Virus record (IMG/VR): IMGVR_UViG_3300030099_002320 | Location: 5,179 to 53,709 of that record | DNA from: a virus | Reading direction: 5' to 3' (one strand) | Length of the DNA: 48,531 bases | In this document: positions 1-48,531 of the stretch, in pieces | Layout: every line of letters begins with the position of its first letter | Numbering within the stretch: position 1 is the stretch's first letter | Program-made: the position numbers and the translations under genes | The notes under the pieces: model-generated | The model's database searches: none | What the model was told of the DNA's origin: nothing | The model's input: only the letters and a program-made list of their open reading frames with translations

Positions 1-1830
1 ATAATATCCTGTTTGTGAAGCATAATCACCTGGTGTTTCAGTCACATCGTATTGAGTCATGTTAGCTATATACCAAGTAAAGGCTGAATCACTTCCACCT
101 GAAACATAGATAAAACCAGAAGTACTGAATGTACCACCTGTTCCTGCATGACATACTCTTGCGTACCACTCCCATTTACCAGTACCTTCAGGTGAAGTTA
201 AAAAATAATCGATAGCACCAGTTCCCATAGAGTTAGCTGCTGTATTAAATGTTCTACCACTTGGTAGTTTAGCTTGAAATATTTGTACAAATGTATGATT
301 TTTTTCAGTATTTATAAGTTGATAAACACCACCAAAACCTGGGCTAGTAGTTCCATTACCATTGTAAGCAACCTTAATTACTTTACCACTAGAATTTGGA
401 GGTACTATACCATCATCTGATGCTGTAATTCTTGAAACTACAAGATTCTCGCCTCCTGCATTATTATATCGAATTACACTATTACTGCTATGAGCAAAAT
501 CTTCATCTAAATATCTTTGTTTACCACTATTTCTAACAGATGCTACAATAGGATGAAAACCACCTCTTTCTGAAGAATTACTGGTTACCTCGTATATTCT
601 TCTGTCATCTATAAAATAACCATTACTATTTAATGTATTAATTCCATTGTTTGTTATTGATGCACGAACAACACCACCTGTTGAAAAACCTATTTGGTCT
701 CCTGTCATTAGATACATACCTGTGTTTGTATCGCTAGAAAAACTATAAGCAGGATTACCTACTGAATGATTAGGTGCTCTAAATGTGGCATTACCAGTAA
801 TACCTTGACTCGCTCCATCTACAAAAAAACCGCCATCAGACCTAATATATCTTGGTGTATAAATATTTTTATTAGTAGACTGATTTATTCTTAACCAAGT
901 ACTATCAGTAGCTTGTATATCTCCTATAATAGTGCCACTTTCAGTAATATTAAGTCTTTCTGCATTAATTGTTCCAGATGATTTAACATCTCCTGCTATG
1001 TCTAACTTTACTGAAGGTGAGTTCGTACCAATACCAACCCTATCATTACCACCATCAGTAAATAATAAATTAGCATCACTTGAACTTTCTACTCTAAAAT
1101 CTATATTTTTACTTAATTCATTTATAACAACATTAGAATTATTTATTTCAAATAAATTAATATCAGAACTATAAAATTTTACACCTCTTGCAGTAGGGCT
1201 AGTGCCATTTATTTCTTCTCCTGTTACAGTTGGACTTGCTTCTTGCGTAAGTGGATTTTCTATACTCCAATTAGGATTATATTTATCTCGTGTAAATGTT
1301 ACACGCATTGATTGTGTATTTTCGCTTTGCGATGTGCTTATTTCAAAATATGCTTGTAACTCTGTTGTGCTTCCAGTTTCTATAATTCTTACTTTTGTAA
1401 TATCGTTGGTTTGATTACTGACTTCACATCTTATTAAATTACCGCTCCAATCAACCTGAAAATCACAAGTAAAAGTTCTTGGACCAAAATATCCACCAGT
1501 AAAGCTAATACCAATAATTCCACCACCTCTTGCATTTGCAGCTGCTGCACTTGCTATTGTATACCAACCTGATACTGCAGGACTTGTAACACCTGCATAA
1601 TCTGTAACTAATACACTACCTGCTCTATTAGTTCCGTGTGGGTCAGGAATATTTATTGGAATCTTAGAGGAATCTATAATGGTAGTTCCGTCCATTTGAT
1701 AAACACCATTTGTATTGATATTTCCTGATGTACTTATTGAACCAGAAAGACTGCCAAAGCTTAAAGCTCCAGTAACATTTAAAGCTCCAGTGACAGTTGC
1801 ACCAGTATTTGTAGTTTCTATCTTGTTACT
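1..1830. repeat. Left copy of 1,830-bp diverged terminal repeat
   Basis: This segment aligns without net gaps to 46702-48531. The first 81 bases and the last 77 bases (1754-1830) are identical. Between them I count 5 mismatches in bases 1-180 and 10 in 181-360, with denser clusters near 430-490. It lies wholly within the tail-fibre reading frame and keeps the frame open. A prefix that matches the suffix to its very last base is what a circular or circularly permuted genome gives on assembly. Confidence 0.9.
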
Positions 1831-3237
1831 ACCATCATAATAAATTAATGCACCTCCATTTGCATTAAATCTAATAGCATTTTCAAATGCATTACCAACA
1901 GGATTGTGATGTCTAATCTGTAAATAATTACTACCTTCTAAAGTTTCTACATCTATATTTTTATTACCATTACCAGTAAAGTCTAACTCACTTTGTAATT
2001 TTAATGCATTTTGAAAAGTTTTAGTACCTGTAAAAGTCTGATTACCAGACAAGTGTGCAGTATCTGCGTCTAATCTTGCAGAAGCAATAGTACCACTTGT
2101 TATATTGCTACCATTTAATCCAGATGAAGAAGTTAAAAATGCAGATGCGTGACTACCGTCTAATGTGTCAGCGTCTAATCCACTATTAGCTCCGTCATTA
2201 CCACTATGCCATATCTTGTTGTCATATCTACCTACACTATCAAAATTAGTTTCACTATCTCTACCAGCTCTAAAATATAATTCATCGTTATAATGTGCAT
2301 AAAGTTCTAAACTTCTTGTACTTCCACCTACTCCAGTAAAAGAAACTAATAAAGTACTATGTCCAGTTTCATTTACTTGATATAGTCCAGTTGCTTTTGC
2401 ATTTTCTGTTGTAGTTCCACCAGTTAAAGTGCCAAGATTTTCTTTAAAAACTGTTGAAGGTATTCTTGCATCTGCTATTGTTCCAGATGAAATTAAATTA
2501 GCTGGTATAGTATCTAATAATGCTAAATCACCTAATTGTAAATTAGTTCTTGCACCTGCTGCACTTGTAGCACCAGTACCTCCTTCTGCTAACGCTAATG
2601 CTGTACCTAATGTTAAAGAACCAGGTATATCAACAACTCCACCAGTAGTAATACTAAGTTGTGCAGTTGAGTTGTTTCTAAATTCATAAGTTTTTGAACT
2701 TGGATTTATAATGTTAGCAACAAAATAACTTTCACCACTACCAAATGTAGTGTATGTGGCATCATTTGTTTTTTGTAATTTTACTTGAGGATAAGCAGCG
2801 TTAATGTGTAAAGGTTGTGAAGGTGATGATGTTCCTATGCCTAATTGATTTGCTACATATAAATCTGAATTAGAATTATTACCAATAGCTACATTACCAT
2901 CTACATATCTTTGAAGATGTAACCATGATGCACCATCTAATGATTTTATTTCTGAATTTGTGTTTAATTGTACACCTCTACCATTTGAACTATTTTCTAT
3001 CTCAAAATGGTTTCCATCAAAAGTTAAACTACCTTCAGAATTGATACCACCAGAACCATCATCAGTAAGTAATTGATTGTTAGAGCCAGATGTAGGCGAA
3101 GAGCCAATAGGTGTTATGGTGCTACCTACTTTAGTATATAGTTGATTATTAGTATAATCATATACTAATTCGTATTCATCTATAGCACCTTGAGAAGGTG
3201 CACCATCTCCCCTTTTTATTAAGAACTTATTAGCCAT
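1..3237 (-). CDS. Tail fibre protein, N-terminal part (runs off the window edge)
   Basis: The frame opens at ATG 3237 (MANKFLIKKGDGAPSQG) and stays open for 1,079 codons to base 1, ending on a whole codon. The protein is rich in Gly, Ser, Thr and Asn, with fibre-type repeats such as IADARIPS, GIGTNSPSVKLDI and DTNTGMYL...GFSTGG. No stop is present, and the missing C-terminus corresponds to the reading frame entering at the other end of the window. If the ends overlap as argued in the findings, the joined gene encodes about 1,667 residues. The N-terminus probably attaches to the virion and the distal part to the host surface. Residues about 470-1079 (bases 1-1830) have a diverged second version at 46702-48531. 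The role is clear from composition and context; the receptor is unknown. Confidence 0.88.
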   Translation of the reverse strand, partial: MANKFLIKRGDGAPSQGAIDEYELVYDYTNNQLYTKVGSTITPIGSSPTSGSNNQLLTDDGSGGINSEGSLTFDGNHFEIENSSNGRGVQLNTNSEIKSLDGASWLHLQRYVDGNVAIGNNSNSDLYVANQLGIGTSSPSQPLHINAAYPQVKLQKTNDATYTTFGSGESYFVANIINPSSKTYEFRNNSTAQLSITTGGVVDIPGSLTLGTALALAEGGTGATSAAGARTNLQLGDLALLDTIPANLISSGTIADARIPSTVFKENLGTLTGGTTTENAKATGLYQVNETGHSTLLVSFTGVGGSTRSLELYAHYNDELYFRAGRDSETNFDSVGRYDNKIWHSGNDGANSGLDADTLDGSHASAFLTSSSGLNGSNITSGTIASARLDADTAHLSGNQTFTGTKTFQNALKLQSELDFTGNGNKNIDVETLEGSNYLQIRHHNPVGNAFENAIRFNANGGALIYYDGSNKIETTNTGATVTGALNVTGALSFGSLSGSISTSGNINTNGVYQMDGTTIIDSSKIPINIPDPHGTNRAGSVLVTDYAGVTSPAVSGWYTIASAAAANARGGGIIGISFTGGYFGPRTFTCDFQVDWSGNLIRCEVSNQTNDITKVRIIETGSTTELQAYFEISTSQSENTQSMRVTFTRDKYNPNWSIENPLTQEASPTVTGEEINGTSPTARGVKFYSSDINLFEINNSNVVINELSKNIDFRVESSSDANLLFTDGGNDRVGIGTNSPSVKLDIAGDVKSSGTINAERLNITESGTIIGDIQATDSTWLRINQSTNKNIYTPRYIRSDGGFFVDGASQGITGNATFRAPNHSVGNPAYSFSSDTNTGMYLMTGDQIGFSTGGVVRASITNNGINTLNSNGYFIDDRRIYEVTSNSSERGGFHPIVASVRNSGKQRYLDEDFAHSSNSVIRYNNAGGENLVVSRITASDDGIVPPNSSGKVIKVAYNGNGTTSPGFGGVYQLINTEKNHTFVQIFQAKLPSGRTFNTAANSMGTGAIDYFLTSPEGTGKWEWYARVCHAGTGGTFSTSGFIYVSGGSDSAFTWYIANMTQYDVTETPGDYASQTGYY

Positions 3238-3246
3238 TACAACCTA

Positions 3247-4071
3247 TTATGTAGTATATGTTCCAAAATTTAAAGTAGTATTTGCAATACCACCTGTTAA
3301 TGTAGCTGCTCCCGAACATTTAAATGTACCAGTAACATCAGTATTTTTATTTAATTCCCACTGAGTTCCGTCGTCATCATATAAAATGCTAGGACAACCG
3401 CTCCATCCACCTACAATAATACCAGCTCCATCTGACGTTGATGAGTTTGTTGCATTTTTACCAATTTCTACCACTTTATCTTCTACTGTTAAAGTAGATG
3501 TATTTAATGTAACAGTATCACCTTCTACAGTCAAATCTCCTGTAAGTGTAAGATTTCTCATTCCTGTTAAATCTTTATTGCCGTCTAATATAACTGCTTT
3601 ACTTGCAGATGCTGTACCAGCTGTAACTCCGTCTACTAAGTTCAACTCTGCAGCTGTTGATGTAACGCTAGTACCACCAATTTGTAATGTAGTCATATTC
3701 AACTCACCGCTTGAACCATAAATAGCTGCTTTACTATTTACAACTGTTCCAGCTGAAGCTCCATCTACTAAATTTAATTCAGCTGCTGTTGATGTTGTAG
3801 CTAAACTTAATCCTCCGTCATTAGCAATATTAAAGTCAGTTGTATCAATTTTAACAACACCTTTTTGATTTGAAGTTGCTACTGGTACTATGGTAGCACC
3901 AAGATCTGTTGTTGTTACATCTGATGCCTGTCCATTATTAGCTGTTTGTCTACCTATGTATAATTTTTGCGATGCACCGTCGTATGCTAACTCACCAGTT
4001 AACAAATCATTAGTACCAGGAGCACCACTTTGTCCGAAGACATTTCTTTTAATCTGTAATCTATTTGCCAT
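3247..4071 (-). CDS. Tail fibre or appendage protein
   Basis: A 274-residue protein starting at ATG 4071 behind a GGAGAGG site. The N-terminus MANRLQIKRNVFGQSGAP resembles the short virion-attachment head of phage fibre proteins. The body contains two copies of the hinge repeat TSTAAELNLVDG followed by (A/V)(S/T)AGT, around residues 95-150, common in tail fibres. It then has a Thr/Ser-rich section (GDLTVEGDTVTLNTSTL) and ends in NFGTYTT. It lies 9 bp before the large tail-fibre gene in transcription order and is probably part of the same adhesion apparatus, perhaps as a base or adaptor. There is no enzyme motif. Confidence 0.72.
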   Translation of the reverse strand: MANRLQIKRNVFGQSGAPGTNDLLTGELAYDGASQKLYIGRQTANNGQASDVTTTDLGATIVPVATSNQKGVVKIDTTDFNIANDGGLSLATTSTAAELNLVDGASAGTVVNSKAAIYGSSGELNMTTLQIGGTSVTSTAAELNLVDGVTAGTASASKAVILDGNKDLTGMRNLTLTGDLTVEGDTVTLNTSTLTVEDKVVEIGKNATNSSTSDGAGIIVGGWSGCPSILYDDDGTQWELNKNTDVTGTFKCSGAATLTGGIANTTLNFGTYTT

Positions 4072-4080
4072 TATCCTCTC

Positions 4081-4335
4081 CTATGGTTGATAGCTCCCGC
4101 CATCTATTGTTTCAGTTTCTAGTACGACTGCATCAGCCACACTAATTGTTGTTTGTCCGTTTAATTCAGCAGTTTGTATTCCTGTACCTGCTTGAATATC
4201 TGAACTAAAATTATCTGCTTCTGTAATTGTTACATCTGCAGTTCCATTATCAATTTTTAATTTATTATTATCATAAAAAACAATTTTTTTATATACATCT
4301 TTAATTTTATTTGGTCCTGTTAAACTTCCACCCAT
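4081..4335 (-). CDS. Small hypothetical protein of the tail-fibre cassette
   Basis: An 84-residue protein. ATG 4335 overlaps the stop of the preceding gene as TAATG, with an AGGAG about 12 bases upstream. It is mostly beta-like and rich in Thr, Asp and Ile (GTADVTITEADNF, LNGQTTISVADAVV) and ends in DGGSYQP. I do not recognise it. Its position between the repeat protein and two fibre proteins, and its composition, suggest a small structural or assembly component of the tail appendage. Confidence 0.7.
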   Translation of the reverse strand: MGGSLTGPNKIKDVYKKIVFYDNNKLKIDNGTADVTITEADNFSSDIQAGTGIQTAELNGQTTISVADAVVLETETIDGGSYQP

Positions 4336-4697
4336 TATGTTGTCACTCCTATATCATCATATATTGGTTCATTTACTTTACCATTTGGCTGAGGTATATC
4401 TGTATATATTGGTTCAGATACTTTACCTTTAGGTAAAGGTATCATACTATATGTAGGTTCAGGAACTTTTCCATTATTACTTACAGGTATAGCAACATAT
4501 GTCGGCTCAGCAACTTTACCTAATGGACTTGGTATTAAAGTATAAATAGCTTCATCAACCTTTCCATCAGGTGTTGGTATATCTATAAAATTACCATCTG
4601 TGTTATCATTAAAATGTTGTTCAAGATCATCAAACGATACATGAATATCGCTAAATGATGCTAAACCAAAGTTTCCTTTCTTCCAAGCATTAGCCAT
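4335..4697 (-). CDS. Proline-rich tandem-repeat structural protein
   Basis: A 120-residue protein with start ATG 4697 coupled to the previous stop (TAATG). Residues 1-36 form a unique head (MANAWKKGNFGLASFSD...). From about residue 37 there are five imperfect 15-17 residue repeats of the type x-IPxPxGKVxEPxY, with variants GKVDEAIY, GKVAEPTY, GKVPEPTY, GKVSEPIY and GKVNEPIY. The spacing suggests a repeating beta or polyproline rod. A virion linker or fibre-attachment role is inferred from position next to the fibre genes. I know no named family for it. Confidence 0.75.
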   Translation of the reverse strand: MANAWKKGNFGLASFSDIHVSFDDLEQHFNDNTDGNFIDIPTPDGKVDEAIYTLIPSPLGKVAEPTYVAIPVSNNGKVPEPTYSMIPLPKGKVSEPIYTDIPQPNGKVNEPIYDDIGVTT

Positions 4698-4870
4698 TAT
4701 TTTCCTACTTTTCTCATAGCTTGTTTATGTGATGCTGTAAATGTAGCACCTTTCATCATAGCTTTTACCATAACATTTATATGATTTTTTGTATGATGTT
4801 TTGCATGTCTTTTCATAGTAGTCTGTTGTCTTTTTGTTAAACCAGATATATCTATATTTTTTATTTTCAC
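4697..4870 (-). CDS. Small basic His/Lys-rich protein (GTG start)
   Basis: A 57-residue protein starting at GTG 4870, which overlaps the upstream stop as TAGTG. A GGAG lies 7 bases before the start, which fixes the unusual start codon. The sequence is rich in Lys, His and Met (MKRHAKHHTKNHINVMVKAM). The region TKRQQTTMKRH...HTKNHI followed by FTASHKQAMRKVGK resembles short phage proteins I have seen, but I cannot name a family. It is the first in reverse order of five small basic proteins and is likely nucleic-acid-binding or virion-associated. Confidence 0.7.
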   Translation of the reverse strand: MKIKNIDISGLTKRQQTTMKRHAKHHTKNHINVMVKAMMKGATFTASHKQAMRKVGK

Positions 4871-5139
4871 TATTTGCTCCTTTTTGCAAATGTTTTTACA
4901 TTGTTAGGTTTTTTACCTTTACGACCTTTACTTTCAGCTTTACGTTTTCTTCTAACAGCAGAAGCTATTTGAGACTTAGTCATACGTGCAGCCTTTGCAG
5001 CAGGTACACATTTAGGATATTTTCTTTTGCTTCCTTTAGCAGATTTACGACCACACTTATTATATCCTCCATTCTTTTTTCTAGAACTAATATCTACCCA
5101 GTCTTCTTTAAACCACTTTTTTAAACCAGTCTCTGCCAT
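4870..5139 (-). CDS. Small basic protein, DUF5872-like
   Basis: An 89-residue, strongly basic protein. ATG 5139 is coupled to the previous stop (TAATG). Visible motifs are KKWFKEDWVDI, a Cys/Gly segment (YNKCGRKSAKGSKRKYPKC) and a basic tail (MTKSQIASAVRRKRKAESK). From memory, this W-x-D-I...CGR...YPKC...MTKSQ layout matches the uncharacterised DUF5872 family found in large phages and giant viruses. The two cysteines could bind metal. A virion DNA-binding role is an inference from charge and context. Confidence 0.72.
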   Translation of the reverse strand: MAETGLKKWFKEDWVDISSRKKNGGYNKCGRKSAKGSKRKYPKCVPAAKAARMTKSQIASAVRRKRKAESKGRKGKKPNNVKTFAKRSK

Positions 5140-5291
5140 TACTTGCCTTTTCTATATCTTCCGCCTTTTTTCTTATAACATCTAACAAGCCATGCATTAG
5201 CATAAGCAGATGGATAAACATCAAACTTACGTTTTGCTTGTGACTTGCAACTAGCATACAACGCTTTATCTATAGGATTATTTTTAGCCAT
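5139..5291 (-). CDS. Small basic protein (NPIDKALY...AYANAWLV type)
   Basis: A 50-residue protein, ATG 5291, with its stop overlapping the next start as TAATG. The sequence NPIDKALYASCKSQAKRKF, then VYPSAYANAWLVRCYKKKGG, recalls a recurrent family of tiny phage and giant-virus proteins that often sit beside DUF5872 and DUF6321 members. I recall the pattern but not a secure family number. It is short, basic and has two cysteines. The operon context supports expression; the function is unknown. Confidence 0.68.
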   Translation of the reverse strand: MAKNNPIDKALYASCKSQAKRKFDVYPSAYANAWLVRCYKKKGGRYRKGK

Positions 5292-5292
5292 A

Positions 5293-5472
5293 TTACTTCT
5301 TCTTTCTTTTTTTAGCTGCTAATATTTTTTTCTGTAAAGCAGGTGGTAATGTTTTTTGTTTAGCTGTTAAACCACCAGAAGCTTTTGTTTTCTTTTTTTT
5401 CTTTTTCATAGTTTTCTTTTTCTTTGCTGGTCTTCCTTTTTTACTACCGTATGATCCTGCTCCGTATGGCAT
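5293..5472 (-). CDS. Lysine-rich small protein
   Basis: A 59-residue protein starting at ATG 5472 behind an AAGGAG. It contains Gly-rich MPYGAGSYGSKKGRP, two poly-Lys stretches (KKKK and MKKKKKKTK), then a short amphipathic helix (LTAKQKTLPPALQKKIL) and a basic end. The helix LTAKQ...LPxxLQKKILAAK is a recurrent motif of small phage proteins. The charge suggests DNA or RNA binding, for example neutralising packaged DNA. Frameshift risk in the A-runs should be kept in mind. Confidence 0.68.
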   Translation of the reverse strand: MPYGAGSYGSKKGRPAKKKKTMKKKKKKTKASGGLTAKQKTLPPALQKKILAAKKRKKK

Positions 5473-5484
5473 CTTATTCTCCTT

Positions 5485-5769
5485 TTAGCACTTCCATCTT
5501 CTACGTGCTTGTCTTAGTCTTGAATTTGGATTTCTTGCTGCCTTTGGAAACTTCTTCATTTGTCCTGCTGATCTAGCACAAAATGATTTACGTCTCTTTG
5601 CAGCCTTGCTTCCCTTCTTTACTTTACCCGTAACTGCTGTCTTTAACTTACTACCAGGGTTTAATCTTCTATAAGCTTTTACCCCAGCCTTAGTCATACC
5701 AGCACCTTTTTTAGTTGCTCTAAAATTTTTTTTATTTCTTGGTGGCATCTTTGCTTTTTTTCTTGGCAT
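5485..5769 (-). CDS. Small basic protein, DUF6321-like
   Basis: A 94-residue protein, ATG 5769, with an AGGAG 6 bases upstream. The core GMTKAGVKAYRRLNPGSKL, then TAVTGKVKKGSKAAKRRKSF and CARSAGQMKK, matches what I remember of DUF6321, an uncharacterised family of cyanophages and giant viruses. It is very rich in Lys and Arg with no acidic stretch. It begins the cluster of five small basic proteins just after the connector genes. A packaged, DNA-associated protein is a reasonable inference. Confidence 0.75.
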   Translation of the reverse strand: MPRKKAKMPPRNKKNFRATKKGAGMTKAGVKAYRRLNPGSKLKTAVTGKVKKGSKAAKRRKSFCARSAGQMKKFPKAARNPNSRLRQARRRWKC

Positions 5770-5777
5770 ACCTACTC

Positions 5778-6188
5778 CTAATAATTACTTTGTTGTACGT
5801 GTCTCATGCCAGAAACTCTATTTCTATTAGCAAACATCTTACCTTCTTTAATACCTTTTTCAAATTTTGCATTAAAATATGGTGCCATTTGTATCATATC
5901 TGGTTTTGTTTCATATCCTAAGGCAATAGCTTTATCAACTAAATATTGATGAAACTGACCTGGCAATTCACTCTGATCACCCATACCACCAGTATCATCT
6001 TCTAAAGTTTTAAAATGATCTGCTTTCTTGTGATAAAATAATGTAATAGTAAATGCTGCATCAACAGATGTAAATCTATTCTTCTCACTTTTTAGTGGAT
6101 CATATAATGCAATACCTATTGAATCACGTTCAAACCAATAAACATACTGCTTTGTTGTTCTTGTATATACTCTACTATAATTTGGCAT
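5778..6188 (-). CDS. Hypothetical head-tail or tail protein
   Basis: A 136-residue protein starting at ATG 6188, coupled to the previous stop by TAATG. It has an aromatic N-terminal section (YTRTTKQYVYWFERDSIGIALYD) and a mid part (VDAAFTITLFYHKKADHFK) of beta character. The C-terminal half, YLVDKAIALGYETKPDMIQ...YFNAKFEKGIKEGKMFANRN, looks helical and may contact a ring neighbour. It lies immediately downstream of two connector-like genes, so a connector or tail-completion protein is likely. No named family is recognised. Confidence 0.72.
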   Translation of the reverse strand: MPNYSRVYTRTTKQYVYWFERDSIGIALYDPLKSEKNRFTSVDAAFTITLFYHKKADHFKTLEDDTGGMGDQSELPGQFHQYLVDKAIALGYETKPDMIQMAPYFNAKFEKGIKEGKMFANRNRVSGMRHVQQSNY

Positions 6189-6466
6189 TATGTTATATCC
6201 CTATATTCTGGTCTACCTATTAATCTTTTAATTTCTTTTACATTGCCGTCAGCATCTTGTAAATCAACTGACTTTACTTCTAATATAGAATCTTTTAATC
6301 CATAAAATCTTTGGTCAGCAACTGTATTAAATTGAGTCGCTTCATCTAAAACTAAAGTTCTTTGAGAAAACTCATCAGATGCTTGATTCAATAAATGAAT
6401 TATTTCATTAGTGCCAAGTTCTGGATGATGTTTTTTAACTTGGTCTATCATCTGTTGCAACTTCAT
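6188..6466 (-). CDS. Head-tail adaptor-like small protein
   Basis: A 92-residue protein starting at ATG 6466 behind GGAGGCAAGAA; it overlaps the end of the preceding gene by 32 bp. The N-terminal helix MKLQQMIDQVKKHHPELG is followed by NEIIHLLNQASDEFSQRT, then short strands ending in GRPEYRDIT. Helical adaptors that sit under the portal often have an N-terminal region of this type. The position downstream of a larger adaptor-like protein fits a small connector. Function is inferred from context. Confidence 0.68.
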   Translation of the reverse strand: MKLQQMIDQVKKHHPELGTNEIIHLLNQASDEFSQRTLVLDEATQFNTVADQRFYGLKDSILEVKSVDLQDADGNVKEIKRLIGRPEYRDIT

Positions 6467-7289
6467 TTCTTGCCTCCTGTCCCATATATAATGTTAAAAA
6501 TGCTAATAAATCTTGTGTTACTTTAACATACTGACTTTCATACCATTGATAAGATTGAGTATCAGCACTTAAATCAACTTGATAATTTTGTAAATAGGTT
6601 TGTATTTGCTGCATCATTGTTTGTGCTAACTCTACATCTTCATCTGCTATAAAATCCATAGACATGTCAAAATATTTTATATAATCTCTTTTATGTGAAT
6701 CTGTTGCAATATCACCTGCTTCTAAATCTGATGTTAATTCTGCAGCACCCGATACATTAGGTTTACGTATTTGATTCATAATATATCTTAATAATTCTCT
6801 AGAGGCATATAATACAACACCTCTTTCTAATTCATCTGGAAAATTATCAATAAATGTATCACCTAAACCAACAGATGTATCTGGAGTTATATGCTTTACC
6901 AAAGCACTTTGTCCGCTAGCAGGAGTTGGTATAACATTTAAAGTGTCATTTGCTATAAAATACTTTGGATCTAACTTGCTAGTATAATAAATACTATTTA
7001 CATCTGTATAGTCTCCAACATCTTCTGGTAATATTTCAGTTGCTTTTCTATCACGTGAACCATCGTTTCTAGTAACACTTACAATCTGTAGTACTGATGC
7101 AGTACTCATAGTTGTAGGTGAATTATTTAATGTTGTAGAACTTGTTAAGCGATTTGCTATTTCTGGTAAGTTCATTAAACTTTTTGTAATAAACTTAACA
7201 CCTTCTACTAAATATAGTTCAGCCTCTGATGTATAATTTGGACTATCTATATCACCAACTATTGCTTCTATCTGTGTTTTAAAACTCAT
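6435..7289 (-). CDS. Head-tail connector or adaptor protein
   Basis: A 284-residue protein, ATG 7289, with an AAGGG site. The N-terminal part MSFKTQIEAIVGDIDSPNYT...AELYLVEGVKFITKSLMNLPE is typical of phage adaptor proteins that begin with a helix followed by a short loop. The middle has strands (IVSVTRNDGSRDRKATEILP) and a helix VLYASRELLRYIMNQIRKP. The C-terminal 90 residues are Gln-rich helix. It is the second gene after the major capsid gene, where connectors are usually found. I place it as a neck component without a named family. Confidence 0.72.
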   Translation of the reverse strand: MSFKTQIEAIVGDIDSPNYTSEAELYLVEGVKFITKSLMNLPEIANRLTSSTTLNNSPTTMSTASVLQIVSVTRNDGSRDRKATEILPEDVGDYTDVNSIYYTSKLDPKYFIANDTLNVIPTPASGQSALVKHITPDTSVGLGDTFIDNFPDELERGVVLYASRELLRYIMNQIRKPNVSGAAELTSDLEAGDIATDSHKRDYIKYFDMSMDFIADEDVELAQTMMQQIQTYLQNYQVDLSADTQSYQWYESQYVKVTQDLLAFLTLYMGQEARNEVATDDRPS

Positions 7290-7291
7290 TA

Positions 7292-7834
7292 TTAACCCTT
7301 AACTTTTGGTTTTCTTTGTTTTAAAATTGCCTTTTCAAACTGTCCCATTTTCCTTAAATCTCCTACACTCATTTTATTCATATGTTGTTCCATTTGAGTC
7401 ATATTCATACTAGGAGTTTCTCCACCTCTACCAACATTAGATTTTGGATCTCTAAATGATTTTCTACCTATAATACCTTTACCTCTTTCAATTACATCTC
7501 TTGCACCTTCATCTCCCATTGCAGGTCTTCTAATAGGAAAATTATATTCCGTTTTTGTCATAGGTGAAGACTCTCTCATTAATTTTTCTTTTTGTGATAA
7601 ATTTTGAAAACTATGTTGTCCACTTCTTTTAAATTGTTCTACTCTTCTTCCTGCTTTATAAGCATTAATAGATCCTGCAATAAAATTTTTAGCTCCCGTA
7701 ATAACATTAGCAACAGGTTTAAGTCTAGGAGTTCCTACAACCAAAGCAGTTTTTCCTAAATTTGTAAGTAAAGTTCTAGCATCTGATAAATTCTTTAACT
7801 GTATCTTTTTTATTGGTTTATTATTTTTAATCAT
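7292..7834 (-). CDS. Hypothetical basic protein downstream of the capsid gene
   Basis: A 180-residue, basic protein starting at ATG 7834; the upstream AGAGAGAGA stretch is a weak ribosome site. Residues 25-60 are moderately hydrophobic (ALVVGTPRLKPVANVITGAK). The rest is charged and Met-rich (MNMTQMEQHMNKMSVGDLRK) and ends in KQRKPKVKG. It follows a strong hairpin after the capsid gene and abuts the connector gene. It may be an internal head protein or assembly factor; I do not recognise it. Confidence 0.7.
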   Translation of the reverse strand: MIKNNKPIKKIQLKNLSDARTLLTNLGKTALVVGTPRLKPVANVITGAKNFIAGSINAYKAGRRVEQFKRSGQHSFQNLSQKEKLMRESSPMTKTEYNFPIRRPAMGDEGARDVIERGKGIIGRKSFRDPKSNVGRGGETPSMNMTQMEQHMNKMSVGDLRKMGQFEKAILKQRKPKVKG

Positions 7835-7853
7835 CTCTATCTCTCTCTTTTAA

Positions 7854-7877
7854 GGGGGAGTATATTTCAACTCCCCC
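7854..7877 (-). terminator. Stem-loop after the major capsid gene
   Basis: An 8-bp perfect stem GGGGGAGT/ACTCCCCC with an 8-base loop, just downstream of the capsid stop on the minus strand. It is followed by TTAAAAG, a poor U-tract. It may be a partial terminator that lets some transcription through, or a 3' stabiliser giving high capsid mRNA levels. Confidence 0.6.
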
Positions 7878-7884
7878 ATTTATA

Positions 7885-9327
7885 TTATGAACTAAACTGT
7901 AATACAGTGTGTGTTTCAGGAAGTTGAATTTCAAGACCTGCTTCTGTAAGAATCATGTCTTTTCTTCCATCAACGTCACGACTTTGAACATTAGTAATAA
8001 TTTGAGTATCTCTTGATACGCCATTACCAACTAATGGTCTGTAAGCTACATTGTTTAGATCAATCATAATTGCTGTATTTTCATACGGCCCTCTAAATAG
8101 AGGTTCCATTACAAGGTTTAAATTACCATATAATGTTGATATTCTAGTTACTAAGTGACCAAATTCACCTTGTACATTTTGAATATCCATACCACTACCA
8201 ACCTGTGAGTTCAACGCCATAGTATTACCTAGGAATGAAGAACCACCAAGTTTGTTGAAGTATGACATAACTTTTCTAGATGCTAGAACAAGTTTCTCTC
8301 CACTGTTTCCAGATTCTGGTGAGAATACATCTTCCATTGCATCAATAAAAGTATCGTATGAAGCTGAACTATAACTAAATGTTTTGACTTTACCAAAACG
8401 TTCAGTGTAAGGTACAATACCATGTGTTCTACGAACTGGACCAGTTGCTGTTGAGTCATCTGTTCCAATACCAAATAACATAGCGTGCTCAAGATCCATC
8501 TTATGTTCCATAAGTTTTTCTTGATATACTCTCATGTATTCGTTGTTCACTCCACGATATCTTGTTGCAAGAGCTGTACCAGAGAATAGAGGTACTGAAG
8601 TCTTAAAGATCTGACAGTATCCTTCTCTGTTGTAGAACTCATCGTGCCAAGATTCTGGATCTTCAGAACCTTCAGCAAAAGCTGAACCAATTACTTGACC
8701 GTCTGCATCTGCTCTAAAAATAAGTTTAGAACCTGAAGCAATTGGTGTAATAGTTCCAGCGTTAGTTGCTGTAGCTCCATTAGAACCAGTTGGTTTATAT
8801 GCTACATAAATAAACTCTAAAGTTAATCTTGCAGCTGCTGCATCTGAACTTAAGTCAGGTGCTGCTGTGATTTTATAATATGCTATTGCAGCAGTTTCAC
8901 TGCCAACTCCAGCATCTGAACCGTTAGCATCGTATTCACATTCGATTGCTACGATTTGATTTTCCAACAAGAAGTTCGGCTGAACTGCTGTTGAAACCTC
9001 TCTACCAAATTTGTCATATAAAACATCTACGTCAAATCCAGCACCTGCAGCAAAATTCCAGTTAGCATCAGAACCTGAATGTGCTGATGTTGTTTTTGCT
9101 ACTTGTACTTGGAAGTTACGTCTTTGATATTGATGTCTTTGCTCTAAGAATTTAAATACAGGGTCGTCTGTAGGCACCTTAGATACGTTTGACAAATATG
9201 TGAAGAAAGGCGATTGTTGAGGAGCTAACTCAGCTACTCTCTCACCAAAGTTGAAGATTCGTCTATCAACATTGATGGAAGTACCCTGAACTGCTTCTCC
9301 TGGTGTCATGCTATATACATTTGCCAT
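7885..9327 (-). CDS. Major capsid protein
   Basis: A 480-residue protein starting at ATG 9327 behind TAAGGAGAG. It follows terminase, portal and scaffold genes in the classic order and is followed by a strong hairpin. The N-terminus has NFGERVAELAPQQSPFFTYL and DPVFKFLEQRHQYQRRN, which I associate with HK97-fold capsid proteins of podovirus- and myovirus-like phages. Codon use is a little less AT-rich than in the neighbours, as expected for a highly expressed gene. An HK97 fold is assumed from family knowledge and cannot be shown from motif alone. Confidence 0.85.
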   Translation of the reverse strand: MANVYSMTPGEAVQGTSINVDRRIFNFGERVAELAPQQSPFFTYLSNVSKVPTDDPVFKFLEQRHQYQRRNFQVQVAKTTSAHSGSDANWNFAAGAGFDVDVLYDKFGREVSTAVQPNFLLENQIVAIECEYDANGSDAGVGSETAAIAYYKITAAPDLSSDAAAARLTLEFIYVAYKPTGSNGATATNAGTITPIASGSKLIFRADADGQVIGSAFAEGSEDPESWHDEFYNREGYCQIFKTSVPLFSGTALATRYRGVNNEYMRVYQEKLMEHKMDLEHAMLFGIGTDDSTATGPVRRTHGIVPYTERFGKVKTFSYSSASYDTFIDAMEDVFSPESGNSGEKLVLASRKVMSYFNKLGGSSFLGNTMALNSQVGSGMDIQNVQGEFGHLVTRISTLYGNLNLVMEPLFRGPYENTAIMIDLNNVAYRPLVGNGVSRDTQIITNVQSRDVDGRKDMILTEAGLEIQLPETHTVLQFSS

Positions 9328-9344
9328 CTTAATCTCTCCTTAAA

Positions 9345-10250
9345 TTAATTTCCAAACGGATTCTTTTTCTTGTAATTACCAATCATAGAATCCATCATTC
9401 TATCTTCCACACTTTTTGATGACTGCACATTAGCACCTGGCTGTACACCTATTGGCGTAGGTATACTTAATTTTTCCTGTCTTTGAGTCATTATGTTAGA
9501 TTTTAATTGAGCTTCTGGTGTTACTTGTTGTACAACCTGCTGAGGAGCCTGTTGTTCTAAAGTACCAGTGTTCAATTTATGTAATTTAACTAAATTATCT
9601 AAAGACAATGAATCTGGACTACTCATATTATTTATAAACTGATCTGCTTCTTGAGGACTAAATCCATAATCACTTTGCAACTGAGAAGAAACCTGTTGAT
9701 TTCTAACAACTACTCTTTGTTCAGCCTCTTGAAGTTGAAGTTGTCTAGTTTGTTTTTCTTCAATATCAGTCATATAGTTTGTTAAGTTTTCCATATACTG
9801 TTCCTGTTTTGCCAGATATTTACCTGACGCACTTTCAGGATCAGCCAGTGCCTCAGAATGATCATAGTCAGCAGGCTTCGAAGGTTTAACAGGTCTTTCT
9901 ATTTGAGCTATTTCCTCTCTAGGCTCTTCTGCAGGTGTAGATGTTTGAGCTTTCATTAGCTCTGTAACTTGTGATTTCAATAAATCTACTTCAGCTGCAC
10001 GTTTATCTGCTTGACTTTGCCAGTATTTATAACTGTCAACATCACTCTTTGGATCTTCTACACTTTGAACATCGGAAGGTTCACTTTCAATGGATGTCTC
10101 TGGTTCTGATTCAACTTTTGCAACAAACTGATCAGTATTTGGTTGACCAAAAATGTCATTAAAAATATCTTCTTGTGTGGTAGGTTCAGTTGCAGTCTGA
10201 CTTTCTACCTGTTGTTCTTGCGTATTGTCCATATTTTTTTCTTCTTGCAT
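9345..10250 (-). CDS. Scaffolding protein
   Basis: A 301-residue acidic, Gln/Glu-rich protein, ATG 10250, with AGGAG 5 bases upstream. The first 75 residues are acidic and disordered (ESEPETSIESEPSDVQSVED). A coiled coil follows at about 75-200 (SQADKRAAEVDLLKSQVTEL; MTDIEEKQTRQLQLQEAEQR). The C-terminus is basic (DSMIGNYKKKNPFGN), as in scaffold proteins that bind capsid subunits. It sits between portal and capsid genes, as scaffolds do. It probably guides procapsid assembly and leaves or is degraded before packaging. Confidence 0.82.
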   Translation of the reverse strand: MQEEKNMDNTQEQQVESQTATEPTTQEDIFNDIFGQPNTDQFVAKVESEPETSIESEPSDVQSVEDPKSDVDSYKYWQSQADKRAAEVDLLKSQVTELMKAQTSTPAEEPREEIAQIERPVKPSKPADYDHSEALADPESASGKYLAKQEQYMENLTNYMTDIEEKQTRQLQLQEAEQRVVVRNQQVSSQLQSDYGFSPQEADQFINNMSSPDSLSLDNLVKLHKLNTGTLEQQAPQQVVQQVTPEAQLKSNIMTQRQEKLSIPTPIGVQPGANVQSSKSVEDRMMDSMIGNYKKKNPFGN

Positions 10251-10264
10251 ATTTTCTCCTTACT

Positions 10265-12595
10265 CTAACTCTCCATCTCCTCAGGTAGTATATCGAAAAC
10301 ATTTTCTTCTTCCATGTTATCTACTTCCTCAGGTGCAACGGAGTTTATCAGATTTGATTTTGCATCATTAAGTCTAGCTTTATATAAGCTAGCTGCCATA
10401 TCAGCACGATTAGATATTTTATCTAAGTCCCCACTGAATTTTTCCACCTCTAAACGTTTCTTAGCATGTACTTCTTCACGTTCAGCGGTTTGAAGATCTC
10501 CACGAGTCTTCTTTAATTCTTGTTGTAACATCTGTATTTGTTGTGCCATTTGTTGTATTTGTCCAGAACGTTGCATTACTCCTTCAATATCTACAAGTTC
10601 TGTCTTCTTCAATACTTCTGTTTGATCTATTAATCCCATTTGGAACATTTGCATATATGTATTTAATAGTGCCATTCTATTTGTAGGTAATGTAGAGCCA
10701 GATACAACAACTAAATCATATCTTCCTACACCCACATCATGAAACTTAACTACTGTACCATCTTCCATTTCTTTAAATACATTAATCATTTCTTCTTTCT
10801 CTAAACCGTTAGGTTGTATTAAACGTATAACTTTTTCTTCTGTATATATTTGTTGAATCAAAGGTATAGCAACTTTAGCACATTGATTTAAAAATTTTTC
10901 TATATCATCTCTTCTTGATTTAATTCTACGCTGACCAAATTCATCTACTACTAATGTTCCTCTATATGTTGATGGTGCACTTTTACCACTACCCTGCATC
11001 AATTCAAAAATACCAAAGCCGTATTCTAAATCATATTTAGCATCAGCTTCATTTTTATACAGTTCATTTGGTAGTGGGACTGGGCCAGCAACAATCGGTG
11101 CACCTAACTCAGCATCGAACTCAATAACGCTAGTACCAGCTTTACTCCATTCTTGTTCTATCTGATTAAGATCAGCAGAGCCTCTTGGTATTAAAAGTTT
11201 AACGTTAGTACTAGTACTAGCATGAGCTATAATTAATGAACGTATTTTATTTATATATTCTTGTAAAGGTCTATATAACCTAACATCAGATTCTGGATAT
11301 GGATTACGATGATGCACATTCATTAATGGAATAATAGGGTAATCTTCTGTTGGTAGCATTCTTTTGTATAGTAAATGATCTCCAACACTAACAACTAACT
11401 CAATACATGCTTTTTGTATTGCATTAGCATTTATTTGTTCCATACCAATTAATTCTTCTACAGAAACAGGTATTAACGTAGTTGTACTGCCTGGTATACC
11501 ATCTTCATCTTCTCTACCGTTTACCCTCACTGGAGGTTTAGGTATAATTCTACCATCAGGACCTATTTCTGGATCTGGTAATTCAAAATGAAATACTCCA
11601 CCTGTTTCTATTAATATGTCATAAAGTTGAGATACAGACTCATCTTCAAACACAATTACTTCTTCTCCTGTAATTTTTCTTACCTTAATATAACTTTTGC
11701 TTAAATACTTGCTATATTCTGATGGTGTAAACAAAAACTCTCTTTGAGAAAAAGGTTCATAAATATTAAAATAAGGCATAATTGTTTTTGTATAACGTTC
11801 TGTATACTTTCTTTTATTGTGTATTGTAGTATCATCGTCACCAAAAAACATTTGCCCTTCTGTTGCTGCCAGATTTGTTACAGGATAATCATCATCGTTA
11901 TCAGGTTCTGGATTTGATTGCTCTATAATATCCATATAGTCAGGATATACTAACTCTGCATATTCATCTGTCATGTACTTACATACTAAAATATGTGCAG
12001 CATCTCTAGCGTATATATCTTTTGAGTTAGGATCTATGTAAACATCTAAAGGGTTTATTGATTTTAAACAAACTTCTCCTTTACCTAAGTCAGCTTGAGG
12101 ATCTTGAAACACCTGCATAACTCCCATACCACCAACATAATAATCATCTATAATTCTTTTCAACTCTTCATCACCACTAGATGTCTGCCATATGTATTGA
12201 AATAAATCAGAAAATACTTTTGCAGTATCTCTATCTGAATCTTCTCTAGCTGTTGCTCTAAATTGTGGTGAATTGTAGGTAAGTAAAGATTTTGCTGTTT
12301 CTACAATAGGATGAATACGATTTACTACGATTGGTGCTTGACCACGAGACTCTAGTACTTCTTGTTCTTCGTTAGTCCATTGAGCTCCAGCTCTAAACTC
12401 TAATGATTCTTGAAATTTTTGTGCCCAAAGTTCTCTTGAACTTTTATATTCTGTAAATATCTCTCTTGTTAACTCTACTTCTTCAGGAATAGTATATGCA
12501 TCTATTCGTCCATTATCAAAACCAAAAACAGTTTTATTGTCTTTCTTGTTTTGTTTTCTTGTCCTTGATGTCTTCTTTTGTATTGTTTTTGGCAA
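10265..12595 (-). CDS. Portal protein (TTG start)
   Basis: A 776-residue protein that starts at TTG 12595, supported by GAGGT just upstream. After a basic head come ELWAQKFQESLEFRAGAQWT, EEQEVLESRGQAPIVVNRIH and SLLTYNSPQFRATAREDSD, typical of P22-type portals. The C-terminal section is a long coiled coil (about residues 660-740: QIQMLQQELKKTRGDLQTAE) that could form a barrel or lie inside the head. It forms the dodecameric DNA entry channel and docks the terminase encoded just upstream. Length fits large podovirus portals. Confidence 0.88.
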   Translation of the reverse strand: MPKTIQKKTSRTRKQNKKDNKTVFGFDNGRIDAYTIPEEVELTREIFTEYKSSRELWAQKFQESLEFRAGAQWTNEEQEVLESRGQAPIVVNRIHPIVETAKSLLTYNSPQFRATAREDSDRDTAKVFSDLFQYIWQTSSGDEELKRIIDDYYVGGMGVMQVFQDPQADLGKGEVCLKSINPLDVYIDPNSKDIYARDAAHILVCKYMTDEYAELVYPDYMDIIEQSNPEPDNDDDYPVTNLAATEGQMFFGDDDTTIHNKRKYTERYTKTIMPYFNIYEPFSQREFLFTPSEYSKYLSKSYIKVRKITGEEVIVFEDESVSQLYDILIETGGVFHFELPDPEIGPDGRIIPKPPVRVNGREDEDGIPGSTTTLIPVSVEELIGMEQINANAIQKACIELVVSVGDHLLYKRMLPTEDYPIIPLMNVHHRNPYPESDVRLYRPLQEYINKIRSLIIAHASTSTNVKLLIPRGSADLNQIEQEWSKAGTSVIEFDAELGAPIVAGPVPLPNELYKNEADAKYDLEYGFGIFELMQGSGKSAPSTYRGTLVVDEFGQRRIKSRRDDIEKFLNQCAKVAIPLIQQIYTEEKVIRLIQPNGLEKEEMINVFKEMEDGTVVKFHDVGVGRYDLVVVSGSTLPTNRMALLNTYMQMFQMGLIDQTEVLKKTELVDIEGVMQRSGQIQQMAQQIQMLQQELKKTRGDLQTAEREEVHAKKRLEVEKFSGDLDKISNRADMAASLYKARLNDAKSNLINSVAPEEVDNMEEENVFDILPEEMES

Positions 12596-12689
12596 CTTTT
12601 ACCTCAATGTATCCCTTTGGAATTTTTACTTGCAAATTAGATAAAATATCCTTAAGATCTAGCTTATACTTATCTTTGTCGTAATCCAT
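12534..12689 (-). CDS. Possible small protein overlapping the portal start
   Basis: A 51-codon frame from ATG 12689 (MDYDKDKYKLDLKDILSNLQ) that overlaps the portal start by 62 bp. The portal ribosome site lies inside it, which could couple translation. There is no clear ribosome site upstream of ATG 12689 and no recognised family. It fills an otherwise empty stretch between terminase and portal, so it may be real, but the support is thin. Confidence 0.4.
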   Translation of the reverse strand: MDYDKDKYKLDLKDILSNLQVKIPKGYIEVKVAKNNTKEDIKDKKTKQERQ

Positions 12690-12741
12690 TTAAATTTTAT
12701 CAGTAATTTAATATCAATTAGATTTACTTGTCAAGTCTTTT

Positions 12742-14226
12742 TTACAAAGTTTTCCAACTTTTTCTAGGACCCAATAAATACGTTTCTTCTTCAAGATATA
12801 AACTTTCAGATGTATGTGCAGGTTTATAACAATTCTTATTAGCATAATAGAATCCATCTAACAAATCATCATGCTTGCCTCTAGGGTAAAGAGTTAGCTC
12901 ATCTACTAAAGCCTGCATTTCTTTTTTTATAAATACTTTTTTATTAGCAAATATAGGTTGCAGACTCTCTAATCTGTAAGATTTTCTAGTTCTAGGGTTC
13001 TCTTTAATCTCTAAACCTGGTATAAACATACCCATCTCTTCTGCTTTCTCTTTAATGTATTGACGTAACATTTCCTGATAACCTACAGATTCTATTCTAG
13101 TCTTTGAACTTTTGTAAGTTTTAAAGTTGTGTATAATAGCATCAGCTAAATCTAAAGGTGTTGCTCTCTTTCTATAATATGGTAATACCCAGCGATTATT
13201 ATCGGAATCAATAGCAATATTAAATATAACACTATAGTCTGCTCCTTTCTTAGTACTAGATGCGGGATCGACACCAGTAAACACGTTTACAGGTCGAATA
13301 TCCTGTACTTCCTCACCATTTACGTTCGTCAGCACAAGATTCGACAATCCCTGCTGATCTTGCTCTATATATCCATCATAGTAACAAATATCCTCTGCAC
13401 GAAACAAATTATCTTCATCTCCTACAATTTGACAAAGATATTCTCTATAAAACACAGATAATCTGTTAATACTGTCTAATTCTTCTTTCTTTTCTTTTAA
13501 TTTGTCTATGGGCCATACTTCAGGCCATAAGGCTTGACCACTCTCTAGGTCAGGGCTAAACTGTAAATTTTTCCAACCTTTCATGTCCTTTAACGTCTCA
13601 ACCATACATCTTTCATGTTGAGGAGTACCAATAACACATATCCTCCCACGGATTGGGTCCAAGGATGGAACACCAGATTGTAAAAGCCAACGTAAGTTAT
13701 ATTCCATAGCTTCTGAAGTTTTTGTATTAACTTCGTCTTCTGGATCATCCAGTATAAGTAAAGTTGGTCTTTGATTCCCATGTTTGATTCCCCTAATTTG
13801 CTGTCCTGTTCCTTTGCATATAATAATGCTTCCATCCTTTAGTTCTATTTCTGTATTTGTCCACTTCCTTGCCGAGTTCTGCCCCCAGTATCCAAAAAAA
13901 TATCTAAACTCTTGAGAATAGTCTAATACATCTTTTATAGTTCCCATTAACTTTGTAGCATGTGATTGTGTTCTAGATACAAGTACAATTACCTTTACAC
14001 CCTTATCCATCATCAAATGCCACAAAGGGTATACACCTGCAACAATAGAAGACTTAGCATGTCCACGAGGTGCAATAATATTTATTTGTTTATGATCACT
14101 TTTTAGTTCTTTTACAATATCATAGTGAAATCCTGGTGAGTTCTCACTAAACATATTAGGCATAACCATACGACCAAATAACAACATATCTTGTTGCATT
14201 TCTAATAAAATTTTCTTTTTATCCAT
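12742..14226 (-). CDS. terL: Terminase large subunit (packaging ATPase-nuclease)
   Basis: A 494-residue motor protein that pumps DNA into the procapsid and cuts it. The Walker A-like motif APRGHAKSS (residues 52-60) and Walker B LLILDDPED (156-164) form the ATPase. The C-terminal RuvC-like nuclease shows FTGVDPAS and a late acidic pair in PRGKHDDLLDGFYYA. Length is usual for the family. ATG 14226 overlaps the stop of a 36-codon gene as TAATG, with the small terminase gene further upstream. The packaging mode (cos, pac or repeats) cannot be read from the protein by eye, but a circularly permuted assembly would suggest headful packaging. Confidence 0.95.
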   Translation of the reverse strand: MDKKKILLEMQQDMLLFGRMVMPNMFSENSPGFHYDIVKELKSDHKQINIIAPRGHAKSSIVAGVYPLWHLMMDKGVKVIVLVSRTQSHATKLMGTIKDVLDYSQEFRYFFGYWGQNSARKWTNTEIELKDGSIIICKGTGQQIRGIKHGNQRPTLLILDDPEDEVNTKTSEAMEYNLRWLLQSGVPSLDPIRGRICVIGTPQHERCMVETLKDMKGWKNLQFSPDLESGQALWPEVWPIDKLKEKKEELDSINRLSVFYREYLCQIVGDEDNLFRAEDICYYDGYIEQDQQGLSNLVLTNVNGEEVQDIRPVNVFTGVDPASSTKKGADYSVIFNIAIDSDNNRWVLPYYRKRATPLDLADAIIHNFKTYKSSKTRIESVGYQEMLRQYIKEKAEEMGMFIPGLEIKENPRTRKSYRLESLQPIFANKKVFIKKEMQALVDELTLYPRGKHDDLLDGFYYANKNCYKPAHTSESLYLEEETYLLGPRKSWKTL

Positions 14227-14336
14227 TAATCTTTTATAACTAAAGTAAGTTTAAAATCTTTTGCTACTTCTGCAAGTACAGTAAGAAACAGTGTCATATC
14301 ATCTTTCTTACCTTTTAACTTAATCGTTTTCTTCAT
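14226..14336 (-). CDS. 36-residue microprotein between the terminase genes
   Basis: ATG 14336 lies inside the end of the small terminase gene, and its stop forms TAATG with the large terminase start. The sequence begins MKKTIKLKGKKDDMTLFL and continues VLAEVAKDFKLTLVIKD. No ribosome site is obvious, so it probably depends on coupled translation. Tight stop-start linkage at both ends suggests a real gene. Function unknown. Confidence 0.5.
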   Translation of the reverse strand: MKKTIKLKGKKDDMTLFLTVLAEVAKDFKLTLVIKD

Positions 14337-15087
14337 CTAACATTCTCGTTTGTGTTGCTTTTAACTTTTTGGTTTGTTTATCATACGTATCAGCTATTTG
14401 ATGAGACATATCCATTTCTATAGATTCTGTAACCTGTTTATTCTTAGGCTGCATATCTAAAAATACAGACAACTCCTTAGCTGCACGTATCATATTAGCT
14501 GCATCTTCTTTTACTTTAGCTACATCTACTGCATCTTTCATCACATCTAATACATAACCTTCGTCAATTTCTTTTTCAACTAGTATTTCTTTTAGCTTAT
14601 CAGCCATAATCTTCTTAACCTCTTTAGTTTTTAGTAATTTCTTTACAGCAAGTCCTGGATTTTTTTGATCAGGCCTGTAAATCGTACCTATTTTCTCCAT
14701 ATCTGGTGTTTGACCTGCCATTTTATAAGCTAAAAACGCATCTATTGCTAAATCTGCCCTATCTCTAGTAGATTCTAGCTCTGCATAGCTCTTTGTAGAC
14801 ACATTACTGTAGTTTTTACTGTAATAGTGAGGCTCAAACTCTAATTTACCAGTCTTTGATACCCATTGTCTACCATATGGAAACACCATTTCAACATTTG
14901 TACCGTAAATGTTACGCTGTAAACACTCAGCCACATAATCATCATCACTAATTCCCCAATCACCTGGAGTACACTTGTTCCAATATTTATATTTCTTGCC
15001 AGTTTCCTTAAATTCTTCCAGAGGATAGATATAATAGTCTTCCTCTTCAAAGTTATTTGCCTTCAGTCTTCTTGTTATCTTTATCAT
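14320..15087 (-). CDS. terS: Putative terminase small subunit
   Basis: A 255-residue protein just upstream of the large terminase. The N-terminal 110 residues are aromatic-rich (EEEDYYIYPLEEFKETGKKY). From about 110 there is a helical part with TRDRADLAIDAFLAYKMAG and then VKKLLKTKEVKKIMADKLKE, and DAANMIRAAKELSVFLDMQP near 210. The last resembles the 'A..ELg.ll.m' stretch of small terminases. It would recognise phage DNA and load the large subunit. The start at ATG 15087 overlaps the previous gene by 35 bp and has only a weak ribosome site. The call rests on position and helical character. Confidence 0.7.
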   Translation of the reverse strand: MIKITRRLKANNFEEEDYYIYPLEEFKETGKKYKYWNKCTPGDWGISDDDYVAECLQRNIYGTNVEMVFPYGRQWVSKTGKLEFEPHYYSKNYSNVSTKSYAELESTRDRADLAIDAFLAYKMAGQTPDMEKIGTIYRPDQKNPGLAVKKLLKTKEVKKIMADKLKEILVEKEIDEGYVLDVMKDAVDVAKVKEDAANMIRAAKELSVFLDMQPKNKQVTESIEMDMSHQIADTYDKQTKKLKATQTRMLDEEND

Positions 15088-15280
15088 CTAACGGATATTT
15101 TTTTTCTAAAAATTTTATAAAGTCTTCTTTATCACCTTTCATGTCCATATATTCATCTAGGGCCTTATCACCGTTGTAAATCTGTAACTTCAACTGTTCT
15201 ATCTGAACCATTAAGGCTCCAATCATACCTGCCATTTCTTTAATAGTAGGTTTTTTAGTACTTTTTTTACCTGTGATCAT
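15053..15280 (-). CDS. Small coiled-coil protein before the terminase genes
   Basis: A 75-residue protein, ATG 15280, with GAGGAT about 10 bases upstream. It has a basic head (MITGKKSTKKPTIKEM), a hydrophobic/coiled section (AGMIGALMVQIEQLKLQIYN) and a charged tail ending in KKTEGK. It starts just downstream of palindromic repeats, so it may be the first gene of the late operon. Function is unknown. Confidence 0.68.
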   Translation of the reverse strand: MITGKKSTKKPTIKEMAGMIGALMVQIEQLKLQIYNGDKALDEYMDMKGDKEDFIKFLEKKYPLDDKDNKKTEGK

Positions 15281-15308
15281 TTTTTACTTGACATCCTCAT
15301 TTTTCGTT

Positions 15309-15366
15309 AGTATACTTTAAGTAATACTTAGCAACTTACTTGCGTATTTATACTATAAGTATTACT
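15309..15366. promoter_or_regulatory. Cluster of AAGTA-n-TACTT palindromes (operator-like)
   Basis: Three related palindromes lie within 60 bp: AGTATACT at about 15309-15316, AAGTAATACTT at 15319-15329 (perfect around a central A) and AAGTATTACTA at 15357-15367 (10 of 11). They sit upstream of the minus-strand gene that leads the packaging genes. Repeated dyads of this kind are typical of a dimeric transcription factor's operators. No phage repressor was recognised, so the binding protein is unknown. Confidence 0.45.
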
Positions 15367-15598
15367 AGTTCAAATCTCTAAATATTGTAACTCCCATCTG
15401 CATTGCTTCAAATACAAAATCTATTTCAGCCTGAGCATAATGCTGCATTTTAATTTGAATATGTTCTTCATTATCTGGATCAAATGAAACTTTTATCCAA
15501 CAATCCTGGTCATGATCAAATTTTTGTAGCTTACCTTGCATAACCATTTCAAATAACATCTTCTTCGGAATCTTCATAATAAAAAATTTACAACTCAT
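15365..15598 (-). CDS. Small hypothetical protein at the divergent junction
   Basis: A 77-residue protein if started at ATG 15598 (MSCKFFIMKIPKKMLFEM). A later ATG at 15577 is equally possible, and neither has a clear ribosome site. The middle (FDHDQDCWIKVSFDPDNEEH) is acidic and aromatic, and the end (IDFVFEAMQMGVTIFRDLN) helical. It is the first minus-strand gene from the divergent junction, a location often used for regulators, but I see no DNA-binding motif. Confidence 0.6.
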   Translation of the reverse strand: MSCKFFIMKIPKKMLFEMVMQGKLQKFDHDQDCWIKVSFDPDNEEHIQIKMQHYAQAEIDFVFEAMQMGVTIFRDLN

Positions 15599-15744
15599 TT
15601 TTAAAAAATGCAACTAGAATGTGTGTGGGTCTTATATATAGTGCCCACCTACCTTTTTGCTTATATTTTCTTATAAGTTTGGTTGAGTTTTGTCAATCAA
15701 TTAGTTAAAAAACATCGTCTTATTGGCGAGAAAGTGAGTTAATA
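15599..15744. promoter_or_regulatory. Divergent intergenic region between early and late blocks
   Basis: This AT-rich 146-bp gap separates the minus-strand late genes from the plus-strand early genes, so it should hold the early promoter. I see TTGCTTATATTTTCTTATAAG and TTGAGTTTTGTCAATC but no pair of boxes with convincing spacing. A TAAGTTTG resembles the -7 box known from Bacteroidetes, but its upstream partner is at the wrong distance. I therefore make no firm promoter call. Confidence 0.4.
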
Positions 15745-16158
15745 ATGAATACAGAAGTAATGACAGCGGAACAACTACAAGCAAGATTCTTAAAACATCT
15801 TATAGATACTGATAATCCTTGTAGTGTTAGTCTATTTAAGACTAATAAAGGTGTTAATGAAAAAGATGAATTGGCTAAGAAAGGCGACACAGTCGTTAAG
15901 GCTATTGTTAAAGTTGATGATAATTCTTTCGATTTGTCTAAGAAAGTTAATGGTAAATATGTTCATATGCTTGCCTTAATGGAATATATGTCAACTGATG
16001 ATAAATTTCAGAATCTTGTAGAAACGCAAGGTATGAAGTTAAAAGACAGTATTGAAAACATTAACTATACTGATAGTTCGATCTCTAATTATGGTAAGGA
16101 CGCTAATAAACCAAAAGACTTGGTTTGTTTAACATTTAGCAGTGCTTATTCATTCTAA
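15745..16158 (+). CDS. First early gene, hypothetical protein
   Basis: A 137-residue soluble protein at the head of the plus-strand block, ATG 15745 with a weak GAAAGTGAG upstream. It begins MNTEVMTAEQLQARFLKHLI and contains GDTVVKAIVKVDDNSFDLSK, with mixed helix and strand. It is followed directly by a hairpin terminator, so it forms its own transcription unit and is likely made early and in quantity. First early genes of phages are often host-takeover or anti-defence proteins; that is inference only. No family is recognised. Confidence 0.78.
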   Translation: MNTEVMTAEQLQARFLKHLIDTDNPCSVSLFKTNKGVNEKDELAKKGDTVVKAIVKVDDNSFDLSKKVNGKYVHMLALMEYMSTDDKFQNLVETQGMKLKDSIENINYTDSSISNYGKDANKPKDLVCLTFSSAYSF

Positions 16159-16165
16159 TATTGTT

Positions 16166-16200
16166 AAGGGCATTTACTTGTTGTAGGTGCCCTTTTCTCT
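16166..16200 (+). terminator. Hairpin terminator after the first early gene
   Basis: Stem AAGGGCA (16166-16172) pairs with TGCCCTT (16188-16194), 15-base loop, followed by TTCTCTTG. A rho-independent or partial terminator is likely. Confidence 0.65.
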
Positions 16201-16227
16201 TGTATATTATATACCCTACAATACAAT
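16200..16227 (+). promoter_or_regulatory. Possible sigma70-type promoter
   Basis: TTGTAT (16200-16205) and TACAAT (16222-16227) are 16 bases apart. The -10 matches 5 of 6 and the -35 only 3 of 6. Transcription would begin close to 16234, at the edge of the structured leader described next. The position between a terminator and a gene supports it; the weak -35 lowers confidence. Confidence 0.4.
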
Positions 16228-16228
16228 A

Positions 16229-16305
16229 ATTGAATGAAAGCGACATATCGTTGTCGCACTCTCTCTTTTTCTGAGAACCATTCAATACGACTTATAGTTC
16301 GTATT
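16229..16305 (+). promoter_or_regulatory. Structured 5' leader with alternative stems
   Basis: ATTGAATG (16229-16236) can pair with CATTCAAT (16279-16286), enclosing a hairpin GCGACA/TGTCGC (16240-16257) and a weak TCTC/GAGA hairpin, thus a three-way junction. A competing hairpin AATACGA/TCGTATT (16284-16305) uses part of the closing strand. The segment ACCATTCAATAC recurs at 16278 and 16310. This is the layout of a switching leader or a processed RNA, but it may be ordinary secondary structure. Confidence 0.4.
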
Positions 16306-16366
16306 ATATACCATTCAATACAACAGATCGAAGCAATATAACATATGAAAGGAGTAACTATATGAG

Positions 16367-16573
16367 ATGAGTAAATACAAACAAACAGAACTGTTCAGTA
16401 AGAAAGAGATGAAAGAGTTAGTGGAAGATGAAGTAGCAAAACAATCATGTAGTACAGATGAGGCTACGAAGTCAATAAATGATAGAGCATTAGAAATTAT
16501 AGACTATAATTTAGATACTATAGAAGATGCGATAGAGGATAAACTCTTAGACTTGTCTGAACAGTTTAGATAA
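16367..16573 (+). CDS. Small acidic helical protein
   Basis: A 68-residue protein starting at ATG 16367 (MSKYKQTELFSKKEMKEL). It is helical and acidic with DYNLDTIEDAIEDKLLDLSE at the end. The nearest ribosome site (AAAGGAG, 16348-16354) is better spaced for ATG 16362, which opens a two-codon frame ATG-AGA-TGA whose stop overlaps this start as ATGA. Translation may therefore depend on re-initiation. It resembles small phage regulators in size and charge only. Function unknown. Confidence 0.7.
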   Translation: MSKYKQTELFSKKEMKELVEDEVAKQSCSTDEATKSINDRALEIIDYNLDTIEDAIEDKLLDLSEQFR

Positions 16574-16586
16574 ATCGGTGGCTAAT

Positions 16587-16620
16587 AGTGCGGTGAACGG
16601 GATTACTTAATAGCCGCACT
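16587..16620 (+). terminator. Intercistronic stem-loop
   Basis: AGTGCGG (16587-16593) pairs perfectly with CCGCACT (16614-16620), with a loop near 20 bases. GGCTA at 16580 and TAGCC at 16611 offer an alternative pairing. There is no U-tract, so it is more likely an attenuator or RNA-processing site than a full terminator. Confidence 0.45.
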
Positions 16621-16645
16621 TGCCTTAACAAAGAAAGGAAATATT

Positions 16646-16888
16646 ATGATAGGATATATATCATTAGCAATACTATTTGGTTTCATATCAATATTGGTAT
16701 GGAAAGATGTGACTTGCACAAATACAAAAACAAGAAGTTACTATCCGATTCTAAGTGAAATGGATTACCAGCAAGCAATAGAAATAAAGAAACATATAGA
16801 TAAGTTGGTAGCTGATTTAGAAAAAGGTGGTTGGGATTACACAAAATACAATATGATAAGTAGTATCAGAAGGAGAAATGATGTTTAA
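16646..16888 (+). CDS. Small membrane-anchored protein
   Basis: An 80-residue protein, ATG 16646 behind AAAGGAAA. Residues 1-20 (MIGYISLAILFGFISILVWK) form one membrane segment and no other is visible. The rest is hydrophilic with a helix MDYQQAIEIKKHIDKLVADL, so it may be a cytoplasmic domain anchored to the inner membrane. It lies in the operon leading to the ubiquitin-like genes. A role at the membrane, such as superinfection exclusion, is possible but unproved. Confidence 0.75.
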   Translation: MIGYISLAILFGFISILVWKDVTCTNTKTRSYYPILSEMDYQQAIEIKKHIDKLVADLEKGGWDYTKYNMISSIRRRNDV

Positions 16889-17285
16889 CAATGAAGAGAT
16901 ATACGATAGAGCGGTGAAATCATTTAATGAAGTAATTAATGAAAAGGTAATAGCCGCTACAGAATCGAAAGAGTGGGCAAAGTTTAAGTTTGCTACACTT
17001 ACAAAACAAAAACTTAGGGAAGGTGCAATTAAACACGAGGCACAAATCCCTATAACTCTTGTAGAATGTATTAAAGTTAACAGAGACAATTTACAAGAAG
17101 CAATAGAAGAAGGTATTGATATGCCAATATATGTTGAAGCAGAGTCAGTTTTACAGACTCAACTTGATAGCAATACAACATATGAATACCTTAAAATAGC
17201 AAAAGAGTTCATGTATAAGGCAGTGTTTTATTTATTGTTAGCCTTATTTCATGACTCAAAACCGAAAGGAAATGAAAATGAGTAA
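16881..17285 (+). CDS. Hypothetical protein upstream of the ubiquitin-like gene
   Basis: A 134-residue protein. ATG 16881 is preferred over ATG 16878 because the AAGGAG at 16870-16875 is then 5 bases away. The N-terminal half is helical (IYDRAVKSFNEVINEKVIAA), followed by QIPITLVECIKVNRDNLQEA and a hydrophobic helix MYKAVFYLLLALFHD near the end. Its last codons overlap the ubiquitin-like gene by 8 bp, so the two are translationally linked. I do not recognise it, but the coupling makes it a candidate accessory factor of the conjugation system. Confidence 0.75.
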   Translation: MFNNEEIYDRAVKSFNEVINEKVIAATESKEWAKFKFATLTKQKLREGAIKHEAQIPITLVECIKVNRDNLQEAIEEGIDMPIYVEAESVLQTQLDSNTTYEYLKIAKEFMYKAVFYLLLALFHDSKPKGNENE

Positions 17286-17586
17286 CTCAACACAGATAGA
17301 AGCGATTCTATATAATGTAAATAACACTGGCTTTGTAGAAGCAAGAGATGAAAGAGCACTTGCGTGCAGAAATGTGCAAGAGTTTGTGGATTATCTTAGA
17401 GACGCAAGTCCTAGTTTGTATGAACAAATTAACTTGTCTAATACAAAGATCAAAGTAAACTGGGAAGACAATGCAGTTTCTGGTGAATCACCATCTGCTA
17501 ATCTTCAGACTTTACTGACCAGAACTAGTGCTACTGACGGTAGATGTATTATTGCATTTAACGAGCACACGGTTAAAGGTGGATAA
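17278..17586 (+). CDS. Ubiquitin-like protein with C-terminal Gly-Gly
   Basis: A 102-residue protein. ATG 17278 is chosen over an in-frame ATG at 17251 because GAAAGGAAATGAAA sits just upstream. The predicted order is strand (QIEAILYNV, 6-14), strand (GFVEARD, 18-24), helix (NVQEFVDYLRDA, 32-43), strand (KIKVNWED, 57-64), a helical or loop part, and strand (RCIIAFNEHTV, 89-99). That is the beta-grasp order of ThiS and ubiquitin. It ends KGG at residue 102 and then a double stop, so no maturation is needed before activation. The E2-like, JAMM and E1-like genes follow in the same operon. It was named from topology, Gly-Gly end and neighbours rather than sequence family; the PRTRC-C and ThiS groups are the nearest in layout. 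Confidence 0.68.
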   Translation: MSNSTQIEAILYNVNNTGFVEARDERALACRNVQEFVDYLRDASPSLYEQINLSNTKIKVNWEDNAVSGESPSANLQTLLTRTSATDGRCIIAFNEHTVKGG

Positions 17587-17597
17587 TAAAAACAACA

Positions 17598-17621
17598 GAG
17601 GGGCAGTTTCGGCTGTCCCTC
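17598..17621 (+). terminator. Strong hairpin after the ubiquitin-like gene
   Basis: GAGGGGCAG (17598-17606) pairs with CTGTCCCTC (17613-17621) including one G-U pair, around a 6-base TTTCGG loop. No U-tract follows. It may block 3' decay or partly terminate, giving more ubiquitin-like protein than the enzymes downstream. Confidence 0.6.
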
Positions 17622-17643
17622 ATAACTTTAAGGAGAGAATAAT

Positions 17644-17871
17644 ATGGCTGAGAAAGTGAAAACATGCGGTATTAATAAAGAAAAGGGTTATCTATATTAC
17701 TTGAACATACATGGTGATGTGTATCGTAAAACTATAGATAAGAGAAGTGAGAAAGTTCTTGATACAAATATATTGCGTGAAAGTGGATACTTATACTTTA
17801 TCGATAGAGAAGGTGATGTATCAAGAGCACCAATGGTAAGAAAGGAGTATATAAATGTGGAAAGAAGTTGA
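17644..17871 (+). CDS. Small two-repeat protein (GYLY...GDV..R)
   Basis: A 75-residue protein, ATG 17644 behind AAGGAGAG. It contains two copies of one unit: GYLYYLNIHGDVYRKTI (about 15-31) and GYLYFIDREGDVSRAPM (about 48-64). Two beta hairpins with a Gly-Asp turn are likely. A similar single unit (KGYLYFIDKxGDVSRAxM) recurs, as I recall, in short uncharacterised archaeal and bacterial proteins. Between the ubiquitin-like and E2-like genes and overlapping the latter by 17 bp, it may be an adaptor or substrate of the pathway. Its function is unknown. Confidence 0.75.
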   Translation: MAEKVKTCGINKEKGYLYYLNIHGDVYRKTIDKRSEKVLDTNILRESGYLYFIDREGDVSRAPMVRKEYINVERS

Positions 17872-19849
17872 ATGGGATGACTTAGAAATGGACATATCTG
17901 ATGTTTCATCTGAAATGATTATAGGTCCAAAGAATATAGTGATGAGAAAGATTAACGACTTCAACAGATACTTTACTCAAAACACTTATGTTAGTGGCAA
18001 TAGAACAATGGTAGAACCATTACCACCACTAGCATTTACAAGAACATATAGGTGGAAACCTGGATATATGAAAATTGTTAATGAAGTAATATCTGAAAGA
18101 TTGTTGCAACTACATAAAGGTGGTAGCTTAGAAACTAAATTCAATAGAATGGATAGAGCTCAACATCAACTCAGACAACTAAGAGAAAGACTCTTAGATA
18201 TTGATACTCTGATGAGAGAGTTGAGAGTGAGAAAAGCAACAACTGATCAAGATGTAGAAGCAGCAACAGAAAATATGCAAAATGTTATGGATATATTTCA
18301 GAACAAAACAAAAGAAGCAGAGTCTTACTTTTCTTTGAGAGATGATATGGAAATATCAATGATATTTAAATATTGGGAACCAAATACTTCTCATTTAGAT
18401 GAGGATGAACAGTTGTCAATGTCTCAGATAAACTTACTAAAGTTTCTTACTGGACATTTATCTATGGCTATACATATCAAAGATCCTGAAATGGAAATAT
18501 TGCATAGTAGTTTTGGACAGCAAAGAAAAGTAAAATCGTATGGTAAGATTAAACTTATGGACGATATATTTGTTCTTTATGAAATACCATTTTATGCAAT
18601 GTTTCAAGCACTATACACTTCTAAATTTCATGATTTGAAAGCAAGCGATATCAGCAACAATTATCAATATAGAAATATGATTGACGGATATCTCAGAGGA
18701 CAAAATCTGAATAGATCTTACGAAAGTCATGGTATGACAAGATATTCTGGTAGACCTACTGAACTATCAGGTTGGTGTGGAAGTGATAGTCCTGGACAAA
18801 GAACATTCCCATACATTAGTAAAGGTCATAGTTATGAAACAGACACTAATAGTTTTTCAGCTTTCGGTGTTAATCATAATGCAGTAAGCACTTGTTTTGG
18901 TAATATGGATCAACATATTCGAGATGCATTTGTAAGACTAGATTTCTTATCTATTATGGATATATTATCACATTGGATTAGATATGATATACACGATACA
19001 AGACCTCTAAACAACTTACAAGAAAGTTTCTACACTTTACCAAAAAATCGTATTAGATCTGATTTTATAAAAGATTATACGGATTTTGATATAGGTAGAA
19101 TGCATTCAAAATTGTTTAATGATTTTGATTGTGATAGACATTTCAGAAATTATTGGTCTCAACCAACTCACGAATATATTGGTCAAGTAGATCAGTATGG
19201 TACGAGAAAATATCTAGAGTCTGGTTATGCTATGTTGGGTAAAGGTTGGTTGCAAGAACCTGAATCACCAGTAGTTTCAGTTGGTAATTCACAAGAACAA
19301 TATCGTGCAATATTTGGTTGGGACTTTAGTCGTCCTAACTGGATACCTAACAGTCTTATCATAATGGAACTTCAAAGTAGACTTGCTACTTATGGATTTC
19401 TAAATGATGATACATATGTTGAGGATACCAAGAACATCAAAGATGTTCATATAACTGCTTATCAAGAATACACATATGCTTTGGTAGATGCAGTTAAAAG
19501 AATATTAGATGAAGATCAATGTATTACTATTGGTCATGGATTATACAAACATATGGAAAATCTGGTAGAGTTTGTTGACAATATTGAATGGACTGAATTA
19601 GAGGAAATGAATCAGAAAGTGAAAAAGGAACTAGAAAAAGAAATCAATATGGTGCAAAGTAGAATAAACAGTAGAATAGACAATGATCTTCCATTTCAAG
19701 AGGATGAAGATCCATATGAATTAGATTATGATGATGATGAATATGAATACGAGTTAAACAGAGTAGATTTTCCTGGATTATTACCAGGTGAATCACCAAT
19801 ACAATATGAACGTAGAATATTAAACGAAAGAGAGGATAGTAATGAGTAA
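17855..19849 (+). CDS. Large protein with E2-like conjugating-enzyme motif
   Basis: A 664-residue protein starting at ATG 17855 behind AAAGGAGTAT. Residues about 95-150 are a coiled coil (RAQHQLRQLRERLLDID). The centre has VNHNAVSTCFGNMDQHIRDA with Cys347, His341 and Gly349, followed by a helix FLSIMDILSHWIRYD and a proline near 375. This matches the layout of prokaryotic E2-like domains, where a conserved H-x-x-V...C-x-G precedes the C-terminal helices, and Cys347 would carry the thioester. The C-terminal 40 residues are strongly acidic (DYDDDEYEYELNRVD). It is far longer than a normal E2 (about 150-200), so it may also choose substrates. The stop overlaps the JAMM gene by 8 bp. The E2 call rests on one motif and neighbours; a structural protein is an alternative. 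Confidence 0.55.
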   Translation: MWKEVEWDDLEMDISDVSSEMIIGPKNIVMRKINDFNRYFTQNTYVSGNRTMVEPLPPLAFTRTYRWKPGYMKIVNEVISERLLQLHKGGSLETKFNRMDRAQHQLRQLRERLLDIDTLMRELRVRKATTDQDVEAATENMQNVMDIFQNKTKEAESYFSLRDDMEISMIFKYWEPNTSHLDEDEQLSMSQINLLKFLTGHLSMAIHIKDPEMEILHSSFGQQRKVKSYGKIKLMDDIFVLYEIPFYAMFQALYTSKFHDLKASDISNNYQYRNMIDGYLRGQNLNRSYESHGMTRYSGRPTELSGWCGSDSPGQRTFPYISKGHSYETDTNSFSAFGVNHNAVSTCFGNMDQHIRDAFVRLDFLSIMDILSHWIRYDIHDTRPLNNLQESFYTLPKNRIRSDFIKDYTDFDIGRMHSKLFNDFDCDRHFRNYWSQPTHEYIGQVDQYGTRKYLESGYAMLGKGWLQEPESPVVSVGNSQEQYRAIFGWDFSRPNWIPNSLIIMELQSRLATYGFLNDDTYVEDTKNIKDVHITAYQEYTYALVDAVKRILDEDQCITIGHGLYKHMENLVEFVDNIEWTELEEMNQKVKKELEKEINMVQSRINSRIDNDLPFQEDEDPYELDYDDDEYEYELNRVDFPGLLPGESPIQYERRILNEREDSNE

Positions 19850-20765
19850 GTTCATAATGAATCAGAAAGACTGGGATACTATACAAAATTATTCCAGATA
19901 TGCTTATGATGAGCACAAGTCAGAAATTGGTGGATATATGCTTGTTAAAGAAATTGATAACAAGTTTGTATTTACTAATCCAGTAATACTTGAACAAGAA
20001 ATTACTGCTAGTAATACAGAGATAACAGCAGACGCTGTTAGTGATTATACAGTTAAAATGGAAGTGCAACACGGTAAAGAGGAATATTGGTTGTGCTGGT
20101 GGCATAGTCATCACACTATGGATGTTTTCTGGTCCCCAACTGACCATACAGCTATTAATCAACATAAAACAATAACAGGTAAATATACATTTAATCTTGT
20201 TGTTAATCTTAAAGAAGAACATATTCTTAGAGTATGTGATTGGAGAACTGGTACACAAACTGATCTTCAAATGGAAATAGGTGATAAAACTGAAATACCA
20301 GATTATATTATCAATGAAGTTGAAGAGAAATGTTCAAAACCTAAACCTGTAACATACAAATATCAGACTACGAAAACAAATAATGCATTTAGTAGTATGT
20401 ATAATGGTGGATATGTTAATCAGATGAATATATGGGCTTCGGATAAAACAGATGAAGAAAGAGTAGATGTTGAAGCAAAGTTAGATACTATCTTACAAGA
20501 ATATCTTAATGATTCTGATTATCCAAAATACAGAAAAGCTGTAGGAAATCTAAATAGAAAACTTGGTAGAGATCAAAGTGAGCTTAGAGTTCTTATAGTA
20601 GATAAAGAACAACTTGTGCAATGTGTTCATTTGTTAATGGCAGATGAATATATTTATGCAAAAGGTGGTGATAAACCAGATATACAAACATCAATAGATT
20701 TTGAAAGGTCTTTTGATATGACTGGTAATGTAAATATAATTAATGCGAAAGGAGAAGTGAAATGA
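19842..20765 (+). CDS. JAMM/Mov34-family metallopeptidase (deconjugase)
   Basis: A 307-residue protein, ATG 19842, with an AGAGGAT site. The JAMM zinc signature is complete: Glu28 in KSEIGGYM, then H88-S-H90 and, after exactly seven residues, S98-P-T-D101. The catalytic domain covers about the first 145 residues; the remaining 160 are of unknown type and may bind substrate. JAMM enzymes cleave the isopeptide bond after Gly-Gly of ubiquitin-like proteins. Because the ubiquitin-like protein here already ends in Gly-Gly, the likely job is removing it from targets. The gene overlaps the E2-like gene by 8 bp and the E1 gene by 4 bp (ATGA). Lambda K is a JAMM tail protein, but this copy is in the early block. 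Confidence 0.9.
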   Translation: MSKFIMNQKDWDTIQNYSRYAYDEHKSEIGGYMLVKEIDNKFVFTNPVILEQEITASNTEITADAVSDYTVKMEVQHGKEEYWLCWWHSHHTMDVFWSPTDHTAINQHKTITGKYTFNLVVNLKEEHILRVCDWRTGTQTDLQMEIGDKTEIPDYIINEVEEKCSKPKPVTYKYQTTKTNNAFSSMYNGGYVNQMNIWASDKTDEERVDVEAKLDTILQEYLNDSDYPKYRKAVGNLNRKLGRDQSELRVLIVDKEQLVQCVHLLMADEYIYAKGGDKPDIQTSIDFERSFDMTGNVNIINAKGEVK

Positions 20766-21400
20766 ATGAGAGATATTCTGGGTTAGTTAATAACTTTGAT
20801 GAATATGCTTATCATTTCTTGGGTTGCGGTGCTATTGGTAGTGCCGCAGCTACAACTATGGTAAGAATGGGTGCTAATATGGTCCATTTGTATGATATGG
20901 ATCGTGTTGAAAGCCCTAATATTGGTGTATCAATATATGATACTAATGATATTAATAAACCAAAAGTAGAAGCATTGAAAGATAAACTCTTAGCAATCAA
21001 TCCAAATGCCTATATTAATACTCATAATGGTGAATTTGAAAACATATTACAAGAACCTCGTAATGTAGTTATTCTTGGATTTGATTCTATGAGTTCAAGA
21101 TTAGATGCAGTAAAGAATATTCTAAACTTAGAAAAACCTGAGATACTTATTGACGGTAGAATGGGTGCAGAATATTATCAGCAATATACATTTGAACAAC
21201 CAACTTTGAAAGAGTATATGAAAACTTGGTATACAGATGATATAGCAGATGATGTTCCATGTAATCAAAAAGCAACTAGTTATTGTAGTAATATGACTGG
21301 TAGTTTGATATGCAACAATGTAAAAAAGATACTGAAAGATGAACCTTATATGAAAAATTTCTCTTTCAACTTTGTTACTTGTTCATTAGATTTACATTAG
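20762..21400 (+). CDS. ThiF/E1-like ubiquitin-activating enzyme
   Basis: A 212-residue protein, ATG 20762, behind GAAAGGAG. The nucleotide-binding motif G21-C-G23-A-I-G26 is followed by D45-M-D47 and E-S-P-N53, then K66/K68 (NKPKVEALKDKL). A later D108 with R113 (GFDSMSSRLDAV) completes the ThiF pattern. Cys167 (DDVPCNQ) and Cys175 (SYCSNM) are candidates for the catalytic cysteine that takes the activated Gly-Gly. The usual 'NLNRQ' segment is replaced by NIGVSIYD, so the ATP-site Arg is not in its normal place. It adenylates the ubiquitin-like protein and passes it to the E2-like partner. Shorter than typical ThiF (about 240-250), but it ends cleanly. Confidence 0.87.
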   Translation: MNERYSGLVNNFDEYAYHFLGCGAIGSAAATTMVRMGANMVHLYDMDRVESPNIGVSIYDTNDINKPKVEALKDKLLAINPNAYINTHNGEFENILQEPRNVVILGFDSMSSRLDAVKNILNLEKPEILIDGRMGAEYYQQYTFEQPTLKEYMKTWYTDDIADDVPCNQKATSYCSNMTGSLICNNVKKILKDEPYMKNFSFNFVTCSLDLH

Positions 21401-21413
21401 TAATATATTAACT

Positions 21414-21470
21414 GGTGTGGGGGCTATATACCTCTCTATATCCACTATCAATCTCATTGGTCCCCGCACT
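21414..21470 (+). terminator. Stem-loop after the E1-like gene
   Basis: GTGTGGGG (21415-21422) pairs with CCCCGCAC (21462-21469) with one G-U, and flanking G-U pairs can extend it; an inner ATATA/TATAT hairpin lies between. It ends the cluster of conjugation genes and may be a terminator or processing site. The next gene has its own AAAGGAAAGG, so it need not depend on this transcript. Confidence 0.5.
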
Positions 21471-21490
21471 CTATTAGAAAAGGAAAGGAA

Positions 21491-21901
21491 ATGAAAGCAT
21501 ATATAAGTGAACTTATATACACTCAAGAAACTCAATCAGAACATAATAGTTGGGAACATAGAATGCCTTACAAAGAAATGTTCCAAAGCATGGATATAGA
21601 CTTTACAATACAACTTGAAAACTTAATTACATTTCATCAATGTTGGGAAAAATATCACAACAATACAATATGGTGTCAATTAGGTTTAATAAGAGATGAT
21701 TCAGATAAAGTTTTAATGGCTTCACAAGGTTATCCAGCAAACGAAATAACTGATCAAAAACCATATGGTCCAAGTATGCGTATAGACATAGGAACTTTGC
21801 ATGAAGTTGCTATATGTGAGAAACATTCAATACCATATGAATTAATATTAAAAATGAAAATCAAATATATACATGTTAAAATGAGAAGGAGAGTGTTATG
21901 A
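21491..21901 (+). CDS. Hypothetical protein after the conjugation operon
   Basis: A 136-residue protein, ATG 21491, behind GGAAAGGAAA. The sequence has HSIPYELILKMKIKYIHVKM near the end and WEKYHNNTIWCQLGLIRDDS in the middle, with aromatic residues throughout. There is no membrane segment or clear metal site. The stop overlaps the next start as ATGA. I do not recognise it; its place between the conjugation and replication genes says little. Confidence 0.75.
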   Translation: MKAYISELIYTQETQSEHNSWEHRMPYKEMFQSMDIDFTIQLENLITFHQCWEKYHNNTIWCQLGLIRDDSDKVLMASQGYPANEITDQKPYGPSMRIDIGTLHEVAICEKHSIPYELILKMKIKYIHVKMRRRVL

Positions 21902-22101
21902 AAACAGAAGTAATAAAGCCTAAAAGCAAAGCAATGACGGCAAAAGAGAGAGCTCTAACAGCAGAGCTCTTTCGTAAAAGATACGGAGCATGGTATTTCT
22001 TTAATTATAAGAAGTATGGAACATTTCGTATAAATGAAAAAAAAGAATCTTGGTTAGAAAAGTTTGATAAACAAACACCAAGAGATAGGCAAGGATGGTA
22101 G
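21898..22101 (+). CDS. Small basic hypothetical protein
   Basis: A 67-residue basic protein. ATG 21898 overlaps the stop upstream (ATGA), with GAGAAGGAGAG just before it. It contains AKERALTAELFRKRYGAWYF and KKYGTFRINEKKESWLEKF, mostly helical with aromatic patches. It might bind nucleic acid, but no motif proves this. Confidence 0.7.
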   Translation: MKTEVIKPKSKAMTAKERALTAELFRKRYGAWYFFNYKKYGTFRINEKKESWLEKFDKQTPRDRQGW

Positions 22102-22103
22102 TT

Positions 22104-22379
22104 ATGAATGAAAAAAAATGGTCAATAAAACATGAAGGTAAATTGAATCCAAATAATATAGTATTTAATAATAAATATAAAGAACTATATGAAAAGATGA
22201 AAAAAGTTGATGATAAAATAAAAGAAATACACAATGAAGATCCAGGACAATTAGTATGTACAGTATGTAATACAGGTGCAAATCCACAAGGACATGCTGA
22301 TCAATGTGATGACATATGGGTTGCATATTGTAATGGTTGTGGTGATTATGGTGAATTTATTTACGAAAAAGACTTGTAA
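22104..22379 (+). CDS. Small zinc-binding protein
   Basis: A 91-residue protein; ATG 22104 is preferred over ATG 22095 because AAGG lies 9 bases upstream. The first 50 residues are a charged helix (KYKELYEKMKKVDDKIKEI). The C-terminal half shows C-x2-C (CTVC), then H and C (GHADQC), then C-x2-C (CNGC), enough ligands for one or two zinc ions. This is a zinc-ribbon or treble-clef layout. DNA binding is the default guess; an E3-like adaptor role for the nearby conjugation enzymes is possible but rests only on proximity. Confidence 0.75.
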   Translation: MNEKKWSIKHEGKLNPNNIVFNNKYKELYEKMKKVDDKIKEIHNEDPGQLVCTVCNTGANPQGHADQCDDIWVAYCNGCGDYGEFIYEKDL

Positions 22380-22453
22380 AATTCAATACTTAGGAGTATA
22401 TTAGTAGGCTCAAAAGAGCATAATAATAATAAGAAAAAGAAAGGTAATTGAAT
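22380..22453 (+). other. Short gap with a weak hairpin
   Basis: This 74-bp gap holds GGCTCAAAAGAGC, a 4-5 bp hairpin, and then an A-rich stretch ending in the ribosome site AGAAAGG for the next gene. No frame with a ribosome site is visible in it. Confidence 0.5.
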
Positions 22454-23038
22454 ATGAAGTTCAAAGGTAAAGAATATACTGAAGTCAAAGATCGTATCGA
22501 TGCATTCTTATCTGAATATCCTGAAGCTACAATAGAAACAACATTAGTTTCAGTAAACAATATAACAGATACACCAACAGGTGAAAGATGTAATGAATAC
22601 TTAATATCTGCTACAGTATACCCTTCAAAAGAAAACAATCCAGATCAATATTACACTGGTCATGCAGCTGAACGTGACAATACTGGATTTGTTAACAAAA
22701 CATCAGCACTAGAAAATTGTGAAACATCAGCAGTCGGTAGAGCATTAGCCTTTGCTGGATATGGTGGTGGATACGCAATAGCTTCGAAAGAAGAAGTGGA
22801 TAATGCAAAAGCTGCACAAAAGAAATCTCATGTAACAATAAAAATGTTAGAAGAGTTAGATGCTGGTTTCAAGAAAGCTACACCTTACTTAGACGAAGCA
22901 ATGATAAAAAGATACAATGAACAGCGTACTGCTGGACATTTCGATACTAAACTTAGAGTAAATGCTACAATGCAATACTTTAATCAAATGATTAAGGAGG
23001 GCAAGGATGTCGGAAAAGACAAAAAAGATGCCAAGTGA
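22454..23038 (+). CDS. Putative single-strand annealing protein (ERF/Sak-like)
   Basis: A 194-residue protein. ATG 22454 is preferred to an in-frame TTG at 22448, with AGAAAGG ten bases upstream. A signature ALENCETSAVGRALAFAGYG, then GGYAIASKEEVDNA, resembles the conserved 'ETSAVGRALA..GY...IAS.EEV' stretch of phage ERF/Sak-like recombinases. The N-terminal half is a strand-rich fold (EATIETTLVSVNNI) with YPSKENNPDQYY. The C-terminal part is a charged helix ending KDKKDAK. It would pair complementary single strands during recombination-dependent replication, consistent with the SSB and resolvase genes downstream. Confidence 0.75.
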   Translation: MKFKGKEYTEVKDRIDAFLSEYPEATIETTLVSVNNITDTPTGERCNEYLISATVYPSKENNPDQYYTGHAAERDNTGFVNKTSALENCETSAVGRALAFAGYGGGYAIASKEEVDNAKAAQKKSHVTIKMLEELDAGFKKATPYLDEAMIKRYNEQRTAGHFDTKLRVNATMQYFNQMIKEGKDVGKDKKDAK

Positions 23039-23264
23039 GCATAGAATAGTAGGTTTAGAAGAAGGAGATATTGAATCTATCAGCAATGATCATGGTGATT
23101 TTGTATTACTAAGATTACCATTCAATGGTGGTGAATATGGATATAACCTTATCGACACAACAAGAGCTGTAGTCGCATTACAAACACATTGTGAATCTCA
23201 TAATGAAATGATGCGTGATGCTATTACAGATAAGACAAACGAATACATGGAGGATAGTAAATAA
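23007..23264 (+). CDS. Small hypothetical protein in the replication cassette
   Basis: An 85-residue protein. ATG 23007 lies 6 bases after AAGGAGG and overlaps the end of the annealing-protein gene by 32 bp; its stop overlaps the SSB start as TAATG. The sequence has HRIVGLEEGDIESISNDHGD and FNGGEYGYNLIDTTRAVVAL, then a C-terminal helix. Translational coupling to both recombination genes suggests a partner of one of them. Confidence 0.75.
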   Translation: MSEKTKKMPSEHRIVGLEEGDIESISNDHGDFVLLRLPFNGGEYGYNLIDTTRAVVALQTHCESHNEMMRDAITDKTNEYMEDSK

Positions 23265-23803
23265 TGGCTATTACAGGTACTAAATACAAAAACAGTAGTA
23301 AAAACATTCGTAATTATTTTGTGAATGATACTACAATAACTGATGTTGAAGTAATGGACTCACCTTATACAGATATGAGTTTAAAACTTCAATTGACTGA
23401 TGATAATAATGGATATACATACACTTGTTTTGTAAATCAAAACTTTGAAAAAGATACAAGTGGTGTTGTAACAGGTATGGCTTATCCAGACGATCTTAAT
23501 ACATTGTTTGTTGCAGCAAAATGTGATCTTAATGTAAGTGATGCTGGTATACTAGACACTAAATCATTAGAATCATTAGTTGATAAAAAAGTATCTTGTA
23601 TTAGTTACAAATCTACAGGTAAATACAAACGTAATACTTGGGGAGTTGTATCTAATCCAGATAGTAAAGAACAACTTGAATCTAGGTTCAATCAACAAAT
23701 ATCAAAAGGTTATCCTAAAGACTATGATAAGTCTACATCCGAGACTGAAACTATTGTTGAAGTTGCAAAAGAAACCTTCAAAGGTGAGGAAGTACCCTTT
23801 TAA
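23264..23803 (+). CDS. Putative single-stranded DNA-binding protein
   Basis: A 179-residue protein, ATG 23264 coupled by TAATG. The C-terminus ends in an acidic-hydrophobic tip, GEEVPF, like the DDIPF tip by which bacterial SSBs recruit repair and replication proteins. The body (about 1-130) has alternating strands such as SLKLQLTDDNNGYTYTCFVN and VDKKVSCISYKSTGKYKRNT, compatible with an OB fold. It sits between an annealing protein and a primase-helicase. Sequence identity to known SSBs is not obvious, so the call rests on tip, size and setting. Confidence 0.72.
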   Translation: MAITGTKYKNSSKNIRNYFVNDTTITDVEVMDSPYTDMSLKLQLTDDNNGYTYTCFVNQNFEKDTSGVVTGMAYPDDLNTLFVAAKCDLNVSDAGILDTKSLESLVDKKVSCISYKSTGKYKRNTWGVVSNPDSKEQLESRFNQQISKGYPKDYDKSTSETETIVEVAKETFKGEEVPF

Positions 23804-24057
23804 TGACAGCTGAAGAAATAGTTATTGCGTGGATTAAAAGTATCAAAGGTAAAAGAAGTGATATCTTTTATAGTTATGATTTGGAAGGTGCACTACCATT
23901 GTATGGTAGGTTAGCACATCAAAAATTACACACTGCAAGTACTTATGCTAGAGCATTTAGAAAGATACGTGAAAGTAATACTTTAAGAAAGCATGGCATA
24001 AAACTAGAAGAAGTTGAACATAAAAGTGGGAAAGTAAAAGGATGGAAAATAGGATAA
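23803..24057 (+). CDS. Small hypothetical protein before the primase-helicase
   Basis: An 84-residue basic protein, ATG 23803 coupled to the SSB stop (TAATG) with GAGGAAG upstream. It contains KSIKGKRSDIFYSYDLEGAL, HQKLHTASTYARAFRKIRES and a C-terminal hairpin EEVEHKSGKVKGWKIG. The pattern of helices followed by a two-stranded wing is what a winged-helix DNA-binding protein would show. It overlaps the next gene by 16 bp. It could be an origin or primase accessory factor. Confidence 0.72.
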   Translation: MTAEEIVIAWIKSIKGKRSDIFYSYDLEGALPLYGRLAHQKLHTASTYARAFRKIRESNTLRKHGIKLEEVEHKSGKVKGWKIG

Positions 24058-25832
24058 TAGAGGTAGTTGAAGGTGGTGTACAGAAAAGAAATAAAATTTG
24101 TACATACACTGAATACTTAACAAAACAAAAAGCAAATGCTTTTAAAAAAGAAATGTATAGATCATATTATTTGTTTGACAATACATTTCGTGATCATTTA
24201 CTTAAACATAAAACAGTTAAAGGATATGATGGACTTGTTTATCCAGATAAGTTTATTATAGACTTAGACAAAGGAGATATTGATGGAGAAAATATGCAAA
24301 GCTATTTACAACATACTTGTAATGAGTTGTTTGATTTTGGCATTGACAGTAGCCATATCAATATCTGGTTTAGTGGTAGCGGTTATCATATTGAGTTACT
24401 TAACGTATTTGGCTTTCAACCAAATAAAAAGTTGCATGATAAAGTGAAAGCTACGTTTACTAAACATTTTAGTTTTGGTGATAATATTTACGACAAGACA
24501 AGAATCATTAGATCAAACTGGTCGTTAAATAAAAAGACTAAGCTGTATAAAGTTTGGATACCATTAGAAGATATATGGAACTTATCTTATGATGATGTAT
24601 GTTTATATGCTTCATCTAAAGAAGAGTATACTAAATATATTAAGTCTAAACCAAACTTTTATGCAACAATGAATGATGAAAGTGCTTTTGTAGAACCTTA
24701 TCTACAAACATCAATAATATCAAGTATCAATAAAAATATTGAATTAACACCTATGAGAAGTGGTGAAACTAATTCTGTTGTTACTTGTGTGCAACATATA
24801 TTTAATGAAGGACCAACTCAAGGTTCACGTAATAAAAATATGATGCGTATGGTAAGTTCTTGGAAAAGAGCTGGAATACCATTTATTGTTGCATTAAACG
24901 GCATAGTAAAATGGTCTCAAAACGAGTTAGATATATCTGAAATAGAACGCACTGTTACAAATGTATATGACAATCAATATATATACGGTTGTGATGATGC
25001 AATACTTATGGAGTATTGTGATCCAAAGTGTATTCATTTCAAACGTAAAGATTATGTATTAGATATTAGAGATGTTGCTTCGTTAGAAGATACATTTAAA
25101 CAATACATAACTAACGATCTAACAGCAAGGAGTATTAATATACAAGACATATTTGATGGTGCTCCTGATTACGTATTCAAACCAGGTGAACTAGTAATAT
25201 TTAGTGGTGATACTGGTATGGGTAAAACTGCATTCGTTCAAAATATAGTGACAAAAGCCAAAAAAGATACTTTATTCTTATCTTTAGAGATGAATGAAAT
25301 ATTGATATGGAGAAGATTCGGACAAATAGCTGAAGAGAAAACAAGTGAATGGGTTATTAATCAATATAAAAATAATCCAGAGTTTTCTTTGAAAGATAAG
25401 TTAGATCATCTTAATATTATGGTGATTGCTCCTGAGATCGAAGCAATTAAAAAGGTTGTAGCACAATATGAACCTAATGTATTAGTAGTTGATACTACTG
25501 ATGAAATGCAAGTAGATAGGTTTGATGGTGATATACAAAAACAAAATTTTATTATAGATGCACTCAAACAGATTGCACAACGTAATAACACTTTAATTTT
25601 TGCTATACATCATTTAAACAAAGCTAGTGCTTCTCAAGGTACTATAGGATTACATTCCTTGAAAGGTTCATCTAATGTGGTACAAAAAGCAGATAAAGTA
25701 ATTGTGATTAAAGGTAATCGTAATGAAGTATATCGTACTGTTATGTCTGAGAAATCAAGAGATGATGGTAGGTTAGAATTTGTTACTGAGTTTAATCCAA
25801 GCACTATGACATTTAAACGTATAGAAATATAA
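24042..25832 (+). CDS. Primase-helicase fusion (AEP primase + RecA/DnaB-type helicase)
   Basis: A 596-residue protein, ATG 24042. The N-terminal third shows an archaeo-eukaryotic primase pattern: D74-L-D76 in FIIDLDKGD, the SGSGYH motif ending at His116, and IIRSNWSLNKKT. The C-terminal part has Walker A GDTGMGKT (389-396) and a Walker B with D484 (VLVVDTTDEM), then LIFAIHHLNKAS and GSSNVVQKADKVIVI, as in DnaB/Twinkle-like helicases. It would unwind and prime the phage fork. No DNA polymerase is seen in the window, so the host polymerase probably extends. Similar primase-helicase fusions occur in many phages. Confidence 0.9.
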   Translation: MENRIIEVVEGGVQKRNKICTYTEYLTKQKANAFKKEMYRSYYLFDNTFRDHLLKHKTVKGYDGLVYPDKFIIDLDKGDIDGENMQSYLQHTCNELFDFGIDSSHINIWFSGSGYHIELLNVFGFQPNKKLHDKVKATFTKHFSFGDNIYDKTRIIRSNWSLNKKTKLYKVWIPLEDIWNLSYDDVCLYASSKEEYTKYIKSKPNFYATMNDESAFVEPYLQTSIISSINKNIELTPMRSGETNSVVTCVQHIFNEGPTQGSRNKNMMRMVSSWKRAGIPFIVALNGIVKWSQNELDISEIERTVTNVYDNQYIYGCDDAILMEYCDPKCIHFKRKDYVLDIRDVASLEDTFKQYITNDLTARSINIQDIFDGAPDYVFKPGELVIFSGDTGMGKTAFVQNIVTKAKKDTLFLSLEMNEILIWRRFGQIAEEKTSEWVINQYKNNPEFSLKDKLDHLNIMVIAPEIEAIKKVVAQYEPNVLVVDTTDEMQVDRFDGDIQKQNFIIDALKQIAQRNNTLIFAIHHLNKASASQGTIGLHSLKGSSNVVQKADKVIVIKGNRNEVYRTVMSEKSRDDGRLEFVTEFNPSTMTFKRIEI

Positions 25833-25843
25833 AGGAAAATAAT

Positions 25844-26059
25844 ATGGAATATATATTCAAATACTCAAGTACAAACGAGTTAAACGTAAAGGTTTATGAT
25901 TTTAAATTCTTTAACTTTGTCCGTATAGGATGCATGTTAAACAAAAATCATGGACAAAGTATATCTATTTACTTAGGAGTTGGTATAAAATATCAACTTA
26001 TTCTAGGTGCACATAAATGGGATACTAAAATAAACTTTGGTGAAATGTATGACGCATAA
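25844..26059 (+). CDS. Small hypothetical protein
   Basis: A 71-residue protein, ATG 25844 behind AAAGGAAAAT. It is aromatic and beta-like (VYDFKFFNFVRIGCMLNK, SISIYLGVGIKYQLILGAH). It overlaps the resolvase gene by 11 bp. Unrecognised. Confidence 0.68.
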   Translation: MEYIFKYSSTNELNVKVYDFKFFNFVRIGCMLNKNHGQSISIYLGVGIKYQLILGAHKWDTKINFGEMYDA

Positions 26060-26375
26060 AAACAAAGTTCGTGGAAACAACCTTGAACGTGAAGTTGTAA
26101 ATGCAGCTAAAGATGCTGGGCTCTCTGCAAAGAGGGCCTATGCCTCTGATGGTAGATCACTAGGTAAATCAGAAGTTGTTGATGTAATAGTAGAAGATTA
26201 TTGCATTCAAGCTAAACGTAGAAAACGTATAGCAGAGTGGCTTTATCCAGATAATCATGGCGATGATGTTGATATTGTTGTTACACGTATGGATAGAAAA
26301 GAAGCGTTAGTTGTAATACCACTAACTGAATGGTTAAGATTAATTAAAATAGAAAGGGACAATCATGATGATTGA
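26049..26375 (+). CDS. Putative Holliday junction resolvase (Hjc-like)
   Basis: A 108-residue protein; ATG 26049 is preferred over an upstream in-frame TTG at 26037. The nuclease pattern is visible: E13/E15 in NLEREVVNAA, D45 in SEVVDVIVED, and Q54-A-K56 (CIQAKRRKR), the PD-(D/E)XK order of archaeal Hjc and related phage resolvases. Length (about 110) fits. It would cut branched recombination intermediates before packaging, in line with the annealing protein and SSB upstream. A related VRR-NUC or other restriction-fold nuclease is possible. Confidence 0.78.
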   Translation: MTHKNKVRGNNLEREVVNAAKDAGLSAKRAYASDGRSLGKSEVVDVIVEDYCIQAKRRKRIAEWLYPDNHGDDVDIVVTRMDRKEALVVIPLTEWLRLIKIERDNHDD

Positions 26376-26538
26376 AATGAATAAAGATGAAGCTACTATA
26401 ATAATTAAGTTAGCTCAGAAAATTATAACAGCTCTTGAAGAAGAGTTAAAAAATAAACATAACAAACAAATAAGAGAATCAGAAGATAGCGTAGATAGTA
26501 CAGAAGGTTATGTTAATGGGAGTGGCAGCTATGAGTAA
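26365..26538 (+). CDS. 57-residue hypothetical protein
   Basis: ATG 26365 follows GAAAGGGA and overlaps the resolvase stop by 11 bp. The sequence MMIEMNKDEATIIIKLAQKI continues as a charged helix (ITALEEELKNKHNKQIRES) and ends in GSGSYE. It overlaps the next gene by 8 bp. A small helical protein of unknown function. Confidence 0.68.
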   Translation: MMIEMNKDEATIIIKLAQKIITALEEELKNKHNKQIRESEDSVDSTEGYVNGSGSYE

Positions 26539-26707
26539 TAATATAACAACTATGCATGTAGATACAGAATTAGTTTTGTTATTCTATAATCCAGCTGAAG
26601 TACTGTTAGTAAAAGCAGCTTTAGTTAATTATAAAAAAGCACCATTTGTATCTAAACAAGAGATGATCATATTAGAAGAATTACTAGATCGTGTAAACGA
26701 ACTGTAA
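26531..26707 (+). CDS. Last early gene, small hypothetical protein
   Basis: A 58-residue protein; ATG 26531 (MSNNITTMHVDTELVLLF) is chosen over upstream in-frame starts because GGGAG lies 7-9 bases away. The C-terminus is helical (KQEMIILEELLDRVNEL). It is the final gene of the plus block and is followed by a terminator. Function unknown. Confidence 0.68.
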   Translation: MSNNITTMHVDTELVLLFYNPAEVLLVKAALVNYKKAPFVSKQEMIILEELLDRVNEL

Positions 26708-26730
26708 TATCATATACTCCTATGTGTGAA

Positions 26731-26777
26731 GATGGGGACGATTTTAACTCACTTGTCGTCTCCATCACTTATTTTTC
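26731..26777 (+). terminator. Rho-independent terminator of the early block
   Basis: GATGGGGACGA (26731-26741) pairs with TCGTCTCCATC (26756-26766) with one G-U pair, followed by ACTTATTTTT. It ends the plus-strand operon at the convergent junction. Confidence 0.8.
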
Positions 26778-26787
26778 CCCTCTTTAT

Positions 26788-26830
26788 AATACAGCTTAAA
26801 AGGAGTTGGGCAGGTATTAAACCCTGTATT
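26788..26830 (-). terminator. Possible terminator for the late block
   Basis: AATACAG (26788-26794) can pair with CTGTATT (26824-26830), with GGG/CCC pairing inside. It lies downstream of the minus-strand giant gene. There is no U-tract right after it, but long T-runs on the minus strand lie nearer the stop (about 26875-26920). Those T-runs are the only other structure I see in this 213-bp gap. Confidence 0.4.
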
Positions 26831-26920
26831 ACCTTTGTAAGCAAATAAAAATTGGTTGGCAAACTAATAATAACAAAAAAAAGGGGGGAAAAAATATTAG
26901 CCACCGATAAAAAAAAAGAA

Positions 26921-29900
26921 TTAATCTTCTGGGATTGTATCAAGTTCTTCTTCTATAGCAGCTTGTTGTTCCATTTGATTACGTCTAATTGAATGTAATC
27001 TTCTTAATGGCAATCCAGTCATAAAATCTACTGCCATAGCAGGACTATCATACGTCTTTTTTAAGTCTCTGAATAGTCTACCAAAAGGAAAGTATGTAGC
27101 AACTTGATATTTATAAAAGTTTTCCATATCACCATTTAATATAGCAGTGATAGGAGACAATACAAATCTAGCAATAGGTGGTGTTACGATCTGTAATGGT
27201 GCTAAATATTGAGAAGGATATGAACTAAAGAATGCACGTTCTCTTTCTTTTTCATCACCAAACAATAATGCAGATGTATCTTGTAACCAGTTCATAGGTG
27301 GTGATAATGCATATTCAAAAATACTAGCAATAAATATATTACCAAGTGCTAATGCCATTAAATCTAGAGTTAGTTGTCTTTCAAATTTCTTTTGAGACAA
27401 TGTATCTCTTTTCCAACCTTCAAGCTTAGCATCTTTTGTGATCTGTATACGTCTACCAATACTATTCCATGCATATGGTTGGAATCTGGTTAATACACGA
27501 CCTAAAGATGTATTAGCAAAGTTAGGCCTGAATGTAGCCTGATACATAAACTGAGATGCTTTAACACCTTTCATAGCAAAGTCTGTAATAACTGGACTAT
27601 TAAATGGTATTCCATCAAAAATTTTCTCACCTAAAATAGTTCTCATATTAATATAGTTAGCTAAAAATGCGGTACCACGTAGTTTACGTTCCGACCATTT
27701 CATTGGTAAAGCACCAGCTTCAACAACAGGTATTTCTACTTTTAAATATTCTGCTGTTTCTCTTAAAGTTCTTTTAGATTCAATGTCGTGCAGCTCTTTA
27801 GAAGTTATTCTGCCTTCTTTATAAGATTTATTCATACGTGATATAAATTCAATCCAAAACTTTTTTACACCCTGTCTACCAAAGTTTTTATCAAGAGATA
27901 CAAGATCTAAGAACATCTGATCATATACCCCAATAGTTTCCATCCATTCAAAAATTCTTTTCATACTATTAATCTGAACCTTTTGTACTCTACCATCTGG
28001 TCCTACTACAGAAAACTCTGCTTTACCTCCACCAAATAAGTTCTGTATCATCCACTCAGAATCATTTGCTTTCCTAAATGCTGACCAACCTGTATCAGAT
28101 ATCGTATTAACAGTACCACCATATAAGTTAGTAATAGCTGTTTTAGGGTGTGATAATAATGATAATAGCTCAAACTTACCTTCTAGGTCACTCAACTGTC
28201 TTACACGTTGCATAATAGCAAATTGTCTATCTTTAGAATTAGTAGGTAAAGGACCAAATAATTTACCACCAAAGGCTCTGTCTAGCTTATTAAAGAATCT
28301 AACTGCTACTTCATCACTTGTTAGATGATACAATGATCCATACTTACCAGTAGAGTTTACTCTTTCTACTAACTTATTAGCTCTTGAAAGTCTTAATGCT
28401 TTAATTTCTGCTTTAGTCTTTTCAACATTTCTATTATTTCTTTTAAATATCAACATCTGTTCATGGGGCATAACATCAATAGCTGCATCAAAATCTTTAA
28501 TCAAATCTTTTTTATATCTACCAGTACCTTCTTTAGGTCCAGTCAAACCATCTTTTATATATTGTCTTAAGAACTCTTGGTCTTTTTTTTGTATACCATG
28601 CAAGTTCAATGCACGATATGTACTTAAACCCATCATATTTGTAAAAGAATCTCTCATATAGTTTGACCAATCAGCTGCCCATTCTTGACCTTTATGAACA
28701 TTATCAAAGTTTCTTAACAATATTTCAGATCTTAATCCAGCAAGATTTGTAAACCACATCTTAAACAATCCACTTGTATAAAAACGTACAGCATCAATAT
28801 CTTTTTGATAAAAAGGCATAAACGTTTCACCTCTATTTTTAGTCATGCTAGCTGCATAATCACCAATAAATCCATCAAGATTTGGTCTTTCCATTAAATC
28901 AGTTATTTGTCTTTCAGCAGCTGCTTGACCATTAGTTATAGAAACACCTATCATTCTTTCAAAACCTGCTTTTAAATCTCTTTTATATGTAAGAGCTGCC
29001 TCCATATGACTTACACCATCTATGTCCATCTTTGCTTGTAGGTAAGTTGGTAATAACTTTTTATCTTGTAATGCTCTGTTAAACTTAACTTCAACATTAT
29101 CTTTAATCCACTCTGCAAGTTTTTCTTGATTAGCCTGATATCTACCATGTCCTAACCTAGGAAAATAACCTTCTACAATATCACCAACATAATATTTAGT
29201 ATACTCACCTTTAGTTTTTGCTAACTCTTTTAATACTGTCTGTTTTACAATGTAAGCTTGTGAACCTTTTTGAGATACTTTACCCTTAGGTTTACTTACA
29301 TTAATGCCTTTTGGTTCTAATAAAAATTGTATTCTATCTCTCAACTCCATATGGAATTTGATAAATCTATAATCATTAACACTCATAAGATATTTACCAA
29401 TATATTCTCTGTCAGTTACATTTCTGTTCATCATATCTTTATATAACAATGACACCCTATTTTCATTTATAATGCCTGTTTCTTGCAAGAAAGTTTGTTC
29501 AAGGTTACGTGAGTCTAGGTCTTTTGTTTGTGAGCCTTTAAACACCCCTTCTACTACAAACGCACCATCTTTATTAGTGCCATATGAAAGTCCTTTAACT
29601 TTTTGTAGATCTACTAATGTTTTAGATAACTGTTTTACATTTGTTTTTATGTATGTATTCTTAATACTTTGTAATAATTTAGATGTATCAGATGCAATTC
29701 TATCTACAAATTGTTGAGGTTTTATAGGTGTTAATGTACCATCTATATTACCTTGTGGTATATTAAATACAACTCCACTATCTTCTAGTTTTTTAATTGC
29801 TGATTGAGTATCTAAATAAGATTCTACAATGTAAGTTCTTTCCCCCTCACCACCAACTTGCGTAGGAAACCTTGGTTTACCATCAGGTCCTGGATTGTAT

Positions 29901-32900
29901 TCTATTTTATTTACAGCAGCTTGAAACAACAAGTCTCTATGTTCTGCCATTAATTTATCAGTGGTATTAAAATAATAATATACACCATCAACTTTATCTT
30001 GTTGTAGTTTATAAATAATCTTTTGATATGTATCAAATTTATCTATAGCTACTCTACCTGCTTCAAGAGTAGTAACAGGTATAGATATTCTTTTTTTAGA
30101 TATTTTTCCATTTTTATCTAATGTAGGTCTAGCATTAGTCTCTATCTCAAATCTATCTAAATTAAATAAATATTTAGCAGCCTGTCCATATCCTAACGTC
30201 TGATCAATAGCACTAGGCTTTCTAACAGCTTCTCTTTGTTTTTGAAATGCTGTCTTTTTACTTAACAACATTTCTAAACTTTTATTAAACATAACAAGAT
30301 CTTCTGTGGTCATAGTCTCTAATCTTCTTTGAACACCAGTTTGATTGTATGTTAATTCCATAAACATTTCTTCTAATCTCATTATAGTGTCTGGATTTTG
30401 AAACAATATTTCTCTAAGTTTTTTAATTTCTTTACTAGCTTTGTCTGTTAAGATAGCATTCTTATCAGATTCTACTCTAAATAAATATTCAAACTGAGGT
30501 ATAAGTTCTCCTATATATCCATCTAAATTTTCTTGTTTAGTTTTTAAGCTAGGAGCATCTTCTATTATTGTATCAACTATCTTATCTTTATTACCAAAGA
30601 AATTAAATTTTACTCTATCTTCTACTATTTCAAAATTATTTTGATATACAGTATTTTCTGATAAAGATCTATCAAATGCTTCAATACTAAATGTTGTTTT
30701 AAACTGCTCTTCAAACTTAATTGCATCATTATCTATAAGTTTTTGAGATAGTTTTTCTCCAACTCTTTGACCATTAGACTCTAACATTTGACGCATATCA
30801 GAAAAGAAACTTTGTCTACCTCTATCACTTATAGCTATATAGCTAGATATATTATCTACGTTAGGTCTATATTTTGTTAATGCTAAATTTTTAAAATACA
30901 AAGCTCTTGAATAGTCTTCATTATTTAATCTATCACCATCTTTTATAAACTTACTAATATTAGAATTTTCTTTTTCTATATCTAACAATGCAAGTTTTTG
31001 TATATCAGTAGTAGGTCCTTTCAATGGACTTGATAATAACCATGTTTCTATAATAGGTTCTATATCTTTATAGATAGTAGGATACTTATCTTTAAAGTTT
31101 AATTTTATTCTTCTAATTAATGTATTTACATCATTACCAGATAATTCTAAATGTTTTTTGCCAGGAAAACTTAAGTTATTTCCTCTATCAAATAAAGATT
31201 TTATCATAAATGTTTGATCTATAATATCTTTTACAATCATTTCAGCAGTTTCAGATCCATATTCATTAGGTTTTTTCTGTTGTATATCTCTAATAAATTG
31301 TTCAGACATTTTTAAACTTCTAAATATACCTTGGTATTCAAAAACTTTTTGATGCAATAATCCTGGTTCATTAATAATTAAATTTAATGTATCCTTAGCT
31401 TCTAGTTGAGAGTTATAATTATCAGTTAAACCAAACCTTTGCAACAATGGATGATCAACTACAAGTTCTCTATATCTTAATATTAATGCTTTTGCTACAT
31501 CAGTAGCAGCAAAGTCTTTAAATTCTTTAGCATAAAATTTAAAAGGATTAATAACAAAATTAGGATAATCAACTAAAGCTTTTGCTATATGGTAATAGAA
31601 TCTATTTTGTGAGCCAAAAGTTTTTAAATAATTTTCTCCAATAGTAGTAGATATTGTTGGATCTGTTACATTTTTATTTCTATATCCGACAGAATGTATA
31701 TCTTTAAATGACTTTAATTCTGTAATTCTATTAAAAGCATACTCGTATTCATTGCTATATCTTTCAAACATATCAAATTCTTTGCCTTGAACTTCAGGCT
31801 TACCTGTAATTTCAAAATGTTTAGACCAAAAAGTATCTAATATTTTATCGTAGGTTGCTACTTTTGTAAAGTTTGCAGAGTCTGCCATTAGATTAATACC
31901 TCTATATGTATCTAATTGTAACTCTCTCACAGATGTTTTTAACTTTAAACCAATAGGAAACATTGTACCTTTAATAAATGTAGTCAGTTTCATTTCTGGT
32001 ATTCCCATAGCGGTATCTTGTTGAATAATATCAGCTACCATTTGCATACGATTAAATCCAGATACTACATACTCAATATTTTTTTTACCAATACGTGCAT
32101 TTCTAGCTACATCAATTCTTAGATTACTATTCATTAAATCTTCTAATGCTCTAGTACCATTTGCTCCACCTTCAGATACTTTAATATCTGGATATTGTTC
32201 AACTAAACTTTGCCATTCTTTACCTTGAGGAGTTTCAAATGATAATGCATCTTCATTGTTTTTACCTGCTAATTCATTCTCATATTTCTTAAATACTTTC
32301 TTAAAAGATTCAGGCATATTCTGATACATAAATACACTGTCAGCATCTTTATCTGCACCACCTAAGTAATAATCTGTTTTAGATGTAGTGACAACATTCA
32401 TACCTCTTCTACCTGTAAATCCAACTACCTCTACAACACGTACACCACCATTACCACTATTAGGATTACGCATAATTAAAAATGTAAGAGCATCTCTTAA
32501 TTGATTTATTTCTGTACCAAATTGTTGTATATCATTTTTTATAACGTTTAATCTATCAATAGCTTTTCCTAAAGTTATCTGATCATTTCCAACCATTATA
32601 GGCATATCTCTAAAAGTTTCTCCTAATCTTATTTGATTATCACGTAATCCAGTAGCAGTTTCTGGATCAGCAGGTCCTAACTTACCTTCTACGGCATTAT
32701 TTACTCTAGGTTTTACTACTCTTTTATGACGATATTCTGTTAAACTTCTATTAATAAAAGATAAATATGGAGGATAAATTACAGATCCAATATCATATCC
32801 AGTTTTAAATAATGCATTTGGCACATCATATTTAACAAGTTGTTGTAAAGTAACATCTATTAAATCAGTAGCTTCTTGTATATTTTGATGATAATCTTCA

Positions 32901-35900
32901 CGACCTCTTTCTAATATTTTTCTTAATAATTTTAAACCAAAAGGAGTTTTTATTTGATCAGACTCTAATACTCTATTAATTGCACCTAATGATATTGTAT
33001 CTATATTATACTCTAAACTTAAATCTTGTTTTGCAAAAGCTTGTTCAAAGGCTTTGGTTTTTTCAGGATTACCTACAACAGAAGATTCAATCATTCTATC
33101 ATAATCAGCTACAAAGTTATCATAGTCTTTACCTATTTGCTCTTTGTTGAGTTTATCAAACATTTGTTTAGCAATTAATAAACCATTATAAAGTTTGTTA
33201 GGGTTTTCATAAACACCATAATTCAAATATAATTCTTCTGGTTTTATACCAAATGATTCTATGTTATCTTTTATAGAGTATTCTTTAGTATTATTATTCC
33301 ATTCTAGTTTATGTTTTTTAATACCTAACATTGTTTTTGTTGCAGATTCAGCAGTAATAATATCTATATTATTAGCTTTCATAAACTTATCCATTGCAGT
33401 AGTAGCTCTAAATGTACCAGTTTTAAATAATATAGTACCAGTTCCTTCTCTAGGAGCTTTAAATCCTACAAGTTTTAAAAATCCACTATCTGGATCTCTA
33501 TAATTAGCATCAGAAATAGCATCAAATATTTCTTTTCTTATATATACAACAGCATCTATAGCACTCTTAGAAGGCTCTCCATCTACTTTAAATGTAGAAG
33601 GTATGTCTTCTATCTGTACAACTTTCCACTCTCCATTATCATCTAGTTTACCTTTGTAATCTACAGACTCCAATTTTACTTCTTGACCTTGAGCTAAACT
33701 ATTGTATTTATTAAATTTTTGTACAGTTTCAAATAAAGGATTCTGTCTAAACTTTTTTAATCCATCATTTAATTTGTCATAAGTTATTGGTTCATTAGCT
33801 TTTATATAGCCAGCATCTAACAAAGAATAATAAATATTACTTGCATAATCTTCTGCTTGCACATCTGTTAATTTATCCTGTGTAAATAATTTATTATCTC
33901 TTAATAATTGTTTTTGTAAAGCAGTGGTAATTTCTGTGTCTGTAAATGGACGTTTGTGTAATATAATCTCTCCAGTATCTTTAGCACCACCATATATATA
34001 ATATCCTTGTTCTCTAGCAGAAGCATTTAAATCATTTAACATAGCGTCTTTAAGAAAATATTCAAACTTTTGATATAATACTTTTTTATTTTTACCTGAA
34101 CCTATTGTAATATCATTGTCAGAAAAATCTAAAATTTTCTTTCTACCAAATATAGGTACTTCTACTAAACCTCCGTCCTTTATTAATAGACCAAACTTAT
34201 GAAGTTTTTCTTGTATATAAGCTTGTCTAACAATAATACGTACTCTTCTGCCATTTCCTATATGTTCATTGTATTTACTTTTTTGTCTTGGAGCACCAAC
34301 TGGTTTATCTCCTATATCTCTCATAGGTTGTCTTGTAACAACTGGTTGACCACTACTAAAATCTATCTCATAATCTTCTCTTATTTGTACATTTTTTTTA
34401 AGTTTTAAATATGAACCTAATAACGATTCATTAACTTCTTTGAAAAAAACTTTTCCATCTTTTATTTGCTCAGGATATTTTTCTTTTAAAGCCTCTTTAA
34501 ATTTAGGTAAATTGTACTCAGTCTCTACAGCAAGTCTACCTATATCAACTAACAACTGGTCTTGACTTGTAGATATATTCATAGACCTAAGTTTTTCTAC
34601 TAAAGTTTTTATCTGTGGATTACTAATAGCTGGTTCATTTAAATCCTTAGAAGTTAAATTTACTAGGTCAGCTAAATCCATTCCTAAGTTTTCTTTTATT
34701 TCTCTCTTAAATGCTTCTAATCCACTTTTATCTTTATCACTTATTACTGCTATATTCTCAACACTTTCTAATGCTTCTGCTATTTTAGTTTGTTCTACTT
34801 CAGCTTTAATTTGCTCCCACTGTTCACGAGTAGGTCTTGTAATACCTTTTTCATCTAATATAGCTTTTACTTCAGGTATAACAACTTTAGTAATAGAAAC
34901 ATCTCTGTCAAATACCTGTTGTTGTATTAATGGTATTCTACTCTTTACATAGTCTCTATCAAATTTAGGTAATGCTAAAAACTCTGGATCAGCTTCAAGT
35001 TCTCTTGTTAAAGTTTGTTCTGTTTTTTCTAATGAACGAAAACGTTCTGAGTTTTTATTTAGATACTTAATTCTTTGTATAAATCCTGCATCTCTAGCAG
35101 TAGCACCAAAGAAAGCACCTAATAAATATTCATATACCTGTTCTGGTACAGGTAAATTTTGTGCAGTAGCCATACCACCTTGTAATCCAGAACCAATAGC
35201 ACCTTTAATAGCCATATTGATTCCTTCTAAAGTTCTATCTTCTGCTGCTAACTCATCAGCTTTTCTACGAATAATATTTTCACCAAGTTTTCTTGTCTTA
35301 GGATTAGCATATATACGTGCTACATTTACATAATTACCAATAGTTCCAAACATACCACCAGCTATAGCACCATGTATAGCTGCATCTGCTGCACCTTTAG
35401 CACCTTCTGTCCAACTACTTACACCCATAGCTATACCTAAGTGTGCAGCCTGCTCTCCTATATCTCTAAACCTTGGACTTTTTAATATACCCTTAGCAAG
35501 AAAGCCGTCCTTTAATACACCTGCATCTCCAAAAGATGCCTTAGCCTGCTCTATAACTTTATCAGCTACCTTCATTGGTATTGATTGTAAAGCAAAGGTA
35601 TCTGTACCTATTTCTTTTCTAAATGCAGGAGGAGCCGCTTCACCAGCAGCACGTAAGCCTTTTGTTACACCACCAGCTGCTTTTAAACTAGCACGTTTAG
35701 CTACAGCTACTGGTATATACTGGCCCATAGATAGTGCACTTGCAATAACATCAGGAGCAAAACCAACAAGGTGTCCTACTTTATTAGCTATAGATTCTAT
35801 AGATGTATCAGGTTCATCTGACCAACCAAGAGTTGTAAAACCTTCAACAAGTCCAGATACAAATTGATTAGCAGTACTTATAAGATTAGCATCAGCAACC

Positions 35901-36091
35901 TTTAAATCTCTGTTAAAATCAACACCAGTTTTTTTAAATTGTTTTTCTATATAATCTACTTCTTCTTCGGTAAAAGATGTAGGGTTTGCTTTATATATAG
36001 TATCAAGTTTTTGTAAAAACCTTTCTTGATTTATAAGACCAACTTCAAGTTCCCTAATGGTTTGTTTTAATAATCGATTGTTTAATTTCAT
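26921..36091 (-). CDS. Giant virion protein, possible virion RNA polymerase/ejection protein
   Basis: A 3,056-residue protein, ATG 36091 coupled by TAATG to the gene upstream. Residues 80-330 contain Gly/Ala-rich amphipathic stretches (AAIHGAIAGGMFGTIGNYVN), as in ejection proteins that cross the envelope. Around residues 885-915, FKTGTFRATTAMDKF is followed by NNIDIITAESATK. At 1244-1252 GGADKDADS carries D1247, D1249 and D1251, preceded by FLIMRNP and GVRVVEVVGF. This order resembles the R-x-P...NADFDGD region of the catalytic barrel of multi-subunit-type RNA polymerases, which crAss-like phages carry in giant virion proteins. The C-terminal third has FELLSLLSHPKTAITNLYGG and hydrophobic segments. 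Polymerase activity is inference; the ejection role is better supported. Confidence 0.8.
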   Translation of the reverse strand: MKLNNRLLKQTIRELEVGLINQERFLQKLDTIYKANPTSFTEEEVDYIEKQFKKTGVDFNRDLKVADANLISTANQFVSGLVEGFTTLGWSDEPDTSIESIANKVGHLVGFAPDVIASALSMGQYIPVAVAKRASLKAAGGVTKGLRAAGEAAPPAFRKEIGTDTFALQSIPMKVADKVIEQAKASFGDAGVLKDGFLAKGILKSPRFRDIGEQAAHLGIAMGVSSWTEGAKGAADAAIHGAIAGGMFGTIGNYVNVARIYANPKTRKLGENIIRRKADELAAEDRTLEGINMAIKGAIGSGLQGGMATAQNLPVPEQVYEYLLGAFFGATARDAGFIQRIKYLNKNSERFRSLEKTEQTLTRELEADPEFLALPKFDRDYVKSRIPLIQQQVFDRDVSITKVVIPEVKAILDEKGITRPTREQWEQIKAEVEQTKIAEALESVENIAVISDKDKSGLEAFKREIKENLGMDLADLVNLTSKDLNEPAISNPQIKTLVEKLRSMNISTSQDQLLVDIGRLAVETEYNLPKFKEALKEKYPEQIKDGKVFFKEVNESLLGSYLKLKKNVQIREDYEIDFSSGQPVVTRQPMRDIGDKPVGAPRQKSKYNEHIGNGRRVRIIVRQAYIQEKLHKFGLLIKDGGLVEVPIFGRKKILDFSDNDITIGSGKNKKVLYQKFEYFLKDAMLNDLNASAREQGYYIYGGAKDTGEIILHKRPFTDTEITTALQKQLLRDNKLFTQDKLTDVQAEDYASNIYYSLLDAGYIKANEPITYDKLNDGLKKFRQNPLFETVQKFNKYNSLAQGQEVKLESVDYKGKLDDNGEWKVVQIEDIPSTFKVDGEPSKSAIDAVVYIRKEIFDAISDANYRDPDSGFLKLVGFKAPREGTGTILFKTGTFRATTAMDKFMKANNIDIITAESATKTMLGIKKHKLEWNNNTKEYSIKDNIESFGIKPEELYLNYGVYENPNKLYNGLLIAKQMFDKLNKEQIGKDYDNFVADYDRMIESSVVGNPEKTKAFEQAFAKQDLSLEYNIDTISLGAINRVLESDQIKTPFGLKLLRKILERGREDYHQNIQEATDLIDVTLQQLVKYDVPNALFKTGYDIGSVIYPPYLSFINRSLTEYRHKRVVKPRVNNAVEGKLGPADPETATGLRDNQIRLGETFRDMPIMVGNDQITLGKAIDRLNVIKNDIQQFGTEINQLRDALTFLIMRNPNSGNGGVRVVEVVGFTGRRGMNVVTTSKTDYYLGGADKDADSVFMYQNMPESFKKVFKKYENELAGKNNEDALSFETPQGKEWQSLVEQYPDIKVSEGGANGTRALEDLMNSNLRIDVARNARIGKKNIEYVVSGFNRMQMVADIIQQDTAMGIPEMKLTTFIKGTMFPIGLKLKTSVRELQLDTYRGINLMADSANFTKVATYDKILDTFWSKHFEITGKPEVQGKEFDMFERYSNEYEYAFNRITELKSFKDIHSVGYRNKNVTDPTISTTIGENYLKTFGSQNRFYYHIAKALVDYPNFVINPFKFYAKEFKDFAATDVAKALILRYRELVVDHPLLQRFGLTDNYNSQLEAKDTLNLIINEPGLLHQKVFEYQGIFRSLKMSEQFIRDIQQKKPNEYGSETAEMIVKDIIDQTFMIKSLFDRGNNLSFPGKKHLELSGNDVNTLIRRIKLNFKDKYPTIYKDIEPIIETWLLSSPLKGPTTDIQKLALLDIEKENSNISKFIKDGDRLNNEDYSRALYFKNLALTKYRPNVDNISSYIAISDRGRQSFFSDMRQMLESNGQRVGEKLSQKLIDNDAIKFEEQFKTTFSIEAFDRSLSENTVYQNNFEIVEDRVKFNFFGNKDKIVDTIIEDAPSLKTKQENLDGYIGELIPQFEYLFRVESDKNAILTDKASKEIKKLREILFQNPDTIMRLEEMFMELTYNQTGVQRRLETMTTEDLVMFNKSLEMLLSKKTAFQKQREAVRKPSAIDQTLGYGQAAKYLFNLDRFEIETNARPTLDKNGKISKKRISIPVTTLEAGRVAIDKFDTYQKIIYKLQQDKVDGVYYYFNTTDKLMAEHRDLLFQAAVNKIEYNPGPDGKPRFPTQVGGEGERTYIVESYLDTQSAIKKLEDSGVVFNIPQGNIDGTLTPIKPQQFVDRIASDTSKLLQSIKNTYIKTNVKQLSKTLVDLQKVKGLSYGTNKDGAFVVEGVFKGSQTKDLDSRNLEQTFLQETGIINENRVSLLYKDMMNRNVTDREYIGKYLMSVNDYRFIKFHMELRDRIQFLLEPKGINVSKPKGKVSQKGSQAYIVKQTVLKELAKTKGEYTKYYVGDIVEGYFPRLGHGRYQANQEKLAEWIKDNVEVKFNRALQDKKLLPTYLQAKMDIDGVSHMEAALTYKRDLKAGFERMIGVSITNGQAAAERQITDLMERPNLDGFIGDYAASMTKNRGETFMPFYQKDIDAVRFYTSGLFKMWFTNLAGLRSEILLRNFDNVHKGQEWAADWSNYMRDSFTNMMGLSTYRALNLHGIQKKDQEFLRQYIKDGLTGPKEGTGRYKKDLIKDFDAAIDVMPHEQMLIFKRNNRNVEKTKAEIKALRLSRANKLVERVNSTGKYGSLYHLTSDEVAVRFFNKLDRAFGGKLFGPLPTNSKDRQFAIMQRVRQLSDLEGKFELLSLLSHPKTAITNLYGGTVNTISDTGWSAFRKANDSEWMIQNLFGGGKAEFSVVGPDGRVQKVQINSMKRIFEWMETIGVYDQMFLDLVSLDKNFGRQGVKKFWIEFISRMNKSYKEGRITSKELHDIESKRTLRETAEYLKVEIPVVEAGALPMKWSERKLRGTAFLANYINMRTILGEKIFDGIPFNSPVITDFAMKGVKASQFMYQATFRPNFANTSLGRVLTRFQPYAWNSIGRRIQITKDAKLEGWKRDTLSQKKFERQLTLDLMALALGNIFIASIFEYALSPPMNWLQDTSALLFGDEKERERAFFSSYPSQYLAPLQIVTPPIARFVLSPITAILNGDMENFYKYQVATYFPFGRLFRDLKKTYDSPAMAVDFMTGLPLRRLHSIRRNQMEQQAAIEEELDTIPED

Positions 36092-36882
36092 TAGTCAGTT
36101 AATTGTTTGAAATAACCTTCTAACTCTTTGATAGTATTATCTATCATAATCAATTCATCTTTCATCTGTCTTTGACCTGCACTAGAGAAGTTTTTAATTT
36201 GTTCTTTATTAGACTTTAATAAATTAATGTCTTTCATTATACCATTAGCAGCTATATCAAATGCAGCATTATCACCTAATACTTCTTTTTTCATAAGCAT
36301 TCTTTGAAAACTATCTTGAGCATTAGAATAACCATCTGTTACTGCTTTTACTTGTTGCATTACAGCATCTTCGGCATTACCTATCTTAGGTCCAAAGATC
36401 ATACCTCCACCTCTAAGTATACCAGCTCTACCTGTTGAAAATGCTGCAAATGCAGGATTGTCCATTAAATCAGGAACTGCAACAGAACCTACTGTTATTC
36501 CTGCTTCTTCTAAAAGTCTTTTATCTGCTAATTTTTCTGCTCTAGTTTCTTTTTTCTGTGCAAATTTATCTTCTATTCCAAGTTGTGTTCCATAATCTTC
36601 CAAAGCTCTATCTTCTGCTGCTTGTGCTCTTGTATCTGCTCTATCTTCTGCTCTTATAGCTGCAGCTTCTTGCTGAACTGATTGATAATCAGATATTCCA
36701 ATTTGTATTGCAGCGTTAGTAATTTTATTAGCTACTTCTGCTTCACCCTTTAATTGTGCTAGTATAACCTCTTTAGCAGCTGCTGTTGGATCAATATCAT
36801 CTTTAGTAAAATAATCTACTGTATTTCTTCCTACTTGTCCAAACATTATTAAAGAGTCTATCAATGATTTACTATATGACAT
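36091..36882 (-). CDS. Internal virion protein candidate
   Basis: A 263-residue helical protein, ATG 36882 behind ATAGGAGATAG. It is rich in Ala, Glu and Arg with a coiled coil (QEAAAIRAEDRADTRAQAAE). A middle stretch GRAGILRGGGMIFGPKIGNA is Gly-rich. The end is a helix with MIDNTIKELEGYFKQL. It lies between a Gly-rich protein and the giant protein, the arrangement of ejected internal proteins in podoviruses (compare T7 gp14-16). The assignment is by context. Confidence 0.7.
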   Translation of the reverse strand: MSYSKSLIDSLIMFGQVGRNTVDYFTKDDIDPTAAAKEVILAQLKGEAEVANKITNAAIQIGISDYQSVQQEAAAIRAEDRADTRAQAAEDRALEDYGTQLGIEDKFAQKKETRAEKLADKRLLEEAGITVGSVAVPDLMDNPAFAAFSTGRAGILRGGGMIFGPKIGNAEDAVMQQVKAVTDGYSNAQDSFQRMLMKKEVLGDNAAFDIAANGIMKDINLLKSNKEQIKNFSSAGQRQMKDELIMIDNTIKELEGYFKQLTD

Positions 36883-36891
36883 TTCTATCTC

Positions 36892-37587
36892 CTATACATT
36901 ATCTAATACGTTAATCTTACTACCAGTATACTGAGATAACTCTAATAAATTATTCTGTATACTTCTTAATTGACTTTCTTCAGACTGGTCTAGTCTAAAT
37001 TGTGCTTGCTGTTCTTGTAGTTGCAAGTTATCTGCACTCATAGCAAACCTGTCATCTAACTGTGCCATAGTTGTATCTACAGCTCCAGAGCCAGCTAAAT
37101 TAGTAGCACCTAAATTATACTGAGCTCTTTCTCTTACTCTCTCAAAATTGTCTACAGCAGCTTCTTGTCTAAAACCAACAGACTGACCAAGAAAATCTCT
37201 TTGAACTCCAAAATCTTCTCTTACTCCTCCAGCTGCTTCTACTAATCTTTGTTCAGCCTCTAATGCTTTTTGTTTTCTTTCTCTAAGCATTTTCCTTCTT
37301 CTACGTCTTGCTTTTCTTGCTGCAAAAAAACCGCCAACTAAACCTATAGCTCCTAATGCAAATCCCAAAGGATTAGCTGCTGCTGCTCCAGCAAGTTTAC
37401 CACCAAACTTACCCATAGCACCACCAAGTCTAGGCATTGCAGGAGTTATTCTACTTCCCATGTTAGCAAAACGAGAACCAAATCCAGATGCAGAACCTAT
37501 ATTGCTACCCATACTACTTGATCCAAAAAATTGTGCAGCATTAAAACTAGGCATTCTATATTGCAAATCATCATTATAATCAGTCAT
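36892..37587 (-). CDS. Gly-rich internal virion or ejection protein
   Basis: A 231-residue protein, ATG 37587, with GGAGGAG upstream and TAATG coupling. The N-terminal 90 residues are Gly/Ser/Ala-rich and hydrophobic (AANPLGFALGAIGLVGGFFA), a probable membrane-spanning hairpin or glycine zipper. A basic patch (RKARRRRRKMLRERKQKALE) and then a long Gln-rich helix follow. This resembles small ejection proteins that build a channel through the envelope. Family name not recognised. Confidence 0.72.
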   Translation of the reverse strand: MTDYNDDLQYRMPSFNAAQFFGSSSMGSNIGSASGFGSRFANMGSRITPAMPRLGGAMGKFGGKLAGAAAANPLGFALGAIGLVGGFFAARKARRRRRKMLRERKQKALEAEQRLVEAAGGVREDFGVQRDFLGQSVGFRQEAAVDNFERVRERAQYNLGATNLAGSGAVDTTMAQLDDRFAMSADNLQLQEQQAQFRLDQSEESQLRSIQNNLLELSQYTGSKINVLDNV

Positions 37588-38039
37588 TATATAATCTCCT
37601 CCCCTCTTTCATCAAAAGATACAAACTCCATACCTAATAAATCCATAACTTGAGGCAGTCCAAAACTATATGCATATCTTTTTGAAGCTTCTTGTTTATT
37701 TATTCTCATTTGAATCATATTATTATTCATAGATATAGGTTCTTTCATTTTTTCTAATTGTTTTCTTTTTTTAAAATCTCTTTCAAGTTGTAAAGCATTT
37801 TGTTTTTTCATTTCTTTATCAAAATAAGGATCACGAGTATTAGGAGTACCTTGTAATTCATTTTGCCCCATACGTCTCATTTCTTCTGCCTGATCTAAAC
37901 TGTCTTGTTGTGCTTGCATTGCTCTAACAAAATCTGGATTAGGCGTAGGATTACCACCATCGCTTCCCATTATCTTTTTTTCAGATAAAAAAGGTAGCAT
38001 TAAATCTTGTGCTGAACCTTTCTTTTTACCTTGTGCCAT
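37587..38039 (-). CDS. Hypothetical structural protein
   Basis: A 150-residue hydrophilic protein, ATG 38039 behind AAGGAG. It has a charged middle (KEMKKQNALQLERDFKKRKQ) and an N-terminal SAQDLMLPFLSEKKI. It is coupled to the lysozyme gene upstream and to the Gly-rich protein downstream. It is probably part of the same internal or tail module, but no family or motif identifies it. Confidence 0.7.
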   Translation of the reverse strand: MAQGKKKGSAQDLMLPFLSEKKIMGSDGGNPTPNPDFVRAMQAQQDSLDQAEEMRRMGQNELQGTPNTRDPYFDKEMKKQNALQLERDFKKRKQLEKMKEPISMNNNMIQMRINKQEASKRYAYSFGLPQVMDLLGMEFVSFDERGEEII

Positions 38040-38533
38040 TATACATTCTCCTTAATATTCTCTATTGCCTCTACAAAATCTTTTACTCTTACTGGTGTTT
38101 GCTTGTACCATCTAGAGTATCTTTCTTCTTCTTTGTTAGCATACATAATTTCATCTATTGCTTTATCATACTCCTTATGACACAATGCTTTCCATGCTGA
38201 TGGAAACTTTCTAAACCACTTAGTACCAAGTTGAAAGTTTACAGATGTTAAAGCTATTTTGAAATCAACATCATGTATATTTAGTATTTTACATTGATCA
38301 TTACAAGCATCTAATGATTTCTGTATATCATTATCATACCACTCTCTAATAATAGACTCTTTTAATAAACACCCTACTGGATATATTTTTTTTTCTTCAG
38401 AAGATAATAAATGTCCTATGCCACCAGTAGGTTTACCCAATGTATCTAAGTATACTACATTCTTATAACCTTCACGCAACTTAATATGGTCGTAAAGTTT
38501 TTGTCTAAAACTAATATCGTTAGGCACTATCAT
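38039..38533 (-). CDS. T4-type lysozyme (endolysin or virion lysozyme)
   Basis: A 164-residue GH24 muramidase. The catalytic triad has T4 lysozyme spacing: Glu21 in LREGYK, Asp30 in VYLDTLG and Thr36 in PTGGIGHLL, equivalent to T4 Glu11, Asp20 and Thr26. The C-terminal part is helical (ALTSVNFQLGTKWFRKF) as in the family. Start ATG 38533 overlaps the upstream stop as ATGA. There is no signal peptide, so it needs a holin or is carried in the virion. It sits among virion genes, so local wall digestion during entry is as likely as release. It shows that the host has peptidoglycan. Confidence 0.93.
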   Translation of the reverse strand: MIVPNDISFRQKLYDHIKLREGYKNVVYLDTLGKPTGGIGHLLSSEEKKIYPVGCLLKESIIREWYDNDIQKSLDACNDQCKILNIHDVDFKIALTSVNFQLGTKWFRKFPSAWKALCHKEYDKAIDEIMYANKEEERYSRWYKQTPVRVKDFVEAIENIKENV

Positions 38534-39012
38534 AAATTACCTGCATTAAAATATTCTTCTGGTATAAAATTTTCTACACCTTGTAAAAATATATTAACAA
38601 AATTTTCATCTGGTATAGGTATTCCTGCATCTGTTCTTATTTTATTAGTTGACTTATCTAAACTAAATAAAAATCTTCTCGCAGCTGAAAACTGATTGCT
38701 CTTATCATAGCCATACATTTTTCTTATAGACTCTAATTGATCTGCAGGTATCTTATCAACAAAGTTATTTATAGTCTCAGCATTTTTTGCAACAGTATCT
38801 AGTCCTTTTTGAAACCTTTGTTCTGGTGTCATTAAAAAGTTTTGAACGCCAGTTACCATTCCATGCAATCCAGTCATTGCACTTATTCCTCCAACAACAT
38901 CCATTAAACCAGCTCCAGGTCCACTTACTTGAGCAAATTGATCTTTTACTGCTTGACGTTTTCCAAACTGATTAAACTCTGTCATAGCATTTTTTGCTTG
39001 ATATATACTCAT
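38530..39012 (-). CDS. Hypothetical protein of the tail-internal module
   Basis: A 160-residue protein; ATG 39012 is supported by GGAGGAAAT and by an ATGA overlap with the stop upstream, rather than an earlier in-frame codon. The sequence has AKNAMTEFNQFGKRQAVKDQ, a mildly hydrophobic part (GAGLMDVVGGISAMTGLHGM) and a helix with DKIPADQLESIRKMYGYDKS. It is probably a virion or assembly protein; the hydrophobic section might contact a membrane. Confidence 0.7.
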   Translation of the reverse strand: MSIYQAKNAMTEFNQFGKRQAVKDQFAQVSGPGAGLMDVVGGISAMTGLHGMVTGVQNFLMTPEQRFQKGLDTVAKNAETINNFVDKIPADQLESIRKMYGYDKSNQFSAARRFLFSLDKSTNKIRTDAGIPIPDENFVNIFLQGVENFIPEEYFNAGNL

Positions 39013-39236
39013 ATTTCCTCCAATTTTGTTTTCATCCATCTATTCTCTACTTTTATATAAAGATAATGTTCGTCTTGTTCTTTTACTACCAATCTATCTC
39101 CATCTGAACCTTCAAAATTATTAGGTTTAGTTTTTTTAGAAGTTATATGTGTAGTAAATTGTTGTTTAACATTGTCAACTTCTCTATCTAAATCTTTTAA
39201 TTCACTTAATGATTCTATTAATGTTTGTTTTTCCAT
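39009..39236 (-). CDS. Small coiled-coil protein
   Basis: A 75-residue protein, ATG 39236 coupled by TAATG to the large tail protein, with AGGTA upstream. It has a helix (TLIESLSELKDLDREVDNVK) followed by a beta-like C-terminus (DRLVVKEQDEHYLYIKVENR). The stop overlaps the next start. It may be a chaperone or minor tail component. Confidence 0.68.
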   Translation of the reverse strand: MEKQTLIESLSELKDLDREVDNVKQQFTTHITSKKTKPNNFEGSDGDRLVVKEQDEHYLYIKVENRWMKTKLEEI

Positions 39237-41662
39237 TACCTATATACCTTATCTCTGTATACAATCTGTATATCATTAACTTCAAATCCAGCGTTTACGG
39301 CCCCTGTACTCTTTAAGGCTATACCAAAGCTCACTAAGTTCTTAAAAGTGTCAGGAAGGACCAATTTAATCGTTTTAAAGGTATTTGTAGTGTTTGTTAA
39401 TGCACCAATATCAGTTAAATCTAATGGTGTATTGTCTCTTTTTGTGCCAAATCCCTGTAATGTTATGTTAGCTGTTTGTTTACAATTTATATAAATAGTA
39501 TTAATGTTTTTATTTACCATAGGAGTACCAAAATCAAACTCTTTAGACTTCATTATAACTCCTGTTTTTGTAAAAGTTAAAGGAGTGTTACTCCATTTTT
39601 TTAATTCACCATCACCAGATACTACCTCCATCCAATTTAGATCACCATTTTCTCTTGTAATAATATTAGTAATATCATTTGTTGTTGCTACATCACCAGT
39701 TGTCCATGACTCAGACTTAATATCATATAATAATATATTAGCAGGAAAACTATTAACATTTACAGTTTGTTTGCTTCTAATATATATTTGTTTTGTTTTA
39801 GGTATATATCCTATAACATTATTATCATGATAGTATTTTTCTCCCCAATCATCAAACTTTGGTTGTCCATTTTTACCTAAAGTAATATCAACAATTCTTT
39901 TTCCTGTGTAAAGAAAAGCTCCGTATTTATTAAACCAAGCTACAAATCCTTCACCTTTTGTTACATGATATTCTTTTTCACAACCTTTATAGTCGTATGC
40001 TGCTTCTAAAAATTCTATATTTCTACTTGTATTTATAATAAATAAATTACGTTTTTTAAATTGTAACAACTTACTACCTAATGACTCTAGCCTAATAATG
40101 CTATCACCATCTTCAACTTCTACATCTATAAAAGAAGTTTCTGGTATTATATCAAACTTACCAGTTCTAGACTTTAATACTCTATCAGATTTAGTAACAA
40201 GGTTATTATCTTTATCATAATACTGAACATTACCAACATACAATCTTCTATTCATTACTGTGTGTGTTTTAAATCCTGTGTTAGCTCTACCTATAACAGA
40301 TGTATCATCATTTATAAAAGGTTCTGCTGTTGATAAACTTGTTACTACTTTACCATCTCCTGTGGTATCTGTAGCATTTGCAAAAAAATTAGTAGGAAAC
40401 ATAAAATTATTTTTACTATTTGCTTCTATAACACCAAAGGCACTATAGTCATTACTACCAGCCATTCTTATTCCTTCTTCAAAATCAACTTCACAAAATA
40501 AATATTTTGCAGATACTGATCCAGTATGTCTGTCTTCCCCTTCTACAAAATCATTTATTAATCCCCAGTATATTTTAAAACCACAATAGTTATGAGCTTT
40601 ATCTCCCATTCTTCCAATTAAAGCAAATCTTAATTTTTGTTGTATATTATCAGAACTTCCATGTTGTGGTGCAATACCTAAAAATGTTGTATTAGATTCT
40701 TGCTCTGATGTAGTATTATAATTTTTATAAACCTTAGTAGCCCAAAAACCATATCTACTTTCCTGTGTTAATGTAATCGTAGAATCATTATCATCATTAT
40801 TGTTATTAGGAAAGTACGCTAAAAATGCCATAGAACCATCTCCATTAACATCATAAGCATTGCTAGAAAAAGTTTCATAATTATCTAATTCTAATTCTAA
40901 CCAATTACTCATACTTTGAAATGAAAACTCTGTTCCACTTATAGCTGATAACGTATTTGCTCTTGGCATATAAACTTCACTACCAAACTCTGGTTTAAAT
41001 AAATTAATATTTTGATTGTTAGAATCTGGAGTAGCATGATTATACAAAGCATTTACATCATAACTATATGGAGCAGCTGAACTACCACCACGAATAGGTG
41101 CTACAAACATATCTACAACCTTGTATGTACCTGTACTTAAAACATTTCTAATAGATTCTGTAGTGTTAGTTCCTAATGTTCTTGAATATTTGTAATATGC
41201 TAAAGTCTTTGCTTTATTATTTTCACTACCATAGTGAGGAACTACTCTAACTACACCATCAATAGTATACATATTTAACAAAGCATTATCACTACCATAG
41301 TCTATATCAAAAGCAGATGACTCTAAAGCATGTCCTCCTCCAGATAAATCTAAAGCAACAACTTTTGTATTTGGTTTATCATGTATGAATAAGTATTCTG
41401 TTTCAGATACAGTTTCAGCACCGCTAAGATTTCTATCAAAGTTTGTATTATGTATACCATTTCCATAGTTTACAGAATTAAGAGCATCTAAAGCATTAGC
41501 TGTTAAATTTTCAGCTGCATTACCTATTAATTTAATTTTACCAGGTACTTCATTATCTAAATTCAATAGTAATTGAAATTCGTTATCTACTAAATCTCTT
41601 GGTGATGTATTGTTATTAAGACCACCACTAAAGTTTGTAATGTTAATTGTTTTCTTAGGCAT
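39236..41662 (-). CDS. Large tail protein (tail tube/nozzle type)
   Basis: An 808-residue protein. ATG 41662 (MPKKTINITNFSGGLNN) is chosen over an upstream in-frame codon because AGGA lies before it and it overlaps the previous stop by 8 bp. The opening 'NITNFSGGLNNNTSPRDLVD...NEFQLLLNLDNEVPG' is characteristic of phage tail-tubular or nozzle proteins. The rest is almost entirely strand and Asn/Thr-rich, consistent with a beta-propeller or barrel. It would form the distal tail tube linked to the fibres. The family assignment is from the N-terminal motif and size. Confidence 0.75.
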   Translation of the reverse strand: MPKKTINITNFSGGLNNNTSPRDLVDNEFQLLLNLDNEVPGKIKLIGNAAENLTANALDALNSVNYGNGIHNTNFDRNLSGAETVSETEYLFIHDKPNTKVVALDLSGGGHALESSAFDIDYGSDNALLNMYTIDGVVRVVPHYGSENNKAKTLAYYKYSRTLGTNTTESIRNVLSTGTYKVVDMFVAPIRGGSSAAPYSYDVNALYNHATPDSNNQNINLFKPEFGSEVYMPRANTLSAISGTEFSFQSMSNWLELELDNYETFSSNAYDVNGDGSMAFLAYFPNNNNDDNDSTITLTQESRYGFWATKVYKNYNTTSEQESNTTFLGIAPQHGSSDNIQQKLRFALIGRMGDKAHNYCGFKIYWGLINDFVEGEDRHTGSVSAKYLFCEVDFEEGIRMAGSNDYSAFGVIEANSKNNFMFPTNFFANATDTTGDGKVVTSLSTAEPFINDDTSVIGRANTGFKTHTVMNRRLYVGNVQYYDKDNNLVTKSDRVLKSRTGKFDIIPETSFIDVEVEDGDSIIRLESLGSKLLQFKKRNLFIINTSRNIEFLEAAYDYKGCEKEYHVTKGEGFVAWFNKYGAFLYTGKRIVDITLGKNGQPKFDDWGEKYYHDNNVIGYIPKTKQIYIRSKQTVNVNSFPANILLYDIKSESWTTGDVATTNDITNIITRENGDLNWMEVVSGDGELKKWSNTPLTFTKTGVIMKSKEFDFGTPMVNKNINTIYINCKQTANITLQGFGTKRDNTPLDLTDIGALTNTTNTFKTIKLVLPDTFKNLVSFGIALKSTGAVNAGFEVNDIQIVYRDKVYR

Positions 41663-41837
41663 TTGCTTTTTTCCTAAGTTGTGTACAGAATACATTACCT
41701 CTAGTAATTTCATCCATAGTTACAGCTTTCACTTTCTTTTTAGACTTTGTTTTTAAACTATACTTTCTTCTACTATCGTTTATAGATGTTCCTTTAAATT
41801 CTTGTCCTTTACCAGTTGATGTATTATATATTCCCAT
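41655..41837 (-). CDS. Small basic hypothetical protein
   Basis: A 60-residue protein, start at 41837, overlapping the phosphoesterase gene by 14 bp and the tail protein gene by 8 bp. It is basic (SRRKYSLKTKSKKKVKAVTM) with MGIYNTSTGKGQEFKG at the front. It appears translationally linked to both. Function unknown. Confidence 0.68.
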   Translation of the reverse strand: MGIYNTSTGKGQEFKGTSINDSRRKYSLKTKSKKKVKAVTMDEITRGNVFCTQLRKKANA

Positions 41838-42591
41838 CTATTATCTCTCCCCATAAAGATGTTTTACCATCTATTATTTCCACTACTTCTACTTTAAATT
41901 CACCATTGTTGTACCAATCTACAACAGCAAATGCATGACCCCAGTTGTGCAATCTACCCTTAAGCCATTTATTTTGTTCATGTGACATATCTTTTAAACA
42001 CCCCATAGACCAAGCACCAATATTGCCATTAAGCTTTGTCAGTGTATGTCTCTGTATATCATGTGTATGTCCATACATCACATTTTCTCCATAAGTTTCT
42101 AAATGTTTCTTTGCATGATATGTTGTAGCAAATGCTCCATGAAAGAATGTTAGTTTTCCTATTTGTATTGGTAAGTTATATTCGGTATATTTATACCCTC
42201 TTTCTTTTATTTTACACGCTTTAAAAAAGCTGTAATTACTAAGATAGGGATACTTGTTAGAAAAATTATCCAACCAGAGATCGTGATTGCCTTGTAATAA
42301 ATATTTCTTTTTACATTTGACTTCATCTAAAACCTCATCCCAAATATCCAACCCTTTATTAACCAACCGTATATCTTCATTAACAATAGGCAATTGAAAC
42401 TCAAGTGGTGGTAACTTTTTATCTTTATACTTCCACGCAGATACTGACTCCCACTCACCAACATCTCCAAGATTAACAAATACATCTGGTTTTATTTTAC
42501 GTATAGCTTTCACTACACAATTTACTGCAGCTTTATCATGTAAAGGATAATGCTGGTCTGGTATTATAATACCACGTTGCTTAAGTTTCAA
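41824..42591 (-). CDS. Calcineurin-like metallophosphoesterase (TTG start)
   Basis: A 255-residue protein starting at TTG 42591, with AGGAGGT five bases upstream, which decides the start. The two-metal active site is visible: D12-Q-H14 (PDQHYP), G42-D43 (NLGDVGEW), G101-N-H-D104 (QGNHDLW) and G174-H-T-H177 (YGHTHDIQ). Such enzymes cleave phosphomonoesters or diesters of nucleotides, nucleic acids or proteins. It lies inside the virion-gene block, unusual for a metabolic enzyme, so it may be packaged or act late. The substrate cannot be told from the sequence. Confidence 0.9.
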   Translation of the reverse strand: MKLKQRGIIIPDQHYPLHDKAAVNCVVKAIRKIKPDVFVNLGDVGEWESVSAWKYKDKKLPPLEFQLPIVNEDIRLVNKGLDIWDEVLDEVKCKKKYLLQGNHDLWLDNFSNKYPYLSNYSFFKACKIKERGYKYTEYNLPIQIGKLTFFHGAFATTYHAKKHLETYGENVMYGHTHDIQRHTLTKLNGNIGAWSMGCLKDMSHEQNKWLKGRLHNWGHAFAVVDWYNNGEFKVEVVEIIDGKTSLWGEIIDGNI

Positions 42592-42600
42592 TGGTACCTC

Positions 42601-42759
42601 CTATTTTTTATCTAAGGCTTTTTTAACTTCAGCCCATAGTTTGTCATCAAGTTTGTTAGATGATTTAGCTACTAACCAATCACCTAAATGCATGATAACT
42701 GCTTTAATTAGTTTTTCTGTTCCTAAACTTGTTAGAACTTTACCTAATATTGGTCCCAT
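42601..42759 (-). CDS. 52-residue hypothetical protein
   Basis: ATG 42759 overlaps the upstream stop as TAATG, with GAGGAGAAAA before it. The sequence MGPILGKVLTSLGTEKLIKA continues IMHLGDWLVAKSSNKLDDKL and ends in ALDKK. It is an amphipathic helix pair, perhaps membrane-associated. It lies next to a coiled-coil protein. Unrecognised, though both ends are well defined. Confidence 0.68.
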   Translation of the reverse strand: MGPILGKVLTSLGTEKLIKAVIMHLGDWLVAKSSNKLDDKLWAEVKKALDKK

Positions 42760-42956
42760 TATTTTTTCTCCTCACAGTTTATATCGCAAGCCTCAAGACC
42801 TTTTATATATCCTTGATGCTCAATGATCATTTGTTTTACTTCTCCTAGTCTAGCATTAGCTTCCTGAATTTGTCCAGCAAGTTCATTATGTTGCTCTACT
42901 AATGTTTCCATTTTACTTTCTGCTTCTTTACGAAGATCGACTTTTTCTTTAGCCAT
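42759..42956 (-). CDS. Small coiled-coil protein
   Basis: A 65-residue protein, ATG 42956 behind GAAGGAGAAG. It is one long coiled coil (KMETLVEQHNELAGQIQEAN) with two Cys near the end (ACDINCEEKK). Its size and shape recall small spanin-like or chaperone proteins, but there is no lipobox or membrane segment. Function unknown. Confidence 0.7.
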   Translation of the reverse strand: MAKEKVDLRKEAESKMETLVEQHNELAGQIQEANARLGEVKQMIIEHQGYIKGLEACDINCEEKK

Positions 42957-42973
42957 TACTTCTCCTTCTTTTG

Positions 42974-43627
42974 TTAATAAATATTTTTCTTTTTATTATC
43001 AATAGCCATTTTAATAAATGGAGCAAAAACACCAGCAAGGTCTAGCATACCTACTTTAGGAAACTTTAAAACTGTTTGTCCTCCTCTTTTTGCTGTGTCC
43101 GTAGCTATTTGTCTTGCTATATCTCCTTTAGATGCTAAACCAGTAACACCTGTGTTAGTTTTTCCAATATTTTTCATAGCTTTTTTTGCTAGATCTGAAT
43201 TATATACATTTCCCCTTATACTAGATGTTTTACTTTTAACTCTATCACGAATAATTTTACCAGATTGGTTTGGTCCAACTTGATTAGAATTAACACTAAT
43301 ATTAGGGGTATCTCCTCCACCTATATCTCCTGGTGCTGTAAGTGCTCTAGAAGCTTCAAAAATTTCTCCAAACACACCGCCTGTACCTTGACCTCTTAAT
43401 ACTGCTCCTGCACTTTGAAGCAAACCGTATCCAGCTCCTAATGGAGCAGCAGTAACACCTTTAACTACATTAAGTGCTGCACCTGCAACCTTTCTACCTG
43501 GTGATGATGCTAAACTAAATACAGCAGCACCAGCACCTCCAAGTTTTAAATTTCTCTCTAAATCGGCTTGTTTTTGAGCTTCAGTTTTTTGTTCAGTTTT
43601 ATTGTTATCATCAAAATTCCACGCCAT
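42974..43627 (-). CDS. Gly/Ala-rich hypothetical virion protein
   Basis: A 217-residue protein; ATG 43627 (MAWNFDDNNKTEQ) is preferred over an upstream TTG because GGGAGG lies 4-5 bases before it. Residues 28-90 are Gly/Ala-rich and hydrophobic (GGAGAAVFSLASSPGRKVAG; VKGVTAAPLGAGYGLLQSAG), like glycine-zipper segments. The C-terminus is basic with LAGVFAPFIKMAIDNKKKN. The composition is similar to the ejection protein at 36892. It could insert in the envelope. Confidence 0.7.
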   Translation of the reverse strand: MAWNFDDNNKTEQKTEAQKQADLERNLKLGGAGAAVFSLASSPGRKVAGAALNVVKGVTAAPLGAGYGLLQSAGAVLRGQGTGGVFGEIFEASRALTAPGDIGGGDTPNISVNSNQVGPNQSGKIIRDRVKSKTSSIRGNVYNSDLAKKAMKNIGKTNTGVTGLASKGDIARQIATDTAKRGGQTVLKFPKVGMLDLAGVFAPFIKMAIDNKKKNIY

Positions 43628-43667
43628 AACGCCTCCCAATTTACATATTATATTTTTATTTTACTAA

Positions 43668-44045
43668 TTATTTAATTTCTTTTCTAATACTTTCTAATAC
43701 AGTTCTTTCATCAAACTTCATTGAAATTCCTGGTTCAAATCTTTTTACTTCCTTACCATTTTCAAATATAATAATAGTAGGAACCACTTTTATATTCCAT
43801 TCACTTTGTATTACTGCACCTATCGTTTTATTAGATAGATCTACTTCTGCTAAATAACAATCTTCAAGCTTGTTAATATTTAATCTATTTTTGTAATTCC
43901 AAGAAGCATTTACTTGTACCACAGCACAATCTTCTTGGCTCATAAGTTGTATAGATTGAAAACTATCTAAATTAACTGATTGCGAGTGCAACCAAGAAAA
44001 AGATAGTCCAAACCATAAACATAATGATAACATTATTTTGTTCAT
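43668..44045 (-). CDS. Secreted thioredoxin-fold protein lacking CxxC
   Basis: A 125-residue protein, ATG 44045 with GAGGT upstream. Residues 1-21 (MNKIMLSLCLWFGLSFSWLH) form a signal peptide. The thioredoxin core is visible in AVVQVNASWNYKN, the cis-Pro loop VVPTIIIFENGKEVKRFEPG and the C-terminal helix. The active-site WCxxC is replaced by SWNYKN, so it should not be a disulphide reductase. It may be a periplasmic chaperone or inhibitor. It lies among lysis-region genes. Confidence 0.75.
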   Translation of the reverse strand: MNKIMLSLCLWFGLSFSWLHSQSVNLDSFQSIQLMSQEDCAVVQVNASWNYKNRLNINKLEDCYLAEVDLSNKTIGAVIQSEWNIKVVPTIIIFENGKEVKRFEPGISMKFDERTVLESIRKEIK

Positions 44046-44054
44046 TATCTAACC

Positions 44055-44351
44055 TCATTTATTATTCATATCAATAAGTGTTTGAGTAATAGCTTTTGTA
44101 TCTTCTTTAATATCATCTACTTTCTCTTCCAACTTATCAACCTTACCTTCAGTATTTAATATTGAATCACGTATCATCTGATCTTTCAAATCATACTCCA
44201 TACGTGAAACCTCTGGCTCAGGTAGTCTTTTAGCTTCTTCTATATCAGCTTGTAAAGAATACCATAAACCAATAACCATACCTATAGTTACAGCAATACT
44301 GACTGCTGTTTCTATAGAAAGTGTAAATTTACTATCTTTACCTATTTCCAT
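44055..44351 (-). CDS. Holin-like small membrane protein
   Basis: A 98-residue protein, ATG 44351, with AGGGGATA upstream. One membrane segment (about 12-33: ETAVSIAVTIGMVIGLWYSL) is followed by a long coiled coil (TEGKVDKLEEKVDDIKEDTK). A single membrane span plus soluble coiled coil fits a holin partner or spanin-like protein. It is close to other secreted or membrane proteins and not far from the lysozyme. Which lysis role, if any, is unclear. Confidence 0.68.
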   Translation of the reverse strand: MEIGKDSKFTLSIETAVSIAVTIGMVIGLWYSLQADIEEAKRLPEPEVSRMEYDLKDQMIRDSILNTEGKVDKLEEKVDDIKEDTKAITQTLIDMNNK

Positions 44352-44376
44352 TGTTATCCCCTATTTATTAAGTATT

Positions 44377-44694
44377 TTATCTACCTGGTCCACCACCTGC
44401 TTCATGAAATCCACCTATTGCGTGGCTCATGTGATGTGGTGTTAAGCTTATAGCACTCACATCAGAATTTGTTAAAGCTGTATTTGGTGTGCTTTGTAAT
44501 GGATTATTACTGCCACCAAACTTTTCAAAAGCATTACAAGGTCCACTATTTTGACCTGCGTAAGTATGGCTTATACCACCTACACTTGTTCCAGTCATAA
44601 GTGAACTTAAACTGATGTTAGTAGTTTGTACAACTTTACAGCCATCATTACCAATTTCTGACCTTAATGCTACATTTGTATTACTTACTGCCAC
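44377..44694 (-). CDS. Hypothetical Gly/Ser-rich protein (GTG start)
   Basis: A 105-residue protein starting at GTG 44694, which overlaps the stop upstream as TAGTG. It contains SLSSLMTGTSVGGISHTYAG and a C-terminal LTPHHMSHAIGGFHEAGGGP rich in His and Gly. A His/Gly-rich end could bind metal. It follows the tail-fibre genes and may be a small structural component. Unrecognised. Confidence 0.65.
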   Translation of the reverse strand: MAVSNTNVALRSEIGNDGCKVVQTTNISLSSLMTGTSVGGISHTYAGQNSGPCNAFEKFGGSNNPLQSTPNTALTNSDVSAISLTPHHMSHAIGGFHEAGGGPGR

Positions 44695-44942
44695 TATTCA
44701 GCATCTTTTATTGCTACATAGTCTGCCATTTCAGATTCACACTCAGCAAGTTGTGCTTCTAAATTAGCTTTATGTGCTTCACATTCTGATATAGCTTCAT
44801 CTACTAACTTAGTTTCAGTCCAATCTACTACTTCTACATCTTTACCAGCTGGACTTTTCATAGTTCTTGTATGTTTAATTTCAACCATTTTTGTTGATTC
44901 TTCTGGTGATGCTGCTTCTGTTGCACTTATTATTTTAGCCAT
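44694..44942 (-). CDS. Small acidic hypothetical protein after the fibre gene
   Basis: An 82-residue protein, ATG 44942, behind GAGGAGAAG, overlapping the end of the tail-fibre gene by 8 bp. The N-terminal half has strand-like KMVEIKHTRTMKSPAGKDVE, the C-terminal half a helix (ISECEAHKANLEAQLAECES). It may be a fibre-assembly chaperone, since such genes often follow fibre genes, but no family is recognised. Confidence 0.7.
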   Translation of the reverse strand: MAKIISATEAASPEESTKMVEIKHTRTMKSPAGKDVEVVDWTETKLVDEAISECEAHKANLEAQLAECESEMADYVAIKDAE

Positions 44943-47900
44943 TTAACTTCTCCTCTAATTTGTTTATTTGTTGTTGTTGTTCTTGAATTGCTTGTACTAA
45001 TATAGAAGTAAGTTTAGCATAATCCATTGTTTTATGAGTTCCACCAACTTCTAATGTTTCTGTTTCTTTAATAACTTCTGGTACAATTTTTTCCATTTCC
45101 TGTGCAATAAATCCTATATCATGTGTACCATTTCTTTTTTCTATCCAATCGAATTGTACAGGATTCATTTGTAATACTTCTTTTAGTCCATAAGGTATAG
45201 ACTTTACATTTTCTTTAAACTTTATATCTGATGCTGTTGTGGTAGAAAAAGCAATAATATCTGCATCTGCATGAAAGTTTCCTAAAGTATCCATTCTAAA
45301 TTCTTCCGTACCTGCAATACCAAATCTAAAATTTCTTGCTGTTCCTACATTATAAATTAACGTATCACTATTTCTTGCTGATATTTCTAACACATTTGGA
45401 GAACTACCTGTTCTTTGAAGTCTTAAACTAACTTGCTCATCTGCTGCTTCTATTTCTAAACCCTTATTAGCATAGCTTAAACTTGGACTTGTTGTACCGA
45501 TACCAATTCGTCCAGTATCATCTACAGTCATTTGATTTGCCATTACTCCTGATGTATTAGAAGTTAAAAATCTTAATTGGCTTGCAGAATCGTTGTGTGA
45601 GTTTGCAAAATGCCTGATAGCAGCATATCCAGTTTCATTTTGAGTATTTTTAAATAATAAAGTTTGATAGTTAGATAAATGTCCACCTCCAACATTGTGC
45701 ATAACTGCACTAACAATCAAATTATTAGCATTTGTTATACCGTGTACGTGCAACTTACCTCCAGGAGAACCACTACCTATACCAATTCTATCGGTAGATG
45801 CATCTGCTCTAAATAAATTTGTATCAGTATCTCCCTCTATTCTTGTATCGCTATTGTGTCCACCCTCGTTAAATACTGCTCCATAATTGACTGTCATTGG
45901 CGAACTAAATTGAGTATTACCAGTAAATCCAATACCACCATCATTTTTACAATGTATATATCCATTACCAGTTGAGTTAGCAGATTGTATTTTTATTTGC
46001 TCTGTATGATTAGTGTCTCCAATCAACATAATGTCACCACTTGTTTGACGCATTAATGTTGCTTGGTTTCCTACTGAGTCGGTTGATACAAATCCAGTAT
46101 TAAATACACCAAGAACTTTACCAATAACTCTTAGATCTCCATTAACGTGGAGTTTACCACCACTTGGACTTACTCCTATGCCAACATTACCTGAACTATC
46201 TATACGCATATATTCACTACCAGCTGCACTTCTAAATTTATGTGTACCGTTTTGATAATAATTTGTACCGTCGCCAGTATCTCCAACTTGTATACAAGGA
46301 GTACCATCGTTATTTCTTAAATATGTATAAGTGCTATCTTTTGCTAATACTTGTTTAAATCCGTGTGTTCCATCCCAAATTTGTACACCGTTATTACCTG
46401 CTTGTACTGCATTTGTTACATATAATACTCCAGAACTATTTATTGTAGATCTTACACCACCACCAACAGAAAATCCTAAAGTGTTTCCATCATGTTTATA
46501 CATACCAGTATCGGTATCATCTTTAAAACTGTAAGACGGTGTTGTTGCACTACCAGTATATCCATTCCTTATACCATAACTACCAAATCTTGCTCTTTCT
46601 ACTGTATCTCCATAAATTTTAGTTTCTGATGCTTCAATTTCAATTCTATCATCATCGTTTAATCCTCTTGCTAATCTAGCATTCACACCATGATTACTTC
46701 TATAATATCCTGTTTGTGAAGCATAATCACCTGGTGTTTCAGTCACATCGTATTGAGTCATGTTAGCTATATACCAAGTAAACGCTGAATCACTTCCACC
46801 TGTAACATAGATAAAACCAGAAGTACTAAATGTACCACCTGTTCCTGCGTGACATACTCTTGCATACCACTCCCATTTACCAGTACCTTCAGGTGAAGTT
46901 AAGAAATAATCGATAGCACCAGTTCCCATAGAGTTAGCTGCTGTAACAAATGTTCTACCACTTGGTAACTTAGCTTGAAATATTTGTACAAATGTATGGT
47001 TCTTTTCAGTATTTATAAGTTGGTAAACACCACCAAACCCTGGGCTTGTAGTTCCATTACCATTATAAGCAACCTTTATTACTTTACCACTTGAATTTGG
47101 AGCTACTATACTATCATCTGATGCCGTGATTCTTGAAACAACAAGATTACTACCACCTGCATTGTTATATAAATTTACACTATTAGTGCTATGAGCAAAA
47201 TCTTCATCTAAATATCTTTGTTTACCACTGTTTCTAATAGATGCTACAATAGGGTGGTATCCACCTCTTTCAGTAGAATTACTGGTTACTTCGTATATTC
47301 TTCTGTCATCTATATAATAACCATTACTATTTAATGTATTAATTCCATTAGATGTTATTTGAGCACGAAGTGTACCTCCAGTTGAAAAACCAAGATTATC
47401 TCCAGATATAAGATACATACCTGTATTTGTATCAGCAGCAAAACTATAAGCAGGATTACCTACTGAATGATTAGGTGCTCTAAATGTAGCATTACCAGTA
47501 ATACCTTGACTTGCACCATCTACAAAGAAACCATTATCTGCTCTTATATATCTTGGTGTATAAATATTCTTATTAGTAGACTGATTTATTCTTAACCAAG
47601 TACTATCAGTAGCTTGTATATCTCCTATAGTAGTACCACTTTCAGTAATATTAATTCTTTCCGCATTGATTGTTCCAGATGATTTAACATCTCCTGCTAT
47701 GTCTAGCTTTACTGAGGGCGAGTTCGTACCAATACCAACTCTATTATTACCACCATCAGTAAATAATAAATTAGCATCACTTGAACTTTCTACTCTAAAA
47801 TCTATATTTTTACCTAATTCATTAATAGTTACATACGAATTATTTATTTCAAATAAATTTGTATCAGAACTATAAAATTTTACACCTCTTCCAGTAGGGC

Positions 47901-48531
47901 TAACACCATTTACTTCTTCTCCTGTAGTACTTGGACTTGATTCTTGTGTTAATGGATCTTCAATCCCCCAATAAGGATTATATTTATCACGTGTAAATGC
48001 TACACGCATAGTTTGAGGATTATCGGATAGTCCTGAACTTATTTCAAAATATGCTTGTAATTCTGTTGTACTTGAAGTTCTTATAAGTCTTGCTTTTGTA
48101 ATTACATCTGTTTCATTACTTATATTACATCTATGTAAATCTCCACCCCAACCAACTTGAAAATCACAAGTAAAAGTTTTAGGAGCAGCATAACCACCAG
48201 TAAAACCAATACTTATAATACCTCCACCTCTTGCAGCACTATGAGCTCCACTTGCTATAGTATACCAACCTGATACTGTAGGGCTTGTCACTCCTGCATA
48301 ATCTGTTACTAATACACTACCTGTTCTATCAGAACCGTGTGGGTCAGGAATATTTATTGGAACTTTTGAAGTATCTATAATAGTAGTACCATCCATTTGA
48401 TAAGCACCTTGTGTGTTAATATTTCCACTTGTACTTATTGCACCAGAAATACTACCAAAGCTTAAAGCTCCAGTAACATTTAAAGCTCCAGTGACAGTTG
48501 CACCAGTATTTGTAGTTTCTATCTTGTTACT
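44935..48531 (-). CDS. Tail fibre protein, C-terminal part with S74 chaperone domain
   Basis: The frame is open from the window edge at 48531 (SNKIETTNTGATVTG) for 1,198 codons to the stop at 44935; the first internal Met is at 48396, but the frame continues upstream, so the true start is elsewhere. It repeats units like GIGTNSPSVKLDI, DTDTGMYK and GFSVGG. The last 98 residues begin at SDIKFKENVKSIPYGLKEV and contain FIAQEMEKIVPEVI and a final coiled coil, the Peptidase_S74 intramolecular chaperone. That domain trimerises, folds the fibre and cuts itself off just before the Ser at codon 45231. The matching N-terminus is at 1-3237. Confidence 0.9.
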   Translation of the reverse strand, partial: SNKIETTNTGATVTGALNVTGALSFGSISGAISTSGNINTQGAYQMDGTTIIDTSKVPINIPDPHGSDRTGSVLVTDYAGVTSPTVSGWYTIASGAHSAARGGGIISIGFTGGYAAPKTFTCDFQVGWGGDLHRCNISNETDVITKARLIRTSSTTELQAYFEISSGLSDNPQTMRVAFTRDKYNPYWGIEDPLTQESSPSTTGEEVNGVSPTGRGVKFYSSDTNLFEINNSYVTINELGKNIDFRVESSSDANLLFTDGGNNRVGIGTNSPSVKLDIAGDVKSSGTINAERINITESGTTIGDIQATDSTWLRINQSTNKNIYTPRYIRADNGFFVDGASQGITGNATFRAPNHSVGNPAYSFAADTNTGMYLISGDNLGFSTGGTLRAQITSNGINTLNSNGYYIDDRRIYEVTSNSTERGGYHPIVASIRNSGKQRYLDEDFAHSTNSVNLYNNAGGSNLVVSRITASDDSIVAPNSSGKVIKVAYNGNGTTSPGFGGVYQLINTEKNHTFVQIFQAKLPSGRTFVTAANSMGTGAIDYFLTSPEGTGKWEWYARVCHAGTGGTFSTSGFIYVTGGSDSAFTWYIANMTQYDVTETPGDYASQTGYYRSNHGVNARLARGLNDDDRIEIEASETKIYGDTVERARFGSYGIRNGYTGSATTPSYSFKDDTDTGMYKHDGNTLGFSVGGGVRSTINSSGVLYVTNAVQAGNNGVQIWDGTHGFKQVLAKDSTYTYLRNNDGTPCIQVGDTGDGTNYYQNGTHKFRSAAGSEYMRIDSSGNVGIGVSPSGGKLHVNGDLRVIGKVLGVFNTGFVSTDSVGNQATLMRQTSGDIMLIGDTNHTEQIKIQSANSTGNGYIHCKNDGGIGFTGNTQFSSPMTVNYGAVFNEGGHNSDTRIEGDTDTNLFRADASTDRIGIGSGSPGGKLHVHGITNANNLIVSAVMHNVGGGHLSNYQTLLFKNTQNETGYAAIRHFANSHNDSASQLRFLTSNTSGVMANQMTVDDTGRIGIGTTSPSLSYANKGLEIEAADEQVSLRLQRTGSSPNVLEISARNSDTLIYNVGTARNFRFGIAGTEEFRMDTLGNFHADADIIAFSTTTASDIKFKENVKSIPYGLKEVLQMNPVQFDWIEKRNGTHDIGFIAQEMEKIVPEVIKETETLEVGGTHKTMDYAKLTSILVQAIQEQQQQINKLEEKLNG
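46702..48531. repeat. Right copy of 1,830-bp diverged terminal repeat
   Basis: Pairs with bases 1-1830. Bases 48455-48531 are identical to 1754-1830 (77 bases) and 46702-46782 to 1-81. Between them, substitutions occur without net length change. Amino-acid changes cluster near the centre of the repeat, for example INNSNVVINELSK against INNSYVTINELGK. Confidence 0.9.

Follow-up and report, generated by a model that had tools for sequence, protein, structure and literature searches.

A candidate ubiquitin-like conjugation cassette in the replication modules of marine, Crassvirales and Flavobacterium phages

The stretch of DNA analyzed here (the window, 48,531 nucleotides) comes from a 53.7-kb virus record and carries, at positions 17278-21400, four genes for a ubiquitin-like protein (Ubl), an E2-like protein, a JAB/JAMM metalloprotease and an E1-like adenylating enzyme. 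All four are encoded on the plus strand, while most structural genes lie on the opposite strand. The features of the cassette are as follows:

17278..17586, plus strand: Ubl, 102 aa, predicted ubiquitin/ThiS-like beta-grasp protein with C-terminal ...VKGG
17598..17621, plus strand: hairpin between the Ubl and E2-like genes, GAGGGGCAG..CTGTCCCTC
17644..17871, plus strand: 75-aa open reading frame (ORF) between the Ubl and E2-like genes
17855..19849, plus strand: E2-like protein, 664 aa, putative catalytic Cys347
19842..20765, plus strand: JAB/JAMM metalloprotease, 307 aa, JAMM core at 20103-20144
20762..21400, plus strand: E1-like adenylating enzyme (ThiF), 212 aa, putative catalytic Cys167

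The original prediction described one operon of overlapping coding genes. Overlaps of 4-17 bp are present (upstream ORF and Ubl, 8 bp; 75-aa ORF and E2, 17 bp; E2 and JAB, 8 bp; JAB and E1, 4 bp), but the overlap is not continuous, as a 57-nt gap holding the strong hairpin at 17598-17621 separates the Ubl gene from the 75-aa ORF. That ORF has no family match, is missing at the corresponding site in the near relatives L002-L004, and is probably not part of the cassette; it contains two repeats, GYLYYLNIHGDVYRK and GYLYFIDREGDVSRA. A hairpin with differing stem sequences also lies between the Ubl and E2-like genes of most relatives, and comparable strong hairpins occupy intergenic gaps of the window near 16590-16615 and 21415-21470. 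The Ubl-E2 hairpin is no classical terminator because it has no U-run, and the intergenic hairpins may be processing or stability elements. Elsewhere in the window, the minus strand encodes an SU10-type major capsid protein (PF17236, E 8e-32) and a protein with portal matches to P22-like portals (7888-9327 and 10268-12592), together with a 3056-aa ORF (26921-36091) that is presumably a giant virion protein.

The Ubl gene starts with an ATG at 17278 and runs for 102 codons to a terminal ...TVKGG at 17583, followed by a TAA stop at 17584-17586; the Gly-Gly codons occupy 17578-17583. Comparison of the window Ubl with Pfam, PHROG, NCBIfam and PADLOC gave no convincing direct match. Among its homologues, 9 of 29 matched the ThiS family (best E 1.9e-5), and the Ubl profile matched MoaD at an E-value of 0.01. 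The AlphaFold2 model (pLDDT 74.8, pTM 0.71) has its elements in the order strand-strand-helix-strand-strand, and all 50 listed PDB matches were ubiquitin-fold or ubiquitin-containing proteins, each individually weak (best E 0.04). By family, fold and profile the protein is predicted to be a beta-grasp modifier, in agreement with the earlier description of a 102-residue beta-grasp protein ending in Gly-Gly; structure prediction had been named beforehand as a test capable of overturning that description, and it returned a beta-grasp. Alignment of the 29 homologues left the final Gly-Gly as the sole invariant columns (29/29), followed by tails of 0 to 117 residues: none in the window and L004, Y in L019, DVE in L020, DAR, 10-21 residues, and 117 residues in L071. 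Variable tails of this kind need a protease, and the variability is the pattern expected if the JAB protein trims a precursor to expose Gly-Gly. In L071 (2288-2878) the Ubl is joined after KTGG to a 117-aa domain, an arrangement resembling eukaryotic ubiquitin fusions.

The two enzymes at the downstream end of the cassette were the most readily assigned. The JAB protein matched Prok-JAB (PF14464) with an E-value of 3.3e-5 at 24.2 bits, just missing the 25-bit cut-off, and its profile matched PRTRC-A (E 5e-6). The JAMM signature noted originally was recovered as E28...H88-S-H90-x7-S98-x2-D101, with all five residues invariant in 22 sequences, and the assignment to the JAB family is clear by these sequence criteria. 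The E1, likewise noted as a ThiF-type GxGxxG...DxD...D enzyme, matched ThiF (PF00899) with an E-value of 1.4e-19 and reads G21-x-G23-x2-G26...D45-x-D47...K68...D108...C167 (GCGAIGS and DMD; Cys167 codon at 21260-21262); the nucleotide-binding motif, D45, D47, N53, K68, D108, C167 and C175 are invariant in 65 E1 sequences, and we regard its membership of the ThiF family, as judged from sequence, as certain. In the marine clade the Arg of the NxxR motif, the usual ATP contact in E1s, gives way to Val56 (V in 98%), and in the aligned Crassvirales and Flavobacterium E1s to Gly, whereas PRTRC E1s keep R. This loss would bear on E1 activity, while superfamily membership rests on the whole-domain score. 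The dN/dS values against L002 were 0.10 for the E1, 0.17 for the Ubl, 0.30 for the E2-like protein and 0.33 for the JAB; therefore, all four proteins are under selection as proteins. Against L004 the values were 0.69 (Ubl), 0.57 (E2), 0.11 (E1) and 0.30 (JAB), a much stronger divergence of the Ubl and E2-like protein than of the other two.

The nearest family matches (ThiS/MoaD for the Ubl, ThiF for the E1) and the location of the cassette among nucleic-acid genes would also suit a sulfur relay, in which the Ubl is a ThiS/MoaD-type carrier that is thiocarboxylated by the E1 and feeds nucleotide or nucleic-acid thiolation. We consider such a relay improbable. Sulfur-transfer E1s have a C-terminal rhodanese that this E1 lacks, and among the window proteins scanned there was neither a rhodanese nor a cysteine desulfurase or thiolase. 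The constant partners are a JAMM protease and a Cys protein of E2-like type, as in PRTRC. The corresponding parts for these last two proteins, with the JAB merely maturing the Ubl and the 664-aa protein serving as the sulfur acceptor enzyme, appear to us just as improbable.

The assignment of the 664-aa protein as an E2 is likely from sequence and model and is the weakest link in our reading of the cassette. Comparison with Pfam, PHROG, NCBIfam and PADLOC gave no convincing match and no E2 family match, and a Prok-E2_D search over 289 genomes gave no match, its controls being equally silent, which makes that search uninformative. Cys347 (codon TGT, 18893-18895, within S-T-C-F-G-N) and Pro384 are the only invariant columns in 41 E2-like sequences whose mean identity is 17%. 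The conserved motif is HP[YF]I...CxG (P319, C347, G349), in which C347 is kept in 47/47 sequences, P319 in 46/47 and the His in 31/47; most relatives have HPYI, and the window phage, with Phe for His, has a degenerate FPYI at Pro319. Of the H-x-x-V...C-x-G motif first proposed, the Cys stands and the His of NHNAV does not; this His is not conserved among relatives, which rules it out as an E2 active-site His. The AlphaFold2 model (pLDDT 77, pTM 0.70) comprises a helix (189-199), four strands (201-208, 212-218, 226-233 and 238-245), Cys347 and two further helices (349-360 and 364-374), suggesting a UBC-like region at about 165-375 with the UBC element order plus an insertion ahead of the active site. 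Foldseek of the full-length model against PDB gave no match, and its matches in BFVD were limited to six viral homologues; the proposal that Cys347 sits in an E2-like site thus gains the element order of the model and fails to gain a PDB fold match. Against PRTRC-B the E2-like profile scored 18.9, compared with a mean of 11.1 and a maximum of 15.6 for 60 shuffled decoys, in an alignment that covers just the short Cys motif (P-values 0.02-0.1). Against the crAss E2-like family it scored 21.5 (decoy maximum 17.8), aligned over the strands and not the Cys. Beyond the E2 region, a conserved C-x(4)-C-x(5)-C cluster, probably metal-binding, is found in many relatives (for example L087, 3104-4384) and is mostly lost in the window clade.

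SAMP and Urm1 systems provide a precedent for an E1 that works without an E2. The absence of a PDB match for the E2 fold and the fast divergence of the 664-aa protein (33% identity to L004, compared with 69% for the E1) would fit an arrangement of this kind, in which the E1 alone drives conjugation, the JAB removes the Ubl, and the 664-aa protein serves as substrate, adaptor or regulator. We judge this unlikely, given that all 41 sequences keep Cys347, within an HP[YF]I..CxG context like that of E2s and PRTRC-B, that the model of the protein runs helix, four strands, Cys, helix as UBC folds do, and that PRTRC has an E2-type protein at the equivalent position in the gene order.

To place the cassette among other viruses, IMG/VR was searched with the window E1, giving 4 close loci, and with an E1 profile, giving 354 encoding stretches. 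The best 80 of these 354 were annotated by iterated profiles and reduced to 44 loci with distinct E2 sequences. All 44 non-redundant loci with an E2 have the order E2-JAB-E1 (44/44). Where there is enough upstream sequence, nearly every locus also has a gene for a small K/R/M-x-GG-terminated protein ahead of the E2 gene; none was seen before the E2 gene of L044 and L056. A related gene order elsewhere, the lack of which had been put forward as grounds for abandoning the prediction, was thus found in many phages. The ThiF and JAB Pfam E-values, together with a gene order that recurs in dozens of phages, make the four-part set more than a chance assembly. When 84,980 genomes of bacteria and archaea were searched with strict patterns, no close E1 relative appeared, only two distant ThiF-like matches. 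Phage records searched by tblastn with the 664-aa protein and with the JAB gave no match.

The same kind of search with the E1 was more productive. It matched crAss001 gp76 along with further Crassvirales, as well as Flavobacterium phages, at E-values down to 9e-20, and tblastn with the E1 of FpV4 returned 78 records. The Crassvirales carriers (Asinivirinae) include crAss001 (gp79-gp76) and DAC15, and the Flavobacterium phages include FpV4. Cassettes in crAss001 and FpV4 have the Ubl-E2-JAB-E1 order of the window and likewise lie in the replication region. In crAss001 the genes are:

gp79: Ubl (KSG, then a long extension)
gp78: CxG protein with HSH upstream
gp77: JAB, annotated as 'metalloprotease domain'
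gp76: E1, annotated as 'thiamine biosynthesis protein'

The marine and crAss/Flavobacterium Ubl profiles matched each other with a score of 33.5 (decoy maximum 11.7). The two groups differ in that the crAss/Flavobacterium Ubl has KSG and a long C-terminal extension where the window Ubl ends in GG, in that their E2-like proteins are about 390-444 aa with YxHSH...CxG compared with 664 aa in the window, and in that their E1s are about 26-29% identical to the window E1. An E1 tree of 33 sequences, whose root is not known, set the marine phages, together with those of the crAss/Flavobacterium group, apart from the remaining E1s by a branch with support 98/96, with PRTRC E1s in a group of their own (100/98) and MoeB/ThiF elsewhere. 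In phage cr106_1 (L008, 3722-4925) an HNH endonuclease gene lies between a Ubl ending in KSGKF and its apparent C-terminal extension, leaving a nearly mature Ubl. In Crassvirales and Flavobacterium phages a further protein is encoded directly after the E1 (L005, 8693-9505, crAss001 gp75; L006, 8609-9697). It may be a fifth component of their cassettes and was not seen in the marine phages.

The surroundings of the cassette point to replication. A helicase-primase gene lies in the downstream neighborhood of 33/44 loci. Genes close by encode an SSB-like protein and small nuclease-like proteins, joined in some subsets by Erf- and Sak4-like genes (the latter names read from the sequences). The crAss001 cassette has DnaB helicase/primase on one side and UDG, exonuclease and ribonucleotide reductase on the other. 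Replication-type 'middle' genes of crAss001 are transcribed 10-30 min post infection, at a time of genome-wide inhibition of host transcription (PMC8375218). We infer from position that gp75-gp79 share this middle timing. The window cassette, with its place in a replication module, is probably also expressed as middle rather than early, which fits the position better than the early-expressed pathway originally envisaged. Phage lineages whose genomes otherwise differ share the set, which suggests that its role is a core one and not a strain-specific counter-measure. The fast divergence of the Ubl and E2-like proteins would suit changing targets.

In our assessment the best explanation, and a reasonably probable one, is that the cassette forms a Ubl conjugation pathway specific to phages and expressed alongside the replication genes. 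Any residues after the Ubl Gly-Gly would be trimmed by the JAB, the window Ubl being already mature. The C-terminal Gly would then be adenylated by the E1 with ATP and loaded as a thioester, probably on Cys167, before being handed to Cys347 of the E2-like protein, whose large size would go with recognition of the target as well; no E3 was identified. The Ubl would finally be joined to lysines of target proteins, from which the JAB could remove it. The invariant residues match the needs of this mechanism, namely the Gly-Gly of the Ubl, the Cys of the E2-like protein, the JAMM E/H/H/S/D, and the nucleotide site and Cys of the E1. The parts, residues, order, co-conservation and family are established at the level of sequence comparison; E2 chemistry, conjugation, its direction and its targets are what we infer from them. 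The most likely role would be to modify proteins located at phage DNA while the phage replicates and takes over the cell. Tagging of defense proteins and exclusion of superinfecting phages, the roles put forward originally, are hypothetical. Host or defense proteins have about an even chance of being the targets, slightly likelier than phage replication or recombination proteins, which we would name only tentatively. The fuller proposition, that a complete and reversible Ubl cascade with its own E1 clade is long-standing and widely shared in the replication modules of distant phages and modifies host or phage proteins covalently, we hold to be evenly poised between right and wrong. Because a four-gene set resembling a small ubiquitin-type tagging system is found in a marine phage, in hundreds of its relatives and, in a distant form, in the human-gut phage crAss001, phages probably tag proteins in infected cells.

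The set is not unique to this phage; related cassettes occur in sequenced cultured phages under the annotations 'thiamine biosynthesis protein' and 'metalloprotease domain'. Cassette genes in Crassvirales and Flavobacterium phages are annotated merely as ThiF, metalloprotease or hypothetical, and these versions of the cassette are unrecognised in annotations. A search of openly licensed full texts gave no paper in which a Ubl/E1/E2/JAB cassette is connected with crAss-like or other phages, and ubiquitin is nowhere mentioned in Yutin 2021, the Crassvirales review 2023 or the crAss001 persistence paper of 2021. The four-gene Ubl set is real, widespread and, in the searchable literature, undescribed for phages, with descriptions found for bacteria and plasmids only. 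If the reading is true, ubiquitylation-like chemistry would extend beyond bacterial immunity to phages, in a prominent human-gut phage group, and phage takeover or replication would gain a post-translational layer; the reading would also bear on the movement of Ubl systems among replicons and cause 'thiamine biosynthesis protein ThiF' and 'metalloprotease' annotations to be re-read in dozens of phage genomes. The phage Ubl pathway is directly testable because crAss001, DAC15 and FpV4 are culturable.

Comparison with known systems separates the cassette from each of them to a different degree. Phage examples in the survey of Iyer et al. 2006 were lambda-type tail proteins only, with phage-borne JAB and Ubl domains in lambda K (JAB) and I (Ubl) (PMC1779556). 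These are tail assembly genes without E1 or E2, whereas the phage cassette lies within replication genes on the strand opposite to the structural genes, and the earlier distinction from the lambda K/I tail type is upheld. A lambda-type tail function is ruled out by position and gene content.

Type II CBASS shares E1 and JAB (Cap3) parts with the cassette, and the phage E1 profile matched Cap2 at about 1e-7 to 1e-8. Cap2 is a fused E1 and E2, with the CD-NTase C terminus serving in place of a Ubl; the phage E1, in contrast, is a stand-alone 212-aa protein, and no CD-NTase was found at the cassette. Among the matches listed by PADLOC for the four cassette proteins there were only JAB and generic E1-E2 models. 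Bil operons comprise Ubl, E1, E2 and JAB parts and act in bacterial defense, whereas the phage cassette sits in phage replication modules; no Bil model was among the matches listed for the four window proteins (for the E1, the best 25 of 32), and BilD gave a single weak match, to the crAss001 E1. Host anti-phage systems do use E1/E2/JAB/Ubl parts, and the phage E1 matches PADLOC E1-E2 models at 1e-13, so the parts might be anti-defense decoys that imitate the host's Bil/CBASS components and disrupt their action, without conjugation of their own. This is very unlikely, as are its conceivable modes of JAB stripping host conjugates or Ubl competing for host E1/E2, because a decoy would need neither all four parts nor conservation of every catalytic residue. 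The gene order is, moreover, uniform in two distant phage groups, and there is no specific kinship to Cap2 or Bil past the shared E1 fold.

The closest counterpart to the conjugation pathway we favor is found on plasmids. Iyer et al. 2006 (PMC1779556) described, as type 6d, operons of bacteria in which Ubl, E2, JAB and E1 are encoded separately, and this type appears to be the system now annotated as PRTRC on plasmids and ICE-like elements. Of ten regions sampled around PRTRC-B on plasmids, nine were annotated, and the usual order was ParB-E-C-F-B-A-ThiF, that is, Ubl-F-E2-JAB-E1 after ParB-E. PRTRC resembles the phage cassette in giving the Ubl, E2-like, JAB and E1 proteins a gene each, in an order that matches apart from the extra F, in a Ubl ending in Gly, in an E2-type CxG motif and in having replication or partition genes nearby. 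Phage profiles matched PRTRC for the E1 (E 3e-10) as well as the JAB, whereas the phage Ubl profile scored no better than decoys against PRTRC-C; of the family relationships originally suggested for profile searches, those to ThiS and JAB were recovered and those to PRTRC-C and E2 families were not. The phage Ubl ends in GG and the PRTRC Ubl in KG, the phage E2-like protein has 664 aa compared with about 240 aa in PRTRC, and the phage E1s form a clade apart from PRTRC E1s, the carriers being phages on one side and plasmids on the other. No ParB, E or F genes were recognised in the neighborhood of the window cassette, and their absence, with a Ubl unrelated to PRTRC-C, rules out PRTRC membership. 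By analogy, the phage cassette would work as PRTRC would, without belonging to it.
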